Source: Oceanicaulis sp. MMSF_3324 (lineage in GTDB: Bacteria; Pseudomonadota; Alphaproteobacteria; Caulobacterales; Maricaulaceae). Taken from it: DNA of 64,000 bases. This document shows positions 1-64,000 of this stretch, in pieces. Location: contig NZ_JASHIU010000002.1 in NCBI RefSeq assembly GCF_030733545.1, forward strand, positions 124,001 through 188,000, given 5' to 3'. The notes beneath the pieces were generated by a model that was not told the DNA's origin, did not search any database, and saw nothing but the letters and a program-made list of their open reading frames with translations. How positions within the stretch are numbered: the stretch's first letter is position 1; every line of letters begins with the position of its first letter. The translations under genes and the position numbers were made by a program.

Positions 1-1823
1 AGAACGGCATGAGCCGTGAAGACGCGCTCGCCCGCTCCCAGCGCATTGAAATTCGCACCGAGGCCCTCGCAGGTTCGCTGTCGCTGACCGGCGCGCGGAT
101 CGATGACCTGCATCTTTTGCGTTACGAGACCGAAGTGGACTCCGATGAACCCGTCACCTTGATGAGCCCGGAAGGCTTTGACGGTTACCAGTTCGCCGCC
201 AGCGGCTGGCTGGGCGGCGCCAACGCGCCCCAGGGCCTGCCGGGCCTGAGCACCGAGTGGACGCTGGTCGAGGGCAATGTGCTGAGCGTGGACAGCCCCG
301 TGGTGCTGGAACACACCGCAGGCGACCTGACCTTCCGCCGCACGATCTCGATCGACGAGAACTATCTCTTCACCGTCAACGACACCGTCGTGAACAACGG
401 CTCGGCTGCGGTGTCCCTGCGCCCATACGCGCTGGTGCGCCAGCATGGCGTTCCGGCGGACCTTCAGAACTTCTTCGTCCTTCACGAAGGCGCCGTGGGC
501 GTCGTGGACGGCACCCATTTCTCGCGCAAGTTCAAGAAATGGGAAGATGAAGGCCTGATCGAGCGCAACGGCCCGGGCGGCTGGATGGGCATCACCTCGA
601 AATACTGGCTGGCCGCGGTTGCGCCCGCAGACCAGTCCAATGTGCGCGCCCAGTTCCGCGTCGTGTCGCGTCCCGACCGTCCGGTCTTTGAATCCAACTA
701 TCTCAGCGACGCGCAGACCCTGCCGCCGGGCGCCAGCCTTGAATCGACGAATTATGTGTTCGCCGGGGCCAAGAAACAGCCCATCCTCGCCGCCTATGAG
801 CGCGATCTGGGCATTGAACGCCTGACCCAGGCAATCGACTGGGGCATGTTCTGGTTCATGACCCGTCCGTTCTTTGCGGCGCTTCACTTCTTCTACGGTC
901 TTCTGGGCAATTACGGCCTCGCCATCATGGTCGTGACGCTTCTGATCAAGCTGGTGCTGTTCCCGCTGAACAATCGCGCCTTCGCCTCCATGGCCAAGAT
1001 GCGCGCCGCCGCACCGAAAATGACCGAGATCCGCGAGCGTCACAAAGACGATCCGCAAGCCCAGCAGAAAGCGATGATGGAGCTCTATCGCAAGGAGCGC
1101 ATCAATCCGGTTGCAGGCTGTCTGCCGATCCTGCCGCAGATCCCGATCTTCTTTGCGCTCTACAAGACGGTGTTCATCTCGCTGGATGCCCGCCATGCGC
1201 CGTTCTTTGGCTGGATCCAGGACATGTCCGCGCCCGATCCGACCATGATCGGCAATCTGTTCGGCCTGTTGCCCTATGACCCGTCCGGCTTCCCGATCGT
1301 CGGCCCAATCCTGGCGATCGGCATCTGGCCGCTGCTGATGGGCGTGACCATGTGGGCGCAGCAATCGCTGAACCCGCCGCCGCCGGACAAGATCCAGCGT
1401 CAGATCTTCGCCTTCATGCCGATCATCTTCACGATCATCATGGCGCCGTTCCCGGCCGCTCTGATCATCTACTGGTCCTGGAACAACACCCTGACCATCG
1501 GCCAGCAATATCTGATCATGCGCCGTCAGGGCGTGGTGACCGAGCTCGACCGCAACTTCTTCAAGCTGCGTGAAAAGCTGACCGGCAAGGCCACTCCCGC
1601 CAAGTACAAGGGCGAGGACACGCCGACCGCCACCAATCAGGTGATCGAAGGCAAGGTGGAAGAAGCCGTCTCCGACATGGCGGACGACGCCAACGCCGAT
1701 GACGTGGCGACCGAGGGCGAAACCCCGGCCGACGCCAAGTCCGAGACCAAGCCCGCGCCGACCGGCCGTCGGGTCAGCTCCAACCCCGCAGCGAAAAAAC
1801 CGCGCGGCGGCAAGAAGAAATAG
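1..1823 (+). CDS. yidC: Membrane protein insertase YidC, 5' end cut by window
   Basis: YidC/Oxa1 insertase of the inner membrane; it inserts and folds membrane proteins alone or with SecYEG. The frame is open to the first base, and the N-terminal membrane anchor usual for Gram-negative YidC is missing, so the gene starts before the window and the internal ATG at 9 is not its start. About 270 residues of periplasmic beta-sandwich domain come first, then the conserved hydrophobic core (starting near FFAALHFFYGLLGNYGLAIM, with the cytoplasmic helical hairpin KMRAAAPKM and the later segment GCLPILPQIPIFFAL). The C-terminal tail is acidic then Lys-rich, as expected for ribosome contact. It is followed after 9 nt by engB, a common alphaproteobacterial order. 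Confidence 0.97.
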   Translation, partial: NGMSREDALARSQRIEIRTEALAGSLSLTGARIDDLHLLRYETEVDSDEPVTLMSPEGFDGYQFAASGWLGGANAPQGLPGLSTEWTLVEGNVLSVDSPVVLEHTAGDLTFRRTISIDENYLFTVNDTVVNNGSAAVSLRPYALVRQHGVPADLQNFFVLHEGAVGVVDGTHFSRKFKKWEDEGLIERNGPGGWMGITSKYWLAAVAPADQSNVRAQFRVVSRPDRPVFESNYLSDAQTLPPGASLESTNYVFAGAKKQPILAAYERDLGIERLTQAIDWGMFWFMTRPFFAALHFFYGLLGNYGLAIMVVTLLIKLVLFPLNNRAFASMAKMRAAAPKMTEIRERHKDDPQAQQKAMMELYRKERINPVAGCLPILPQIPIFFALYKTVFISLDARHAPFFGWIQDMSAPDPTMIGNLFGLLPYDPSGFPIVGPILAIGIWPLLMGVTMWAQQSLNPPPPDKIQRQIFAFMPIIFTIIMAPFPAALIIYWSWNNTLTIGQQYLIMRRQGVVTELDRNFFKLREKLTGKATPAKYKGEDTPTATNQVIEGKVEEAVSDMADDANADDVATEGETPADAKSETKPAPTGRRVSSNPAAKKPRGGKKK

Positions 1824-1832
1824 GAGGCGGCC

Positions 1833-2501
1833 CTGACCGAGCCTTCTCCCGAAGCCCAGGCTGAGCAGGCGGCCCGTCTTACGGCGGGCCGCAAGCTGTT
1901 CTCCGGCGAGATCGACTTCATGCTGGGGGTGGTGTCCATGGACACCCTGCCCGACACCCATGTCCCCGAAGTGGCCTTCGCCGGCCGCTCGAATGTGGGC
2001 AAGTCCTCGCTGATCAACGCCCTGACCGGCCGCAAGCAATTGGCGCGCGCCTCGACCGAGCCGGGGCGGACGCGCGAGCTGAACTTCTTTGACATGCATG
2101 GCCGGCTGCGCATTGTCGACCTGCCCGGCTATGGCTTCGCCAAAGCGCCCAAGGAGGTCGCGGCGCGCTGGACGCGTTTGACGCAGAACTATCTGCGGGG
2201 CCGGGTCAATCTCAAGCGCGTCTTCCTGCTGATCGACTCCCGTCATGGCATCAAACCGTCTGACGAAGCGATCATGAAGGTTCTTGATAGCGCCGCCGTG
2301 GTGTACCAGATCGTTCTGACCAAGACTGACAAGCTCAAACCCAGCGAGGCGCAAAAGCGCCTTGAGGAAACAACGCTGAAAGTCGCCAAGCGCCCGGCCG
2401 CCTTCCCGGTGATTTCCGCCACCTCGAGCGCCAAGCGGGACGGGCTGGACGAGTTGCGCGGAGAAATCTCCACCCTGGCCTTGCCCGCCGGGGACCAGTA
2501 A
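1833..2501 (+). CDS. engB: Ribosome biogenesis GTPase EngB (YihA/YsxC), probable CTG start
   Basis: TrmE-Era-EngA-EngB-family GTPase needed for large-subunit assembly. G1 is the GRSNVGKSS loop, G3 is DLPGYG, G4 is TKTD and G5 is SATS. The first ATG, at 1920, would start inside the conserved N-terminal block: the residues before it read KLFSGEIDF, which belong to the family core. Upstream in the same frame there is no ATG, GTG or TTG after the yidC stop, but an AGGAGG at 1822-1827 sits 5 nt before a CTG at 1833. Starting there gives 222 residues, a normal EngB length. The Shine-Dalgarno overlaps the yidC stop codon, suggesting translational coupling. Function is certain; the CTG start is inferred from homology and spacing. 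Confidence 0.93.
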   Translation: MTEPSPEAQAEQAARLTAGRKLFSGEIDFMLGVVSMDTLPDTHVPEVAFAGRSNVGKSSLINALTGRKQLARASTEPGRTRELNFFDMHGRLRIVDLPGYGFAKAPKEVAARWTRLTQNYLRGRVNLKRVFLLIDSRHGIKPSDEAIMKVLDSAAVVYQIVLTKTDKLKPSEAQKRLEETTLKVAKRPAAFPVISATSSAKRDGLDELRGEISTLALPAGDQ

Positions 2502-2541
2502 TCCGGGGCTTTGACACGCCCCGACAGACGGGACTGTCGAC

Positions 2542-3519
2542 ATGCTGAACCGGATCCTGATCGCCGCTTTCGTCGCCCTGGGCTTGAGTGGCGCCGCCCA
2601 GGCCGGGCAGGTGTGCAACGAGACCAGCTATATGGTGGAAGCCGCCAAGGCCTGGCGCACGCCCACAGGGCTCGCCGTGGAAGGCTGGGCGCGGATCGCG
2701 CCGGGCGGCTGTGCGGATATCGGCCCCTCCACCAATACCGAGCAATATCTGTACGCCCGCACCACCCGCGCCTATCTGGGCGGTGTGCGCGAATGGCGCG
2801 GCAGCCTTGATATCTGTGTGGACGAGACGGACTTCGCCTTCGAGGGAGTCGCCGATTGTGAAACCCTGGGCCTTGAAACCCGCAAATTCCGACAACTGAG
2901 CGAGGCCGAGCGGGATAACGCCGTGCTTGTGGAAGTCGCCGATTTCGGGGATCGCGCCGAAGAGGCGGGCCTGCAGCGCCTTCTGCAGTCCTCGGGCTAT
3001 GACATCAACGTCATTGATGGCTATGCCGGACGGCGCACGCGTCGCCAGGTCGCCGCCTTCGAAGAAGACCAGGGCCGCAGCTTCGGCGCCGATCGCGCCG
3101 CCCTGATCGAGGCGCTGCATGAGCGCGCCATGGCGCGCAATGCGGGCCTGGGGCTCCGCGTCTGCAATGACGCCAACCTGCCCATGGGCGTAGCTGTCGC
3201 TCGCGCCGCCGGCGATGGCTACGAGACCCGCGGCTGGTGGCGGATTGCGCCGGGCGGCTGTGCGCAGACCCTGTCCGCCCAGCTCACCAGCAATGAAACC
3301 TATGTGTACGCCCAGCTGATTGATGAGGACGCCTTGCGTCCGCTGGCGGGCGGAACCGAGGCCTTCTGCATCACCCCGGCGCGCTTTACCAGCCAGACCC
3401 GGGATGAATGCAACACTGCGGGCTTCCAGCCCGCCCTGTTCCGCACCGCGCCGACACCCGAAGAGGGCGGCAGCCTGATGCGGCTGGACCTGGATGATTT
3501 TGAGGAACCCCTTCCGTGA
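2542..3519 (+). CDS. Secreted protein with two DUF1036 domains
   Basis: 325 residues with a clear signal peptide (hydrophobic stretch ending GAAQAG, about residues 1-22). Two related domains, about 25-110 and 205-290, share the pattern VCN...GWxRIAPGGC and conserved cysteines, characteristic of DUF1036, whose function is unknown. Between them lies a segment (LQRLLQSSGYDIN...GRRTRRQVAAF) that resembles a peptidoglycan-binding helical repeat. The export signal plus that repeat suggests a periplasmic or envelope protein; this is inference. The stop overlaps the GTG start of the next gene by 4 nt, so the two are probably co-translated. Confidence 0.8.
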   Translation: MLNRILIAAFVALGLSGAAQAGQVCNETSYMVEAAKAWRTPTGLAVEGWARIAPGGCADIGPSTNTEQYLYARTTRAYLGGVREWRGSLDICVDETDFAFEGVADCETLGLETRKFRQLSEAERDNAVLVEVADFGDRAEEAGLQRLLQSSGYDINVIDGYAGRRTRRQVAAFEEDQGRSFGADRAALIEALHERAMARNAGLGLRVCNDANLPMGVAVARAAGDGYETRGWWRIAPGGCAQTLSAQLTSNETYVYAQLIDEDALRPLAGGTEAFCITPARFTSQTRDECNTAGFQPALFRTAPTPEEGGSLMRLDLDDFEEPLP

Positions 3520-4235
3520 ACCGAACCCCTGATCTGCATCATGTGAACACCTGGGTGTTCGACCTTGATGAGACGCTCTATCCCGCCGACACCGCCGTGA
3601 TGAGCCAGGTCATCGACAAGATGACCGACTGGGTCCAGCGCGAATTCTCCATGACACGAGACGAGGCGCACACCCTCCAGCAGCATTACTACACGACCTA
3701 TGGGACGACGTTGAACGGGCTTCTGGTCAATAATGAAGTGCGCGATCTGGCGAGCTTTCTCGACTACGTGCACGATGTCGACCATTCGGTGATCACGCCC
3801 GATCCCGAACTGGCCAGCCATGTGAAAGCGCTGGACGGTCGACGCATCGTCTACACCAACGGTTCGCGCAAACACGCCGAGAAGGTGATCGACCGGCTCG
3901 GGCTCAACGGCCTGTTCGAGGACCTGTACGACATCGAAGCCGCTGATTTCACGCCCAAGCCGCATCGCGAAGGCTTTGAGCGGTTTACCGGTCATTTCTC
4001 GATCACACCGCAAAGCACCGTAATGTTCGAGGATTCGGTGAAGAACCTGCAGACGGCGCACGATGTGGGCTTCACCACCGTGCTGGTGCACCCGCCAAGC
4101 GAAGCGCTTGCGGATGGCGCCCGGCCCGAACCCTTGGTACATCCCCCTCATATCCATTACGCCGTGGATTGCCTGCGCACCTTCCTGGGTGACTGGCACG
4201 CCACCGCCGCTGACAAGAAGAAGACGACGCCATGA
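3516..4235 (+). CDS. HAD-superfamily pyrimidine 5'-nucleotidase-like phosphatase
   Basis: 239-residue HAD hydrolase of the pyrimidine 5'-nucleotidase (SDT1-like) subfamily, expected to dephosphorylate nucleoside monophosphates in the cytoplasm. Motif I is FDLDETLYP (nucleophile Asp16, acid Asp18), motif II is the YTNGS stretch, motif III includes the Lys of TPKPHREGF, and motif IV is FEDSVKN. The start is GTG, overlapping the previous stop (GTGA), and the stop overlaps the dapD start (ATGA), placing it firmly in an operon with dapD. Such HAD genes often sit next to dapD in alphaproteobacteria, but a direct role in lysine synthesis is not known. Confidence 0.85.
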
Positions 4236-5062
4236 ACCGTGATGCCCTGAAATCCGTCATCGACGCCGCCTGGGACACCCGCGACCAGCTCACCACCCAG
4301 ACCCAGGGCGATGTGCGCGATGCCGTCAATGCGTCCCTGAACCTGCTTGATAGCGGTGAGGCCCGCGTCGCCAGCAAGGATGAAGCCGGCCAATGGGTCG
4401 TGCACGAATGGCTGAAGAAGGCGGTTCTGCTGTCCTTCCGTCTGAACCCGAACCGCATCATTCCCGGCGGCGCCGATCATGGCCCGTGGTGGGACAAGGT
4501 GGCCTCCAAGTTCGAAGGCTGGGACGCCGCCGAGTTCGAACGCGCCGGCTTCCGCGCCGTGCCGCCCGCCGCCGTGCGTCGCGGCGCCTTCATCGGCAAG
4601 GGCGTGGTGCTGATGCCGTCCTACGTTAACATCGGCGCCTATGTGGATGAGGGCACGATGGTCGACACCTGGGCCACCGTCGGCTCCTGCGCCCAGATCG
4701 GCAAGAATGTGCATATTTCCGGCGGCGCCGGCATTGGCGGCGTTCTGGAACCGCTCCAGGCCAACCCCGTCATCATCGAGGACAACTGCTTCATCGGCGC
4801 CCGCGCAGAGGTGGCCGAAGGCGTGATCGTGCGCGAAGGCGCGGTGCTCGCCATGGGCGTTTATCTGAGCGGCTCCACCAAGATCGTCGACCGCGAAACC
4901 GGCGAGATCTTCCGCGGTGAAGTTCCGCCCTACGCCGTGGTCGTGCCGGGCAATCTGCCCGGTGAAGCGGGCAAGCCGGGACTTTATTGCGCTGTCATCG
5001 TCAAGCGCGTCGACGCCCAGACCCGCGCCAAGACCTCAATCAACGCGCTGCTGCGCGATTAG
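4232..5062 (+). CDS. dapD: Tetrahydrodipicolinate N-succinyltransferase DapD
   Basis: Cytoplasmic enzyme of the succinylase branch of diaminopimelate/lysine synthesis; it transfers succinyl from succinyl-CoA to tetrahydrodipicolinate. 276 residues, normal for the family. The N-terminal third is helical, followed by a left-handed beta-helix of hexapeptide repeats (from about residue 110, e.g. [23 protein letters not shown]) and the signature [20 protein letters not shown]. It overlaps the HAD gene by 4 nt and lies 57 nt before dapE, which removes the succinyl group two steps later in the same pathway. Confidence 0.97.
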
Positions 5063-5119
5063 GCCCGCAGACCCGACACAAGCATGGCGCCAGAGGCGAA
5101 AACGCCCTAAATCTGCGCC

Positions 5120-6286
5120 ATGCTTGATCTGTCTACTCTTACCGACCCGATCCCCCTCGCCCGACGCCTGATTCAGGCGCCGTCCGTCACGCCTGCCGAT
5201 GCCGGCGCGCTTGACGTCCTGTCTGAAGCGCTTGAGGCTCTGGGCTTTGAGTGCACCCGCTTCAAGTTCGAGGACGTGGACAATCTTTACGCCCGCTTGG
5301 GCAAGGCGGCGCCGGTCTTTTGCTTCGCCGGCCATACCGATGTGGTGCCCCCCGGCGATGAAGCGGCCTGGAGCCGCGGCCCGTTCGAGGCCGAGATCGC
5401 CGATGATGTGCTGTGGGGGCGCGGCGCGTCCGACATGAAAGGCGCCATCGCGGCCATGGTCGCGGGCGTCGCGCGCCATATCCAGAACGAAGGCCAGCCG
5501 GCCGGCTCCATCGCCTTCCTGATCACGGGCGATGAGGAAGGCCCGGCCGTGAACGGGACCAAGAAGCTGCTTCAGGCCGTCGCCGAGAAAGGCGAGCGCT
5601 TTGACCATTGCCTTGTGGGCGAGCCCACCAACCCGCATCATCTGGGCGACACCATCAAGGTGGGCCGTCGCGGCTCACTGAACGGGATTGTCACAGTCAC
5701 CGGCCAGCAAGGCCATGTGGCCTATCCGGAAAAAGCGGAAAATCCGATCCCGGTCCTGATCGATTTCCTGAACAAGCTGACCGACCGCACGCTAGATAAG
5801 GGCGCACCGCACTTTCAGCCCTCCAACCTTGAGGTCACCACGATTGATGTGGGCAATGCCCCGCACAATGTGATCCCGGCCAAAGCCACCGCGAAATTCA
5901 ACATCCGCTTCAACACCGCCCAGACCGGCGACGGGTTGAAGCAATGGATCCGTGAGGAAGCCGCCGTCCTCAAGCAGGGCTTCTTTGGCGACATTCATCT
6001 TGATCTGACGGTCACCGGCGACGCCTTCCTGACCAAGACCGGGCCGTTCACCGATCTGTTGCGGGACGCGGTCAAGGATCACACGGGTCGCGAACCGGCG
6101 CTCACCACGGGCGGCGGCACATCCGACGCCCGCTTCATCAAGGATTACTGCCCGGTGGCCGAGTTCGGCCTGGTGGGCGAAACCATGCATCAGGTGGATG
6201 AACGCGTGCCGGTGAGTGACGTGACCGGTCTCGCTGCAATCTATGCCGACGTGCTTCAGAGGTATTTCAAGACTTTCGCATCATGA
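5120..6286 (+). CDS. dapE: Succinyl-diaminopimelate desuccinylase DapE
   Basis: M20-family dinuclear zinc hydrolase converting N-succinyl-LL-diaminopimelate to LL-diaminopimelate and succinate. 388 residues. Metal and catalytic motifs are visible: AGHTDVVPPGD (His72, Asp74), GRGASDMKG (bridging Asp105), GDEEGPA (catalytic Glu139 and metal-binding Glu140), and the C-terminal metal ligand His near GETMHQVDE. The dimerisation insert runs from about residue 180 to 290. It follows dapD closely and its stop overlaps the next start (ATGA). Confidence 0.97.
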   Translation: MLDLSTLTDPIPLARRLIQAPSVTPADAGALDVLSEALEALGFECTRFKFEDVDNLYARLGKAAPVFCFAGHTDVVPPGDEAAWSRGPFEAEIADDVLWGRGASDMKGAIAAMVAGVARHIQNEGQPAGSIAFLITGDEEGPAVNGTKKLLQAVAEKGERFDHCLVGEPTNPHHLGDTIKVGRRGSLNGIVTVTGQQGHVAYPEKAENPIPVLIDFLNKLTDRTLDKGAPHFQPSNLEVTTIDVGNAPHNVIPAKATAKFNIRFNTAQTGDGLKQWIREEAAVLKQGFFGDIHLDLTVTGDAFLTKTGPFTDLLRDAVKDHTGREPALTTGGGTSDARFIKDYCPVAEFGLVGETMHQVDERVPVSDVTGLAAIYADVLQRYFKTFAS

Positions 6287-6855
6287 ACCAGGCCATTCAG
6301 GATATGCGGTCCGGCGTTGTCGGCGTCTTTGCACTGCTGATGTTCAAGTCGGACTGGCGGAAACACTTTGATGTCAGCGCAGAGGGCGTGGCGCGCTCGT
6401 TTTCCGGCGTGGTTCTCGCCCTGCCGGCCTTCGCCTTCCTGATTTTCGGCGTGAACTATTTCTACGCCGACAATGTCGACGTGTACGCCAGCGATTTTCG
6501 TTACACCCTTCTGGACGCCGTGATCAGCTGGGCGCGCTTCTGGCTGCTGTTTCCGGTCGTGGCCGCGATCGTCGCCCTGGTGATGGACCTCAAGGACCGG
6601 TTCGCCAGCTGGCTGGTGGTGCACAACTGGACTGTCTTTGTCCTGGTGCATATCCAGGCGCTGTTGCTGGCGCTATATCCCGCTGGACTGGCGGATGCGG
6701 GCGCCATCGCACAGACCCTGATGCTCTACAGTCTCTTGCGCCTGTTCGTGCACTGGCGCGTGGCGCAAGGCGCAATGGGCCTGCCTCCCATCAAGGCGGC
6801 GGCGGCCGCCGCCATTCCGCTGATCATGGACCGTCTCATCCTGTCCGTGACCTGA
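6283..6855 (+). CDS. Unknown four-helix inner-membrane protein
   Basis: 190 residues that I do not recognise. Hydrophobicity suggests four membrane segments, at roughly residues 38-60, 72-103, 112-140 and 145-188. A soluble N-terminal part contains SDWRKHFDVSAEG. No catalytic motif is visible. Its ATG overlaps the dapE stop by 4 nt, so it is translated with the dap genes, but nothing in the sequence ties it to lysine metabolism. It could be a small integral-membrane accessory factor or a transporter-like protein. Confidence 0.7.
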   Translation: MNQAIQDMRSGVVGVFALLMFKSDWRKHFDVSAEGVARSFSGVVLALPAFAFLIFGVNYFYADNVDVYASDFRYTLLDAVISWARFWLLFPVVAAIVALVMDLKDRFASWLVVHNWTVFVLVHIQALLLALYPAGLADAGAIAQTLMLYSLLRLFVHWRVAQGAMGLPPIKAAAAAAIPLIMDRLILSVT

Positions 6856-6903
6856 CGAGCGCGGCGCGCTAGGTTCCTTTCCAATGATTTGGGGAGAACC
6901 GAC

Positions 6904-8610
6904 ATGATCCGTTCAGCATCTCTGGCCATGTTATCGCTTGGCGCATGCACTCTGGCGCTCACCGGGTGCTTTGACCCGGACACGGTCAATTCCGGCGCAC
7001 AGAGCCAAGCCGCCGATGCGGTGTTCACCGGCGGGCCGATCTATACGGGCGTCGAGAGCCAGCCCACTGCTGAATTCATCGCGGTTGACGATGGGCGGAT
7101 CGTGTTTGTCGGCAGCGCCCGTGACGGCCAGGCCTATATCGGCGACGGCACGAACGAGGTCGATCTTGATGGCGCCACGCTCTTTCCCGGCTTCACCGAC
7201 GCGCATGCCCATATCATTGGCGTCGGCGAGCGTGAGCGCTCCTTGAACCTTGAGGGCACCGCCTCGATCGAGGATCTCAAGGCGCGAGTGGCCGAGGCCG
7301 CTGCGGATGAGAGCGCCTCGATCATTGCCGGGCGGGGCTGGATCGAAACCCATTGGCCTGAAGAGCGCTTTCCCACTGCCGCCGACCTTGATGAAGTGGA
7401 AGCCGAGCGCCCGGTCATCCTGATGCGCGCCGATGGGCACGCCCTGGTGGCCAACACCGCCGCCCTCGAAGCGGCTCAGATTACCGCCGCGACGCCGGAT
7501 CCCGAAGGCGGCGCGATCCTGAAGGATGAGAACGGCCAGCCCAATGGCATGATCATCGATACCGCCATGGCGCCGTTCGCGGCCCTGGCCGGCGAGCCCG
7601 ATGGCGCGGAACGCGAAACGCTTTACCGGCTGGGCGCGGAAGTCATGGCGTCCCAGGGCTGGACCAGCGTCCACGATATGAGCGTGCCCTATGATGATGT
7701 GGACATCATGGCCGGGCTTGCCGAGGACGGCGAGCTGCCGGTGCGTGTCTCCGTCTACGCCAATCCGGAAGATTATGACGCCGTCGCCGCCCGCACCCCG
7801 CGCATGCATGCGGAGGGTCGGGTCATCGCCCGCGGCGTGAAATTCTACATGGACGGCGCTCTGGGATCACGCGGCGCCGCGCTGCTGGAACCCTATGACG
7901 ATGCCCCCGACACCACCGGTCTGTTCCTGTCTGAAGAGGAGCGCGCGGAAGCGATGATGCAACGCGCGCTGGAGGACGGCGTTCAGCTGGCCATCCACGC
8001 CATTGGCGACGCCGGCAACCGCAATGTGCTCAACTGGATGGAAGACAGCTTTGAAGCTGTGCCCGCTTCAGAGCGCGCCGTACAAGATCCGCGCTGGCGG
8101 GTCGAACACGCCCAGGTCCTGCATCCGGACGATATCCCGCGCTTTGGCGAAATGGATGTCATCGCCTCCATGCAGCCCAGCCATGCCATTGGCGATCTGC
8201 ACTTCGCCGCCAGCCGCATCGGCTACAACCGCCTTGAGGGCGCCTATGCCTGGCGCTCGCTGATCGAGAGCGGGGCCCTGATTTCAGGCGGTTCGGACGC
8301 CCCTGTCGAACGCGGCGAGGCGCGGATCGAGTTCTACGCCGCCGCCGTGCGCCGCGATCTTGAGGGCTTTGCCGATGATCACTGGAATCTCGATCAGGCG
8401 CTGGATCGGGAAACCGCGCTCAAGCTCTTCACGATCTGGCCCGCCTACGCCACCTTCCGCGAGGATGAACTGGGCACCATTGAAGTGGGCAAGCTGGCGG
8501 ACTTTTCCGTCTTTGATCGCGACCTCATGACCGTTCCCGACGCCGAGCTGGCCGAGGCGCGTCCTGTCATGACCGTGGTCGACGGCGAGGTGGTCTGGCG
8601 CGCAGAGTAA
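6904..8610 (+). CDS. Lipoprotein amidohydrolase of the YtcJ/imidazolonepropionase-like family
   Basis: Metal-dependent amidohydrolase of the amidohydrolase_3 (YtcJ) group; the natural substrate is unknown. From ATG 6904 (preceded by GGGGAGA) the product has 568 residues; a TTG at 6889 would place that ribosome site inside the gene. A lipobox LALTGC follows a hydrophobic stretch, so the protein is probably a lipid-anchored envelope enzyme. Metal motif FTDAHAH lies near residue 95, later His motifs are QLAIHAIGD and RVEHAQV, and the catalytic Asp region is SGGSDAPVE. The end carries the usual GKLADFSVFDRD segment that closes the beta-sandwich domain. Confidence 0.9.
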   Translation: MIRSASLAMLSLGACTLALTGCFDPDTVNSGAQSQAADAVFTGGPIYTGVESQPTAEFIAVDDGRIVFVGSARDGQAYIGDGTNEVDLDGATLFPGFTDAHAHIIGVGERERSLNLEGTASIEDLKARVAEAAADESASIIAGRGWIETHWPEERFPTAADLDEVEAERPVILMRADGHALVANTAALEAAQITAATPDPEGGAILKDENGQPNGMIIDTAMAPFAALAGEPDGAERETLYRLGAEVMASQGWTSVHDMSVPYDDVDIMAGLAEDGELPVRVSVYANPEDYDAVAARTPRMHAEGRVIARGVKFYMDGALGSRGAALLEPYDDAPDTTGLFLSEEERAEAMMQRALEDGVQLAIHAIGDAGNRNVLNWMEDSFEAVPASERAVQDPRWRVEHAQVLHPDDIPRFGEMDVIASMQPSHAIGDLHFAASRIGYNRLEGAYAWRSLIESGALISGGSDAPVERGEARIEFYAAAVRRDLEGFADDHWNLDQALDRETALKLFTIWPAYATFREDELGTIEVGKLADFSVFDRDLMTVPDAELAEARPVMTVVDGEVVWRAE

Positions 8611-8625
8611 GGTCTTATCAGGGCA

Positions 8626-8653
8626 TTCGGCGCGGCCATGGGGCCGCGCCGAA
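8626..8653. terminator. Perfect 12-bp-stem hairpin between convergent genes
   Basis: TTCGGCGCGGCC, a 4-nt loop ATGG, then the exact reverse complement. It sits between the ends of the amidohydrolase (+) and the peroxiredoxin (-). There is no uridine tract on either strand, so it is either a factor-assisted terminator or a 3'-end stabilising hairpin shared by both transcripts. Confidence 0.6.
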
Positions 8654-8671
8654 CCTGACGGCTTTCAGCTC

Positions 8672-9169
8672 TTAAAAGGCCAGACTGGCGTCCAGATCGT
8701 CCGGCCCCGTGCAGGTGAACTCGATCACCATGCGTTCGATATTGACGCGCTGGATGACGCCATCGCGAATGATCAGCAAATAGCGCTTGCTGCGCTCGCC
8801 CATATGCAGGTGCTCGGGCAGCGTTTCGGTCAAGCCGAACCAGCGTGAGAACGCCATCGGCCCGTCCGCATAGAACCTCAATCGCGCTTCGGGATCGATC
8901 TGCCGCCGCCACTGGTCCACCGCGAACGGATCGTTGGAGACGATGCAGCTGATCTGATCAAAGCCCGATTGCTTCAGGGCGGGAGCTTTCTCGATAAAGC
9001 GGGGCAGATGCCGCTTCGTGCAGATCGGCGTGAAGGCGCCGGGCACGCCGATGACGATGTGCGTGCCCTTGTCCAGAATACTGCGCAATCGGGTCGAGAC
9101 GGGAGATCCCGTCTCGTCCAGATAGCCAACACTCACATCCGGTATGCGCTGCCCGAGAATGACCTTCAT
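8672..9169 (-). CDS. Peroxiredoxin-5-like redoxin
   Basis: Thiol peroxidase-type thioredoxin-fold protein of the Prx5/AhpE-like group, expected to reduce hydrogen peroxide or organic hydroperoxides. The signature PGAFTPICT places the peroxidatic Cys at residue 50, next to KRHLP as in Prx5 proteins. The chosen ATG gives 165 residues and is preceded by GAGGGG; a GTG 33 nt upstream lacks a ribosome site. Other cysteines (in ISCIV and EFTCTG) could act as resolving Cys. Monocistronic on the minus strand. Confidence 0.87.
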   Translation of the reverse strand: MKVILGQRIPDVSVGYLDETGSPVSTRLRSILDKGTHIVIGVPGAFTPICTKRHLPRFIEKAPALKQSGFDQISCIVSNDPFAVDQWRRQIDPEARLRFYADGPMAFSRWFGLTETLPEHLHMGERSKRYLLIIRDGVIQRVNIERMVIEFTCTGPDDLDASLAF

Positions 9170-9241
9170 GTCAGAGCCCCTCAACAAGAGGCCAAGCGTC
9201 ACGCTCAGGCATGAACAGGGCTTTACTCAGATGCGCGGAAC

Positions 9242-9613
9242 TCAGGGCTGGGCCTGGCACTCCCCCTCATGGACAACGCTGACGCCAGCCGAGGCCGCCG
9301 TGCAGGCATTGCCATAGGTTTCGCCATCACAGCCGCAGACCGGACGATATTCGCGCGTACACATTTGCGGACGGGCCGTGCAGGTTCCCATCTGATCCGC
9401 CGCGCCACACTGAGCGGTTGGAGCGTAGGCGCAATAGGCCGCGCCGCTCCGCTCGCCTTCGCACATGATCCCGGCCATGCCGCCACAGGCTTCGCCGAGG
9501 CCGACCACGCGCCAATCCCCGTCCGGTCCGCCATTGATCGGCCCACCATCCGGTGCGGTGGCGCTGCACGCCGCCAGAACAAGCATTCCCAAAAACGCGA
9601 TGACCATCCGCAT
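9242..9613 (-). CDS. Small lipoprotein with a C-terminal Kazal-type domain
   Basis: 123 residues. A short signal ends in the lipobox LVLAAC, so the mature protein is lipid-anchored. After a Gly/Pro-rich linker there is a Cys-rich part; the last about 40 residues have the Kazal serine-protease-inhibitor pattern, CTREYRPVCGCDGETYGNAC followed by a final Cys in HEGEC. In eukaryotes this fold inhibits serine proteases; bacterial lipoproteins with it are widespread but mostly untested. The middle Cys cluster (CGGMAGIMCEG, CAYAPTAQCG) may form a second disulphide-bonded module. Confidence 0.85.
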   Translation of the reverse strand: MRMVIAFLGMLVLAACSATAPDGGPINGGPDGDWRVVGLGEACGGMAGIMCEGERSGAAYCAYAPTAQCGAADQMGTCTARPQMCTREYRPVCGCDGETYGNACTAASAGVSVVHEGECQAQP

Positions 9614-9744
9614 ATTCGTCCCCTTTTCATCTCAAGCGCATCACGCGAGCTGATCGCTTCGGCGCGTGCGCGGCTTAACAGACGGTGGCGTCCCACACCG
9701 ATCCGCGCAACACTGAAGTGTCTGCTCTAACGAAAGGCGCCTGA

Positions 9745-10704
9745 ATGTCCGATGACCGCCAGCATCCCATCGAGAGCCCGTTCGAGGCCCGCTCCACCGC
9801 CGCAGACGTCGCGAAGACGGCCAATCTGACCGGCAAGACCGTCATCGTCACGGGCGGGTATTCCGGCATTGGCCTGGAAACGAGCCGGGCGCTGGTGAAT
9901 GCGGGGGCCCGCGTCATCGTCACCATACGCTCCGAGGACAAGGCGAAGGCTGCACTGGCCGGGCTCAAGGTCGAGACCGTCAAGCTGGACCTGATGGAGC
10001 CTGACAGCATCAAGACCGGCTCTGACGCGATACGCGACCTGACGCCGGACGGGATCGATATCCTGATCAACAATGCCGGCGTCATGGCCACGCCCCTGCG
10101 CCGCAACTCGAAAGGCTGGGAGAGCCAGTTCGCCACCAATCATCTGGGGCATTTCGCGTTGTTTGCGTATCTGTCCGATCTCTTGCTCAAGCGTCCGAAC
10201 GCCCGGGTGGTGGCGCTGTCCTCGCTGGCGCACCGGATCAGCGATGTGAATCTCGATGACTGGAACTGGCGCGATGCGGACTATGAGAAATGGCCCGCCT
10301 ATGGCCGGTCCAAGAGCGCGAACGCCCTTTTCGCGCTCGAGCTGAACCGGCGTTGTGAAGACCACGGCCTGAAAGCCTATTCGGTGCATCCGGGCGGAAT
10401 CATGACCGAGCTGCAGCGCGACCTGCCCGAGGCGGAAATGCGGGCTCTGGGCTGGTTTGACGAAGACGGCGCGCTGAACCCGGTCTTCAAAACGGTGGAG
10501 GAAGGCGCCTCCACAACGCTGTGGGCGGCCACGTCGCCTCTTCTGGAGGATCGCGGCGGCGTGTATTGCGAGGACTGCAACATCGCCGCGCCCAACCCTC
10601 CGGAGGGCGCCTTCTATGGCGTGCATCCGCACATTCGCAATGCACAAACCGCCGAAAAGCTGTGGGCGCTAAGCGAGGAGATTACAGGGTTGAAGCCGCT
10701 CTAA
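9745..10704 (+). CDS. Short-chain dehydrogenase/reductase
   Basis: 319-residue NAD(P)-dependent oxidoreductase of the classical SDR family, resembling retinol-dehydrogenase/WW-domain-oxidoreductase-type proteins. The Rossmann motif TGGYSGIG is at residues 36-43, NNAG follows strand 4, the catalytic Ser is in VALSSLAHR, and YGRSK supplies the Tyr and Lys. The N-terminal extension of about 25 residues before the Rossmann fold is typical of this group. The substrate cannot be told from sequence. It stands alone, 66 nt before fmt. Confidence 0.88.
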   Translation: MSDDRQHPIESPFEARSTAADVAKTANLTGKTVIVTGGYSGIGLETSRALVNAGARVIVTIRSEDKAKAALAGLKVETVKLDLMEPDSIKTGSDAIRDLTPDGIDILINNAGVMATPLRRNSKGWESQFATNHLGHFALFAYLSDLLLKRPNARVVALSSLAHRISDVNLDDWNWRDADYEKWPAYGRSKSANALFALELNRRCEDHGLKAYSVHPGGIMTELQRDLPEAEMRALGWFDEDGALNPVFKTVEEGASTTLWAATSPLLEDRGGVYCEDCNIAAPNPPEGAFYGVHPHIRNAQTAEKLWALSEEITGLKPL

Positions 10705-10770
10705 GGCTTTTCCTGCGTCGCGCTTCGGTTTAGGTCCAAGCCCAGCCTGCAACAGAAATGACGCTGACCA

Positions 10771-11703
10771 ATGACCCTACGCCTCGCCTTCATGGGAACC
10801 CCTGATTTCGCCGCCGCCTCACTGGCCGAGATTGTCGGCGCAGGCCATGAGGTGGTCGCGGTCTATACCCAGCCCGAGCGCCCGCGCGGGCGCGGCCAGG
10901 CCAAGGTCAAAACTCCAGTCCATCAGCTGGCCGAACAATTCGGACTAACCGTTCACACGCCTGAAAGCTTTCGTGATCCCGAGGTCATCGCAGAGTTTCA
11001 GAGCCTCGATCTCGATGCGGCCTGCGTTGTCGCCTATGGCCAGATCCTGCCGCAAGAGGCGCTTGATGCGCCGCGCCTGGGCTGTCTGAACCTGCACGCC
11101 TCCCTGCTGCCGCGCTGGCGCGGCGCAGCGCCCATTCAGCGCGCCATCATGGCGGGTGATGAGATGACGGGCGTACAGATCATGCAGATGGAGGCCGGCC
11201 TCGACACCGGCCCCGTCCTGATGAGCGAAGTGGTTCCGATCTCCGAAACCGACACCGCCGCCAGCCTGCATGATCGTCTGATGAGCACGGGCGCCCTGCT
11301 CTGGCCGCGCACGCTGGCCGCTCTTGAGCGTGGCTCGCTGAACGCCGTGCCCCAGAGCGAGGACGGCGTGACCTACGCCAAGAAGATCACCCGCGAGGAA
11401 GCCCGCATCGACTGGACGAAACCGGCCAGCGAAGTCGCCGATCATATTCGCGGCCTCTCCCCCTTCCCCGGCGCCTATTTCGAGCTCGAAGGCGAGAAAA
11501 AGCCTGTTCGCATCAAGGTCCATTTCGCCCAGCCGGAAGCGGGCGATGGCGAGCCGGGCGAAGCGCTCGATGATGAATTGCGGATCGCTTGCGGTCGCGG
11601 AGCGGTGCGACTGATCCGCCTGCAGCGCGAAGGCAAGGGTGTGATGGACGCGAAAGCCTTCCTCAATGGCGTGGACGTGCCCAAGGGCACGGTGCTGGGC
11701 TAG
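10771..11703 (+). CDS. fmt: Methionyl-tRNA formyltransferase
   Basis: Formylates initiator Met-tRNA with 10-formyltetrahydrofolate. 310 residues. The N-terminal formyltransferase domain starts [11 protein letters not shown], carries the catalytic [17 protein letters not shown] (Asn, His) and the Asp of AGLDTGP; the C-terminal OB-like tRNA-binding domain begins near RIDWTKPA. truA starts 2 nt after the stop, so the two form an operon. The usual third partner, def, is present but lies 1.7 kb away on the other strand. Confidence 0.97.
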
Positions 11704-11705
11704 CC

Positions 11706-12467
11706 ATGCCGCGCTACAAGCTCACCATCGAGTATGATGGCGGTCCATTCGTGGGCTGGCAGCGCCAGGAGAACGGCCCCTCCGTTCAGGGCGCGCTCGA
11801 GACTGCGGCGGCCAGGCTCGATGGCGGACCGCGCGAGATCTATGGAGCAGGGCGCACCGATTCCGGTGTCCATGCCCTCGGGCAGGTCGCCCATGTGGAT
11901 CTGGTAAAGGATCTGCCCGCCGATAAGGTGCGGGACGCGATCAATCACCATCTCAAGCCCCACCCCATCGCTGTGGTGGAGGCGGTGCGCGTCAGTACGG
12001 ACTTTCACGCCCGCTTCAAGGCGCATCGGCGCGGCTATATCTACCGTCTACATGCGCGGCGCGCGCCCTTGACCCTGACCCGCGGTCAGGTCTGGCGCGT
12101 CTATCAACCGCTCGATGTGGAGGCGATGCATACGGCTGCCCAGCACCTTGTGGGCACGCACGATTTCACGACGTTTCGAGATTCCCAGTGTCAGGCGGAC
12201 AGCCCGGTCCGATCGCTGGATCAGATCGCGGTCTTCCGCTCCGGCGCGGAAATCCATGTGACCGTGGAAGCCATCAGCTTCCTGCACCGCCAGGTGCGCT
12301 CGATCGTCGGCTCGCTGGTGGAAGTGGGCCTGGGCAAATGGACGCCGGACGACTTCAAGGCCGCGCTCAACGCCGCGGACCGCAGACGCTGCGGCCCGGT
12401 GGCCCCGCCGGATGGGCTGTATCTGTCGCTTGTAGACTACCCGGACGGGTACGAGATTGCGGAGTGA
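11706..12467 (+). CDS. truA: tRNA pseudouridine(38-40) synthase TruA
   Basis: Isomerises uridines 38-40 in the anticodon arm of tRNAs. From the ATG at 11706 the product has 253 residues and begins MPRYKLTIEYDG, the standard family start; a longer in-frame extension into fmt is not credible. The catalytic Asp is residue 52 in GAGRTDSGVHA; the later motifs FHARF, DFTTFR and FLHRQVRSIVGSL are all present. Directly downstream of fmt with a 2-nt gap. Confidence 0.96.
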   Translation: MPRYKLTIEYDGGPFVGWQRQENGPSVQGALETAAARLDGGPREIYGAGRTDSGVHALGQVAHVDLVKDLPADKVRDAINHHLKPHPIAVVEAVRVSTDFHARFKAHRRGYIYRLHARRAPLTLTRGQVWRVYQPLDVEAMHTAAQHLVGTHDFTTFRDSQCQADSPVRSLDQIAVFRSGAEIHVTVEAISFLHRQVRSIVGSLVEVGLGKWTPDDFKAALNAADRRRCGPVAPPDGLYLSLVDYPDGYEIAE

Positions 12468-12532
12468 ACTCCCGGGCGAGCGACGCGAAGACCCGGGACC
12501 TCTCTCCGCGTTAAGCGCCCTATCCTGCGCGA

Positions 12533-12566
12533 GGCCCCGGCTCGGCGCTGCGCTTGGCCGGGGTTT
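12533..12566 (+). terminator. Terminator-like hairpin after truA
   Basis: CCCCGGC at 12535-12541 pairs with GCCGGGG at 12557-12563, followed by TTT. The T tract is short, so efficiency is uncertain, but the position 70 nt after truA fits the end of the fmt-truA operon. Confidence 0.55.
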
Positions 12567-12579
12567 CACTCTCTCCTCA

Positions 12580-12669
12580 TGTCATTCACCGGTTTATCCG
12601 GTGAATCCATGCCGTGACCTGTAATCAAACCCACCGGCATGGATCTCCCGCATGAAGCGGAGGATGACA
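12580..12669. repeat. Nested palindromic intergenic element A
   Basis: About 90 bp with nested inverted repeats: outer TGTCAT/ATGACA, middle ATCCATGCCG/CGGCATGGAT, and an inner CACCGG-TTTAT-CCGGTG hairpin. The design, with GTCAT...ATGAC outer ends, resembles dispersed palindromic elements of alphaproteobacterial genomes. Together with element B it fills most of the 339-nt gap between truA and the next gene; I see no gene there. Confidence 0.6.
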
Positions 12670-12690
12670 ACTTCTCAGATTTTCAAACCC

Positions 12691-12787
12691 GTCATCCCGG
12701 CCTTGAACCGGGATCTACCGGCTTCGTTTCTGTGATCAGAACAGAGTGTGTCCGGTCGATCCCGGATCGCTGCGCGTCCGGGATGAC
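12691..12787. repeat. Palindromic intergenic element B
   Basis: GTCATCCCGG at 12691-12700 is the exact reverse complement of CCGGGATGAC at 12778-12787, and CCGGGATC (12708-12715) mirrors GATCCCGG (12758-12765). It shares its GTCAT/ATGAC outer ends with element A. Likely a non-coding dispersed repeat able to form a long RNA hairpin. Confidence 0.65.
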
Positions 12788-12806
12788 AAGGAGCAGAAGC
12801 AAACCC

Positions 12807-13385
12807 CTACTCCGCGCCCCAGGGCGCAGGCGGCGTCTCGACAGGTTCGGTCAGGTCAAACGCCACCGAGAAATGCCGGCTTGGACGGTCGAGCGCATAG
12901 ACGAAGCTGTCCTCTGTCAGCGTGATCGACCAGACATTGTCCATGGAGACCGGAATGCCTTCGCGCTCAAACAGAGCCTGGCTTTCGGCATCGGCGGGAA
13001 AGTCAGCGCGCACAGACCCGGCGGCGCCTTCGGTATCGCCGCCATACTGGGTCAGCACGTCTTCAGACCCGTCCTCGTGACGATGGTCATGCTTCAGGCG
13101 CAAGCTATCGTCGGGCAGGCGCGTGATCACCCAGGTGCGCGACCGGTCCTCTCCCACATGGAAGGGAATGCGCAGCGTCTCATCCGTGCACTCGCGCACA
13201 TGCATGACCAGCCGCTCGGAGGCGAAATCCGCGTCTCGCGGATCGTCAGAGGTGACCTCGCCTTCAAATGCCTGCCCGCAATAGGCGCTCAGGCGGTCAA
13301 ACAGGTCCTGATCTGGGGAAGTGGAAGGTGCGCACGCCGCCATGGCCAGCGACATGCCCAGAAGGAGGATACGGGCCGCGCTCAT
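12807..13385 (-). CDS. Putative lipoprotein of unknown function
   Basis: 192 residues with a lipobox (LAMAAC) after a short hydrophobic leader, so probably an outer- or inner-membrane lipoprotein. The mature part has no motif I recognise; it contains [10 protein letters not shown], an acidic and His-rich region ([15 protein letters not shown]) and aromatic residues near the C-terminus. Its start overlaps the def stop by 4 nt (ATGA), so it is translated from the def transcript. Confidence 0.75.
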
Positions 13386-13909
13386 TCAGCCGCTTCCGTG
13401 GGTGCGCCGCGTTGCTTGACCAGTTTCTGGACCTTCTTGACGGCGCGATCGCGCTTCAGGCGGGACAGATAATCGATGAACACCACGCCTTCGAGATGGT
13501 CCATCTCGTGCTGGATGCACACCGCGAACAGATCCTCGGCGATCTCCTCGCGCTTTTCACCGTCGTAATCGAGATATTCGAGCTTGACCTTTTTCGGACG
13601 CTCGACGCTGTCGAACACATCCGGGACAGAAAGGCAGCCTTCCTGATACGGTTTGAGATCTTCCGTCAGCGGCGTGATCACCGGATTGACGTAAAAGCGC
13701 GGATCATTGCGCTCGTCAGACAGATCCATGACGATGACGCGCTTGTCCACGCCCACCTGGATTGCGGCGAGACCAATGCCGTCGGCGGCGTACATGGTCT
13801 CCACCATATCGTCCATCAGGGCGCGAAGGTCGTCATCCACCGTATCAACAGGCTTGGACACCAGCTTCAGGCGCGGATCAGGAACAGTAAGTATCTCTCG
13901 AATAGCCAT
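13382..13909 (-). CDS. def: Peptide deformylase
   Basis: Removes the N-formyl group from nascent proteins, the step after the work of Fmt and translation. From the ATG at 13909 the product is 175 residues and begins [14 protein letters not shown], a canonical start; the upstream extension to 13930 is not. All three motifs are intact: [15 protein letters not shown] (metal Cys92) and QHEMDHLEG (His134, Glu135, His138). It is a type 1 enzyme. Unlike the common def-fmt-truA arrangement it is on the opposite strand, co-transcribed with a lipoprotein gene. Confidence 0.97.
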
Positions 13910-14037
13910 GCGTAGTAGGTAATCCCGCAAGGGGTTCGGTTCAAGCGCGACACGCTGCGCGCCTCGACTTTCATGATCAGGCTGGCGCTCCGTTTCAAAG
14001 TCACTAGCCTGCCGTGCTACCAGTCTCGGGGGATATG

Positions 14038-14946
14038 ATGAAATCAGTCTTGCTCGCTTGCGCGATGATCGTCTGCGCGTCCGCTTCGCTTTACGCTCAA
14101 ACGCCGGCCGCTATCTCGGAAAGCCCGATCATCATGGGGCAAAGCGTCATGCTGGATGCGCCCAGCCTGGGCGATCAGCGTGAGGTGAACATCTGGGTTC
14201 CGCCCTTCCTGGAGGACCTCGAAGACCCGATCAATGTCGTCTATCTCGTTGATGGCGGACAGGATCAGGACTTCATTCACATGGCGGGCCTGGCGCAATT
14301 AGGCGCGTTGAGCTGGCAGTACGAGCCGTTCATGCTGGTGGGCGTTCAGACCCGGAACCGGATTTTCGAGCTGACCCGCCCCGCCACCGATCCTCGCTAT
14401 CAGGCCCAGTTCGACGAACAGGGCGGATCGGAAGCCTTCCTGGCGTTTCTGACCGAGCAGGTGATCCCCTATGTGGAGGCGCATTATCCGGTGTCCGATC
14501 ACCGCGCCCTGATCGGGGAGTCACTGGCGGGCCTGTTTGTGACCGACACCTTCCTGAACGCGCCCGGAAGCTTTACCGACTATATCGCGGTCAGCCCGTC
14601 CTTGTGGTGGGACGACCAGTCGGCCGGTCAGGCCGCCTCCACGCTTCTGGCCGACCATGACGCAACGGAGCGTCGGCTCTACCTCACCATGGCGGATGAA
14701 GGCGGGACCATGCAGGCCGGGCTCGACCAGCTGCTGGCGGCCCTGCGCGAGGATGCGCCCGACAGTCTCGACTGGACCTATGTCGACCGGTCCGAAACCG
14801 AACAACATTCAACCATCTTTCATCCCGCAGCCCTTGATGCGTTCCGGACCCTGTTCGCCCTGCCGCCCTATGATTACGGCGAGGCGCCCTGGTATCTCGT
14901 AGAGGGCGGCGAGCCCCCGGCTGAGACAGAACAAGCGCAGGACTAG
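14038..14946 (+). CDS. Secreted alpha/beta-hydrolase esterase (IroE/Fes-like fold)
   Basis: About 302 residues. The signal peptide ends near ASLYAQ. The body resembles the COG2819 family of predicted alpha/beta-hydrolases: strand-rich start ([11 protein letters not shown]), VYLVDGGQD, and the nucleophile elbow GESLAG. A possible catalytic His lies in TEQHSTIF. Substrates in the family include siderophore esters and acylated sugars, so specificity is open. Two adjacent ATGs (14035, 14038) follow a GGGGGA; the second has the better spacing. The last 4 nt overlap the end of rmuC on the opposite strand. Confidence 0.8.
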
Positions 14947-16430
14947 CCCTTGTCTTCTTCCGGGTTCGCCAGAAGCCGCGGCGCTTCGTCGACCGGGGCG
15001 GGCGGCTCTATGGCTTTCATCTGGCCGTTGAGCTGGGCCATGTCGCGCGCCTTGGGCAGCACCCGGCTGTCAAACGATCCCACGGCCTTGTTGTAGTTGA
15101 GCGTTGCGGTCTTCAGGCCCGCGCCCACACGACCCAGATGGTCCGAGAAGGTATTGAGACGGGTGAACAGCTCGTCCCCCAGCGCGGCGACCTTCTGGGC
15201 GTTCTGCTCCAGCTTTTCCTGCCGGAAGCCATAGGCCACCGCTTTGGCCAGCGCCAGCAAAGTTGCGGGCGTGGTGATGATCACATTGGCCTTGATGGCG
15301 TCGTCAAACAGGCCCGGATCCTCTTCGATCGCCGCGGAATAGAAACTCTCACCGGGAATGAACAGGGCCACAAAGTCGATCGCGCCGTCCACACTGGCCG
15401 CGTATTCCTTCTTGGACAATTGCTTGACGTGGGTCTTCACCTGCTGGGCATGGCGGCGCAAGGCGTCGCGCCGGGTCTGTTCATCTTCCGCCTCCACAGC
15501 GTCCAGATAGGCGGTCAGCGCCACTTTTGAATCCACCACGAACCGTCCGCCGCCGGGCAGCTTGATGACGAAGTCCGGCCGGAGCGCGGCGCCATCGGTG
15601 TCGCGGGTCTGGTGCTGGGCGTCGTAATCAATGTCCTTGGTCAGCCCCGCCAGTTCGAGAATGTTCTCGACCGTGCGTTCGCCCCATTGGCCGCGCGTGG
15701 TGGATTTGCGCTGAAGCGCATTCACCAGCTTGGCGGTTTCCTTGTGCTGGTCATTGAGACCCTGGCTGAGCTTGGTGATCTGCTCGGCGATCGCGCCGGA
15801 ATTGCGCGCCCGGTCCTGTTCCATTTTCTCGACCTGCTCGCGGAATTTGTCGAGCCGTTCCCGGATCGGATCGACAAGGGATTTCACCTCGCCTTCCGCT
15901 TTTTCATGCTGGGTCTTGAAGCTCTGCTGGGCTTGTTCGAGCAGCTTTTTCGAGGACACATCCAGCGCCTCGTCCGCCAGAGCCTTGAAGCGGTCCTGCA
16001 TTTCCTGGCTCAGCGCGGTCAGGCGTTCGCGTTCAGCTTTCACCGCCGCTTCGCGTTCCTCCAGGCGCTCTTTCAGGGCCCGCAACTCGGAAGACGCGCG
16101 GCTTTCCGCCTGCCGGGTCGCCTCAAGCTGTTCTTCCAGCCCCTCGACCCGGGACGCCTTGGTGCGCTCCTCCGCCAGGGCTTTCTCGGCGGCGTCCCGC
16201 ATGGCGCGTTCGCTGGCAAGCTCCGCCTTGAGTTCATCCACACGCCGGGCTTCGGTCTGCGCCTCGCGCAATTCCAGCTGCGCTTCAGACAGCTCCGCCT
16301 GCACCCCGGCGATCTGGACCCGCAGACCGTCAGCCTCACGCCAGGTTTTGCGAAGAATGATCACGCCCACTCCGCCCAGAATGAGACAGGCGCCGCCCAG
16401 CGCGATCAGAGCAAGCGAAACGGGATCCAT
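14943..16430 (-). CDS. rmuC: DNA recombination protein RmuC
   Basis: 495 residues. An N-terminal membrane segment (about 5-27) is followed by a long coiled coil (about 30-215, rich in Glu, Arg, Ala) and the RmuC nuclease-like domain (about 235-430), with ALQRKSTTRGQWGERTVENIL, LRPDFVIKLPGG and VDSKVALTAYLDA. The family limits inversions at short inverted repeats in E. coli; the domain is predicted to be a PD-(D/E)XK-type nuclease (RPDFVI...VDSKV fits). Monocistronic. Long reading frames on the opposite strand here are artefacts of high GC. Confidence 0.94.
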   Translation of the reverse strand: MDPVSLALIALGGACLILGGVGVIILRKTWREADGLRVQIAGVQAELSEAQLELREAQTEARRVDELKAELASERAMRDAAEKALAEERTKASRVEGLEEQLEATRQAESRASSELRALKERLEEREAAVKAERERLTALSQEMQDRFKALADEALDVSSKKLLEQAQQSFKTQHEKAEGEVKSLVDPIRERLDKFREQVEKMEQDRARNSGAIAEQITKLSQGLNDQHKETAKLVNALQRKSTTRGQWGERTVENILELAGLTKDIDYDAQHQTRDTDGAALRPDFVIKLPGGGRFVVDSKVALTAYLDAVEAEDEQTRRDALRRHAQQVKTHVKQLSKKEYAASVDGAIDFVALFIPGESFYSAAIEEDPGLFDDAIKANVIITTPATLLALAKAVAYGFRQEKLEQNAQKVAALGDELFTRLNTFSDHLGRVGAGLKTATLNYNKAVGSFDSRVLPKARDMAQLNGQMKAIEPPAPVDEAPRLLANPEEDKG

Positions 16431-16533
16431 GGCGCACCTTCAAATCAGACCAGAACGAAACGGGACCATACATGAGTCCCGTGCGGCGCGCGCCTTGCAT
16501 CTTCACCTCGAAGACGACTTTCGGGGGATGAAT

Positions 16534-17664
16534 ATGCGCCTGTTTGATACGCCTTTGTCCGCGCTCGGCGTCCGGGACCTTGACCTGTGGCGCGATCTGG
16601 CGCGCCCCCTAGGCCGTCTGACCAGCCCCTACCTGCTGCCGGAATTCGCGCAGATGGTGGACGATCAGCGCCACGATGTCCGCGTGATCATCGCCGAGGA
16701 AAACAGCGCCCCGGTTGGCTATTTCGCCTATCACGCGCCGCAGGGCGGCATTGCGCGCCCGGTCGGCGCGCCGCTTTCCGATTATCAGGGCTTCGCCGCC
16801 CGGCCCGGCTTTAAAGTGGATGAGACAGCGCTCTTGAAAGTCATGGGCGCTGACGTGCTGGTTTATGACAACTGGATGGGCGCTTCGCTGGGCAAGACCC
16901 GGGCGCAAACCCGGTCCTCGGTCATCGATCTGAGTGAAGGCTTTGACGCCTGGATGGCCCACAAAGAAGAGAGCCAGCGCAAGCATTTCAAGAAGCTGCG
17001 CCAACGCCATCGCAAGGCGGAACGCGAATTCGGACCGGTCCGCGTGGTGTTTGGTGATCCGCTGGGCGACCGGTTCGACAAGTTGCGCACGTGGAAAAGC
17101 CGCCAGTATCAGGAAACGGGGCTGCTGGACCTGTTTGATGTGAGCTGGATTGACGGCGTCATTCGCAATTGCGCCGCACGCAGCTTCGGACCGTTTCGTG
17201 GTCTCGTGGCCTCGCTCTATCTTGGCGATGAGCTGGCGGCGGTGGAAATGGGCATGGTCGCCGGTGACATCTATCACTCCTGGATACCGGCCTATGACCC
17301 GCGTTTCAGCGCGGTGTCCCCCGGACTGCTCCTCCTTCAAGGCCTTCTCGAAGCGGCGCCGGGCATGGGCGTCACCCGGATCGATCTCGGTGGCGGAGAC
17401 CTGCCCTACAAGGCCGCCTACGCAGACTATGAGGTGACCCTGAACGGGGGCCGCGCCATGACCCCCAGCCTGGCCATGGCGGGCCTTCTGGCCTGGGATA
17501 GCGCGGAAGCGGCGGCCCGCCTCCTGCCCGGACCGCTCTCCAAGGCGCCGCTCAAACTGCGTCGCCGTTGGGCCCAGACCGCAGCCGCCGAACCTGTGCT
17601 GAGCCGGCGCGTCCGGCGCATGGGCGAAGCCTTTCTCAAAGCCCCGCAACGACTGACGGCCTAG
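16534..17664 (+). CDS. CelD/BcsL-like GNAT-fold acyltransferase
   Basis: About 376 residues, resembling the GNAT family associated with cellulose and capsule synthesis (CelD/BcsL) and the FemAB fold. Features include an N-terminal lobe with YLLPEFAQMV, the basic helix QRKHFKKLRQRHRKAER near residue 150, and a C-terminal acceptor lobe containing RIDLGGGDLPYKAAYAD. The frame is open for another 800 nt upstream, but that part is antisense to rmuC; the ATG at 16534 (after GGGGG) or 16528 is the likely start. Acceptor unknown; a role in surface polysaccharide modification is inference. Confidence 0.82.
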   Translation: MRLFDTPLSALGVRDLDLWRDLARPLGRLTSPYLLPEFAQMVDDQRHDVRVIIAEENSAPVGYFAYHAPQGGIARPVGAPLSDYQGFAARPGFKVDETALLKVMGADVLVYDNWMGASLGKTRAQTRSSVIDLSEGFDAWMAHKEESQRKHFKKLRQRHRKAEREFGPVRVVFGDPLGDRFDKLRTWKSRQYQETGLLDLFDVSWIDGVIRNCAARSFGPFRGLVASLYLGDELAAVEMGMVAGDIYHSWIPAYDPRFSAVSPGLLLLQGLLEAAPGMGVTRIDLGGGDLPYKAAYADYEVTLNGGRAMTPSLAMAGLLAWDSAEAAARLLPGPLSKAPLKLRRRWAQTAAAEPVLSRRVRRMGEAFLKAPQRLTA

Positions 17665-17730
17665 GCTTAGCGGTTCCATTCGGCCCATGATCACCTATCT
17701 TTCCGGCAAGCCATCACTGGGGAGACCATC

Positions 17731-18855
17731 ATGATCCGATCCACTGCCATCGCCAGCCTGAGCTTTCTCGCCCTGTCCTCCGCCGCCTTCGGACAAGAGG
17801 TCGTGGAAAGCGAACAGGCCGACTTCGTCGTTGAAACCGTGGCCGGCGGGCTGGAATACCCCTGGTCCATCGCCTTTCTGCCGTCTGGTGAAATGCTGGT
17901 CACCGAGCGTGAAGGCCGCCTGCGCGTAGTCGATGCGGACGGGTTGCGCGAGGCTCCGGTCTCCGGCCTGCCCGATGACCTGCTGGTCGAACGCCAGGGC
18001 GGTTTGCTGGACGTGGCGCTGGCGCCGGACTTTGCAACCAGCCGCATGGTCTATTTCAGCTATGCCGAAGGCACCGCGGACGACAACAATACCGCCCTCG
18101 CCCGTGCGACCCTGAGCGAGGACCTGACCGCGCTTGAGAATGTCGAGGACATCTTCCACGTCAATTTCGACAAGGCGGGCGGCTTCCACTTCGGCGGCCG
18201 CATCCTGTTCAACACCGATGGCACGCTGTTCCTGACCCTGGGTGACGGCGGCAACTACCAGGATCAGGCCCAGAACCCGGAAAACCATCTGGGAGCGGTG
18301 GTGCGTCTCAACCTCGACGGCTCCATCCCGTCTGACAATCCGATGATCGAGAACGCTGCGCCAGGCGTGTACTCATACGGTCATCGCAACGCTCAGGGCA
18401 TTGCGCGCAACCCCATTACCGGCTCGGTCTGGGAGCTGGAGCATGGCGCACGCGGCGGCGATGAGATCAACATTCTCGACGCCGGCGCCAATTATGGCTG
18501 GCCCGAGATCACCTACGGCATCAATTACGACGGCACAATCATCACCGAGGAGCGCGAACGCGAGGGCCTCGCCCAGCCGATCTGGTACTGGAACCCCTCC
18601 ATCGCGCCGTCCGGCATGATGTTCTACACCGGCGACTCCTTCGAGCACTGGCAAGGAGACCTGTTCGTCTCCGCCCTGGCGGGCAGCAAGATCGAACGCC
18701 TGGAAGTGGATGGTGACCGGGTGATCAGCGTGGAGCCGCTTCTGGAAGACCTCGGCCAGCGTTTCCGCGATGTGCGCACCGGCCCGGACGGCGCCATCTA
18801 CACGCTGACCGATGACTTTGAAGGATCGGTCCTGCGACTGGTCCCGGCGGAGTAA
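17731..18855 (+). CDS. PQQ-dependent aldose sugar dehydrogenase-like protein
   Basis: 374 residues, secreted (signal peptide ends SSAAFGQE). Six-bladed beta-propeller of the soluble glucose dehydrogenase/YliI family, which oxidises aldoses in the periplasm with PQQ. Characteristic stretches are GLEYPWSIAFLPSG, ERQGGLLDVALAPDF, FHFGGRILF, LGDGG, YSYGHRNAQGIA (catalytic His region), ELEHGARGGDEIN and NYGWPEITYG. The start follows GGGGAG. Monocistronic, ending in a shared terminator. Whether the organism makes PQQ cannot be told here. Confidence 0.9.
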   Translation: MIRSTAIASLSFLALSSAAFGQEVVESEQADFVVETVAGGLEYPWSIAFLPSGEMLVTEREGRLRVVDADGLREAPVSGLPDDLLVERQGGLLDVALAPDFATSRMVYFSYAEGTADDNNTALARATLSEDLTALENVEDIFHVNFDKAGGFHFGGRILFNTDGTLFLTLGDGGNYQDQAQNPENHLGAVVRLNLDGSIPSDNPMIENAAPGVYSYGHRNAQGIARNPITGSVWELEHGARGGDEINILDAGANYGWPEITYGINYDGTIITEEREREGLAQPIWYWNPSIAPSGMMFYTGDSFEHWQGDLFVSALAGSKIERLEVDGDRVISVEPLLEDLGQRFRDVRTGPDGAIYTLTDDFEGSVLRLVPAE

Positions 18856-18862
18856 GGATCAG

Positions 18863-18892
18863 AAGGGCTGGCTTCAGAGCCAGCCCTTTTTT
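18863..18892. terminator. Bidirectional terminator
   Basis: AAGGGCTGGCT, loop TCAG, AGCCAGCCCTTTTTT. It serves the sugar dehydrogenase on the plus strand and, since the left arm starts with AGAAGGG, more weakly the CorA-like gene on the minus strand, whose stop codon begins in the loop. Confidence 0.85.
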
Positions 18893-19833
18893 CTGAACCA
18901 CCAGACCAGACCGCCCGCGACTGCCAGACACAGCCCGCACACCAGCGCAAACGCGTAAGGCCAGTTCGCGCCGGGCAGACCGCCCACATTGATGCCCAGA
19001 AGCCCCGTCAGGAAACCCAGCGGCAGGAACACGGCGGCCACGACCGAGAGCAGCAACATGGCGCTGTTCATTTCCTCAGCCCGCGCATCGACCATCTGGT
19101 CGTTCAGGATCGAACTGCGCTCGCGCACCATATCCAGCTCCTCGACCAGCCGGGTCAGCTGATCCGCCGTCTCGCGCAGACTGATCCGCGCCTTGGGGTG
19201 GTGCATGGGGCCGATATCCTCGTGGGACAGGCGCGCCAGAATATCGCGTTGCGGCGCCAGATAGCGGCGCAGGACGATGGTCGTCCGTCGCACATCCGCC
19301 AATTGCGCCCGCAGCCCCGCGGCCTGGTCCACACTGCGCTCTTCGAGGTCATCAATCTCATCGACCAGCTCGTCGAGCACGGGCTCCATGCGCGCCGTCA
19401 GACCCTGGGCCAGCGCGCAGATGAAGTCGGACGGCGTGGCGGGACCGTGACCGGCGCTGAATCCCTCCGCGATCTCGGCGACCGCCATCAGCCGCCGGAT
19501 GCGGGTGGAGATGACAAGCCGATCCGTCATCCAAAGCCGGATCGAGACCATGTCTTCGGGATCCGAATTGGGATTGAGATTGACGCCGCGCATGATCAGG
19601 ATCGCGCCATCGGCATGATCGGTCAGGCGCGGTCGGGTATCCTCCCGGTTCAGGGCAGTCGCCACGACCGCATCCGCCTGAGCTTCGATCCAGGCGCTGA
19701 CGCCCGGCGCGTTCCGCTCCAGATGCACCCAGCGATACGCCACATCCGCTCCGGGCTCGGCTCCCAGATCGGCGACAGGGCGTGCGGCCCCATCCTCCAG
19801 CACATCAAAGGCATGGATCGGTTTGGGCGTCAT
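18874..19833 (-). CDS. CorA-family zinc/divalent-cation transporter, ZntB-like
   Basis: 319 residues from the ATG at 19833; the frame is open further upstream but that extension lies inside mscS. The N-terminal alpha/beta cytoplasmic domain is followed by a long helix and two C-terminal membrane helices. The loop between them reads GINVGGLPG, the GIN variant typical of ZntB-type members rather than the GMN of magnesium-transporting CorA. It therefore probably moves zinc, but metal choice is inferred. Start overlaps the mscS stop by 4 nt (ATGA). Confidence 0.88.
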   Translation of the reverse strand: MTPKPIHAFDVLEDGAARPVADLGAEPGADVAYRWVHLERNAPGVSAWIEAQADAVVATALNREDTRPRLTDHADGAILIMRGVNLNPNSDPEDMVSIRLWMTDRLVISTRIRRLMAVAEIAEGFSAGHGPATPSDFICALAQGLTARMEPVLDELVDEIDDLEERSVDQAAGLRAQLADVRRTTIVLRRYLAPQRDILARLSHEDIGPMHHPKARISLRETADQLTRLVEELDMVRERSSILNDQMVDARAEEMNSAMLLLSVVAAVFLPLGFLTGLLGINVGGLPGANWPYAFALVCGLCLAVAGGLVWWFRKKGWL

Positions 19834-20828
19834 GACGGCGTTCCAGACCCGGATGCCTCGGCCTGACCGGAAATGATGTGCAGATCCCGCTGCGGGAACG
19901 GGATTTTCACGCCATTCGCCTCGAACAGATCGACAATGGCGAACATGACTTCGCTTTGGGGCACAAGACGGCCCTTGGTGACATCGCCCACCCAGAACCA
20001 GAGTGTGAACTCGATGGAGGAATCGCCAAAGGTGCGCATGACGCACAGCGGCTCGGGCTCGTCGATACAGAGCGGATGAGAGCTCGCCGCTTCCAGCATC
20101 AGCGAGCGCGCCAGATGCAGATCCGAGCCATAGGCCACGCCCACCTTGATCTCCACCCGGCCGCGGGTGTTGTTCAGCGTCCAGTTGATCACACGGCCCG
20201 TGATGAGCTCTTCATTGGGGATCAGGATTTCCTTGCCGTCAAAGGTCTCCAGAAGGACATAGCGAGCGCTGGTGCGCCGCACGAACCCCGTGGTGCCGTC
20301 CGCCAGCTCGACAAGGTCGTCTTCCTCGACGGAGCGCTCCGCCATCAGGATCAGGCCGGAAATGAAGTTCGAGGCGATTTTCTGAAGCCCGAAGCCCAGA
20401 CCAATGCCCAGCGCCCCGCCAAACACCGTCAGCGCCGTCAGATCGAGCCCGACGACATCCAGCGTGATGAGCCCGGCGATAATGTAGATCGCGATCCGGA
20501 CGATCTGCGCGATCAGGGATCGTGTTCCGGACTTGAAGGCCCTGGAATTGCGAATCCGCTGATCCAGAACTCCGGCGATCACCGCCGCCATCCAGTAGAC
20601 CAGCGCCAGCACCACGGCGATGCGGGCCACATCATAGGCGGTGAGCGTGAAATTCCCGCTGGTGAAACTCAAACGGCCATCGCTGAGCGCTTGCTCCACC
20701 GGCTCAAGCCATCCAGCGACGCCCGCCACCAAAATCGCGCACAGGGCCAGGAAAAGGCCCCATAAGATAATTGGACGGAACCGAGACTGCGGTTTGTCCT
20801 GCTCGACCGTATCAATGTCTTCGATCAT
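19830..20828 (-). CDS. Small-conductance mechanosensitive channel (MscS family)
   Basis: 332 residues. Three or more membrane segments (about 20-38, 65-90, 105-130) precede the pore helix GGALGIGLGFGLQKIASNFISG, whose Gly/Ala packing pattern is diagnostic. The cytoplasmic beta-domain follows, with EDDLVELADGTTGFV and LIPNEELITGRVINWT. It releases small solutes on hypo-osmotic shock. Co-transcribed with the downstream CorA-like gene. Confidence 0.93.
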   Translation of the reverse strand: MIEDIDTVEQDKPQSRFRPIILWGLFLALCAILVAGVAGWLEPVEQALSDGRLSFTSGNFTLTAYDVARIAVVLALVYWMAAVIAGVLDQRIRNSRAFKSGTRSLIAQIVRIAIYIIAGLITLDVVGLDLTALTVFGGALGIGLGFGLQKIASNFISGLILMAERSVEEDDLVELADGTTGFVRRTSARYVLLETFDGKEILIPNEELITGRVINWTLNNTRGRVEIKVGVAYGSDLHLARSLMLEAASSHPLCIDEPEPLCVMRTFGDSSIEFTLWFWVGDVTKGRLVPQSEVMFAIVDLFEANGVKIPFPQRDLHIISGQAEASGSGTPS

Positions 20829-20837
20829 GGCCTGTCT

Positions 20838-21533
20838 TCAGCCCTCGCCATTCAACGCTTCGGGACGCTCCGGTCCGGTGAGTCCTTGCTCAAGATGCGA
20901 CAGGACACGCGTCCAGGCCAGCGCGGCCGCGTCCGCATCATGCCCTGCGCGCAACTCGCACATGAAGCCATGCGCGGCATCATAGGAGAACAGCTCAACA
21001 TCAGCCTGGCTCGCCTTCAACCGATCCAACAGCGCATCGGGCGTGTGTCGGTCTCCCTGGGCCACATGCACCTGCACCCCGCCCTGGGGTGGCGCTGAGA
21101 CATGAGCGTCCATCCGCGTGGGATAAAAACACACCGTCGCCGGCAAGGAGCGACGCGCGGCAAGCCGCCAGGCCTCGCCACCGCCCCAGCAAAACCCGAT
21201 CACGCCCGTGCTGAGATGTCCCATCTCGGCCAGGGCGGCGTCAAAATCCCTATCCCGCGCCGCCGTTTCGGTCAGGGCCACCGCGGCCAGACCCGCCTCG
21301 GGATCGGTATACGCGATGGGCCGTGATACGCCGGTCCGGGCGAACAGATCCGGCGCGATCGCGAGATAGCCTGCCCGCGCCAACCGGTCGGCGACGCCGG
21401 CGATGTGCGCGGTCAAACCAAAGATTTCCTGCAGGACGATCACGCCTGCGCGGGGCGGTGCATCGGGCCGGGCGATCCAGGCCGGGCAGGAGAACCCGTC
21501 TTCACAGTTCAGCGTTTCAAACCCGGCCTTCAT
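20838..21533 (-). CDS. Dienelactone hydrolase family protein
   Basis: 231 residues, cytoplasmic alpha/beta-hydrolase. The catalytic Cys is in GFCWGGGEA (DLH-type nucleophile elbow), the Asp probably in the GDRHTPDA region and the His in YDAAHGFM. N-terminal LQEIFGLTAHI is a family hallmark. Characterised members open dienelactones in chlorocatechol breakdown, but many relatives act on other esters; no aromatic catabolic genes are nearby. It is 9 nt upstream of mscS on the same strand. Confidence 0.88.
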   Translation of the reverse strand: MKAGFETLNCEDGFSCPAWIARPDAPPRAGVIVLQEIFGLTAHIAGVADRLARAGYLAIAPDLFARTGVSRPIAYTDPEAGLAAVALTETAARDRDFDAALAEMGHLSTGVIGFCWGGGEAWRLAARRSLPATVCFYPTRMDAHVSAPPQGGVQVHVAQGDRHTPDALLDRLKASQADVELFSYDAAHGFMCELRAGHDADAAALAWTRVLSHLEQGLTGPERPEALNGEG

Positions 21534-21553
21534 GAAGCAGCTCCGCGGATCAT

Positions 21554-21582
21554 AAAAAAACCCCGCCGGTCGCCCGGCGGGG
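21554..21582 (-). terminator. Terminator of the TonB-dependent receptor gene
   Basis: On the minus strand CCCCGCCGGGCGACCGGCGGGG is followed by seven T residues. It lies 26 nt after the receptor stop and before the dienelactone hydrolase-like gene. Confidence 0.88.
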
Positions 21583-21607
21583 TAGATTACGGGTTCCGCC
21601 CGGGATC

Positions 21608-24253
21608 CTAAAACCGCTTGCGCAGCGTGATCCCGTAGGTCCGAGGCTGGTTTGGATAAGCGGAGAAGGAGCCCGCTTGCAGCGTCGTCGGGAAGCCCGA
21701 AGTATAATACTCATCCTCGTTCAGGTTCCGTGCCCACAGCAGGGCTTCGAGACCATTGTCGAGATTCACGCCGAAGGAGGCGTTGATTGTGCTCACCGAC
21801 CGCGTGATGTCATCAGGCAGGTTGTTGAGCAGCTTGACCTCGGATTCGTACTGGTAGTCGGCCCGGAAGAAGGCCTCGCCGCCATTGAAGTCGCGGCTGT
21901 ACTGAACACCGAAGGAACCGGCGAATTCGGGAATGCCGGCGACGTCCGCGCCGCTGAGATCACCGACGCCGTTGGCGACGCCGTCCGCCAGGTCTTCCGG
22001 GCTGCCCGTCACCACCGGAGCGCCCGGATAGCTGTCATATTCAGCGTTCATCCAGATACCGGACAGGGTGAAGGTCAGGCCCGGGATATCCGGCGGATTG
22101 ATCGTCGTGTCGAACTCCAGACCCTGGCTGGATTGTTCGCCCGCATTGACCACCGCAAAGCCTGCGCCCTGGAAGATGGAGGACTGGAAGTCCTCGATGG
22201 TCTGGTCAAACAGCGCCACATCTAGCGAGCCCCAGGAAAAGCGGGTCTTGAAGCCGACTTCCAGGGTCGTGGTGATTTCCGGACGGGCGAAACGCTGGTT
22301 GCCGGCCACGCCGAGCGCTTCAGCGGTGTTCACCACCGTGGGCAAGCCCAGAGCATTGTCCGCCGCCAGTTCGCCCGCCGCGCGCAGCGCCGCCACGTCA
22401 GCACTGTTCGGACGCGTATCGGGCGTCAGGTTCCAGGACGAGGCCTTGAAGCCGCGCGCATAGGACACATACACATTGGTGCGGTCCGTGGCGTCATAGG
22501 CCAGACGCAAGGTATAGGGCCAATCTGAATCATTGGTCCGACCATCTTCCACCGAGTTGGGGAACGGCGTCAGTGCGCCCAGCGGCTGCAGCCCCAGCTG
22601 GAAGAAGTCCAGAAGCGGGTTGGCCAGCGGCAGACCGGTCGAAGGATCAACCACGACGCCGTTCACCAGCACGCCGCCATTGCCCAGAGCCACCGAGTTG
22701 AAGGTGGTCGAGGCATCGACAAAGGCGCTGAAGACTGTGGGCTGAGCGGCTGCGAATGCGCCCACTTGCACCGGGTCATTGGGATTGATGCCGGCGCTCT
22801 GCAGGAAGCTGCCCAGACCCAGCTCCACAAAGTTCAGGTCGGAGAACGGGTTGGTGCGAATGACGTCGGTGAAATCAACGCTCTTGTTCGTTTCGAAATA
22901 AGCCAGACCGGCTGTCAGAACGAGCCGTTCGGTCAGGTCAAAGTCCACCTGGCCGAAGATCTGGAATTGCTCATCGGTCTGTTCCGCGGTGAAACGGGTG
23001 CCGCCGCCTTCCGCGTAGAACGTGCCCGGCGCAAAGCCGAGCGGCGCTTCGAACATGGCCAGGGCTCCGCCCGTGAGAATGTCCACATAGGCGCGGGAGT
23101 CAGAGCCATAGATACGGGCGTCTTCCACCGTCATGTCTTCATCGGAATAGAAGGCGCCGAGCAGGAAGAAAGCCCGATTGTTCCAGTCGCCCGTCAGACG
23201 GAATTCCTGGGTGAACGTGCTGACATCCAGTCCGCGAATGTTCTCTCCGAGAATATCGAGATCGGTGAAATCGCCCTCGTAATCAACGAAGTCGTCATAC
23301 TGACGCAGCGCCGTAATGGAACTCAGGGTGAGATTGTCATTCAGCTGCCAGTCCGCTTGCAGGGACACGCCCGAATTCTCGATCTGGTTCTGGTTGGGAA
23401 GGTCCGTGGCGATCTGATACGCAAAATCACCCTGGGACGTCTGACCGCCCAGCAGGCCGCGAATGGCCGGTCCGGCAGCGCCATCGGTCACCCGGTCCGT
23501 ACCGCAGCATTGTTCGTCTATCTCGTCATAGTCGGCGATCAGACGGATTTCGAGATTGTCGGTCGGCAGCATGAGAAGCTGGCCGCGAATGGCGTAACGG
23601 TCGCGATCATTGAAATCGCCGCCCGGGCCGTTGTTCTCGTAATAGCCGTCACGATTGTTCGTGCTGCCCGACAATGAGAAGGCCACGTTTTCGCTCAGAG
23701 GTCCTGACACCGAGCCTTTGAGAATGGTCGTACCATAATTGCCGAAGGTCACCTCACCTGTGCCTTCCCATTCAAAGGAGGGGCTTTCGGTGATGATGCT
23801 GACCACGCCGGCCGTGGCGTTCTTGCCAAACAGGGTGGATTGCGGACCGCGCAGGACTTCCACGCGCTCAATGCCCATCAGGTCCGACAGCACCGATCCG
23901 GCGCGCGGTCGGAAGACGCCGTCGATATAGACCGCAACGGACGGCTCAATGCCGGGATTGTTCGCGCCATTGCCCTGGCCGCGGATGATAAACGTGGTGT
24001 TGGAGCTGCGCTCGAGCTGGCTGACCCGCAGGGTCGGCACTACGGACTGCAGATCAATGGCGTCGATGATCTGGGCGTTCTCGATGGTCTCCGCCTGAAC
24101 CACGGACACCGCGATCGGCACCTCCTGAAGCGTCTGCTCCCGCTTCTGCGCGGTCACCGTAATGACGTCCGGCTGTTGCGCGTGGGCCAGCCCGGTCAGA
24201 CCGGCGGCCAGCGCGGTTGCGCCCAGCGCAACGGACTTGATGGATTTCTTCAT
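21608..24253 (-). CDS. TonB-dependent outer-membrane receptor
   Basis: 881 residues from ATG 24253, preceded by GGGAGGAAAG. The signal peptide ends GLAHAQ; then a TonB box-like DVITVTAQKRE, the plug domain (VPIAVSVVQAE, GIEPSVAVYIDGVFRPR, LRGPQSTLFGKNATAGVVSIIT) and a beta-barrel ending in the aromatic C-terminus TLRKRF. This matches the FyuA/pesticin-type TBDR subgroup common in sphingomonads and caulobacters, members of which import siderophores, plant-derived or other large compounds. No adjacent inner-membrane transporter gives a substrate. Monocistronic with its own terminator. Confidence 0.93.
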   Translation of the reverse strand: MKKSIKSVALGATALAAGLTGLAHAQQPDVITVTAQKREQTLQEVPIAVSVVQAETIENAQIIDAIDLQSVVPTLRVSQLERSSNTTFIIRGQGNGANNPGIEPSVAVYIDGVFRPRAGSVLSDLMGIERVEVLRGPQSTLFGKNATAGVVSIITESPSFEWEGTGEVTFGNYGTTILKGSVSGPLSENVAFSLSGSTNNRDGYYENNGPGGDFNDRDRYAIRGQLLMLPTDNLEIRLIADYDEIDEQCCGTDRVTDGAAGPAIRGLLGGQTSQGDFAYQIATDLPNQNQIENSGVSLQADWQLNDNLTLSSITALRQYDDFVDYEGDFTDLDILGENIRGLDVSTFTQEFRLTGDWNNRAFFLLGAFYSDEDMTVEDARIYGSDSRAYVDILTGGALAMFEAPLGFAPGTFYAEGGGTRFTAEQTDEQFQIFGQVDFDLTERLVLTAGLAYFETNKSVDFTDVIRTNPFSDLNFVELGLGSFLQSAGINPNDPVQVGAFAAAQPTVFSAFVDASTTFNSVALGNGGVLVNGVVVDPSTGLPLANPLLDFFQLGLQPLGALTPFPNSVEDGRTNDSDWPYTLRLAYDATDRTNVYVSYARGFKASSWNLTPDTRPNSADVAALRAAGELAADNALGLPTVVNTAEALGVAGNQRFARPEITTTLEVGFKTRFSWGSLDVALFDQTIEDFQSSIFQGAGFAVVNAGEQSSQGLEFDTTINPPDIPGLTFTLSGIWMNAEYDSYPGAPVVTGSPEDLADGVANGVGDLSGADVAGIPEFAGSFGVQYSRDFNGGEAFFRADYQYESEVKLLNNLPDDITRSVSTINASFGVNLDNGLEALLWARNLNEDEYYTSGFPTTLQAGSFSAYPNQPRTYGITLRKRF

Positions 24254-24540
24254 GCTTTCCTCCCCCGACGCCCCGCAGCTTCTTTGCTGCATTTTTGGTA
24301 CAGGCGTGTCCGGACAGGTTAGTGAAGCTTAGGCAGAATACGCAAGTACAGACTTGAATACACACCCAGATAATTGGGTTGTGCGCCGCACAATGACACT
24401 GCAACTCGAACGCAGTTCAAGTGCTGCATAAGCGAAGTGTGACTGCTCAAGTCCGAATGAATTTATTCCTAATCACGGATTCTATTGGGTATTTGCCCTT
24501 GCTCACCGATGCTGCGATGCGCGCACAATGCCGACAAACA
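24254..24540. other. Intergenic leader of the TonB-dependent receptor
   Basis: A relatively AT-rich stretch between the receptor gene and the ctrA terminator. It should carry the receptor promoter on the minus strand. I find no convincing gene, Fur-like palindrome or Pho-box in it. Confidence 0.4.
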
Positions 24541-24573
24541 AAAACCCCCGGAGCCTGGGCTCCGGGGGTTTTT
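24541..24573 (-). terminator. Terminator of ctrA
   Basis: AAAACCCCCGGAGCC and GGCTCCGGGGGTTTTT form a long GC-rich hairpin with A and T tracts on both sides, 20 nt after the ctrA stop. Symmetric, so it can work in both directions. Confidence 0.92.
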
Positions 24574-24592
24574 GATGGAGATGTCAGACGGA

Positions 24593-25294
24593 TCAGGCGC
24601 TGGCGGCGCTGATCTCATCAGAAGGGTCACGCAGAACATATCCGCGGCCCCAGACCGTCTCGATGTGGTGATCACCGGCGGTGGCCGAAGCGAGCTTCTT
24701 GCGCAGCTTGCAGATGAAGACGTCGATGATCTTCAGCTCCGGCTCGTCCATGCCGCCATAAAGATGGTTGAGGAACATTTCCTTGGTCAGGGTCGTGCCC
24801 TTGCGCAGGGAAAGCAGCTCCAGCATCTGGTATTCCTTGCCGGTCAGATGCACGCGCTGGCCGTTCACTTCGACGGTCTTGGCGTCGAGATTCACGGCGA
24901 TGTCGCCGGTCTTGATGATCGACTGGGAATGACCTTTGGAGCGACGCACCACGGCATGGATGCGGGCGATCAGCTCTTCCTTGTGGAAAGGCTTGGTCAT
25001 GTAGTCGTCAGCGCCCGAACCCAGGCCGCGCACCTTGTTGTCGATGTCGGCATTGCCCGAGAGGATCAGGATCGGCGTGTCGACCTTGGCCACACGCAGG
25101 GTTTTGAGCACGTCAAAACCGGGCATGTCCGGAAGGTTCAGATCCAGCAGAATGATGTCATAGTCATAGAGTTTGCCGAGATCGACACCCTCTTCGCCCA
25201 GGTCCGTCACATACGTGTTGAAGCCTTCTGACTTCAACATCAGTTCGATACCCTGCGCTGTCGCGCGATCATCTTCGATCAGCAGAACCCGCAT
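24593..25294 (-). CDS. ctrA: Cell-cycle response regulator CtrA
   Basis: Essential OmpR-type regulator of alphaproteobacterial cell cycle, flagellar and chemotaxis genes; it also blocks replication initiation in Caulobacter. From ATG 25294 (after GGGAGGG) the product is 233 residues and starts MRVLLIEDD. The receiver has acidic Asp8/Asp9, phospho-acceptor Asp51 (ILLDLNLPD), and Lys in MTKPFHKEE. The winged-helix domain (from about residue 125) is nearly identical to the Caulobacter protein in the recognition region ([26 protein letters not shown]). The C-terminus ends SAASA; in Caulobacter the last two Ala are needed for ClpXP degradation, so turnover here may differ in detail. ChpT, its phosphodonor, is encoded 10 kb away. 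Confidence 0.98.
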
Positions 25295-25522
25295 CGGTTC
25301 CCTCCCATGGCCGACGCACGAATCACCACCTCCGCGCGACGTCACAACCGTTAACCTTATTCGCTATGAGAGGCGAGAAACCCTTATGGGAAGTTAACGA
25401 CTGTTTGACTCGTGCGGCAGAATCGAGTCCCGCAGCGCGAATCGGCCAATAAATTCGATATTAATCATGAACTTGGTTATGCCTGAAAAAATTCACGAAT
25501 CGTAAAAAAGCCCCCGCGAATC
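25295..25522 (-). promoter_or_regulatory. ctrA upstream region with clustered GANTC (CcrM) sites
   Basis: Seven GANTC motifs lie in this 228-nt stretch, at 25320-25324, 25407-25411, 25420-25424, 25425-25429, 25439-25443, 25497-25501 and 25518-25522. Random expectation is about one. In Caulobacter a single GANTC in the ctrA P1 promoter ties its firing to the methylation state after fork passage. An AT-rich core (about 25448-25475) and GTTAAC motifs at 25349 and 25393 could be promoter or CtrA half-sites, but no full TTAA-N7-TTAA box is present. Promoter position is inferred. Confidence 0.65.
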
Positions 25523-25536
25523 GCTCGGCGGGGGCT
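25504..25536 (-). terminator. Terminator of the KamA-family gene
   Basis: GCCCCCGC at 25510-25517 pairs with GCGGGGGC at 25528-25535; on the minus strand the hairpin is followed by six T. It separates the aminomutase transcript from ctrA, although two GANTC motifs of the ctrA leader lie in or beside it. Confidence 0.85.
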
Positions 25537-25602
25537 TCTCAAATCCGTGGAAAACTCTGAAAAATTCAGCCGTTTGAAGGGCCGTCTTTTCAGCCCGTCA
25601 GA

Positions 25603-27048
25603 CTATTCCGCCGCCTGCATCAAAGCCGGGGCGAGTGCGGCCAGAACCGGCGCCCATTTGTCGTCAGCCCCCTCGACACGACCATCATAAAGGATGCGAT
25701 CCTCATAGCCGCTGATCCAGAGCGCTTCAGGATTGCGTCGCGCGATCACGATGTCGCTTTGACGGTCTGAATGGGGCGTCCGGTGTAGCCGGAAGATCAC
25801 CAGCCCGTCCGCCAGGGCGTCGCCCAGCTCACCGCCCAGCGAGCGCAAACGCTCATCCCCGTCGATGACCGAGACCATCTCCATCTTGCCCGCCTCGGTG
25901 GACAGGGCGAAGCGGGAGCGCTCAATACCCGACAAGCCGTGCTGGCTTTCAGCGTGCAGTTTCCAGGCTTTCTCCACAGGCACGGCGAAGGCGCGGAAGC
26001 CCTCGATCTCGCGGCACTGGAAGAAGTAGTGATTGTTCACGCCCATGCGCTTGAGTTCCTGCTGCATCAGGCGCAGGGCGTCCGCGTCATCATTCACGCC
26101 ATCAATGATCGGCGTCTGGTTTTCGAGCGTCACAAACGGACGCGCCCGCAGGCGGGTCGCCGCCTGCTCCACCAGCGGATTGCGCAGCGGACGGCCGCGC
26201 TCGTCGCGCACATACTCACCCTGTTCATTCAGGCGCAGGAATTCGTCGGGGTGAGTGAAATGAACCATGAAGGCCATCAGCACCTGCGGATGCACCTCGT
26301 GGAAGAGGTCGAGCATGCGGAAGAAGTTGTCGTCGAACCGCTCGGGATAGAACGCCATCTCCTTGGTGCCGATGCGGATCACCTCGACGCCGGCTTCGGC
26401 CAGGCCGTTGAGATAATCAAACAGGTTCCGGTTCGACAGCACCATCGGATCGCCGCCGGACAGCAGCACTTCGCGCACTTTCGGCTTCTGGGTGATCTCG
26501 CCACGTTCGACCTTGGCGTTGTGGGTCTCGATATAGTCCTTCACCTCGTGGATCGAGGCGGTGTCCTTGCCCGTCTTGCCGGTCAGGAAGTCAGACCGGT
26601 AGCAATACCGGCACCAGCTCGAACAGGTGCGCACCACATAGACCAAGCACAGCTCGTATTTGTGCAGAAGCCCCGGCATGGGGCTGTATTTGAGCTGGTT
26701 TGACGGGTCCGCCTCGCCCGACAGGTCGTCCATTTCCTCGGGGCGAGCCTTGATCAGATTCTTCACCGCCTCTGAACGCTTGGCGAGGTCGAGATAATAG
26801 CCGGTCGCGCGCGGCGGCAGGCGGTTGGAGACGCCGGCCGCTTCCAGCTCGTCCAGCTCTTCGCTCGAATAGATTTCGGCTCCGCCCTCGCTGAGATACT
26901 GCCGGTAACGCGGCAGGTCGTGCACGACATAGCGGTTGAATTTGCTCTCTTCGATCTGGGCGTAGAGATTATCTTTGTTTTGACGCGAAATGGCTTTTTT
27001 CTTCGGGCGCGATCCAGCGATGCGCACAGTCTTGGCGTTGAGCGACAT
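25603..27048 (-). CDS. KamA-family radical SAM aminomutase (lysine 2,3-aminomutase-like)
   Basis: 481 residues. The radical SAM cluster motif is CSSWCRYC (Cys142, Cys146, Cys149), the SAM-binding stretch LLSGGDPM follows, and the family's GLLHKYELCLVY and NHYFFQCREIEG are present. KamA converts lysine to beta-lysine with PLP; close relatives act on glutamate or on a lysine of elongation factor P (EpmB), but this protein is longer than EpmB. The start follows GAGGGAG. It is monocistronic between ctrA and fliI and has no beta-lysine partner gene nearby, so its substrate is uncertain. Confidence 0.85.
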   Translation of the reverse strand: MSLNAKTVRIAGSRPKKKAISRQNKDNLYAQIEESKFNRYVVHDLPRYRQYLSEGGAEIYSSEELDELEAAGVSNRLPPRATGYYLDLAKRSEAVKNLIKARPEEMDDLSGEADPSNQLKYSPMPGLLHKYELCLVYVVRTCSSWCRYCYRSDFLTGKTGKDTASIHEVKDYIETHNAKVERGEITQKPKVREVLLSGGDPMVLSNRNLFDYLNGLAEAGVEVIRIGTKEMAFYPERFDDNFFRMLDLFHEVHPQVLMAFMVHFTHPDEFLRLNEQGEYVRDERGRPLRNPLVEQAATRLRARPFVTLENQTPIIDGVNDDADALRLMQQELKRMGVNNHYFFQCREIEGFRAFAVPVEKAWKLHAESQHGLSGIERSRFALSTEAGKMEMVSVIDGDERLRSLGGELGDALADGLVIFRLHRTPHSDRQSDIVIARRNPEALWISGYEDRILYDGRVEGADDKWAPVLAALAPALMQAAE

Positions 27049-27401
27049 AAGGCTCCCTCGTCGTCGAATACTCGGCGGCGGCGCTTGCGCCAGCGATGTG
27101 AAACTAGGGAGAGACCGGATTTCAGCCTCTCAGAGCGCGCCGGGCTTCATCGAAGGAAACCACCCCATGCGGGCGCACAGGCTCTGATCGGGGCGTTGAG
27201 CACGCTGTCAGGCGGCTGCCGCCCGTCGAGCCGAGGGGGAACATAGCCATTCGCACTCAAAAGAAAACAGGCTTACGGAAGTTTCTTGCGCACGTCATAA
27301 ACTGAAGAACGCGCAGCGACGTTTACGCGGCTGAAACCGCGTTTGGGTTAAACAAGGGTTCCAAGCGGGGAAAAGCCCTGTGCAACAACGCGAGAAGAGC
27401 G
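27049..27401. other. Divergent intergenic region between the KamA-like gene and fliI
   Basis: 353 nt that must hold promoters in both directions. An inverted repeat ACGCGG-CTGAAA-CCGCGT is at 27325-27342, followed by TTGGGTTAAAC, 53 nt before the fliI start. I find no convincing sigma-54 (TGGC...TTGC) element and no full CtrA box, and no small gene. Confidence 0.4.
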
Positions 27402-28712
27402 GTGGATAGCCTGATCGACCGGATCTCCAACCTGGAGACCCGAACGTTCAAAGGCCGTGTGTCAGCGGTCAATGGCCTCCTGGTTGAGGCGGAAGGGCCG
27501 GCGATGGCCCTGACCCTTGGCGCACGCGCTCATCTTGATGGTCCCGTCAAAGCCAGCTTCGAGGTTGTCGGCTTTCGCGGCGACACTGCCCTGATGATGG
27601 CCTATGACGATCTGACCGGCGTCAGACCGGGCGCGATCGCGACGCTGGATCCGCGCGGTGACGCGATCCGACCGCACAAGGCCTGGCTGGGCCGGGTCAT
27701 GGACAGTTTCTGCCGTCCCCAGGATTCCATGGGCTTTTTGCCCGAAGGCGATGTGGAGTACGCGCTCAAGGGCCGTCCGCCGGGCGCACACAGCCGACAG
27801 CGTCTGGGCGAGCGTCTGGATCTGGGCGTGCGCGCCATGAATGTCTTCACGCCCATGCGCCTGGGGCAGCGCCTGGGCGTCTTCGCCGGGTCGGGCGTGG
27901 GCAAGTCCGTCTTGCTCTCCATGCTGGCGCGGGGCTCTGAAGCGGATGTCATCGTCATCGGCCTGATCGGCGAACGGGGCCGCGAAGCGCGCGAATTCGT
28001 CGAGGATGTGCTGGGCCCGGAAGGCCGAGCGCGCTCGGTCGTTATTACGGAAACGTCCGACGCCCCCGCCCTGGCGCGACGCCGAGCCTGTTACACCACC
28101 ATGGCGACCGCGGAGTATTTCCGCGATCAGGGGCTGAATGTCCTGTGCCTGATGGATTCCATCACCCGTTTCGCCCTCGCCCAGCGCGAAGTCGGTCTCG
28201 CCGCCGGCGAGCCTCCGACCACGCGCGGCTATACGCCTTCGGTTTTCGCCGAACTGCCTGCGCTGCTTGAGCGCGCCGGCCCCGGCCCCCAGGGCACGGG
28301 TACGATCACGGGTCTGTTCACCGTGCTGGTGGACGGGGACGATCATAACGAACCCATTGCGGACGCCGTTCGCGGCATTCTGGACGGCCATATTGTCATG
28401 GCGCGTTCAATCGCCGAGCGCGGACGTTTCCCCGCGATCGACATTCTCAAATCGATTTCTCGCTCTGCGCCCGAAGTCTATGCGCCCGAAGAGGCGCCGC
28501 TCGCGCGTGAAGCTCGAAAACTCCTCGCCGCCTATGCGGACATGGAGGAGCTGATCCGACTGGGAGCCTATTCCAGCGGATCGAACCCGGAGGTGGACCG
28601 GGCCATAGCGGTCAATGAACCGCTGGAAGCATTCCTGGGACAGGGAAAAGACGAGACCTCTTCGATTGAAGAGAGCTTCGCACACCTGGCCGGGATTTTG
28701 GGTGATGGATAG
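27402..28712 (+). CDS. fliI: Flagellum-specific ATPase FliI
   Basis: Cytoplasmic hexameric ATPase of the flagellar type III export apparatus, an F1-beta homologue. 436 residues, GTG start. Walker A is AGSGVGKS (about 162-169), Walker B ends LCLMDSITR, and [13 protein letters not shown] is the conserved catalytic-Glu segment. [25 protein letters not shown] is a FliI/type III hallmark distinguishing it from Rho or F1. fliJ follows after 9 nt. Confidence 0.96.
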
Positions 28713-28721
28713 GGATAAGAC

Positions 28722-29141
28722 ATGGCGACACGTTCACACGCACCGCTGATCCGGCTGGCCCGGTTCAAAGTGGAAGAACTGCAAAAGCAGATGGCCGAGA
28801 TCGAACGCGCTCGCGCCTCGATCAACGACCAGATCGACCGGCTTGAGGAAAGCGTTCCTGAAGAGCAGGCGATCGCCGAGGAAAACCGCGACGGTTATCT
28901 GGCCTATGGCAGCTATGCCCGCTCGGTGATCCAGCGCAAGGACAAGCTGCGCACCTCTCTGGGTGAAGTGGACGCCCAGGCGGATGAGCTGCGCGGACGG
29001 CTGGAAGCGGCTTTTGCGGATCTGAAGAAATACGAGCTGCTCGAAGAGCGGCGCCTGTCACGCATCCAGGATGCGCTCAAGGCCGCTGAACAAGCGCAGA
29101 TGGACGAAATTGCGGGCCAGATTCGACGCCGCGCGCAGTAG
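28722..29141 (+). CDS. fliJ: Flagellar export protein FliJ
   Basis: 139 residues, almost wholly alpha-helical and charged, predicted as an antiparallel coiled coil (helices about 12-50 and 62-135). FliJ sits in the centre of the FliI ring like the gamma subunit of F1 and helps couple export to the proton gradient. Sequence conservation is weak in this family; the call rests on length, coiled-coil pattern and the tight coupling to fliI. Confidence 0.88.
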   Translation: MATRSHAPLIRLARFKVEELQKQMAEIERARASINDQIDRLEESVPEEQAIAEENRDGYLAYGSYARSVIQRKDKLRTSLGEVDAQADELRGRLEAAFADLKKYELLEERRLSRIQDALKAAEQAQMDEIAGQIRRRAQ

Positions 29142-29166
29142 ACGACAAGAATCGCTTCAAGTCGCA

Positions 29167-29186
29167 ACAGGCGTGACAACGCCTGT
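29167..29186 (+). terminator. Hairpin after fliJ
   Basis: ACAGGCG, loop TGACAA, CGCCTGT, 25 nt after the fliJ stop. A TTTT follows only 8 nt later, so it is a possible but not strong intrinsic terminator. Confidence 0.45.
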
Positions 29187-29201
29187 CAGGGGAGTTTTGG
29201 C

Positions 29202-29229
29202 TTGAACCCAATCCTTTACACGGTATTAA
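29202..29229 (+). promoter_or_regulatory. Candidate sigma-70-type promoter
   Basis: TTGAAC (29202-29207) and TATTAA (29224-29229) with 16-nt spacing, 34 nt before the start of the following gene. It lies in one of the few AT-rich patches here. Confidence 0.4.
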
Positions 29230-29262
29230 TCCTTTCCAGAACGAGCGGATCCTGGGGGGGAT

Positions 29263-29931
29263 ATGAAGAGGCGCCGTATACTGGAGTTGGGACTGGCTGC
29301 GCTCGTCGCAGGCAGCGGCCTGTTTGCAGCGTTCGCGCCTGGCGCCGCACCCGATGCCCCGAGGCACGACATGGATCCGGCGCTCACCGGTTCGTCCCTG
29401 CCAACCCCGCGCCTTAATCCCGCATCCTTGCGCAATCCGGACCTCTATCGCGACCTGCGCATCTCCGACGCTTCACGCCAGGTGGCAAACGCCATCATGA
29501 GCCAGTCTGTCAGGCCGATGGACGCCGCGCCTGCCACACCCCGGTCATCACCCCATATCGCCATGGAAGGCTTCGCCATCTCCCCGCGTGCGGAATCCGA
29601 TTCCGGGGATGGCTGGTCCGCAACCGCCCTGGGCGTGCAAGTGCGCGTCACGCCAGACGCAGGCGCGTCAGAACCGCAATGGTGGATTGTTGGCGGCGTC
29701 GGCCGTGAAAGCTATGCGGTCTCTCCCGGAAGTCTGCGGGAGTTCACCGTCGCGCCATTCTCTTCGGAAACCGTGATTGGCGACACTCATGTGGGCGTTG
29801 CCATGAAGCTCTCGGACCGGGCGCACGCCAGTTTCGGCTATGTGCGCGAACAGCGGGAGTTCCACCTCGGGCGCGAGGACTGGGAGGAAGACGAACACTT
29901 CCTCGGCATTGGCCTGCACGCCCGCTGGTAG
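29263..29931 (+). CDS. Exported protein of unknown function
   Basis: 222 residues, preceded by GGGGGG. A basic N-terminus (MKRRR) and hydrophobic segment (about 9-27) form a signal peptide or anchor. The middle (30-105) is Pro/Ala-rich and probably disordered. The last 110 residues alternate in a way that suggests beta-strands (GWSATALGVQVRVTP, WWIVGGVGRESYAV, THVGVAMKLSDRAHASFGYVRE) and end GLHARW with a terminal aromatic, like a small outer-membrane barrel or barrel fragment. I do not recognise the family. It lies between fliJ and cheR (convergent with cheR, 5-nt gap). Confidence 0.72.
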   Translation: MKRRRILELGLAALVAGSGLFAAFAPGAAPDAPRHDMDPALTGSSLPTPRLNPASLRNPDLYRDLRISDASRQVANAIMSQSVRPMDAAPATPRSSPHIAMEGFAISPRAESDSGDGWSATALGVQVRVTPDAGASEPQWWIVGGVGRESYAVSPGSLREFTVAPFSSETVIGDTHVGVAMKLSDRAHASFGYVREQREFHLGREDWEEDEHFLGIGLHARW

Positions 29932-29936
29932 TGCGA

Positions 29937-30767
29937 TCAGGCCGCAGAGGCCAGTTTCGCGGCCATGGCCGGCTTGGCGTACAGACCGCGATGACCGCTG
30001 ATCGGACGCAGGCTGTCGGTCAGGCCCACCACGGTTTCCGCAGCACCAAGCAGCAAGAAACCGTCATCGGCCAGCTGAGCCGCCAGGCGGTCCAGCACTT
30101 TCGCCTTCGTCTGGATGTCAAAGTAGATCAGCACATTGCGACAGAAGATGACGTCCATCTTGCCATAGCGTGCAAAGTCATCGAGCAGGTTGGCCTGCTC
30201 GAAACGCACTTTCTGGCGCAGTTGCGGTTTGATCCGCCAGGAATCCCCCACCTGGTCGAAATGCTTCACCAGACGCTGGATCGGCAAGCCGCGCTGGACC
30301 TCGAACTGGGTGTAGATGCCGGCTTTCGCCTTTTCCAGCACCGGCGCGCTCATATCCGTCGCCAGAATATCCGCGCTGAGGCCGGGAATTTCATCAAGCA
30401 GCATGCCCAGGGAGTAAGGTTCCTGTCCCGAGGACGCCGCGGCGCACCAGATTTTCAGCTGACGCCCCATGCGCGTGGACTTCAGCGACGGCGCGATCAC
30501 GTTCTCGAACAGGTCGAACGGCGTCTTGTCACGGAAGAAAAAGGTTTCATGCGTGGCGAGCGCCTCACTGGCGGCGACGCACAGACGATGATCGCCGCGC
30601 ATCATCGCATCCACCAGGGCTTCGACGGACGCAAACCCTTCCTTGCGGGCCAGCGGACCCAGCCGACTGTCGATCAGATAGGCCTTTTCCTGGCCCAGCA
30701 CCAAGCCTGAACGCTTGCGAACATCCTGACAGAGAAAGTCGAACTTGTTTGAAGGAAGAGCGCTCAT
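29937..30767 (-). CDS. cheR: Chemotaxis protein methyltransferase CheR
   Basis: SAM-dependent methylase that esterifies glutamates of chemoreceptors. 276 residues: N-terminal helical domain (about 1-85), then the methyltransferase domain with ETFFFRDKTPFDLFENV, the SAM-binding loop CAAASSGQEPYSLGML, and FCRNVLIYFD. It is the last gene of the che run; its ATG overlaps the cheB stop by 4 nt. Confidence 0.95.
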   Translation of the reverse strand: MSALPSNKFDFLCQDVRKRSGLVLGQEKAYLIDSRLGPLARKEGFASVEALVDAMMRGDHRLCVAASEALATHETFFFRDKTPFDLFENVIAPSLKSTRMGRQLKIWCAAASSGQEPYSLGMLLDEIPGLSADILATDMSAPVLEKAKAGIYTQFEVQRGLPIQRLVKHFDQVGDSWRIKPQLRQKVRFEQANLLDDFARYGKMDVIFCRNVLIYFDIQTKAKVLDRLAAQLADDGFLLLGAAETVVGLTDSLRPISGHRGLYAKPAMAAKLASAA

Positions 30768-31840
30768 AGCGGTCCTTTCAGGCGCCGGGTCAATTCCGGT
30801 CCAATGTCTTTAAGGCTTAGAATTTGATCTGCAAGTCCAGCTTCGGCGATGGCGCCTGGCATGCCCCAGACGACCGAAGACGCCTGGTCCTGGACAATCA
30901 CCTGACCGCCGGCGTCGCGCACCGTGCGAGCGCCGTCCCGGCCATCATGACCCATACCGGTCAGAACCACCGCCAGCACGCCATTGCCCACCACCTTGGC
31001 GCAGCTGTTGAACAGCGGATCCACGGCCGGACGACAGAAATTCACCGGCGGGGACTGATCGAGATGGGCCGAGAGCACGCCATTGGTGGATTTCAGCGTC
31101 ATGTGGAAATCGCCCGGCGCAAGATAGATCCGGCCCGGACGCAGCGGTTCGCCTTCCTTGGCTTCCGCCGCCGGCATGCCCAGCTTGCTCAGATGCTCGG
31201 CCAGAATGGCGGTGAACAGCTTGGGCATGTGCTGGGTGATCACGATCGGCACATTGGTGTCGCGCGGCAGCGCGCCAATCACGTCACGGAGCGCTTGCGG
31301 CCCCCCCGTCGAGGAGCCGATGGCGATCAGGCTGGGCCGACGCGCCGGCGCCACGGGGCGCGGAATGGCGGGCTTGACCGCCACCGGACGCGGCGGAACG
31401 CCCGCGGGGCGCGGGCTGAGCGCGACCAGCTTGTCGAGCAATTCCTTGCGATAGGCTTCGGCCCCCGCCACACGACCCGCTTCGGGTTTGGGGGCATAGT
31501 CGGCCGCGCCCAATGACAGGGCGCGCATGGTGATCTCGCCGCCCTTCAGGGTCAGCGTGGACGCCATGACGACCTTGGCCTTGGGACAGGCCTTGAGGAT
31601 TTGCGGCAAGGCGGTCAGACCGTCCATACGTGGCATCTCGATGTCGAGAACCACGATATCGGGCTGCAATTCAGCGGCCTTGCGCACCCCGACTTCACCG
31701 TCAGAACAGGTTGCAGCGACCTGAAGACGGGAGTCCGCCTCGATCCAGCGCGAGACCAGACCGCGCACCACGGCGCTGTCGTCAATGATCAAAACGCTGG
31801 GCAGTCCCGACCGACCTGCAGTGGAAGGTGATGCACTCAC
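30764..31840 (-). CDS. cheB: Chemotaxis protein-glutamate methylesterase CheB
   Basis: 358 residues, GTG start. Receiver domain (about 14-130) with phospho-acceptor in IVVLDIEMPRMDG, a Pro/Arg-rich linker, then the esterase domain (about 170-350) with catalytic Ser in AIGSSTGGPQAL, His in ITQHMP and Asp in LTGMGHDG. It demethylates and deamidates chemoreceptors when phosphorylated by CheA. Overlaps cheR by 4 nt. Confidence 0.96.
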   Translation of the reverse strand: MSASPSTAGRSGLPSVLIIDDSAVVRGLVSRWIEADSRLQVAATCSDGEVGVRKAAELQPDIVVLDIEMPRMDGLTALPQILKACPKAKVVMASTLTLKGGEITMRALSLGAADYAPKPEAGRVAGAEAYRKELLDKLVALSPRPAGVPPRPVAVKPAIPRPVAPARRPSLIAIGSSTGGPQALRDVIGALPRDTNVPIVITQHMPKLFTAILAEHLSKLGMPAAEAKEGEPLRPGRIYLAPGDFHMTLKSTNGVLSAHLDQSPPVNFCRPAVDPLFNSCAKVVGNGVLAVVLTGMGHDGRDGARTVRDAGGQVIVQDQASSVVWGMPGAIAEAGLADQILSLKDIGPELTRRLKGPL

Positions 31841-31854
31841 TTGGTTGTTCCGAT

Positions 31855-32220
31855 CTAGACCAGGCCGGTTTCGGCGAACTTGGATTCAATGATATCGCCG
31901 TCGAAAGGCTTCATGACGTACTCATCCGCGCCCGCGCGCAGCGCCTGAGTGATATGCGCCATGTCGTTTTCCGTGGTACAGAAGACAACGACCGGTTTCT
32001 TGCCGTTCGGCTCTTCGCGCAGCTTGATCAGGAAATCGAGGCCGTTCATCACCGGCATGTTCCAGTCCAGCAGAACGGCGTCCGGCATGGTCTTCTTGCA
32101 GAAGTCCAGCGCCTGCTGACCGTCGGCGGCTTCCTCGCACGCAAACCCCAGGTCTTCGACGATCTTACGCGCGACTTTCCGGATCACCCGGCTGTCATCC
32201 ACAACAAGGCAGGTTTTCAT
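31855..32220 (-). CDS. cheY: Chemotaxis response regulator CheY
   Basis: Single-domain receiver of 121 residues, starting MKTCLVVDDSR; the ATG 6 nt upstream is too close to the GGAG. Acid pair DD at 9-10, phospho-acceptor Asp in AVLLDWNMPVMNG, Thr in FCTTEND and Lys in VMKPFD. It presumably carries the CheA signal to the flagellar motor. Position between cheW and cheB supports CheY over a cell-cycle receiver such as CpdR or DivK. Confidence 0.9.
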   Translation of the reverse strand: MKTCLVVDDSRVIRKVARKIVEDLGFACEEAADGQQALDFCKKTMPDAVLLDWNMPVMNGLDFLIKLREEPNGKKPVVVFCTTENDMAHITQALRAGADEYVMKPFDGDIIESKFAETGLV

Positions 32221-32235
32221 ACCCATGCTCCAAAA

Positions 32236-32685
32236 TTAAGCCGCAAGACCGCCTTGCCAGGCGATGAGGGCTCGAATGTCCAAAACCGCCAACAAGTCTT
32301 TTTCCAATCGGTGCACGCCCTTGAGCAGGACGCGCCATTTCGGATCCAGATGAGCCGGGGTGGGTTCAAGCGTATCGGATTTCAGCCGCATGACTTCGCC
32401 GACTTCGTCGACCAGAACGCCGAAGAGTTCGGTGCCCTCTTCAAGCCCCAGCGCCATGACGTTTGCGCCCGGCTCGCGCGGCGGCAGGCCCAGGCGGTGC
32501 CGGGCGTCCACGGCCGTCACGATGCGACCACGCAGGTTCAGAAGGCCCGCGATCTCACCCGGCGCACGCGGGACGGATGTAACGTCCTGCGGCGAGAAGA
32601 CTTCCCGGATCTGCTTAACTTCGACGCCGAGCAATTGATCGCCAATTCGGACCGTGACGTATTCGAAGCTATCTTCAACAGACAT
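32236..32685 (-). CDS. cheW: Chemotaxis coupling protein CheW
   Basis: 149 residues, a single CheW/SH3-like domain with EYVTVRIGDQLLGVEVKQIREVF, SVPRAPGEIAGLLNLRGRIVTAVD and VLVDEVGEVM. It links chemoreceptors to CheA. Ribosome site GGAGAG; it follows cheA by 13 nt. Confidence 0.96.
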   Translation of the reverse strand: MSVEDSFEYVTVRIGDQLLGVEVKQIREVFSPQDVTSVPRAPGEIAGLLNLRGRIVTAVDARHRLGLPPREPGANVMALGLEEGTELFGVLVDEVGEVMRLKSDTLEPTPAHLDPKWRVLLKGVHRLEKDLLAVLDIRALIAWQGGLAA

Positions 32686-32698
32686 GCCCTGCTCTCCT

Positions 32699-35467
32699 CT
32701 AGGCCGCGCTGCGCGCGGCTTGATCCAGCGCTGCGATCAGACCGCCGCGATCCCCGGCCGGCATGATGGCGACAAAGCCGTCCGTCGACTGGGTGTAATC
32801 GTGTTCACCGACGCCCAGTCTAGGCACATTGGTGTAAACACCTTCTTCCTGAAGACGCGCAAGTGCAGCGGGATCGCCGACCAGCACATCATATTCCGCG
32901 CCCATGGTCGCCGCATCGCGCGCTTCGTGCAGTCCGCCTGCAACGGTGACGTCATAGCCGGCCGCCGCCAGAAGCGGCGCAAGCATGCGGCGCGAGAACG
33001 CGTCCGCTTCAACCAGCAAGACAGCGTTGCGGCCCGTGCTGGACTTGCCCTTGCGCTGCGGCGCGCCGTTCCAGGCTCGCTGCATGTGCCAGGCGATGTC
33101 GAGCACTTCGGTCGCCTTGCCCTTGATGATGGCGGAACCGATCACGCCGGGACGCTCCGAGCCCATTTCCAGATCGAGGCGCTCTTCCACCACATCGAGG
33201 ATTTCGTCCACCGCGACACCGGCTGAGCGGCCGTCCTCGGCGAACACCAGCACCGGCTGGCGGCCTTCTGTCGGGAAATGGTCCATGCCGCCGGCATGCG
33301 CCAGAGGCAGCAGGCGTCCACGGTACTGAACCACATAGCGACCATCGGTCTGCTCGATCGTCTGGGCTTCGAAATCCTCCAGACGCGTGATGAGGCTGAC
33401 CGGCACCGCCTTGGGCTCCTCGCCCCCGGCGCGGACCAGCAGCAGACGCTGACGACCATTGGCGCCTTGCGCCTCGGCGGCGTCCTCGGCGGCGGCGTCG
33501 CTCTGCTCTTCGCCTTCGGCGGAAGAGGTTTCCTGCGCCAGGCCGTTCGGGTCGAGGATCATGATCACCGAACCGTCGCCGAGAATGGTCGCGCCGGAGA
33601 ACACATTGATGCTCCGCAGCGGCCCGGACAGCGGCTTGACCACGATCTCCTCGGTGTCGAGCACGTCGTCCACTACAAGACCGATCTTGCGGCCGGCGGC
33701 TTCGAGAACGATGACATAGCCCGTCATGTCCTCGGCGCTGGTGTGCTCGGCCGTATTCAGGACCTCGCTCAGCGCGATCACCGGCAGAAGACGGTCACGC
33801 AGGCGGATCATGTTCGCGCCATTCAGCGTCTCGACCGCAATCGAGGAGCCGGCGCCCACACGGACCAGTTCGCGCACCGACAATTGCGGCGCCGCGAAGC
33901 GGTCCTCGCCCGACTTGACGATCAGAGCGGAGACGATCGCCAGCGTCAGCGGGATCTTGATGGTGAAGGTGGTGCCTTTGCCCTGCTCGGAGAACAGGTC
34001 AATGGAACCGCCAATCTGTTCGATATTGGTGCGCACCACATCCATGCCGACGCCCCGGCCGGACAGGTTGGTGACCGCAGCCGCCGTAGAGAAGCCCGGC
34101 GCGAAAATATAGCGCTGGATCTGGGCTTCGCTCATGTTCTCGAGCTCGGCCTCGCTGGCGAGACCTTTCTCGATCACCTTCTGGCGGATCTTCTCGGCGT
34201 TGAGTCCGCGACCGTCATCAATGATCTTCATGATGATGGCGCCGCCTTCGTGATAGGCGGAGAGCTTCACGGTGCCCATTTCATTCTTGCCCGCAGCCGC
34301 ACGCTCATCAGGCGTCTCAAGGCCATGGTCGCAGGAATTGCGGATCATGTGGGTGAGCGGATCACGGATCAGCTCAAGCACCTGACGGTCCAGCTCGGTG
34401 TCTTCACCTTCCTGGACCAGGCGGATCTTCTTGCCGAGTTCCTGGCTCACATCGCGCACGATGCGCGGCAGCTTGCGCCAGGCGTCACCGACCGGCTGCA
34501 TGCGTGTCTTCATCACGCCGTCCTGCAGCTCCGCCGTCACGGACGACAGGCGCTGCAGCGGAGTCTTGAGAGCGGAATCGTCGTTATCCCGCACGATCTG
34601 GTGCAGCTGGTTCCGCGCCAGCACCAGCTCGGACACCGTCGTCATCAGATTTTCAAGCGTATCCACATTCACGCGGATCGTGGCCTGAGTGCGATGGGCC
34701 TGCTGCTGACCGGCGTCGTCATTGGCCGGCGCCTTGCTCTCGGACTTGGCCGCAGGAGCGGGCGCGGCCGATTCCGCTTTCACCGGCGCGTCGACATGAG
34801 CCGGCTCGGCGTCATGCTCATCCTCATCCGCATCGGCTTCAGCATCGTGAGCCGTTTCAGCCTCGGCTTCGAACTCGGGGCCCGGCGTTGACAGGAAGGC
34901 GGCTTCAAGATCGGCGAGCGACACTTCGCCCGGCCGCAGCTCGCGGCCCAGATCCGCGTCAAATCCGGTCGCCGCGTCATCCGCAGTCGCCTGGACTTCA
35001 GGTTCGGGTTCGGGCTCGGGGGCGGGTTCAGGCTCGGGCGCGGGCGCAGCGGCGACCGGCTCCGCCGGCGCAGCCGCTTCCGGATCACCATGCCCCTGGG
35101 ACAGAGATTCCAGTCGATCAATCAGATCGCGGTCATCCCCGGCCGGCTCCACACCGGTTTGCTCGAGACCGTTGGTGATCTCCTTGATCCGGTCAAGGGA
35201 TTTGAGGACCACGGTCACCGCGTTGGAGTCAGCGACCATGTCGCCATCGCGGAACTTGCCCAGAAGCGTTTCACCCGCATGGGCGATCGCTTCCAGCCGT
35301 TCCAGGCCGAGGAACCCGCAGGTCCCCTTAATGGTATGAAGCAGCCGGAAAATATTATCCAGCGTCGCGCGATCCGTCGGATCCGCCTCAAATTTAACAA
35401 GCTCAACGTCAATGACGTCGAGGCTCTCCGACGTCTCTGCGAGGAACTCGCCGATCAACTCATCCAT
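32699..35467 (-). CDS. cheA: Chemotaxis histidine kinase CheA with extra CheW-like and degenerate receiver domains
   Basis: 922 residues, much longer than classical CheA (about 650-700). Order: Hpt domain (1-105) with phosphorylated His44 in LLHTIKGTCGF; an acidic Pro/Glu/Ala linker (106-258, including an EPEPAPEPEPEPE run) with no recognisable CheY-binding P2 domain; P3 dimerisation helices (262-330); HATPase (345-505) with HMIRNSCDHGLE, DDGRG and GRGVGMDVV; a CheW-like P5 domain (508-645); a second weaker CheW-like domain (about 672-800); and a receiver-like end (813-918) that keeps an acidic residue at 865 but has Met902 where the conserved Lys should be. Core kinase motifs are intact. No chemoreceptor gene lies in the window. 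Confidence 0.95.
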   Translation of the reverse strand: MDELIGEFLAETSESLDVIDVELVKFEADPTDRATLDNIFRLLHTIKGTCGFLGLERLEAIAHAGETLLGKFRDGDMVADSNAVTVVLKSLDRIKEITNGLEQTGVEPAGDDRDLIDRLESLSQGHGDPEAAAPAEPVAAAPAPEPEPAPEPEPEPEVQATADDAATGFDADLGRELRPGEVSLADLEAAFLSTPGPEFEAEAETAHDAEADADEDEHDAEPAHVDAPVKAESAAPAPAAKSESKAPANDDAGQQQAHRTQATIRVNVDTLENLMTTVSELVLARNQLHQIVRDNDDSALKTPLQRLSSVTAELQDGVMKTRMQPVGDAWRKLPRIVRDVSQELGKKIRLVQEGEDTELDRQVLELIRDPLTHMIRNSCDHGLETPDERAAAGKNEMGTVKLSAYHEGGAIIMKIIDDGRGLNAEKIRQKVIEKGLASEAELENMSEAQIQRYIFAPGFSTAAAVTNLSGRGVGMDVVRTNIEQIGGSIDLFSEQGKGTTFTIKIPLTLAIVSALIVKSGEDRFAAPQLSVRELVRVGAGSSIAVETLNGANMIRLRDRLLPVIALSEVLNTAEHTSAEDMTGYVIVLEAAGRKIGLVVDDVLDTEEIVVKPLSGPLRSINVFSGATILGDGSVIMILDPNGLAQETSSAEGEEQSDAAAEDAAEAQGANGRQRLLLVRAGGEEPKAVPVSLITRLEDFEAQTIEQTDGRYVVQYRGRLLPLAHAGGMDHFPTEGRQPVLVFAEDGRSAGVAVDEILDVVEERLDLEMGSERPGVIGSAIIKGKATEVLDIAWHMQRAWNGAPQRKGKSSTGRNAVLLVEADAFSRRMLAPLLAAAGYDVTVAGGLHEARDAATMGAEYDVLVGDPAALARLQEEGVYTNVPRLGVGEHDYTQSTDGFVAIMPAGDRGGLIAALDQAARSAA

Positions 35468-35569
35468 GGTCAGCCCCGGTGTTACAAAGCGGCTTTGTCA
35501 CCAAGACTGTCACGATCAGTGTTAACGCAAGGTTGGGAACCTGCGCATTCCGTCAAATCATGTAAGGGA

Positions 35570-36247
35570 TTATTCGGCGGCCTTGATTTCACTGCCCTCA
35601 GGGCCGATCAGGGCTGCCAGTTCGACCCGGTCGCCGTCCAGTCGCGCCTCGGCGCGGCCGCCGCTCTCACGCGCAATCAACCCAGCGTAGTAGGGCTGGA
35701 TCGAACGGCCATCATAACCGTCTTCAGGACGCTCGCCCCGGATCGCCTTCTGATAGGCCTCATCCAGTCGCAGCCGGGTCCCCTTGGCGGAGACGCGCAG
35801 CCGCGCGCCGCCATCAGCGCTGGGGGTCGCCTCGATGATCACTTCCCCGCCGCGCGGCAAGCTGTCGACGCCGATCCAGATGAGATTCAGGAGCACGCGG
35901 GCTGCCGTCTTGCTGACCGCACCGCTCTCGGAAGGCCAGACAAGGTCCGGACGGGAATCCTCAAACATAGGTCCCGCAAGCGACTTGATCTCTGTCAGGC
36001 TGACCTCGCCGCCTCGCGAGCCGGCGGCGCCGAAACACACCCGGGCGTATTCGAGCTTGGACCGGATCTGCTTGGCGCCGGTCCGCAACAGCGAAATGGC
36101 GTCATCGCGCATGTCCAGCGCGCTTTCATCGTCCAGGACAGACAGGGCTGCACCCATGGCGCTGGTCGGGCCCGCAATGTCATGACAGACGCGGGAGGAC
36201 AGCAAGGCTGCAAGTTCGGCGGCGGTGGGTGCGGTCTCTGTGCTCAT
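35570..36247 (-). CDS. chpT: Histidine phosphotransferase ChpT
   Basis: 225 residues. N-terminal dimerisation/Hpt-like helical hairpin with the phospho-His22 in LLSSRVCHDIAGP, then a degenerate HATPase-like domain without ATP-binding loops (ARVLLNLIWIGVDSLPRGG). In Caulobacter ChpT passes phosphate from CckA to CtrA and CpdR. Here it sits 102 nt upstream of cheA on the same strand, likely heading the che transcript. With ctrA in the same window, two successive relay members are genetically close to the motility genes they control. Confidence 0.93.
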   Translation of the reverse strand: MSTETAPTAAELAALLSSRVCHDIAGPTSAMGAALSVLDDESALDMRDDAISLLRTGAKQIRSKLEYARVCFGAAGSRGGEVSLTEIKSLAGPMFEDSRPDLVWPSESGAVSKTAARVLLNLIWIGVDSLPRGGEVIIEATPSADGGARLRVSAKGTRLRLDEAYQKAIRGERPEDGYDGRSIQPYYAGLIARESGGRAEARLDGDRVELAALIGPEGSEIKAAE

Positions 36248-36304
36248 GGAGAGTATGCTTAATGCGATTCTCGACTGGAAAAGGGTTAACGGCCTGCGTG
36301 AAAA

Positions 36305-36544
36305 TCACACATCGTCATCCAGATCGTCGTGCCCGCTTCGACTGGAATGAAACACCAGCGCCATAAGGCCGACGCCCAGCGCCGCCGTCAGCACCACGCC
36401 CAGCGTCAAGGCCAGCCAGCCGTGCCAGCTCATGGCGAAGGCGATCTCGCCGCCATCCATGCTGGTCCATATGTAGACGGAAACCCAGACCGAACCGGCC
36501 AGCAGAGCGCCCATGACCAGGAGCGCCAGCAAAATGCCTTTCAT
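36305..36544 (-). CDS. Small two-helix membrane protein
   Basis: 79 residues from ATG 36544, preceded by GGAAGGA. Two hydrophobic segments (about 3-25 and 38-61) flank a short loop with TSMDGGEIAF, and the tail is acidic (SGHDDLDDDV). No family recognised. It is upstream of chpT on the same strand with a 57-nt gap. Confidence 0.68.
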   Translation of the reverse strand: MKGILLALLVMGALLAGSVWVSVYIWTSMDGGEIAFAMSWHGWLALTLGVVLTAALGVGLMALVFHSSRSGHDDLDDDV

Positions 36545-36772
36545 GACAATTCCTTCCCTGAAGTTGGGCGAGCCTCTCGCCTGCGCAGCATATTTGCAAC
36601 CTGTTAAGCGATGCACACTACATCGAAACGTATAGGTAACCCTTCGCCCGGATTAACAACGGGCGCACCGCCGGACTGGAACGAAGATTGCAGTAAACGG
36701 CACTTCCAGATGCGTTTCAGGCGCGCTAGCATTCCCCCGCTGGTGGGGAGCAATGAGGGATAATCTGCGTAC

Positions 36773-38260
36773 ATGTCCGGATTTGATGTGCACTTGGCTG
36801 ACGCCCGGCGTTCACGCTCTTTGATCTTTTTCGTCGCTGTCGGGGCCGCCCTGCTTCTGACCGTCGGCTTCCTGATCAGTCGCGACCAAAGCGATCCGCG
36901 CCTGATGGCGCAGGCGCAGACGGAAATGTCCGATGACACGGATACGGCGTCCGAACCGGCTCAAACACCAGACCCAGCGACCTCTCCGCTCGAAGCGCTC
37001 GACACGCCGCCCCAGACCGCCGTCATGGCCGAGCACGCCCTGTTCACCAATCCGAACAAGCGCCCCGCCGTACACAGTGTCGATGTTACCGTGCGTCGCG
37101 GACAGACCTTCGCCAGCGTGCTGGCGGACGCCGGCGCGGACCGGGTGGATGCCGCGCGCGCCATCAATGCGCTCGACCCGCTCTACTCTGCGCGCCTGCT
37201 GCGTGCGGGTCAGGACCTGACGCTCTATTTCGAAACGCCTGCACCCTATGAGGTCCAGCAAACGTTCAGCACGGAACCTTCGGCCTCCACCACACGCCTT
37301 GCGGGGCTGTCCTTTCGTCCCGATCAGGAACGCACGCTGACCGTATCGCGCGACGGCAACGGTCAGTTCCACGCCCGCGAAGCCACCGCCAGCCTGCGCC
37401 GGGAAGTCGTGCGCGTGACCGGCGAGGTCAGCTCCAGCCTCTATCTCTCCGCCATCGAGCTGGGCGCGACCGACCGTGTCGTCTTTGAACTGGCCAATAT
37501 TCTGGGTTTCGCGGTCGATTTCCGCACCGTGCAGCCCGGCGACCCGTTCGACGTCGTGTTCGAGCGCTTCGTGAACAGCCGGGGCGAGACCGTGCGCACC
37601 GGGGAGATTCTCTATGTCGTCTTCGACGGCCGCGGCGATCCGCTGGAATACTTCCGCTATGAAATGGAAGACGGCGAGATCGGCTATTACACCGGCGAAG
37701 GCGAAAGCGCCCAGCGCCTGCTGATGCGCATGCCCATCAATGGCGCGCGCATCTCCTCCTCCTTCGGCATGCGCTTCCACCCGGTTCTGAACCGCAATCG
37801 CCCCCATAACGGCACCGATTTCGCCGCCCCGCGCGGCACACCGGTCATGGCGGCGGGCGCGGGCATCGTCGAGCGCGCCAACCGTTTCGGCTCCTTCGGC
37901 AATTATGTGCGCATCCGCCACGCCAACGGCTATCAGACCGCCTACGCCCACCTTCAGGGCTTCGCCAGCGGCGTACGCTCGGGCACGCGCGTCCAGCAAG
38001 GCCAGATCATCGCCTATGTGGGCACCACCGGACGCTCAACGGGCCCTCACCTGCACTATGAAGTGCATCTGAACGGCAACCCGACCAATCCGATGAGCCT
38101 GGACCTGCCCACCGGCCGTCGCCTGGAAGCGAACGAGCTTGAGGACTTCATGCAGGTTCGTGATGAGCTGATCGAGCTGCGCGACAATGCGCCGGCAGCG
38201 CTTGAAGACGAAAGCTCACAGGACGCGATCCTGACCGCGGACAATGCCGGCGACGCCTGA
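36773..38260 (+). CDS. M23-family peptidoglycan endopeptidase
   Basis: 495 residues. A membrane anchor (about 20-38) is followed by a disordered Thr/Pro region, a LysM/OapA-like region (VRRGQTFASVLADAGAD), a beta-rich domain with LGATDRVVFELANILGFAVDFRTVQPGDPFDV, and the C-terminal LytM zinc peptidase. Zinc ligands are in HNGTDFAAP (His, Asp) and in HLHYEVH. The catalytic His lies in the QTAYAHLQGF motif. It should cleave peptide cross-links in the periplasm, like MepM or DipM-type proteins, or activate amidases if the site is inactive, but the site looks intact. Monocistronic; the tail is acidic. Confidence 0.93.
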   Translation: MSGFDVHLADARRSRSLIFFVAVGAALLLTVGFLISRDQSDPRLMAQAQTEMSDDTDTASEPAQTPDPATSPLEALDTPPQTAVMAEHALFTNPNKRPAVHSVDVTVRRGQTFASVLADAGADRVDAARAINALDPLYSARLLRAGQDLTLYFETPAPYEVQQTFSTEPSASTTRLAGLSFRPDQERTLTVSRDGNGQFHAREATASLRREVVRVTGEVSSSLYLSAIELGATDRVVFELANILGFAVDFRTVQPGDPFDVVFERFVNSRGETVRTGEILYVVFDGRGDPLEYFRYEMEDGEIGYYTGEGESAQRLLMRMPINGARISSSFGMRFHPVLNRNRPHNGTDFAAPRGTPVMAAGAGIVERANRFGSFGNYVRIRHANGYQTAYAHLQGFASGVRSGTRVQQGQIIAYVGTTGRSTGPHLHYEVHLNGNPTNPMSLDLPTGRRLEANELEDFMQVRDELIELRDNAPAALEDESSQDAILTADNAGDA

Positions 38261-38262
38261 TC

Positions 38263-39102
38263 TCAATCGGGTGTCTGCAAGCGATAGCTGAGAAAGGCCA
38301 GAACATCCCGCGCCGCTTCAAGCGTGGGCTGGCCGTCCTCGGCGATCAGATCCTTGGTCAGAACCGCATGGGGAAACGGATTGCCTGCGGGGTTCTTGGC
38401 CTCATCGGGCAGCACGCGGGTTTCGAGCCGGTCCCCCAGCAGATCCTGGAGCGCGTGGAACCGCGCCGCCTTGCAAGACGGGTCACCGTCAAAGCGCAAG
38501 GCCATGATCTCGAGATTGTCGCGTTGGGACAGGGCCTGCGCCTCGTCCGGATCGAGATGAACAGAGCCCGCCGCATTGAACGGCAAGGCCGGTTCGCCCG
38601 CGACGGCCGCCACCACGCTGGGCTCCACCGCCACCGACCAGGCGAAATTGCCGGTCAGGCACAAACCGACCGCCGCCACGCCCGGCCCGCCGCACTCTTC
38701 ATGCGCTTCACGCGCCAGGGTTCTCAGCCAGTTCGAAATCGGGCTGCCGCCTGACTTGGCGAACAGATGGATTTCCCGGCTCACACAGGCGCGCGCCATA
38801 CCGCCCACCTTGCCGTGAGGGGTGACCAGCTCCTCATGCGGCGTGCCGATCGCGTCATAGAGGGCCGGGGCGTAGACGCGAAAGCCAGCCGCCACGATCC
38901 AGTTCGCCAACCGCCAGAACTCCGGCACGAAACCGGGCAACTCATGCATCAGGATGACGCCCGGCCCCTCTCCCGCCACGAGAACAGGATGCGCCATGCC
39001 CTGGGCTTCCCAGTCAAACACCGTGGTGAAGGGCGTACGATCATCGCGCGCCAGCACCTCGGTATACAGAGACGGTCGGACGTCATGGTCAAACTGCGCC
39101 AT
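38263..39102 (-). CDS. Dienelactone hydrolase-like protein
   Basis: 279 residues from the ATG at 39102, which has GGAGG 8-9 nt upstream. Alpha/beta-hydrolase with LMHELPGFVPEFW, a Cys nucleophile in VGLCLTGNFAW, and a His in FPHAVLTKDL. Only moderately similar to the other such protein at 20.8-21.5 kb. The two genes at 38260/38263 converge with a 2-nt gap. Substrate unknown. Confidence 0.83.
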   Translation of the reverse strand: MAQFDHDVRPSLYTEVLARDDRTPFTTVFDWEAQGMAHPVLVAGEGPGVILMHELPGFVPEFWRLANWIVAAGFRVYAPALYDAIGTPHEELVTPHGKVGGMARACVSREIHLFAKSGGSPISNWLRTLAREAHEECGGPGVAAVGLCLTGNFAWSVAVEPSVVAAVAGEPALPFNAAGSVHLDPDEAQALSQRDNLEIMALRFDGDPSCKAARFHALQDLLGDRLETRVLPDEAKNPAGNPFPHAVLTKDLIAEDGQPTLEAARDVLAFLSYRLQTPD

Positions 39103-39378
39103 TCCAGCATCCTCCAGCATGGTCAGCATGACAGAGTGTGACCGCATTCGGACCCGACAGACAGCCCCCTAAATGACGGGCTGCCCAATTGTTGGACTTG
39201 ACCGGGCGAACCGGCAGGCGTATTTGCCCCTCCGAGCTGGAAGCGCTTGCCGTCCGCAACCCTGTTGGGTCCTGGTGAAGTCTTCCCTTTGAACAGTGTC
39301 AGTCGTGCAGCTTTCTGGCGGCGCGGCGGCAACGCGGACCCCGCCGAATTCAGGCCGCCTTCATGAAAGGCGCACACC

Positions 39379-39816
39379 ATGACGACGCTTACCCTGCCCG
39401 ATCTCGCTGAGCTGAAAGCTCAGGCCAAACGCTTGCGCGCGGCGCTCAGCGATGACGGCGATTTCATCACCCATTCTGAATCCCTTGAGCTGATTGCGCG
39501 GCAATACGGCTTTCGGGACTGGAACACGATCCACGCCCGGGCCGGCAATCGCCCAAGCGAGCCCTATCGCATCGGCGACCAACGCTCTGGCGCCTATCTG
39601 GGCCAGACGTTTTCCGGTGAAATCCACGCGGTCAAACGCCTGGGTGACAGCGGGCTTTATGAAGTCAGCTTCAATTTCGACGAGCCCGTGGACGTGGTGC
39701 GGTTTGACAGCTTCTCCGCCTTCCGCAAACGCGTCAGCGTGACGATCAACCGTGATGGCGTGTCACAGGCCCGCACCTCGGATGGTGAACCGCATCTGCG
39801 GCTCAACGCTGTCTGA
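39379..39816 (+). CDS. Glyoxalase-superfamily-related small protein
   Basis: 145 residues. The N-terminal half (LKAQAKRLRAAL...ITHSESLELIARQYGFRDWNTIHAR) matches the helical motif seen in bacterial 'glyoxalase superfamily protein' annotations and in proteins with an LGYRDWN-type motif. The C-terminal half is strand-rich (GSYLGQTFSGEIHAVKRL-type pattern) with no evident metal site. Enzymatic activity is doubtful. It lies alone with about 276 nt of non-coding DNA before it. Confidence 0.72.
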   Translation: MTTLTLPDLAELKAQAKRLRAALSDDGDFITHSESLELIARQYGFRDWNTIHARAGNRPSEPYRIGDQRSGAYLGQTFSGEIHAVKRLGDSGLYEVSFNFDEPVDVVRFDSFSAFRKRVSVTINRDGVSQARTSDGEPHLRLNAV

Positions 39817-39830
39817 ACCGAACGCAAAAC

Positions 39831-39856
39831 GGGGCGGAGCCCGCTGGCTCCGCCCC
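39831..39856 (-). terminator. Terminator between convergent genes (clpB end)
   Basis: GGGGCGGAGC, loop CCGCTG, GCTCCGCCCC. Reading the minus strand it is followed by GTTTTGC, so it mainly serves clpB; the plus-strand side lacks a T tract. Confidence 0.8.
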
Positions 39857-39888
39857 GCAATTGCACGCCACGCCGAAAGGCGGGCGGT

Positions 39889-42513
<2,625 letters not shown>

Positions 42514-42698
42514 AGTCATGTCTCCTGAGGTTCAGCGAGACAGGCGGGTTCGGCGACCTTCTTGGAAGCATCCCCATACCGCCCTGTCAGTGTTCGAAGT
42601 AGGTGTTGCATATCCGGCACACAAGAGGCTGTGCGCGGAAAAGACGAACGGTCGCAGGGGGAAGGGTGAGTGGCATTTCAGTTCGAGCACAAACCTGT

Positions 42699-42825
42699 CC
42701 CTCTCCCCTCCCTGAGGGGAGAGGTTAGGTGGGGGGTGAGCCGCGCTTCAATCTACAGGCGTTAGAGACACTGAAACGCACCCCCTCACCCGACCTCTCC
42801 CCCTTGTTCAAGGGGGGAGAGGGGA
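42699..42825. repeat. Paired inverted CT/AG-rich intergenic repeat
   Basis: Within the 376-nt gap between clpB and speE, a CCCTCTCCCCTCCCTGAGGG-type hairpin (42699-42724) followed by GTGGGGGGTGAG is mirrored by CACCCCCTCACC (42779-42790) and a second CCTCTCCCCC...GGGGGGAGAGG hairpin (42794-42822). The whole forms a large palindrome of a type often dispersed in bacterial genomes. No gene seen in the gap. Confidence 0.6.
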
Positions 42826-42840
42826 AGTCTCAGAAACAAT

Positions 42841-42870
42841 AAAGGCGGCGCAGTTGCCCGCGCCGCCTTT
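42841..42870 (-). terminator. Terminator of the polyamine operon
   Basis: AAAGGCGGCGC and GCGCCGCCTTT with an 8-nt loop, 20 nt after the speE stop. On the minus strand it continues TTTATTG. Confidence 0.85.
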
Positions 42871-42889
42871 CAATCGGAATGCTCCGGCC

Positions 42890-43777
42890 TTACGCGATTT
42901 TCTCGGCGATATAGGGCGGCAGGGCGAAGCTGCCCTTGTGGATCTCGGGGCTGTAATACTTCGTCTTGATATCAAGCGCCTTGAAGCGTTCACGGATGGT
43001 CTCGATGTCCGGATCGAACGTCGCGTCATCATCGGTCGCAAAGCCCAGCGCCATGAAGCCGCCGGAGAAAGCGGGCACGCAGATCAGGTAAAAGCCGGCA
43101 TGCTTGAACAGCGACCTGAAGCTGTCGGAGGTGGATTTCACCGGCTCGGGATGGATCGCGGCGAGACCGGACTGAGTGACGATGACGCCGCCCTCATTCA
43201 GCAGCTTGGAGCAGGCCGTGTAGAATTCACGGGTGAACAGCACCGCGCTCGGCCCGACCGGATCGGAGGAGTCGATCAGGATCAGGTCGAACTTGTCCGA
43301 CGTCTCTTCGACATATTTCGAGCCGTCCGCAATCACCACATTGACGCGCGGATCCTCAAACGAGCCCTGGGAGACATCCGGGAACCATTTCTTGGAAAAC
43401 TCGATCACATCGGGATCGATCTCGACGAGGGTGATCGACTCCACCGTGTCATGCTTGAGCATTTCACGCATGGCGCCGCCGTCGCCGCCGCCGACAATCA
43501 GCACGCGCTTGACCGCTCCGTGCGACAGCAGCGGCACGTGGGAGACCATCTCGTGATAGATGAACTCGTCGGCCATGGAGACCTGTACCAGGCCGTCAAT
43601 CGCCAGCACGCGACCGTTCTCATTGTTCTCGAACACGATCAGGTCCTGAACGTCAGACGCTTCGGCGTACAGAAGATTGTCGATGCGCAGGCCGTTGCCG
43701 ATGCCTTCGCTCAGCGATTCCCGGAACCACAGATCGCCATTGGCGTCGCGATAGGTGTGCTTGGGGGTGTCGGTCAT
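42890..43777 (-). CDS. speE: Spermidine synthase (aminopropyltransferase) SpeE
   Basis: Transfers aminopropyl from decarboxylated SAM to putrescine. 295 residues from ATG 43777 with AGGAGAG upstream. An N-terminal beta-domain is followed by the Rossmann fold with VLIVGGGDGGAMREML, VEIDPDVIEFSKKWF and the catalytic Asp segment LILIDSSDPVGPS. Putrescine versus another diamine as acceptor cannot be settled by eye. It is the last gene of a four-gene minus-strand polyamine operon. Confidence 0.96.
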   Translation of the reverse strand: MTDTPKHTYRDANGDLWFRESLSEGIGNGLRIDNLLYAEASDVQDLIVFENNENGRVLAIDGLVQVSMADEFIYHEMVSHVPLLSHGAVKRVLIVGGGDGGAMREMLKHDTVESITLVEIDPDVIEFSKKWFPDVSQGSFEDPRVNVVIADGSKYVEETSDKFDLILIDSSDPVGPSAVLFTREFYTACSKLLNEGGVIVTQSGLAAIHPEPVKSTSDSFRSLFKHAGFYLICVPAFSGGFMALGFATDDDATFDPDIETIRERFKALDIKTKYYSPEIHKGSFALPPYIAEKIA

Positions 43778-43926
43778 GAAACTCTCCTGAAGGCGCGTGC
43801 AGGAACGCTGGTGGCGGATCGCGGGTTTACTCGCGCCCACGCCGCATGAAGGCAAGGGAAAATGTAAAGGGAGCGGCTCCTCAAAGAACCGCTCCCCTGT
43901 CCGTCAGCCCTGTGGGCGAAAAGCGC

Positions 43927-44376
43927 TTACGCGCCCTCGCCGCGCAGGATCTCGGTGACGCGCACCTCGGCGGCCTCGAAGGCCTCCTTGAGGATAGCCA
44001 CCGCCTTGATCGGCTGGGCGTCGCCGCACATGAACACGTCGAACGCCGCATAGTCGCGCTCGGGCCAGGTGTGGGTCGAGATGTGGCTTTCCGCCAGCAC
44101 GGCCACGCCAGACACGCCGCCATTGGGCTCGAAAACGTGGGTGTGGATGTGCAGAAGCGTCGCGCCGCACGCAGTCACGCAATCGCGGAACGCCTGCTGG
44201 ATGCGGTCTTCATCGGTCAGGTGACGCGCGCCCATCAGGTCGATGATCAGGTGGCGGCCCGCCACCTGCTTGCCGTCGACCATGATGAAGTGATCGAGAT
44301 CGTCCTTGTGGTTGGCGTCTACCGGCTCGAGTGCGGTGTCAAATTGCGGGTTGCCCGCCAGGGTCAGTCCATCCAT
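43927..44376 (-). CDS. speD: S-adenosylmethionine decarboxylase proenzyme SpeD
   Basis: 149 residues from ATG 44376, a class 1b (short) enzyme that supplies decarboxylated SAM to SpeE. The self-cleavage site AESHISTHTWPE is intact: cleavage between Glu96 and Ser97 generates the pyruvoyl group. His98 and the Cys of FMCGDAQP match the known processing and catalytic residues. The N-terminus is about 25 residues longer than minimal family members. The upstream frame extension runs into the DHS-like gene and is not part of the protein. Confidence 0.95.
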   Translation of the reverse strand: MDGLTLAGNPQFDTALEPVDANHKDDLDHFIMVDGKQVAGRHLIIDLMGARHLTDEDRIQQAFRDCVTACGATLLHIHTHVFEPNGGVSGVAVLAESHISTHTWPERDYAAFDVFMCGDAQPIKAVAILKEAFEAAEVRVTEILRGEGA

Positions 44377-44432
44377 GAGAGGTCCTTCCGTGTGGGAACG
44401 CGGCGCAGGGCCGCGCTCACTCCCGTTGTTCT

Positions 44433-45488
44433 TTAAAAAGCGTCGTTGAAGAGGTCGGCGAACCGACGGCGGGGGCGCGCTTTCCACGCGCCGCGATGAA
44501 ACACGTCAGAGACGATCACCGGCGCCACGGTGGTGGCTTCGGCGTAGACCATCTGCTCGAGCGCCACGTCCACCTTGCCCCAGGAGCAGGCCTCCTTGAG
44601 GGTCGAGGACGAACAGGCGCCGTCGCGCACGTCAGCCACGGTGATCTGCACCGCGTATTTGTGCATTTCCACGTCCTCGTGGCCGAGGATCTCGGCGCAG
44701 ACAACGGTGTCCTGCGCAAAGTTCTTCGGCACGCCGCCGCCCACCATGAACAGGCCGGTCGAGCCCGCCTCGATCTTGATGTCGGTCAGTTCGCGGAAAT
44801 CCGCCACGGAGTCGATGGACACATAGCCCTCACGCGCCTTGATGCGCTTGACCTGATGTTTGACGAGACCAAAGCCCGCCGAACAGTCAGAGAAGGCCGG
44901 CACGAAGATCGGCACGCCATGGCGATAGCACTCTTCGATCAGAGAGCCTTCCTTCTTGGCGTTGCCGTCCGCGAGCCATTTGCCCATCGCCTTGATGAAG
45001 GCGCGCGAGCTGATCGGACCGACAGGCAGGCTGTCAGCAATGTCGCCAATGATATGGTCGCACGCCTGCAGGTCTTCCTCGTCGATATAGGTATCGTAGA
45101 TGCGGTCGATATACAGATCGCGCAGCACGCGGTCGTCGGGGACTTCCTTGGCCTGATAGTGCTTGAAGCCCAGCGCCTCGAAGAAATCCATGTCCACAAT
45201 GGACGCGCCCGTGGCGACCACGGCGTCGACCATGTTGTTGCGGATCATGTCGCGCCACACATGCATGCAGCCGCCGGCCGAGGTGGAGCCCGCCAGCGTC
45301 AGGATGACGGCGCAGTCGGTGTCCTTTTGCGAGGCCTGCAGGATGCGCGCGGCGCGGGCCGCGTCGCGGGAGGTGAAGCTCATCTTCTCCCAGGCATCGA
45401 TGATCACGCGACCGTCAAAGCTGGAAATATCGATGTGTTCGACCGGGCTCGAAAGCAGCTCGGCCTTGCGGTTTGAGGTGTCAGTCAT
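44433..45488 (-). CDS. Deoxyhypusine synthase-family protein, possible homospermidine synthase
   Basis: 351 residues, NAD-dependent deoxyhypusine synthase fold. The active-site Lys305 lies in CSWGKVDV, matching the catalytic Lys of the eukaryotic enzyme, and AGSTSAGGCMHVWRD, FVPAFSDCSAGFGLV and GLFMVGGGVPKNF cover the NAD and spermidine sites. Bacteria have no eIF5A, so hypusine formation is not the job. Related proteins make homospermidine from putrescine and spermidine, or other aminobutyl products. Here the gene lies between the decarboxylase and speD, consistent with a polyamine product; which one is inferred. Start ATG 45488, two nt after the upstream stop. Confidence 0.88.
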   Translation of the reverse strand: MTDTSNRKAELLSSPVEHIDISSFDGRVIIDAWEKMSFTSRDAARAARILQASQKDTDCAVILTLAGSTSAGGCMHVWRDMIRNNMVDAVVATGASIVDMDFFEALGFKHYQAKEVPDDRVLRDLYIDRIYDTYIDEEDLQACDHIIGDIADSLPVGPISSRAFIKAMGKWLADGNAKKEGSLIEECYRHGVPIFVPAFSDCSAGFGLVKHQVKRIKAREGYVSIDSVADFRELTDIKIEAGSTGLFMVGGGVPKNFAQDTVVCAEILGHEDVEMHKYAVQITVADVRDGACSSSTLKEACSWGKVDVALEQMVYAEATTVAPVIVSDVFHRGAWKARPRRRFADLFNDAF

Positions 45489-45490
45489 CC

Positions 45491-46744
45491 TCAACGCCTT
45501 TTCATAATACGGTTACGACGACGCCGGTTCAGGCGCGAGAAGGACACCACGCGTCCGGTTTCGTCTTCGGCGACATCGGGTTGATCGACCACAGGCCGGT
45601 CATACACGGACGCCCAGGGGAAGTCGGACACCGTCTCGGTCTCCACTTCGCCAAAGCCGTTGAACCGGGTGGCCATGGCTACGCCGTAGGCGCCCAGAAG
45701 CGCAAACTCGATCACATCGCCTTCAGACAGGTCCACAGGCAGCTCGACCGGGGCTGCAACCGCGTCAATGGCGTCGCAGGTCGGCCCATAAAGGCGGAAC
45801 GCCGCGGTCTGGCCGCTCGGCTCGCCCTTGGGACGGTGTACGCGGATCGGATAGGGCCATTTCATATGGACCAGATCGAACAGCGTGCCGTACGCGCCAT
45901 CATTGAGATAAACCTGATCGCCCTTGACCAGCTCGACGCGGGTCAGGATCGACGTGGATTCCGCGCACAGGGCCCGGCCCGGCTCACACCACAGATCCGC
46001 GTTCTCGAGGACCATCATTTCCTCGAACGCATTCTCGATGGCGGCCACATACTCAGACAGCGGCGGCGGGGTCATGCCCGGATAATTGACGGGGAAGCCC
46101 CCGCCCACATCCACGATGTCCACGGTGACCGCAGCGCGCTTGATCAGGCGGGACACGTCCAGCATGGCCCCCCGATAGGCGCTCGGCGCCATGCACTGGC
46201 TGCCCACATGGAAGCTCACGCCCAGCTCGTCCGCGTAGACGCGGGCGCGCTGGATCAGATCCACGGCGTCATCCTCTGACGCGCCGAACTTGCCCGCCAG
46301 CGGCAGAGTTGCGCCGTCATTGGAAACGGCGACCCGCACCACCAGTGTCAGGTCCTTGGCGTAACCGGTTTCAACGAGAATCTTTTCAAGCTCGGCTTCG
46401 CAGTCGAGCACGAAGATGCGCACGCCATAATCGAAATAGGCCTTGTTGATGGCGCGCCGGCTTTTGACCGGATGCATGAACGCCATCGTCGCATCCGGAC
46501 ACCGGGCTGCGATCAGCTCGACTTCATTGAGCGACGCCACATCGAACCAGCGCATGCCAGCGGCATACAAGGTGTCGATTACCCACGCGGACGGGTTTGA
46601 CTTGACCGCGTAGAGAACTTCGCCGGGAAAATTGTTCTGGAACCAGGATGCCGCAATCGTCAGTCGATCGGGCCGCGCGCAGGCGACCGGGCCTTCGACA
46701 GGCCGAGAGCGGACCAGGTCCAGGGGCGTATGGTAATGAGACAA
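45491..46744 (-). CDS. PLP-dependent ornithine/lysine decarboxylase (alanine-racemase fold)
   Basis: 417 residues, fold-type III decarboxylase making putrescine (or cadaverine). PLP Lys48 in LYAVKSNP, the glycine loop VGGGFPVNYPG, WCEPGRALCAES and catalytic Cys323 in YGPTCDAID are all present. The start is TTG (46744), giving the usual SHYHTPLDLV beginning; no ATG is available nearby, and a GGGGG lies 9 nt upstream. The last 15 residues, SRLNRRRRNRIMKRR, are unusually basic for this family. It is the first gene of the polyamine operon. Confidence 0.9.
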   Translation of the reverse strand: MSHYHTPLDLVRSRPVEGPVACARPDRLTIAASWFQNNFPGEVLYAVKSNPSAWVIDTLYAAGMRWFDVASLNEVELIAARCPDATMAFMHPVKSRRAINKAYFDYGVRIFVLDCEAELEKILVETGYAKDLTLVVRVAVSNDGATLPLAGKFGASEDDAVDLIQRARVYADELGVSFHVGSQCMAPSAYRGAMLDVSRLIKRAAVTVDIVDVGGGFPVNYPGMTPPPLSEYVAAIENAFEEMMVLENADLWCEPGRALCAESTSILTRVELVKGDQVYLNDGAYGTLFDLVHMKWPYPIRVHRPKGEPSGQTAAFRLYGPTCDAIDAVAAPVELPVDLSEGDVIEFALLGAYGVAMATRFNGFGEVETETVSDFPWASVYDRPVVDQPDVAEDETGRVVSFSRLNRRRRNRIMKRR

Positions 46745-47082
46745 CTCACGGAACCCCCTGCTTGCTGTTAACCCAATCCGGCATCGAGCGCGTCGCCTCC
46801 GCCGGGACGGCGCGAATTAGTACCTGTGACCTCGCATGTAAAGTCGAAAAAACGCGCGCCTGACATTTTTTTTCGAACCCGTTTTCCATTTTGGCTCTTC
46901 TTCCTTCCGTCGAGCCTTCCAAATAGTTTCGCACAGAACGACCCCAAGCTCGAAATCGCGCTGAAAAGCATTGCCAGACAAGAGGTTTGGCAATTATCTC
47001 GCACGCCTGTCACACAAATGACGCGCTCTTCACGTTAAAAGGCGAAACGCCGACATCGTTCTTAAGTTCCGGGAGTTCCCGC
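46745..47082. promoter_or_regulatory. Divergent promoter region, polyamine operon and PstS-like gene
   Basis: 338 nt, clearly more AT-rich than its surroundings, with an A/T-run near 46858-46875. It must drive the decarboxylase operon leftward and the phosphate-binding-like gene rightward. CTGTCAC at 47007-47013 is a perfect single Pho half-box, but the flanking 11-nt-spaced repeats match only about 4 of 7 positions. No small gene evident. Confidence 0.45.
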
Positions 47083-48300
47083 ATGGCCTATCTGCGCGCC
47101 GACCACGGTTTCATCGCTCTGGCGATGCTCACGCTCGTCGCTTGCGGCGAGCCGCGAGAAGAGATCGTGCTCCTGGACGAACCGGCCGAGACCGTGGAGC
47201 CGGCGGCTCAGGAGGCGGGTCCGCTCGGCGCCGGGGTGGGCGGCCGCGAGGGCTTGCGCATGGTGGGGTCTTCGACGGTGTTTCCGTTCGCAACGGCGGT
47301 GGCGGAGAATTTCGGCGCCAAGAGCGCCTTCCCGACCCCGGTCGTGGAAGCCACAGGGACGGGCGGCGGGATGAACCTGTTTTGCGCCGGGGTCGGGCTC
47401 GGCTTTCCCGACCTGACCGGCGCGTCGCGCCCGATCAAGGCGACCGAGTATCAGCTGTGCCAGGATAACGGCGTGGTCGCGATCACCGAGATCCCGGTCG
47501 GCTATGACGGCATCGTCCTGGGCAATTCTGTGGTGTCCGACCCGATGAACATCGAACGGGTCCAGCTTTTCCTGGCGCTTGTCGCGGAAACGCCCATGCC
47601 GGTGGATGCCGAGGGCGCGCCCCTGTTTGATGGTCGCGGCGCCCTGAGCGAAGGGCGCAATTATGGCGAGATCGCGGGGTTTTCCTGCGATTCCTTCATC
47701 GCCAACCCGTTCCAGCGCTGGTCCGACATTTCACCTGATCTGCCCGCGCAACGGATCGAGGTGTTCGGCCCGCCGCCAACCTCGGGAACGCGGGACGCCT
47801 TTGTCGAACTGGACATGATCGAGGGCGCGCAGGAAGTGCCGTGCCTGGAAGACCTGTCAGAGAACGACACGCACATGTTCGAGCGCCTCGCCTCGCGCAT
47901 TCGCGAAGACGGCGCCTGGGTCGATGCTGGCGAAAACGACAATACGATTGTCCAGACACTCGCCAACTCCCCCTCAGCCTTCGGGATTTTCGGCTATTCC
48001 TTCCTTGAGCAGAACGGGGACCGGATCCAGGCCGCCGAGATCGACGGCATCGAGCCGACCTATGAGAATATTTCCAACGGGGTGTATCCGGGCTCGCGCT
48101 CACTGTTCGTCTACGTCAAGAACCAGCACGCCGGCGTCGCGCCGGGGCTTGAAGCCTTCGTCGAGGAGCTGACCAGCGAAGACGCTTGGGGGCCGTTCGG
48201 CTATCTCGCCGAGCGCGGCCTGATCGCCCTGCCGGAAGCCCGCCGCCAGGATGCGGGTGAACAGGCGCGTGCGCTGACGCCCATGCAAACCCCCGGCTGA
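47083..48300 (+). CDS. PstS-like phosphate-binding lipoprotein
   Basis: 405 residues from ATG 47083 (GGGAG upstream). A lipobox LTLVAC follows the signal, then an acidic linker and a periplasmic-binding-protein type 2 domain of the PstS family: GLRMVGSSTVFPFATAVAENFG, EATGTGGGMNLFCAG, TGASRPIKATE and FGPPPTSGTRDAFVEL, the last being the Ser/Thr-Gly-Thr phosphate loop. It lacks pstCAB next to it, so it could act with a distant transporter or as a sensor or surface phosphate binder. Family known; orphan role inferred. Confidence 0.88.
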   Translation: MAYLRADHGFIALAMLTLVACGEPREEIVLLDEPAETVEPAAQEAGPLGAGVGGREGLRMVGSSTVFPFATAVAENFGAKSAFPTPVVEATGTGGGMNLFCAGVGLGFPDLTGASRPIKATEYQLCQDNGVVAITEIPVGYDGIVLGNSVVSDPMNIERVQLFLALVAETPMPVDAEGAPLFDGRGALSEGRNYGEIAGFSCDSFIANPFQRWSDISPDLPAQRIEVFGPPPTSGTRDAFVELDMIEGAQEVPCLEDLSENDTHMFERLASRIREDGAWVDAGENDNTIVQTLANSPSAFGIFGYSFLEQNGDRIQAAEIDGIEPTYENISNGVYPGSRSLFVYVKNQHAGVAPGLEAFVEELTSEDAWGPFGYLAERGLIALPEARRQDAGEQARALTPMQTPG

Positions 48301-48415
48301 AGCCGCCCATCGCCGCATTTAAACAGATCGGGGTTGCATTCGCGCGGCCTCGCCAATCCCTGCCGCTCGTGTTAGGCCCCGAATAGACCGCATCGTTTTA
48401 TTCTGGGGATGTTAC

Positions 48416-49069
48416 ATGGACGCGCTGGATCTGGGCCTGATGACGGCCTCTCTCGTCACGTTTTTCGTCGTGATCGACCCGATTGGCGTGGCGCCGATTT
48501 TCGCCAGTCTGACCGAGGGCTCCACCAACGCCCACCGCCGTGTCATGGCCATCAAGTCCGTGCTGATCGCCACCGCCGTCCTGTTTGGCTTCGCCTATCT
48601 GGGCGAATGGCTGCTGGACGCCTTGCATGTGAGCCTGGACGCCTTCCGTGCGGCCGGCGGCGTGCTCCTGTTCATGCTGGCGCTCGACATGATCTTCGAG
48701 ACGCGCTCCAAGCGTCGCGAGGAACGCGCTGAAGCCCTCAATGACGCTGACGAGGAAATTCCGGGCACCAATGAGGACATTTCCGTGTTCCCGATGGCCA
48801 TTCCCATGCTGGCGGGCCCCGGCGCCATCGCGTCGATCATGCTGTTCATGAATGAAGCGGAGGGCATTGGCGGCCAGCTGATGGTGTTCATTGGCATGGG
48901 CGCGAACCTTCTGCTGTGCCTTGTGCTGTTCCTGGCCGTGGGCGCCATCATGCGCCTGATCGGGGATACGCTGGCGGCGATGATCACCCGCATCCTGGGC
49001 GTTATCCTGGCCGCGCTGGCCACCCAGTTCCTGTTTGACGGCATTCAGGGCGCGCTGCTGGCGGGCTAG
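48416..49069 (+). CDS. MarC-family integral membrane protein
   Basis: 217 residues with six hydrophobic helices. Typical MarC features are FVVIDPIGVAPIFASLT, AGGVLLFMLALDMIF and FPMAIPMLAGPGAIASIML. Function of the family is unsettled; the old link to multiple antibiotic resistance has not held up. A charged cytoplasmic loop (about 95-122) is long and acidic. The gene follows the PstS-like gene by 115 nt. Confidence 0.92.
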   Translation: MDALDLGLMTASLVTFFVVIDPIGVAPIFASLTEGSTNAHRRVMAIKSVLIATAVLFGFAYLGEWLLDALHVSLDAFRAAGGVLLFMLALDMIFETRSKRREERAEALNDADEEIPGTNEDISVFPMAIPMLAGPGAIASIMLFMNEAEGIGGQLMVFIGMGANLLLCLVLFLAVGAIMRLIGDTLAAMITRILGVILAALATQFLFDGIQGALLAG

Positions 49070-49142
49070 ACGCGCCGCCCTTACGAAAAATTAGCCAGAC
49101 CAGGCCATACTTGCGCCCTATTGGTGTGGGAGCGTCCGGACT

Positions 49143-49319
49143 GTGTCGTTTCGTCTGATCATACTCGCTATTGCGGCGGTCATCGCCCTGGGCGGCCTGC
49201 TCGCAGGCGCGCTGAGCCTGATGGGCGGCGCGATTGATCAGGCTGTGGCATTCACCTGGCCCGGTCTGGCGGGCGCGGTGGCGCTGGCGCTGATGACGCC
49301 AGGCCGCCCCGCAAAATAA
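49143..49319 (+). CDS. Small (58-residue) two-segment hydrophobic protein
   Basis: GTG start with GGGAG about 10 nt upstream, stop TAA at 49317-49319. The product has two hydrophobic stretches, SFRLIILAIAAVIALGGLLAG and a Gly/Ala-rich WPGLAGAVALALM, and ends GRPAK. It sits in the otherwise empty gap between marC and the convergent GNAT-nitrilase gene. Codon third positions are GC-rich, as in real genes here. No homologue recognised. Confidence 0.45.
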   Translation: MSFRLIILAIAAVIALGGLLAGALSLMGGAIDQAVAFTWPGLAGAVALALMTPGRPAK

Positions 49320-49334
49320 CCCCGTCCGACCGCG

Positions 49335-50879
49335 CTAGCCGCGGTCTTTCCAGACAATCCGATACAGATCAAAGCGGCGGTCGCGCAGATTGCGCACCGT
49401 GCCCGAACGCCGCGCTTGCACGAGATCATCCAGGTGCAGGTCGGCCACCGCAATCGTCTCCACATTCTCGCTGGTCTCCGCGGCAATGCCGTCGCGCGCG
49501 AAGGGGAAGTCGCACGGGGTCAGCACCGCGCTCTGGGCGTAGTTGATGTCCATGTTCTCAACGCCGGGCAGATTGCCCACATTGCCTGCCGTGACCACAT
49601 AGAGCTGGTTCTCGATGGCGCGGGCATGGGCGCAATAGCGCACCCGCAAATGCCCGCCCCGGTCATCGGTGGCGTAGGGGGCGAAGATGATCTTCGCGCC
49701 CTCGTCGGCCAGGCGACGGGCCAGCTCGGGGAATTCGGTGTCATAGCAGATCAGTACGCCCACCGGCCCGCAATCGGTCGGGATGGTGGCGACCGCGTCG
49801 CCGCCCTTGATGTTCCACCAATAGCGCTCGTTCGGCGTGGGGTGGATCTTCTCCTGGGCGTGCACGGACCCGTCGCGCAGGAACACATAGGCGACGTTCT
49901 GGATGTCGCCGTCATCGGTGCGCGTGGGGTGGGAGCCGCCGACAATGTTGATGTTGTAGCGCACCGCTAGCGTGCTCATTAGCTCGACAAAGCGCGGCGT
50001 GTGGCGCGACAGGGCGGCGATGCTTTCTTCGGGTGTCAGCTTGCGCTTTTCGAGCGCCAGCAGCGCCACGGTGAACATCTCCGGAAAAACACAGAAATCA
50101 GCGCGATAATCCGAGCAGACCTCGACGAAGTATTCGACGTTGCGCTCAAACTCCTTGAGCGTCTCCATCGAACGCATCGCCATCTGGATTGCCGCCACCC
50201 GCACCGTATTGGGCGTGGGGCGGTTCACCGGGCCATTGCTCTCCACATACATGGGATTGCGCCAGACCATGCGCGCCGCCGCGCCGCCGGAATCCTTGTC
50301 GTCGGGCAGATAGCCGTTCAGAACGCCCGCCGGCTCGTACCCCATGCGCATCTGGAAGTTCAAAACCGGGTCGCGCAACTCGTTGCTGACCACGGCGTCG
50401 AGATAATCCTGCGGCGTGGGATATTGCTTGCGCTTACGGCGGAAGCCCGCCATCCGGCCGCCAAACACGACGCCCTTCAGCCCCCATTCCTCGCACAGGG
50501 CCTTGCGCGCATCGTACAGGCGCTGGCCGATGCGCAGACGGCGTCGGCTGGGGTCGACGGCCACTTCCATGCCATACACCCAGTCGCCATCAGGATCATG
50601 ACGCGCCGCGAAACCGCCGCCGGTGATGCTGGCCCAGGTATGGCGGGAGAACGCTGCGTCCTCGTCAATGATGAAGCTGGCACACCAGCCCACCAGATCC
50701 CCTTCATACTCCACCACGAACTGCCCCTCAGGGAAGTTCGCGATCTGGCCGCGGATCATCGCGGGGGTGTCGGGATCCCATCCCGGGTAGGCCCGCTCCT
50801 GCAAGTCCAGAATGGCCGACACATCCGCGAGCGTCGCGGTACGGACCAGAAGTTTTGCGGAGCGGCGGGTCTGGGTCAT
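49335..50879 (-). CDS. GNAT N-acetyltransferase fused to a carbon-nitrogen hydrolase
   Basis: 514 residues. N-terminal GNAT domain (about 10-205) with the acetyl-CoA loop region VDPSRRRLRIGQRLYDAR; C-terminal nitrilase-superfamily domain (about 225-514) with the complete Glu-Lys-Cys triad: FPEMF, HAQEKIHPTPNE and VLICYDTEFPE. Such fusions are recurrent in proteobacteria and have no established substrate. The next upstream gene is another nitrilase-family member, AguB, so an amidase role in polyamine or N-acyl-amine turnover is a reasonable guess only. 138 nt separate them. Confidence 0.9.
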   Translation of the reverse strand: MTQTRRSAKLLVRTATLADVSAILDLQERAYPGWDPDTPAMIRGQIANFPEGQFVVEYEGDLVGWCASFIIDEDAAFSRHTWASITGGGFAARHDPDGDWVYGMEVAVDPSRRRLRIGQRLYDARKALCEEWGLKGVVFGGRMAGFRRKRKQYPTPQDYLDAVVSNELRDPVLNFQMRMGYEPAGVLNGYLPDDKDSGGAAARMVWRNPMYVESNGPVNRPTPNTVRVAAIQMAMRSMETLKEFERNVEYFVEVCSDYRADFCVFPEMFTVALLALEKRKLTPEESIAALSRHTPRFVELMSTLAVRYNINIVGGSHPTRTDDGDIQNVAYVFLRDGSVHAQEKIHPTPNERYWWNIKGGDAVATIPTDCGPVGVLICYDTEFPELARRLADEGAKIIFAPYATDDRGGHLRVRYCAHARAIENQLYVVTAGNVGNLPGVENMDINYAQSAVLTPCDFPFARDGIAAETSENVETIAVADLHLDDLVQARRSGTVRNLRDRRFDLYRIVWKDRG

Positions 50880-50949
50880 GCGGAGTCCTTCTGCACAGCA
50901 CGCGCCGCCGCACCGGTTGTGATTTCCGGGCGGCGGCGTGTCGGTTCAG

Positions 50950-50967
50950 AGCTGGCGAACGCCAGCT
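50950..50967 (-). other. Perfect hairpin between aguB and the GNAT-nitrilase gene
   Basis: AGCTGGCG, loop AA, CGCCAGCT. No following T tract on the minus strand. It could attenuate or separate expression of the fusion gene from the agu genes. Confidence 0.4.
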
Positions 50968-51017
50968 TTGGATGTCTAACGCGCCAACGGCTTATCCCGT
51001 TCCCGCCAGAGCCTGTC

Positions 51018-51851
51018 TTAGAGATAGAGCTCGGGTCGGCGATCGCGGAAAAAGCCCCAGGCGGCGCGGAAGGTGTCGAGTTCCTTGCGATTGAAGGTCG
51101 CGGTCAGCACCCCGGTCTCGGTCCGGCCCAGATCGGCCTTCACCTCGCCCGTATTGTCGCAAATGAAGCTGGTCCCGTAGAAGACCTGGCCATCCTCATC
51201 ACCGATCCGGTTGGCGGCGCCGATCGGAATGCAGTTGGAGACGGCATGGCCCTGCATGGCCCGGCGCCAGGCGGCGGCGGTGTCCATTTCCGGCGCTTGC
51301 GGCTCGGCGCCGATGGCGGTGGGATACAGCAGCATTTCCGCGCCCAGAAGCGCCATGGAGCGCGCGGCTTCGGGGAACCATTGGTCCCAGCAAATGCCGA
51401 CGCCCACCTTGCCGAACTTGGTGTCCCAGACCTTGAAACCGGTATCGCCGGGGCGGAAGTAATACTTCTCCTGATAGCCCGGCCCGTCGGGAATATGGCT
51501 CTTGCGATACACGCCCAGCGCCTTGCCGCCTGCGTCCAGCATGACCATGGAGTTGTAATACAGCGGTCCGTCGCGCTCATAGATGGAGACCGGGATGGCC
51601 ACATCGAGCTCTTCGGCGAGCTTCTGCATGGCGATGACGCACGGATGCTCCATCGCCGGATAGGCGGTGGCGAACCAGTCCTCGACCTGGGTCTTGCAGA
51701 AATACGGCCCTTGGAACAGTTCTGGCGGCAGGATCACCTGCGCCCCCTGCCCGGCCGCTTCACGCACCAGTTCGGTGATGGTCTTGATATTGGAGCTCTC
51801 ATCGCCGTTCAGCGGCGCTTGCAGAACCCCCATGGTGAAGGTGTCGGTCAT
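51018..51851 (-). CDS. aguB: N-carbamoylputrescine amidase AguB
   Basis: 277-residue nitrilase-family enzyme turning N-carbamoylputrescine into putrescine, CO2 and ammonia. The triad is Glu44 (LPPELFQ), Lys117 (VYRKSHIP) and Cys154 (GICWDQWFPE). The GPGYQEKYYFRPGDTGF segment is characteristic of the AguB subgroup. Agmatine deiminase, which makes its substrate, lies two genes upstream. Its ATG overlaps the preceding stop by 1 nt (TAATG). Confidence 0.96.
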   Translation of the reverse strand: MTDTFTMGVLQAPLNGDESSNIKTITELVREAAGQGAQVILPPELFQGPYFCKTQVEDWFATAYPAMEHPCVIAMQKLAEELDVAIPVSIYERDGPLYYNSMVMLDAGGKALGVYRKSHIPDGPGYQEKYYFRPGDTGFKVWDTKFGKVGVGICWDQWFPEAARSMALLGAEMLLYPTAIGAEPQAPEMDTAAAWRRAMQGHAVSNCIPIGAANRIGDEDGQVFYGTSFICDNTGEVKADLGRTETGVLTATFNRKELDTFRAAWGFFRDRRPELYL

Positions 51852-53035
51852 TATCTCATCCGAGCGATCGCATCATCGACGAAGGCCCCCGGGCCATCGC
51901 CGGTGCGCATATCCATTGCGGTCGGCCAGAGCAAGCGCGGCAGGCCGAAATCGGCATTCCACAACGCCACGAAGGCAAAACCGGTTTCAGGTTCGAGCAC
52001 GACCTGAGAGCCGTAACCGGCCAGCGCGCCGCCATGCACGATCAGGGTGCGCTCGCCCTGCCAGTCGTAAATCCGCCAGCCCAGGCCATAGGCGGTATCT
52101 TCCACACGCCTCAGACGGCGCAGATTGCGCGTTTCGCGGAGCGAGCGGGTTTGCGGAGTATGGGCGCGTTCGATCGCGCCCGCCGGCAATCCATAGGCTT
52201 CAGGATCCATCTGGGCCTGCGCCCAGATGATCAGATCATTCAGACTCAGCGATACGCCCGCCGCCGCCGGCAGGGTGTCATAATCCGTGGCCGCACTGCC
52301 CAGGCGCTGACGGCGCCCGAAATGCGGGGCGGCCCAGCTTTCGGCGCGTTCGAGGTTCTCCCTGCCAAAGCCAGCGCTCTGCATGCCCAGCGGATCGAAC
52401 AGATAGGTCTGCACCGCATCCTGGTAGGTCTGTCCGGTCGCGTCCTCGATCAGGTCGCGGACCACGTCGAACGCCACATTCTGATAGGTGTAGCATTCGC
52501 CCATCGGACACAGCAGCGGCACCTCGGTCAGCCGGTCGCGCACCGTATGCGCATCCCGTCCCGCCTCGATCAGATTGTCATAGGCGTTCGGCGGCAAGCC
52601 GGTCTGGTGGCTGGCCAGTTCGCGCCAGGTCGGCTGACGCGCCCCGCCCAGATCCAGCACGCTTTCCGGCACGCGCGCATCCAGGCTGACAAGGCCGGCA
52701 TCATCCAGAAGCCCCAGCATCGTCCCGGCGAAGGTCTTGGACACCGAGGCCAGACGGAACACCGTATCGGCCGTGACCGGCGCGCCAGAGCCGCGATGCG
52801 TCTCGCCAGAAGTATAGATCGCGACCGGCTCGCCATTTTCCAAGATGGCGGCGGCGAACCCGACCATGCGGTCATGCTGGGCGACATCGGCCACTTCCAG
52901 CTGGAAGGCGTCGAGATAGTCGAGCGCTTCTTCCATGGCGCGCATGGGCGCTTCAGGTGCGGGAGAGCTTGCCGAGGCGGACGTATCCGCAAGAGCGAGA
53001 GACAGTACGCTAAGCGGAAGAGCAAGTGCGATCAC
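51851..53035 (-). CDS. Beta-lactamase-fold serine hydrolase (class C/esterase-like)
   Basis: About 394 residues, exported. SxxK motif is SVSKT, the YxN equivalent is TYQN, and HGG (in IVHGGALAGYG) closes the site. These are the beta-lactamase/D-aminopeptidase/esterase EstB motifs; resistance activity is not implied. GTG at 53035 gives a hydrophobic leader ending ALADTSA; the frame is open to a GTG at 53092 inside aguA, which would add a basic residue to the leader, so the start is uncertain. It lies between aguA and aguB and is translationally coupled to the latter, an unexpected position for such an enzyme. Confidence 0.87.
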   Translation of the reverse strand: MIALALPLSVLSLALADTSASASSPAPEAPMRAMEEALDYLDAFQLEVADVAQHDRMVGFAAAILENGEPVAIYTSGETHRGSGAPVTADTVFRLASVSKTFAGTMLGLLDDAGLVSLDARVPESVLDLGGARQPTWRELASHQTGLPPNAYDNLIEAGRDAHTVRDRLTEVPLLCPMGECYTYQNVAFDVVRDLIEDATGQTYQDAVQTYLFDPLGMQSAGFGRENLERAESWAAPHFGRRQRLGSAATDYDTLPAAAGVSLSLNDLIIWAQAQMDPEAYGLPAGAIERAHTPQTRSLRETRNLRRLRRVEDTAYGLGWRIYDWQGERTLIVHGGALAGYGSQVVLEPETGFAFVALWNADFGLPRLLWPTAMDMRTGDGPGAFVDDAIARMR

Positions 53036-53048
53036 GGCGCCACCAGGT

Positions 53049-54056
53049 CTATTCAGGTTGATTGTTGGTGACGCAATGAAAAGCGCCGCCACCTGTCAGA
53101 ATATGATTTGCCGGGCTTGCGACAACCTTGTGACGCGGAAAAGCGTGGGAAAGTGCCCGAACCGCGGCGTCGGCATGCCGGTTATAGGCGGGCATGACCA
53201 CATGATGCGGACCGATGATCCAGTTCATGTGCGACGCCGCCGCCGGACCGCCGTCCTCGCCTTCCACAAGGCCGGGCGAGGGAATCTCGATCACTTTGAG
53301 GGACCGCCCCCGTGCGTCTTTCGCCTGTTTCAGCATCCGGATCGTGCGGGCGTAGAGCGTGGCGTTGGGGTCGTCCGCGCCCGTGGGACGTTGGGTCACC
53401 ACGACGCCGGGCCCTGCGAAGCGCGCCAGATTGTCGATATGGCCATCGGTATGGTCCCCCGCCAGACCGTCATCCAACCAGATGACTTTCTGAACGCCGC
53501 AGGTGCGCTCAAGATCGGTTTCCACCTGCGCTTCGCTCAGGCGTGGATTGCGATTGGGGTTCAGCACCACATCCCGCGTGGTCAGGACCGTGCCGTCGCC
53601 ATCAAATTCCAGCGCGCCGCCTTCACAGATCCAGTCGAGCGTCTCGACCTGGGCGCCCGCCCGCTTTGCGATCTCCGCGCCAATGCTTTCATCGCCGGGA
53701 TACTGGTACTTGCCGCCCCAACCATTGAACCGGAAGCGCAGGGCTTTGAGCCCCTCACCGGTCTTGACGAAGACCGGGCCGGTGTCGCGGGTCCACACAT
53801 CGCCATAGGGCGCCCGCACATAGCGCGCCGTCTCGCCCAGCGCCTGACGGGCGCTGGCTTCGCTCTCGGCGTCTGCGACATAAATCACGAGTTTCTGCGG
53901 CTGGCCGCTCGCGCCCGGCGCGGCGACGAGGCTCAGAAACTCGGTGAATTCCGTGCGTGCGCCTTCCAGCGCATCCGCCCAGTCCTCATGATAGGGCCAG
54001 GCAGTGTGGATGACGGTTTGGGGGGCGGTTTCGTGGGGTACGGTGCGTGTGGTCAT
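53049..54056 (-). CDS. aguA: Agmatine deiminase AguA
   Basis: 335 residues, guanidino-group-modifying fold (PPAD type). It converts agmatine to N-carbamoylputrescine. Family landmarks: HTAWPYHEDWADALE, RAPYGDVWTRDTGPVF, GGKYQYPGDE, CEGGALEFDGDGT, DGHTDGHIDNLARF pattern (here GLAGDHTDGHIDNLARF) and nucleophile Cys328 in LTGGGAFHCVTNNQP. It heads the agu genes. No arginine decarboxylase, the source of agmatine, is in the window, so agmatine comes from elsewhere or outside. Confidence 0.95.
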   Translation of the reverse strand: MTTRTVPHETAPQTVIHTAWPYHEDWADALEGARTEFTEFLSLVAAPGASGQPQKLVIYVADAESEASARQALGETARYVRAPYGDVWTRDTGPVFVKTGEGLKALRFRFNGWGGKYQYPGDESIGAEIAKRAGAQVETLDWICEGGALEFDGDGTVLTTRDVVLNPNRNPRLSEAQVETDLERTCGVQKVIWLDDGLAGDHTDGHIDNLARFAGPGVVVTQRPTGADDPNATLYARTIRMLKQAKDARGRSLKVIEIPSPGLVEGEDGGPAAASHMNWIIGPHHVVMPAYNRHADAAVRALSHAFPRHKVVASPANHILTGGGAFHCVTNNQPE

Positions 54057-54109
54057 GAAACGCCCATATCACGCGCCGCACCCCGGTTGTAGCGGATTTA
54101 TCGCAGGGC

Positions 54110-55705
54110 TCAGACTTCCACTGCGCCCGGCTGTCCCGCCTCGATGACATACTGTTTCTGATTGCGCGGCGCATAGCCGTCCCGGCGCGCCACATCGCCC
54201 ACCACGCGCAGATCGACCTCCGCCCGGTCCCGGCCCAGACGGATCAGGCCATAGCCCTGCTCGCGGGTGTCGAAATGCTTGATGTGCGGATTGTTGGGCA
54301 GAAAGGCTGCGGTGCTCTCATAGCCACCGCGATGGCTGGTGACAGCGGTGGTGACAAATTCGGACGCCACGGTGGCCGAGTTCATGTCGGCGAAATCCTG
54401 CTTCACATCGGTCACCCAGTAACAATGGGTGTCCCCGCCCAGTATGATCGGGTTGGCGTTCTCCTTGCGGGCCAGCGCATCGACAAGACGCTGGCGGGCC
54501 AGCGGATAGCCGTCCCAGCCATCGGTCCACACCATGGACTCGCCGGTTTGCGGGTTGGAGAAATTGAACGGCGAGAACAGGGTCGGCTGGACGATGAAGC
54601 TCCAGATCGCCCCGGAGCCGGCCACGCCGCGCGACAACCAGCGCTCCTGCCCGTCGCCCAGATAGGTGCGGCCCGGATCGGTCAGCTCTTCACAGCTGGC
54701 GGGCACGATATTGCCCCCGCGGTCAAACTCGGTCGGGCACGCCATGGGCGTCTTGAACTGGCGACCATCGGTCATGTTCACTTCGGCGAGATCGCCGAAC
54801 ACGGTCTGCCAGTAAATGCGCATGCGGCCCGAAGCCCGCTCCAGCATCGAGCGACGACGCAGGGGCATGTTTTCCCAATAGGCCTGATAGGCGGCGAGAC
54901 GACGCGCGCGGAAATCCTCGGCCGAGACGAAGGGCTGTTCGCTGATATCGCCGGCGTAATCATTGTCCACTTCGTGATCGTCCCAGGTCACCAGCCAGGG
55001 CGCGATGGCGGCGGCGGACTGAAGATCGGGGTCCAGGCGATAGAGCGCATGCACGCGGCGATAATCGTCCAGCGTGTAGGGTTCGGGCGTCACATGGCGT
55101 CGCACCTGCTGGCCCCAGCTGGACTCATAGATGTAATCGCCCGTGTGGATGATCAGGTCAGGGCGCTCTTCGGCCATGTTGCGATAGGCGTGGAAATAGC
55201 CCTGCTCGTAATGGGCGCACGAGCACCAGGCGATCTTCATGGCGTCCACGCCCGCCCCATAGGCCGGCGCGGTCAACGCCCGCCCCACCGGACTGGTCAC
55301 GCCGCCCACATGAAAGCGGAAGAAAAACTCACGCCCTGCCGGAAGCCCATACAGCTCGGCATGTACGGAATGCCCCCAATCGGGCAGCGCGCGCTCGACG
55401 CCCGAACGGACAATCGTGGTGAAGGCTTCGTCCTCGGACAGCTCCCAACCCACATCCATGGCCTCAGGCGGCATCCCGCCATCCGGATCCAGCGGGTTCG
55501 GCGCGAGCCGCGTCCAGAGCACGAAACCGTCAGAGGTCGGCTCGCCAGAGGCCACGCCCAGGCTGAACGGGTCATTGCGGAAGACCGGCGCTGCGGCCTC
55601 GGTCACCGGCATGGTGCACCCGGCGGTCAACGCGGCGGCGGCGCCCGATGCGGCCGATGTCAGGACGAAACGGCGCGTCCAGGCGGAAGCGGGAGTGCGA
55701 ACCAT
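54110..55705 (-). CDS. phoD: PhoD-type alkaline phosphatase/phosphodiesterase, Tat-exported
   Basis: 531 residues from ATG 55705 (GGGGA upstream). A twin-arginine signal (TRRFVLTSAAS) leads to a Cys in LTAGC, so the protein is probably Tat-exported and possibly lipidated. The PhoD N-terminal beta-domain precedes the metallophosphatase core with WCSCAHYEQGYF, DLIIHTGDYIYE, TWDDHEVDNDYAG and ILGGDTHCYWVTD. PhoD releases phosphate from phosphodiesters and monoesters outside the cytoplasm and is usually phosphate-starvation induced. It lies 163 nt downstream of a receptor gene, with a terminator between. Confidence 0.93.
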   Translation of the reverse strand: MVRTPASAWTRRFVLTSAASGAAAALTAGCTMPVTEAAAPVFRNDPFSLGVASGEPTSDGFVLWTRLAPNPLDPDGGMPPEAMDVGWELSEDEAFTTIVRSGVERALPDWGHSVHAELYGLPAGREFFFRFHVGGVTSPVGRALTAPAYGAGVDAMKIAWCSCAHYEQGYFHAYRNMAEERPDLIIHTGDYIYESSWGQQVRRHVTPEPYTLDDYRRVHALYRLDPDLQSAAAIAPWLVTWDDHEVDNDYAGDISEQPFVSAEDFRARRLAAYQAYWENMPLRRRSMLERASGRMRIYWQTVFGDLAEVNMTDGRQFKTPMACPTEFDRGGNIVPASCEELTDPGRTYLGDGQERWLSRGVAGSGAIWSFIVQPTLFSPFNFSNPQTGESMVWTDGWDGYPLARQRLVDALARKENANPIILGGDTHCYWVTDVKQDFADMNSATVASEFVTTAVTSHRGGYESTAAFLPNNPHIKHFDTREQGYGLIRLGRDRAEVDLRVVGDVARRDGYAPRNQKQYVIEAGQPGAVEV

Positions 55706-55805
55706 GATATTTCCCCATGCGACAGGCGTAAGCAGTGTCGCCTGCATATCCGTTGGCCATCACAGTTTTGCGACGAGCCGGGGTCTGGGGCGCCTTTTGC
55801 GGTCA

Positions 55806-55840
55806 TAAAAAGAAAAGGGCGGCCCAGGCCGGGCCGCCCC
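55806..55840 (-). terminator. Terminator of the downstream Oar-like receptor
   Basis: GGGCGGCCC, loop, GGGCCGCCC; on the minus strand followed by TTTTCTTTTT. It separates the receptor gene from phoD. Confidence 0.88.
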
Positions 55841-55868
55841 TCTCGGTTCGTTTGCGTGAATACGAGCC

Positions 55869-58800
55869 TTAGAACTCGTAACGCACGCCGACGCGGATCT
55901 GCCAGATGGAGGCGTCACCCACCACGGAGGCTTTCGTCTCCGGGTTGAAGTTGGTGTAGACGAACTGGCTGTCATCGCCGCTCAGTTCGGAGTCCACAAC
56001 GCCCACGCGACGCGGGAAGCTCGCTTCACGCAGGATGCCCCATTCGTCGTTCAGAAGGTTCGTGAAGTTGTCGATCACGAAGAACGCGCTGGAACGGTGG
56101 CCTTCCATCAGGCCCGGCAGTTCCTGTTCAAAGCGCAGGTCGACCTTGGTCCACCAGCCGCCATTGAAACCGTTACGCGGAGCGAAGCCGCCCGCATACT
56201 GGCTCAGGCCTTCGGCATCGAGATAGTCGAAGAAGGCTTGAACGTCGGTCAGGCCGCTCAGATCCACATTCGGGTCGCTCACGCCGGTCGGAACATACAG
56301 CAGATAGTTGTCGCTGTTGCTCAGGAACGGGTTGAAGCCCGACAGGTCGCCGCCACCCACGCTGCGCATGGTGTAGCTGTACGGACGCCCCTCAGAGGCC
56401 AGCGCGAACAGGCCGACGCTGGTGAAGTATTCGGGGAACAGCCAGTCGGTTTCGTAGTTCAGCAGGAAGGTGAAGCGGTTCTCGATGTTGTAGTTCGAGG
56501 TCGCGATACCCGGATTGTTCGGATCCACGAAAGCCGGCGAGGTGTAGTTGGAGAACGCCACCGAAGAGGTCATCGGGTTGACGTCTTCCGCATCATTGTA
56601 GGCATAGCCGAAGACCCAATCGAGGCCGAAATCGTACTCACGGCTCACCGAGAAGGAGAGCGAGATGGATTCCGCTTCCAGGTCGGTGTTGGTCAGGGTC
56701 AGCGTGTTCGGGCTGCGCGGGCTCGAATACTGCGGGAACAGGCCGTTCACGGCTGGCGTGCTCGGCTCGAAATCGCCGCGGATGATCGTCGCCGCGTTGT
56801 GATCGCGGGTGTAGAGGAAGTCCGCGTTCAGGACATACTCGCCGCCCACGACCGGAGCCGCCAGATCGAGCAGGTAGGTGGCGCCCAGAGAGGCTTTCCA
56901 CTCGCCCGGGATCTCGAAGTTCGGATCGAGATTGTTCATCTCGAAGCCCGAAATGGAGTCCGCAGACGCCACGGCGTCGATCAGCTGGGACGGGACGGAG
57001 TAGCCCGGGCCCTGGCCATCCGGATAGACGATGCCCGGATCGAACAGCGAGGTGAAGCCGGCGTCGTAGAACGCATCCTCATCCGCACCGAACTTCCGCA
57101 CGAAGTCGTTCTGGTAGTTGTTGGTCAGCCAGACATTGGGGTTGCCGCCCGAGAACAGGCCGATGCCGCCGCGCAGGGTCAGCTGGTCGTTGACGTCCCA
57201 CTGGATGCCCAGACGCGGTTGTAGCAGGCCTTCGCCATCCAGATTGTTGGAGTTGGTGAAGCCGTAGCTGGCCAGGAAGTCGGCGTTTTCGGCCGGCAGG
57301 TCGTCAGACGTGTAGAAGTCATAACGCAGACCCGCGGTGATCACGACGCCGTTGAGAAGGTCCCACTCGTCCTGGGCGTAGATGGAGTTCGTGGAGTAGG
57401 CGAACTCACCCGCCGCGTCGGTCGGGTCGAGGGACGGGGCGTTTTCATAGTCGATGCCGCTCGGCGTGCCGTTGCGGAAGGCATCGATGCCGGAGAAGTC
57501 GAACTGGCCGATCGAGTGCTGAACGAACAGATTGTACACGTCGAAGGTTTCACGCTCGAAACCGAACGAGAACGAGTGGTTGTTCCAATCGTAATTGCCG
57601 CGCAGGATCACGGATTCGACGGTGTAGTTCAGGTCGTTGGACTGACGGGAGTCATCCTCGCCGATGAAGATGGTGTTGCCGCCTTCAAAGATGCGGAACT
57701 CACCAAAGCCATCCTGGCCAACCGAGTTCTGACGGTTGTCGAGATCGGTGTAGCTCAGGCGCACTTCGGTGGAGAAGTTGTCGGTCCACTGCGAGAACAG
57801 CGCGCCGGTGTAGGCGTGCAGCTCGGCGCCGCGCTCGTACAGGTGGTTGGAGAATTCGAACTCGTTCGCGTCACCGTCGGATTCGGTGATATTGAAGCCG
57901 TCGTTATAGTTGTACGTGAACGTGGCGCGGTGGTTGTTGTTGATCTCCCAGTCGAGCTTGACCAGCAGCTTCTCGTCTTCGTTCGGGAACGAGGTCGGCA
58001 AGAAGCCCGGATCATAGTTGTACTGGTTGATCGCGATCTCGCGGATCTCGTCGAACATCGCCTGGGTGAAGCCGGACACTTCATTCAGGGCGCCGGAGCC
58101 TTCCGGGCCGCGATCAAAGGTGTTGGCGCCTTCCTGGTATTCATAGGCGACGAAGAAGAACAGCTTGTCTTCAAGGATTGGGCCGCTCAGGTTGAAGCCC
58201 CAGCGCTCTTCTTCAAACGCGGCCAGCTCGACCGGATTGCCTTCACGGCTGTCGCCGCGCAGATCGTCGCTGGTGAAGTCGTAGAAGAATCCGCCATGGA
58301 ATTCGTTGGTGCCCGACTTGGTTACGGCGTTGATGTTACAGGCGGAGAAGCCGCCGTAATACACATCATACGGCGCCAGCTCGACGGCGACCTGTTCAAT
58401 GGCGTCATAGGAGAAGGGCTGACGCTCGGTCGGGAAGCCGTTCCGGTTCAGGCCGAACGCATCGTTCAGGCGCACGCCGTCCAGGGTCAGCGAGTTGAAG
58501 CGCGAGTTGGCGCCGGCGCACTGGATGCCGTCCACATCGGCTTCATCCACATAGATGCGCGGGTCGATCCGGACCACATCGTTCAGGGTGCGGTTGATCG
58601 CGGGGGCGTTTTGCAGCGTGCCCAGATCAAAGGTCGCGTTCGGACCGATCGCGGTTTCCACCACATTGATGGCGGAGCCGGTGACCACGATCACGTCTTC
58701 TGCGACGGCGCCCGATTCCAGAGCCACCTCGAGATCGGTGGTTTCACCCAGATTGATGCTGACGCCTTCAACGCGGGTCGGACGGTAGCCCGGCGCGGTG

Positions 58801-59060
58801 ACCGTCAGGCTGTACGGGCCGCCAACGCGCAGATTGGTCGCGCGGACCAGGCCGTCGCTGCTCGATTGCACAACCGAAGCCGAACCGGTCGGCTCGTGAA
58901 TGATGGTGACGTTCGCGCCCATGACCGGTGCGCCGGACGCATCCGTCACGGCGGCCCGGATGGAACCAGTGGTTTGCTGTGCGTGCACCGCAGCAACCGG
59001 GGCGAGCGCGGCAAGCGCAGCCACGGATGCGCCGCAAGCGAATTTCTTCAAAAGCGCCAT
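55869..59060 (-). CDS. Oar-like TonB-dependent receptor with carboxypeptidase-regulatory-like domain (1)
   Basis: 1063 residues. Signal peptide ends AAVHAQ; an N-terminal carboxypeptidase-regulatory-like beta-sandwich (about 30-115, GSIRAAVTDASGAPVMGANVTI...GYRPTR) precedes the plug (IVVTGSAINVVET...FNSLTLDGVRLNDAFGL) and a large barrel ending RVGVRYEF, the aromatic C-terminus read by the BAM complex. The Oar group is linked to adhesion, signalling and oligomer or protein uptake in different bacteria. It is followed after 379 nt upstream by a clear paralogue; substrate unknown. Confidence 0.93.
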   Translation of the reverse strand: MALLKKFACGASVAALAALAPVAAVHAQQTTGSIRAAVTDASGAPVMGANVTIIHEPTGSASVVQSSSDGLVRATNLRVGGPYSLTVTAPGYRPTRVEGVSINLGETTDLEVALESGAVAEDVIVVTGSAINVVETAIGPNATFDLGTLQNAPAINRTLNDVVRIDPRIYVDEADVDGIQCAGANSRFNSLTLDGVRLNDAFGLNRNGFPTERQPFSYDAIEQVAVELAPYDVYYGGFSACNINAVTKSGTNEFHGGFFYDFTSDDLRGDSREGNPVELAAFEEERWGFNLSGPILEDKLFFFVAYEYQEGANTFDRGPEGSGALNEVSGFTQAMFDEIREIAINQYNYDPGFLPTSFPNEDEKLLVKLDWEINNNHRATFTYNYNDGFNITESDGDANEFEFSNHLYERGAELHAYTGALFSQWTDNFSTEVRLSYTDLDNRQNSVGQDGFGEFRIFEGGNTIFIGEDDSRQSNDLNYTVESVILRGNYDWNNHSFSFGFERETFDVYNLFVQHSIGQFDFSGIDAFRNGTPSGIDYENAPSLDPTDAAGEFAYSTNSIYAQDEWDLLNGVVITAGLRYDFYTSDDLPAENADFLASYGFTNSNNLDGEGLLQPRLGIQWDVNDQLTLRGGIGLFSGGNPNVWLTNNYQNDFVRKFGADEDAFYDAGFTSLFDPGIVYPDGQGPGYSVPSQLIDAVASADSISGFEMNNLDPNFEIPGEWKASLGATYLLDLAAPVVGGEYVLNADFLYTRDHNAATIIRGDFEPSTPAVNGLFPQYSSPRSPNTLTLTNTDLEAESISLSFSVSREYDFGLDWVFGYAYNDAEDVNPMTSSVAFSNYTSPAFVDPNNPGIATSNYNIENRFTFLLNYETDWLFPEYFTSVGLFALASEGRPYSYTMRSVGGGDLSGFNPFLSNSDNYLLYVPTGVSDPNVDLSGLTDVQAFFDYLDAEGLSQYAGGFAPRNGFNGGWWTKVDLRFEQELPGLMEGHRSSAFFVIDNFTNLLNDEWGILREASFPRRVGVVDSELSGDDSQFVYTNFNPETKASVVGDASIWQIRVGVRYEF

Positions 59061-59077
59061 TTTGGGGGTCCCCTAGA

Positions 59078-59137
59078 TCGACCAATAACCCGCACAGGCC
59101 GCTCGCCTGTACTCAACTGTGGGCGCATATTGGTCGA
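59078..59137. promoter_or_regulatory. Spaced perfect inverted repeat in the receptor 5' leader
   Basis: TCGACCAATA (59078-59087) is the exact reverse complement of TATTGGTCGA (59128-59137), with 40 nt between, starting 18 nt upstream of the receptor start codon. It may be a two-site operator or the stem of a leader RNA structure. Regulator unknown. Confidence 0.5.
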
Positions 59138-59439
59138 GGAAGACTCTTGGACGACATTTATGTGAAGGTTTTAAGACGGCCGACATGTCGCCTTCATCAG
59201 CCTGCGCATGATCTTTACCACTACGACCCGTCCGTTTTCACAAACAGATCAGCAACTTGTTAGGAAGCCGCCTTGTCACGGGCAAGGCTGACATTAACCC
59301 TTTGGCCATCTTTGACGCCTCGAAGGTCGATGTCACGTTTTTAACGCCTGTGGCTTTTCAGACACGTCTAGGCATACAAGAAGGGCGGCAGTCCGAAGAT
59401 CGCCCCCCCACTGGTTTCAGATCAGATCCGAAGTGAGTC
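59138..59439. other. Non-coding region between the two receptor genes
   Basis: 302 nt with no gene. A weak hairpin GGGCG (59383-59387)/CGCCC (59401-59405) followed on the minus strand by TTCTTGT may terminate the upstream receptor gene. The AT-rich part around 59225-59350 should contain the promoter of the downstream one. Confidence 0.4.
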
Positions 59440-62400
59440 TTAGAACTCGTAACGGATACCGATGCGAGCCGCCCAGACCGAGCGCGAAGCCGACGGGTTG
59501 TCGGTGTCGCCACGGAAGCTGTTGAAGCTGTTGAAGCGGTACACGCAGTCACCGGCGCTCAGGCAGGTGGTGCGCGGTGCGTCGCCGCGCAGGGCGGTGG
59601 CGCCGTCAACACCGTTCAGAGCCACGTCAGCGGCGCTGACCAGGTCCGCGGAGACGATCTGCGCCTGGCCGAAGCGGACGCTGCTGGAGTAGGTGCCCCA
59701 CTCGTCGTTCAGCAGGTTCATGACGTTCTCGACATCAAAGACCAGCTTCAGACGGTTGTCGCCCACCCAGCGATCGGCGCCCGGAATGCCCGGCAGATCC
59801 TGCTGGAAGCGGAAGTCCCAACGCTGGTTCCAACGACCGGACAGGGAGTTCACATCCATGATCTCGCCGCGGGCAACGCCCTGCTCGGTGATCAGGGTGT
59901 TGAAGCCGTCGACGTCAAAGCCGCTGGCGTACACGACCGCCGGATCGTTCAGGGTCGGCACGTAGAGCGGGTTGTTGTCGTACGGGCTCTCACCGTTGCC
60001 GGCGCGGCCGAACAGAGCGTTCGAGGAGCTGACGTCGAAGGTGTAGGTGTACGGGTCACCCGAGGTAATGGTGCCGAACAGGTCCACACGCGAGGTCAGG
60101 TCCGCGAAGAAGTCACGCTCATAGCTCAGAGCCAGCTTGAAGGCATGCTCGACCTGATAGATCGAGGTCCGTGCTTGCGGGAAGTTCCGGTCAGAGGACA
60201 TCTGGCCGCGCCAGGACGAGATGCCGCGCGAGGAGGAACCCTCGGACACCATCTCGACGTCCTGGTTGGCGTAGGACGCAAAGAAGCCGAAGCCGTTGTC
60301 GAAGTCGTTTTGCAGCGACACGGTGTAGACGAGGCTTTCCGCACCCGAACCGTTGGTCAGGATCGTGCGGTTGGACACACCCAGATCGTTCAGGTCGGCG
60401 TAGATGGTGCGGCCGTCCGGAGCGACGCCGGTCTGAGCGTAGGGCTGCTCGTTGGTCTGAGCCGCTTCACGCCACAGGAAGGACTTCTGAGCTTCGGTGT
60501 AGAGCACCTGAGCGGAGAAGAGATAGCCGTTGCCCAGGGTGAAACCGCCGAAGTCCAGATCGAATTCCTGGTCGAGACGCAGGGACGCTTTCAGGTCGTT
60601 CGGGATTTCGAAGTTCGGGTCGATGGCGTCGATGGCCAGGGCCGTCCCGTTAGCAACGTCGTCCAGAAGGGCTTGCGGGATGGAGTTGCCCGTCACGCCA
60701 GAGAAGTTGCCGGACGCGAACACAGCCGGAACCTGATAGGCGTTGGACGTCCACACGGCCGGGTCACCACCGGCGAAGATGCCCAGACCACCGGTGATGG
60801 TGGTGCGGTCAAACGGCTCATAGCGGAAACCGATGCGCGGCATGACCAGGTCCAGACCGTCAATGGTGCTGGTGTTGTCGAAGCCGACAGAGGTCGCAAA
60901 GGTCGGGTCCAGCTGCGGGGTGTCGTCCGTGGACAGGTTCTCGTAGCGAACGCCAGCGGTCAGCTCGAGATTGTCCAGCGCCTGCCAGGTCGACTGGGCG
61001 AAGGCGGTGTAACGGTCGTAACCCCAGGCGGCGGCGCCGTCTGCAGCAGTGTTGGAAGTCGGGTTGCGATACTCGACCCGGGCTTCCTGGTTCACGATGT
61101 CAGCCACATCGTTGAAGATGAAGCGGCCACGCGAACGCTCGACGAACACGTTGAACACGTCCAGTTGCTCGTATTCGCCGCCAACGGTGAAGACGAAGTC
61201 GTTCCAGACATAGTCGGCGGAGCCGAACAGAGTCAGGCGTTCGTCATTGTATTCGTTGGCGTGACGGAAACGGTCGCAACCACCGGTGAAGGTCAGCTCG
61301 GAGGAGTCCGTCAGCAGGCCGTCCAGCGCGGTGCCGGCGACATCGGCGGCGCTCAGGCGGAATTCCAGCTGGCCAACGCCGTCAGCCGCACGGCAGTTCT
61401 GGCCGCGGACAAAGTCGATCTGGCTGGCGCGGAAGGTGGTGGAGAGGTTCTCGTTCCAGTTCGAGAACAGTTCACCGGACCAGGATTCCAGGGTGGTCGG
61501 CGTGTCGTACCAAGCCGATTCAAAGTTGCGCGAACCGATGTTGGAGATGCCGGCGTCTTCGGTCTTCTGGTAGGAGACGCGCAGACGGTGGTCGTCATTG
61601 ATGTTCCAGTCGACGCGGGCGAAGTAACGCTCGGTTTCGGACGGCACAGCCGCCTGGGTCGGACGGCCCAGCATGTCGATGCCGTAGGTGTTCTGAACCA
61701 GGTTGTTCAGCGCATCGAAGAATTGCGGGTCAACGCCGTTGTCGCTGTCGCTGTTGGTGAAGTCGATGCCGGACGCGGTTTCGAACTTGTCATAGGAAAC
61801 CGAGAAGAACAGACGGTCTTCGATGATCGGACCACGCAGGGTGATGCCGTATTCTTTCTCGTCGAAGTCACCCGGGGTGTAGTTGGTTTCGCCGCCAAAG
61901 CCTTCTTGACCGTAGAAGTCCTGGTCGCGGTAGTAATAGAACGCGGAACCGTCGAACTCGTTGGTGCCGGCCTTGGTGGTGGCGACAACGCCGCCGCCGG
62001 TGAAGCCGCCGGTCAGCACGGAGTAGTCAGACGCAACCAGCGTGACCGATTCCAGGATGTCGATGTTGATCGGCGAACGCGCGGTGGCGAAGGTGTTCGA
62101 GCCCAGGCCGAACGCGTCTTGCTGGCGGGCGCCGTCGATGGTCACGCCGTTGAAGCGCGGGTTCACGCCAGCGACGGACAGGTTGTTCGGGCCGCCGGAA
62201 ATGGCGAGCGGGTCGCGCGCCAGCGTGGCGATCACATCGCGGGAGATGCTCGGCTGGTTGGAGATGTCGCGCGCGGTGAAGTTGGAGCCCACGCCGTTGT
62301 TCAGGTCATTGGTGTTGATGGCCTGACCGGTGACGACGATGACGTCAGCCGATTGCGGGTTCAGCGACAGGCGCAGCGGGGATTGCGGGCCCGGACGCAG

Positions 62401-62700
62401 GTTCAGGTCCTCAAGGGCCTGACCGTCAAAGCCGGCGGCGGCGACGGTGATCGTGTAAGGACCGCCCACGCGCAGACCGGACGCGAAGAACGTGCCCGAG
62501 TCATTGGTGGTTGCAGTGCTGACCGTACCGGACGGCGTGTGAATGATGGAGATGCGCGCGCCGGAAATCGCGTTGCCGGAAGCATCGACGACAGAGCCGC
62601 GCAGTTGGGAGGACGTCTCTTGAGCGTAGACCGCAGTCGGAGCGGCGGCCAGCAGGGCGGCGGCAGCCGCACCGTAGGCCCAGGGATTGAACTTCGACAT
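59440..62700 (-). CDS. Oar-like TonB-dependent receptor with carboxypeptidase-regulatory-like domain (2)
   Basis: 1086 residues. Signal peptide ends AVYAQ, then a carboxypeptidase-regulatory-like domain (GSVVDASGNAISGARISIIH), the plug (IVVTGQAINTNDL...FNGVTIDGARQQDAFGL) and a long barrel ending RIGIRYEF. It shares with its neighbour LRVGGPYTITV-type segments, the plug signature and an identical NLLNDEWG near the C-terminus, so the pair arose by duplication but has diverged widely. A Pho-box-like element lies 73 nt upstream in the correct orientation. Confidence 0.93.
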   Translation of the reverse strand: MSKFNPWAYGAAAAALLAAAPTAVYAQETSSQLRGSVVDASGNAISGARISIIHTPSGTVSTATTNDSGTFFASGLRVGGPYTITVAAAGFDGQALEDLNLRPGPQSPLRLSLNPQSADVIVVTGQAINTNDLNNGVGSNFTARDISNQPSISRDVIATLARDPLAISGGPNNLSVAGVNPRFNGVTIDGARQQDAFGLGSNTFATARSPINIDILESVTLVASDYSVLTGGFTGGGVVATTKAGTNEFDGSAFYYYRDQDFYGQEGFGGETNYTPGDFDEKEYGITLRGPIIEDRLFFSVSYDKFETASGIDFTNSDSDNGVDPQFFDALNNLVQNTYGIDMLGRPTQAAVPSETERYFARVDWNINDDHRLRVSYQKTEDAGISNIGSRNFESAWYDTPTTLESWSGELFSNWNENLSTTFRASQIDFVRGQNCRAADGVGQLEFRLSAADVAGTALDGLLTDSSELTFTGGCDRFRHANEYNDERLTLFGSADYVWNDFVFTVGGEYEQLDVFNVFVERSRGRFIFNDVADIVNQEARVEYRNPTSNTAADGAAAWGYDRYTAFAQSTWQALDNLELTAGVRYENLSTDDTPQLDPTFATSVGFDNTSTIDGLDLVMPRIGFRYEPFDRTTITGGLGIFAGGDPAVWTSNAYQVPAVFASGNFSGVTGNSIPQALLDDVANGTALAIDAIDPNFEIPNDLKASLRLDQEFDLDFGGFTLGNGYLFSAQVLYTEAQKSFLWREAAQTNEQPYAQTGVAPDGRTIYADLNDLGVSNRTILTNGSGAESLVYTVSLQNDFDNGFGFFASYANQDVEMVSEGSSSRGISSWRGQMSSDRNFPQARTSIYQVEHAFKLALSYERDFFADLTSRVDLFGTITSGDPYTYTFDVSSSNALFGRAGNGESPYDNNPLYVPTLNDPAVVYASGFDVDGFNTLITEQGVARGEIMDVNSLSGRWNQRWDFRFQQDLPGIPGADRWVGDNRLKLVFDVENVMNLLNDEWGTYSSSVRFGQAQIVSADLVSAADVALNGVDGATALRGDAPRTTCLSAGDCVYRFNSFNSFRGDTDNPSASRSVWAARIGIRYEF

Positions 62701-62722
62701 GTTTCTCTTTCGACCTTAACCG

Positions 62723-62745
62723 GCGGGACACCCCCTGCGTCCCGC
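62723..62745 (-). other. Leader hairpin before the second Oar-like receptor
   Basis: GCGGGAC (62723-62729) and GTCCCGC (62739-62745) pair across a 9-nt loop, 22 nt upstream of the start codon. It falls between the putative promoter and the ribosome site and could affect translation. Confidence 0.4.
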
Positions 62746-62772
62746 TTGGAGTGCGGCGGATAACGGCCCTAC

Positions 62773-62790
62773 GTGACAGTTCGGTGACAT
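62773..62790 (-). promoter_or_regulatory. Putative Pho box (PhoB-binding site)
   Basis: On the minus strand ATGTCAC-CGAA-CTGTCAC: two 7-nt direct repeats spaced 11 nt apart, matching the PhoB consensus CTGTCAT-N4-CTGTCAT/C at 12 of 14 or better repeat positions. It points toward the receptor gene at 59440-62700. A weak -10-like TTATCC follows about 9 nt downstream, where PhoB-dependent promoters place it. Confidence 0.6.
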
Positions 62791-63046
62791 AAATTCCTCG
62801 GTTTTTTATCCATTTCCGCGCCTTAATCCACAAATTGATCTGATTACGGACCAATACCTGAGCGATACTAAGTTGTTATAAAAAGGGGTTTTTTAGGTTA
62901 ATGCTGCGCTGCACAACAAAACCTGCCGCAAATGCGAAATTGTTATATCTGTACACCCGAAGCCGAGCGTGCCTTTGAAGTCACACCTTCGACAACGCCC
63001 AGACTTGTACTTTGACAAGATCGCTCGCTCACAGCATGAAACCCCG

Positions 63047-64000
63047 ATGACAACAGACCCCGCCACGCCCCGCTCCGACCGTTCGCTGATCCGCGCCATC
63101 GCGACGATTCTCGCCGGCCTGCTGATCGTGCGCGTTCTGGCGCTGTTTGCAGACCCCAACAGCCTGTATGCCGACGAGACCCAGTACTGGCTGTGGTCGC
63201 GCGATCTCGATTGGGGCTATTTCTCCAAACCGCCCATGATCGCCTGGATCATTGCGGCCACCACCGCCGTCTTCGGCAATGCAGACTGGGCGGTCCGCTT
63301 TGCCGCGCCCTTCCTGCATACACTGACCGCCATCATGCTGGGGCTGACCGCTGCGCGGCTTTTCGATGCGCGCGTCGGAGCGTTCACGGCCTTGGGTTGG
63401 GCGGTGATGCCCGCAGTCTGGCTCTCCTCCACCATCATCTCCACCGACGCGGTTCTGATGGCGGGCTTCAGCACTGCGCTTTACGCCCTGGTGCGTTTGC
63501 GCGAAGGCCCAGACTGGCGTTTCGCCCTCCTGCTGGGTGCGGCGGCGGGCTATGCCTTCCTGTCCAAATACGCCGCGATCTATCTCTTGATCGGTCTGGC
63601 GATCAGCATCGTGATTGATGCGCCGACGCGCCGCGCCCTCGTCTCCTGGCAAGGGCTGGCCGCCCTGGCGCTGTTCGGGGCGCTCATTTCGGGCAATGTC
63701 ATCTGGAATGCCCAGCACGAGTTCGCCACCGTCTCCCACACGGCCGCCAACGCCAATTGGGGCGGCTCCCTGTTTCACTTTGACGAATTGCTCGACTTTC
63801 TGAGTGGGCAGCTGGGCGTGTTCGGTCCCATTACCTTTCCGCTGTTGATCTGGGTGGCGGTCACGGCCTTCAGATCCGTGTCGCTGGACTGGAGCGCGGC
63901 GCGCCCGCGCCTGATGCTGGTCAGCTTCTGCCTGCCGGTTCTGGTGATCGTGTGCATCCAGGCGTTCATCAGCCGCGCGCACGCCAATTGGGCCGCCAGC
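63047..64000 (+). CDS. Membrane glycosyltransferase, GT39/ArnT-like, 3' end cut by window
   Basis: 318 codons with no stop, running off the window. Multi-spanning: hydrophobic helices begin at about residue 17 and recur. The first periplasmic loop contains LYADETQYWLWSRDLDWGYFSKPPM, with the conserved acidic DE pair of the ArnT/PMT (GT39) superfamily that uses polyprenyl-phosphate sugars. Family members modify lipid A or proteins, or make envelope glycans; the acceptor cannot be told. It is divergent from the receptor gene, with 346 nt of AT-rich regulatory DNA between. Confidence 0.88.
   Translation, partial: MTTDPATPRSDRSLIRAIATILAGLLIVRVLALFADPNSLYADETQYWLWSRDLDWGYFSKPPMIAWIIAATTAVFGNADWAVRFAAPFLHTLTAIMLGLTAARLFDARVGAFTALGWAVMPAVWLSSTIISTDAVLMAGFSTALYALVRLREGPDWRFALLLGAAAGYAFLSKYAAIYLLIGLAISIVIDAPTRRALVSWQGLAALALFGALISGNVIWNAQHEFATVSHTAANANWGGSLFHFDELLDFLSGQLGVFGPITFPLLIWVAVTAFRSVSLDWSAARPRLMLVSFCLPVLVIVCIQAFISRAHANWAAS

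What the first reader, a model, noticed from the sequence alone, without database searches (positions are those of the whole stretch)
62773..62790. Pho box upstream of an Oar-like TonB-dependent receptor, with phoD nearby
ATGTCAC-CGAA-CTGTCAC matches the PhoB site and is correctly oriented and placed. The receptor, its paralogue and a Tat-exported PhoD form one minus-strand series. This suggests a phosphate-starvation module in which a giant Oar-type receptor brings in phosphate-rich polymers or phosphoesters cleaved by PhoD. Oar-type receptors are not usually assigned to phosphate acquisition.
Basis: partly seen in the sequence, partly recalled or inferred. Interest (0 to 1): 0.7.

Follow-up and report, generated by a model that had tools for sequence, protein, structure and literature searches.

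The report
Phosphate-starvation switch on Oar-type receptors
In marine Oceanicaulis-type bacteria a large outer-membrane import channel appears to be switched on by phosphate hunger together with a phosphatase and a phosphate carrier, which suggests that this poorly understood kind of receptor brings in phosphorus-containing food, perhaps nucleotides.

Summary
The box is real and behaves as a Pho box. A weight matrix built from 26 pstC promoters (one of them this genome's, none from receptors) puts its four best hits of the 64-kb window, both strands, in front of receptor R1 (the reported site), pstS, phoD and receptor R2, all on the coding strand. The genome has phoR-pstCAB-phoU-phoB. Of 75 R1 relatives tested, 56 have a coding-strand box at p<0.05 (other strand 15); in 25 loci with agmatine deiminase, R1 gives 25 and that gene 0. 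R1, R2 and phoD have separate boxes and a strong terminator lies between R2 and phoD, so they are co-regulated units, not one operon. Relatives lie near PhoD/PhoA, PhnC-PhnDE, nucleoside-uptake genes or, once, phoBR-pstSCA. Best reading: PhoB-activated TonB-dependent import of organic phosphorus, possibly nucleotides. PhoB-controlled TonB receptors are already known in Caulobacter and phosphate-induced ones in Flavobacterium; the Oar-type clade and its conserved box are the new part. No expression or binding data, and the substrate is inferred.

The parts
62773..62790 (-). Pho box of receptor R1 (ATGTCAC-CGAA-CTGTCAC), -73 to -90 from the ATG
   Evidence: best pstC-matrix hit of the window, 18.8 bits
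62758..62763 (-). -10-like element TTATCC, 9 nt after the box
   Evidence: sequence; TA at offset 10 in 23 of 42 box-bearing alphaproteobacterial R1 promoters
59440..62700 (-). R1, 1086-aa Oar-like TonB-dependent receptor: signal peptide, carboxypeptidase-regulatory-like extension, plug, barrel
   Evidence: PF13620 E 1e-18, PF25183 E 2e-30; model pLDDT 81, pTM 0.81; the 50 PDB matches shown are TonB-dependent transporters
59151..59179 (-). Pho-box-like triple repeat of R2 (CCGTCTT-AAAA-CCTTCAC-ATAA-ATGTCGT)
   Evidence: 14.0 bits, fourth best in the window, p 0.01; weakest of the four, no clear -10
55869..59060 (-). R2, 1063-aa paralogous Oar-like receptor, 36% identical to R1
   Evidence: outside the R1 clade in the tree
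55812..55844 (-). intrinsic terminator between R2 and phoD
   Evidence: 3 terminator-like sites found in the region, 7.4 expected in shuffles, this one the longest stem; fold -29.9 kcal/mol, z -4.77, 0 of 200 shuffles as good
55759..55776 (-). Pho box of phoD (TCGTCGC-AAAA-CTGTGAT)
   Evidence: 15.3 bits, third best in the window; second best of the 21-kb HTCC2633 locus
54110..55705 (-). phoD, RR signal (TRRFVLTS) with lipobox-like LTAGC; start probably ATG 55705, because the box and a TATGCA overlap the upstream ATG 55747
   Evidence: PF09423 E 8e-99, PF16655 E 4e-28; PDB 2YEQ E 4e-112; start and signal read by me
47007..47024 (+). Pho box of pstS (CTGTCAC-ACAA-ATGACGC)
   Evidence: 16.2 bits, second best in the window
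47084..48300 (+). pstS, the one PF12849 match in this genome; start ATG 47084 inferred

Best explanation
R1 (and R2) are PhoB-activated TonB-dependent outer-membrane importers of organic phosphorus. When external phosphate falls, PhoR phosphorylates PhoB; PhoB binds the 11-bp direct repeats and recruits RNA polymerase to a -10 element 9-10 nt downstream, the box standing in for the -35. This raises R1, R2, PhoD and PstS together. The receptor carries a phosphorylated organic molecule into the periplasm, PhoD (in some relatives PhoA or a phosphodiesterase) releases phosphate, and PstSCAB takes it in. The likeliest substrates are nucleotides or oligonucleotides, because relatives of R1 lie in nucleoside-uptake clusters. 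Shown by sequence: boxes, their conservation, the PhoB/Pst system, the gene families. Inferred: binding, induction, direction of transport, substrate.
For: Matrix from 26 pstC promoters of 30 examined (one is this genome's, no receptor among them): top four hits in the window are R1, pstS, phoD, R2; in HTCC2633 the top three of 21 kb are R1, phoD, R2. Own pstC sites score 22.1 and 20.8 (one was in the training set), R1 18.8. Relatives: 56 of 75 at p<0.05 and 38 of 75 at p<0.01 on the coding strand, 15 and 4 on the other. Agmatine deiminase promoters 0 of 25, R1 25 of 25 in those loci; a serine hydrolase 1 of 14. The R1 box is the best hit of its locus in 37 of 76. In the R1 clade outside one gammaproteobacterial subclade, 41 of 43 testable rows have it. 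TA at offset 10 in 23 of 42 box-bearing promoters, next highest offset 10 of 42. PhoB passes TIGR02154, 359.5 against 296.2 bits. Near R1 relatives in 76 loci (tblastn): NupC 11, uridine kinase 9, 2OG oxygenase 9, PhoD 7, PhnE 3, PhoA 2, phosphodiesterase 2 (families confirmed on examples). In Pseudidiomarina two such receptors are divergent from an Exo_endo_phos protein and phoB-phoR-pstS-pstC-pstA, and four of the five best hits of that locus precede R1-like, R2-like, phoB and pstS.
Against: No expression or binding data. 19 of 75 relatives lack a detectable box, 14 of them in one 19-row subclade of mainly gammaproteobacterial MAGs. PhoD is in 7 of 76 loci and its own upstream region reaches p<0.05 in 4 of 7. 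NupC genes near R1 have no coding-strand box (0 of 11), and the one NupC of this genome lies on another contig without one. Of the 11 NupC loci only 5 belong to the R1 clade; 5 are in the outgroup and L119 is not in the tree. The Pseudidiomarina receptors also fall outside the R1 clade, one on a long, unsure branch. No matched neighbourhood control was run. The R2 box is the weakest and lacks a clear -10. Structure matches do not name a substrate.
Confidence: 0.72

Rival explanations
1. R1 is a secretion channel: like Oar of Myxococcus, which is needed to secrete the protease PopC, it carries PhoD or another phosphatase out of the cell under phosphate starvation.
For: Oar is required with the Ton system for PopC secretion (PMC6434023, abstract and passages read). 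PhoD has an export signal and lies beside R1-R2 here.
Against: PhoD matches in 7 and PhoA in 2 of 76 loci, while uptake genes (NupC 11, PhnE 3) also occur. PhoD has a lipobox-like motif, and Tat cargo is folded, which a plugged barrel would not easily pass (general knowledge and inference). The paper states that passage of PopC through Oar has not been demonstrated.
Confidence: 0.1
2. R1 imports a metal complex needed by the phosphatases during starvation, and is PhoB-controlled for that reason.
For: Many of the 50 solved structures listed for the model are siderophore, haem or copper receptors. PhoD enzymes use metal cofactors (general knowledge). Iron genes were not searched for among the neighbours; one bacterioferritin-like protein lies about 8.4 kb from R1 in L096 (my reading).
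Against: Those are the TonB-dependent receptors that have been solved, at 9-12% identity. Phosphorus and nucleoside genes recur near R1 relatives.
Confidence: 0.1
3. The repeats are read by another OmpR-family regulator with a similar 11-bp-periodic site, or the match is chance.
For: With a loose consensus the number of sites in the window equals chance.
Against: A matrix trained on pstC promoters picks R1, pstS, phoD and R2 as the four best of the window; strand, distance and -10 spacing recur across families.
Confidence: 0.06

Closest known systems
TonB-dependent receptors in the PhoB regulon of Caulobacter crescentus (PMC11208175, section 11 and passages read)
   Same: Same order; PhoB-dependent; the authors suggest uptake of alternative phosphate donors.
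   Different: The parts read name no Oar-type receptor and no linked phoD; its supplementary gene lists were not open to me, so I cannot say whether R1 orthologues are among them.
PusCD systems of Flavobacterium (PMC8115612, abstract and passages read)
   Same: Outer-membrane TonB-dependent transporters induced by phosphate depletion, placed with phosphomonoesterases, phosphodiesterases and phosphonate genes; nucleic acids among the proposed substrates.
   Different: SusCD pairs with a SusD lipoprotein, in Bacteroidetes; R1 is an Oar-like receptor in Proteobacteria. SusD was not searched for here.
Cc0171, TonB-dependent receptor of Caulobacter linked with ElpS (PMC2996285, passages read)
   Same: A TonB receptor discussed in phosphate uptake in the same order.
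   Different: Reported there as expressed in rich and poor media alike (data not shown), next to type II secretion genes.
Oar of Myxococcus xanthus (PMC6434023, abstract and passages read)
   Same: Oar-type N-terminal extension, plug, large barrel.
   Different: Required for PopC secretion; 'phosphate' occurs once in its text.
PhoD alkaline phosphatase (PDB 2YEQ)
   Same: Match over residues 53-541 of 545, E 4e-112; RR signal.
   Different: Here it lies beside outer-membrane receptors of a Gram-negative.

Membership tests
PhoB (Pho) regulon | Pho box of 7+4+7 direct repeats close upstream, on the coding strand | tested here: met
   R1, R2, phoD, pstS
PhoB (Pho) regulon | PhoB-PhoR and Pst present in the genome | tested here: met
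PhoB (Pho) regulon | site conserved upstream of orthologues | tested here: met
   56 of 75 relatives against 15 of 75 on the other strand; in the R1 clade 46 of 62 testable, 41 of 43 outside one subclade
PhoB (Pho) regulon | PhoB-dependent induction on phosphate limitation | not testable with these tools
   needs expression data
TonB-dependent receptor | plug plus barrel fold | tested here: met
   predicted model matches solved TonB-dependent transporters, target-normalised TM up to 0.74 among the 50 listed; strands were not counted
TonB-dependent receptor | TonB box | tested here: inconclusive
   DVIVVTG at about 119-125 in a low-confidence stretch 117-133; the assignment is mine
Oar subfamily | Oar-type N-terminal extension between signal peptide and plug | tested here: met
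   PF13620 at residues 32-113; that such extensions define an Oar-like subclass is from PMC1790865 (passage); that PF13620 is this extension is recalled
Oar subfamily | sequence relation to Myxococcus Oar itself | not tested
   its sequence was not fetched; PDB sequence search gave nothing significant, best E 0.22
Oar subfamily | protein secretion | not testable with these tools
   function of one member
PhoD alkaline phosphatase | PhoD_N and PhoD domains, Tat signal | tested here: met
   domains; Tat signal by eye
PhoD alkaline phosphatase | NCBIfam equivalog cut-off NF058638 | tested here: not met
   453 of 1000 bits needed; a stricter definition than the Pfam families

The most novel reading that the evidence does not exclude
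R1 and its Oar-type relatives in Alpha- and Gammaproteobacteria form a wide receptor family that imports nucleotides or nucleic-acid fragments under PhoB control, the box being old since it precedes relatives in both classes, while companion genes are swapped among phoD, phoA, phosphodiesterase, PhnC-PhnDE and NupC-uridine kinase according to which part of the molecule the host uses.
Probability: 0.32. Interest if true: 0.68.

Novelty: new variant of a known kind. Interest (0 to 1): 0.52.

Why it matters
Many TonB-dependent receptors, Oar types among them, have no known substrate (general knowledge). A conserved regulatory signature ties one large clade to phosphate starvation and narrows the substrate to a short, testable list. 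If true it adds an outer-membrane import step for dissolved organic phosphorus in marine Alphaproteobacteria.

Tried and rejected
Rejected: a single operon (own boxes and a terminator). Rejected: PhoD as obligate partner (7 of 76). A first orthologue scan read minus-strand loci in the wrong orientation; redone, and the counts in this report come. NCBIfam gave no family for R1 at E 1e-5. PDB sequence search gave nothing significant for R1. A whole-genome matrix scan could not be done. Tests against the nucleotide reading: NupC promoters 0 of 11, own NupC boxless. PhnC and PstB rows (7 loci each, the same 7) largely reflect general ABC ATPases, so only PhnE (3) is counted. Neighbour gene calls were incomplete in AT-rich gammaproteobacteria, so one search used tblastn.

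Rows dropped: L094 from box counts (44 nt upstream); L119 absent from the tree (82 rows were built from 76 loci, two window receptors and five R2-like neighbours; it failed my length filter), no box. Promoters are those with a box at p<0.05 less a hand-made list of gammaproteobacterial loci.

Papers: 0 with Oar, TonB-dependent, phosphate starvation and PhoB; 0 with Oar, TonB-dependent and phosphate limitation; 4 with Oar-like, phosphate and TonB, one opened for passages (PMC1790865), no phosphate link of Oar seen there; 10 with TonB-dependent, nucleoside and NupC, two opened for passages (PMC9870897, PMC8027193), neither tying a TonB receptor to nucleosides in the passages shown; 3 with TonB-dependent receptor, phoD, Pho regulon and nucleotide, one opened (PMC10543181), iron receptors only; 4 with Oceanicaulis, phosphate and TonB, two opened (PMC1790865, PMC4971099). 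Searches were seen as listings apart from the papers named elsewhere. The library lacks most subscription journals, so absence is weak.

Full report
What was checked. The reported 18-mer is present at 62773-62790 on the minus strand, 73 to 90 nt before the ATG of the 1086-aa receptor R1. Against a loose Pho consensus the window holds no more matches than shuffled sequence (13 against 12.1; 6 against 3.44), so the box by itself would prove little. In the whole genome (2,975,023 bases, 24 contigs) four places match CTGTCAYN4CTGTCAY with at most one mismatch; two lie inside long mechanical open frames, and the two intergenic ones are this site and one on contig C5. At up to three mismatches there are 522 sites against 292 for the reversed pattern.

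The organism and its Pho system. R1 is 89% identical to that of Oceanicaulis sp. HTCC2633; the next rows by path in the tree are Glycocaulis and Oceanicaulis MAGs. The genome has phoR-pstC-pstA-pstB-phoU-phoB on the same contig, PhoB passing the NCBIfam cut-off (359.5 against 296.2 bits). Between phoR and pstC lie two overlapping boxes. pstS lies apart from that operon, inside this window at 47084-48300, its box 15.8 kb from the R1 box.

An independent model. To avoid circularity I took the pstC regions of 30 genomes (own included), found a site scoring at least 10 of 14 in 26, and built a weight matrix from those alone. Scanned over both strands of the window, its four best hits are R1 (18.8 bits), pstS (16.2), phoD (15.3) and R2 (14.0), each on the coding strand and close to the start; the fifth is 13.0, at 63036 within the divergent glycosyltransferase frame. 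The own pstC sites score 22.1 and 20.8. In HTCC2633 the three best hits of a 21-kb locus are again R1, phoD and R2.

Conservation. The scan of species genomes confirmed 553 matches and kept the best 80, 76 distinct loci. In 75 with enough upstream sequence, 56 have a coding-strand hit at p<0.05 and 38 at p<0.01 by 300 dinucleotide shuffles of each region; on the other strand 15 and 4. Agmatine deiminase, a neighbour in 25 of 76 loci, gives 0 of 25; R1 in those loci gives 25 of 25 (21 at p<0.01); a serine hydrolase gives 1 of 14. The R1 box is the best hit of its whole locus in 37 of 76 and absent from the top six in 21 of 76. In a tree of 82 rows the R1 clade has 64; 46 of its 62 testable rows have the box: 41 of 43 outside a 19-row subclade of mainly gammaproteobacterial MAGs (the two exceptions, L058 and L087, are labelled Gammaproteobacteria), 5 of 19 inside it. 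In the 18-row outgroup, which holds Alteromonadales receptors and the R2 types, 10 of the 12 rows not labelled R2 have it. In 42 box-bearing alphaproteobacterial promoters a TA stands at offset 10 after the last repeat in 23; the next highest offset has 10. TTA within offsets 6-12 occurs in 16 of 45 against a shuffled mean of 2.5, maximum 7. This fits the PhoB site replacing the -35 (general knowledge of PhoB promoters).

Transcription units. R2 and phoD each have their own box, and a 15-pair stem followed by T's (z -4.77) ends R2 before phoD. The stem-loop between R1 and R2 is not convincing (z -1.28). The phoD box and a TATGCA would overlap the first ATG (55747), so translation probably starts at ATG 55705, which has GGGGAA ahead of it and keeps the RR signal (inference).

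The proteins. R1 and R2 have a carboxypeptidase-regulatory-like extension and an outer-membrane barrel and are 36% identical. The predicted R1 model (pLDDT 81, pTM 0.81) matches solved TonB-dependent transporters, FusA first. PhoD matches the solved PhoD 2YEQ over nearly its length, though it stays below NCBIfam's equivalog cut-off.

Company kept elsewhere. Among 76 loci tblastn finds near R1: NupC in 11, uridine kinase in 9, a 2-oxoglutarate oxygenase in 9, PhoD in 7, an R2-like receptor in 6, PhnE in 3, PhoA in 2, a nucleotide-pyrophosphatase-type phosphodiesterase in 2, and a phoB-phoR-pstS-pstC-pstA stretch in one, Pseudidiomarina. Family names were confirmed on examples. In Robiginitomaculum S139 PhnC and a PhnD-PhnE fusion follow R1; in NORP30 they are divergent from it. 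The NupC-uridine kinase-oxygenase set occurs beside relatives in both Alpha- and Gammaproteobacteria, and 9 of the 11 NupC loci have a box at the receptor at p<0.05. Limits: 5 of those 11 receptors are in the R1 clade, 5 in the outgroup, one is not in the tree, and the Pseudidiomarina receptors are in the outgroup too; NupC itself has no coding-strand box (0 of 11); in this genome NupC is elsewhere and boxless. No matched neighbourhood control was run.

Literature. [quoted passage not shown] Flavobacterium has phosphate-induced PusCD transporters placed with phosphatases (PMC8115612, abstract and passages). Oar of Myxococcus is needed for PopC secretion (PMC6434023, abstract and passages). Two searches pairing Oar with phosphate starvation plus PhoB, or with phosphate limitation, gave none.

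Verdict.

Noticed in passing
contig C5 of the window's genome, about 33710-33780 (L163:5710-5780): Pho-type repeats (matrix 19.8 and 16.5) within about 54 nt that are identical in three Oceanicaulis genomes (own, L196, L197) amid about 80-85% identical DNA. The DNA after it, including a 121-aa ORF that was not scanned for families, carries indels between species. Possibly a PhoB-controlled small RNA or a promoter of unknown use.
   Followed up: partly
window 45491-54056: An Orn/Arg-decarboxylase-type enzyme (45491-46744), a GNAT-carbon-nitrogen hydrolase fusion (49335-50879) and an agmatine deiminase (53049-54056) lie among the phosphate genes; the deiminase is near R1 in 25 of 76 loci.
   Followed up: no
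L066, L108: Records titled Candidatus Sulfopaludibacter (Acidobacteriota) carry R1 nested among Hyphomonas in the tree: probably mislabelled or mixed bins.
   Followed up: no
L104:12570-15345 and L086:5891-8653: PhnD fused to PhnE in one protein of 662 or 646 aa, with PhnC, beside R1 in two Robiginitomaculum MAGs.
   Followed up: partly
L097:8853-8870: A second box faces the divergent uridine kinase-NupC pair (18.1 bits, p 0.007), hinting at PhoB control of nucleoside uptake in that genome; the related L109 does not show it clearly.
   Followed up: no
L129 (Pseudidiomarina sediminum): Two Oar-like receptors divergent from an Exo_endo_phos protein plus phoB-phoR-pstS-pstC-pstA; pstC and pstA are long (746 and 551 aa).
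   Followed up: partly
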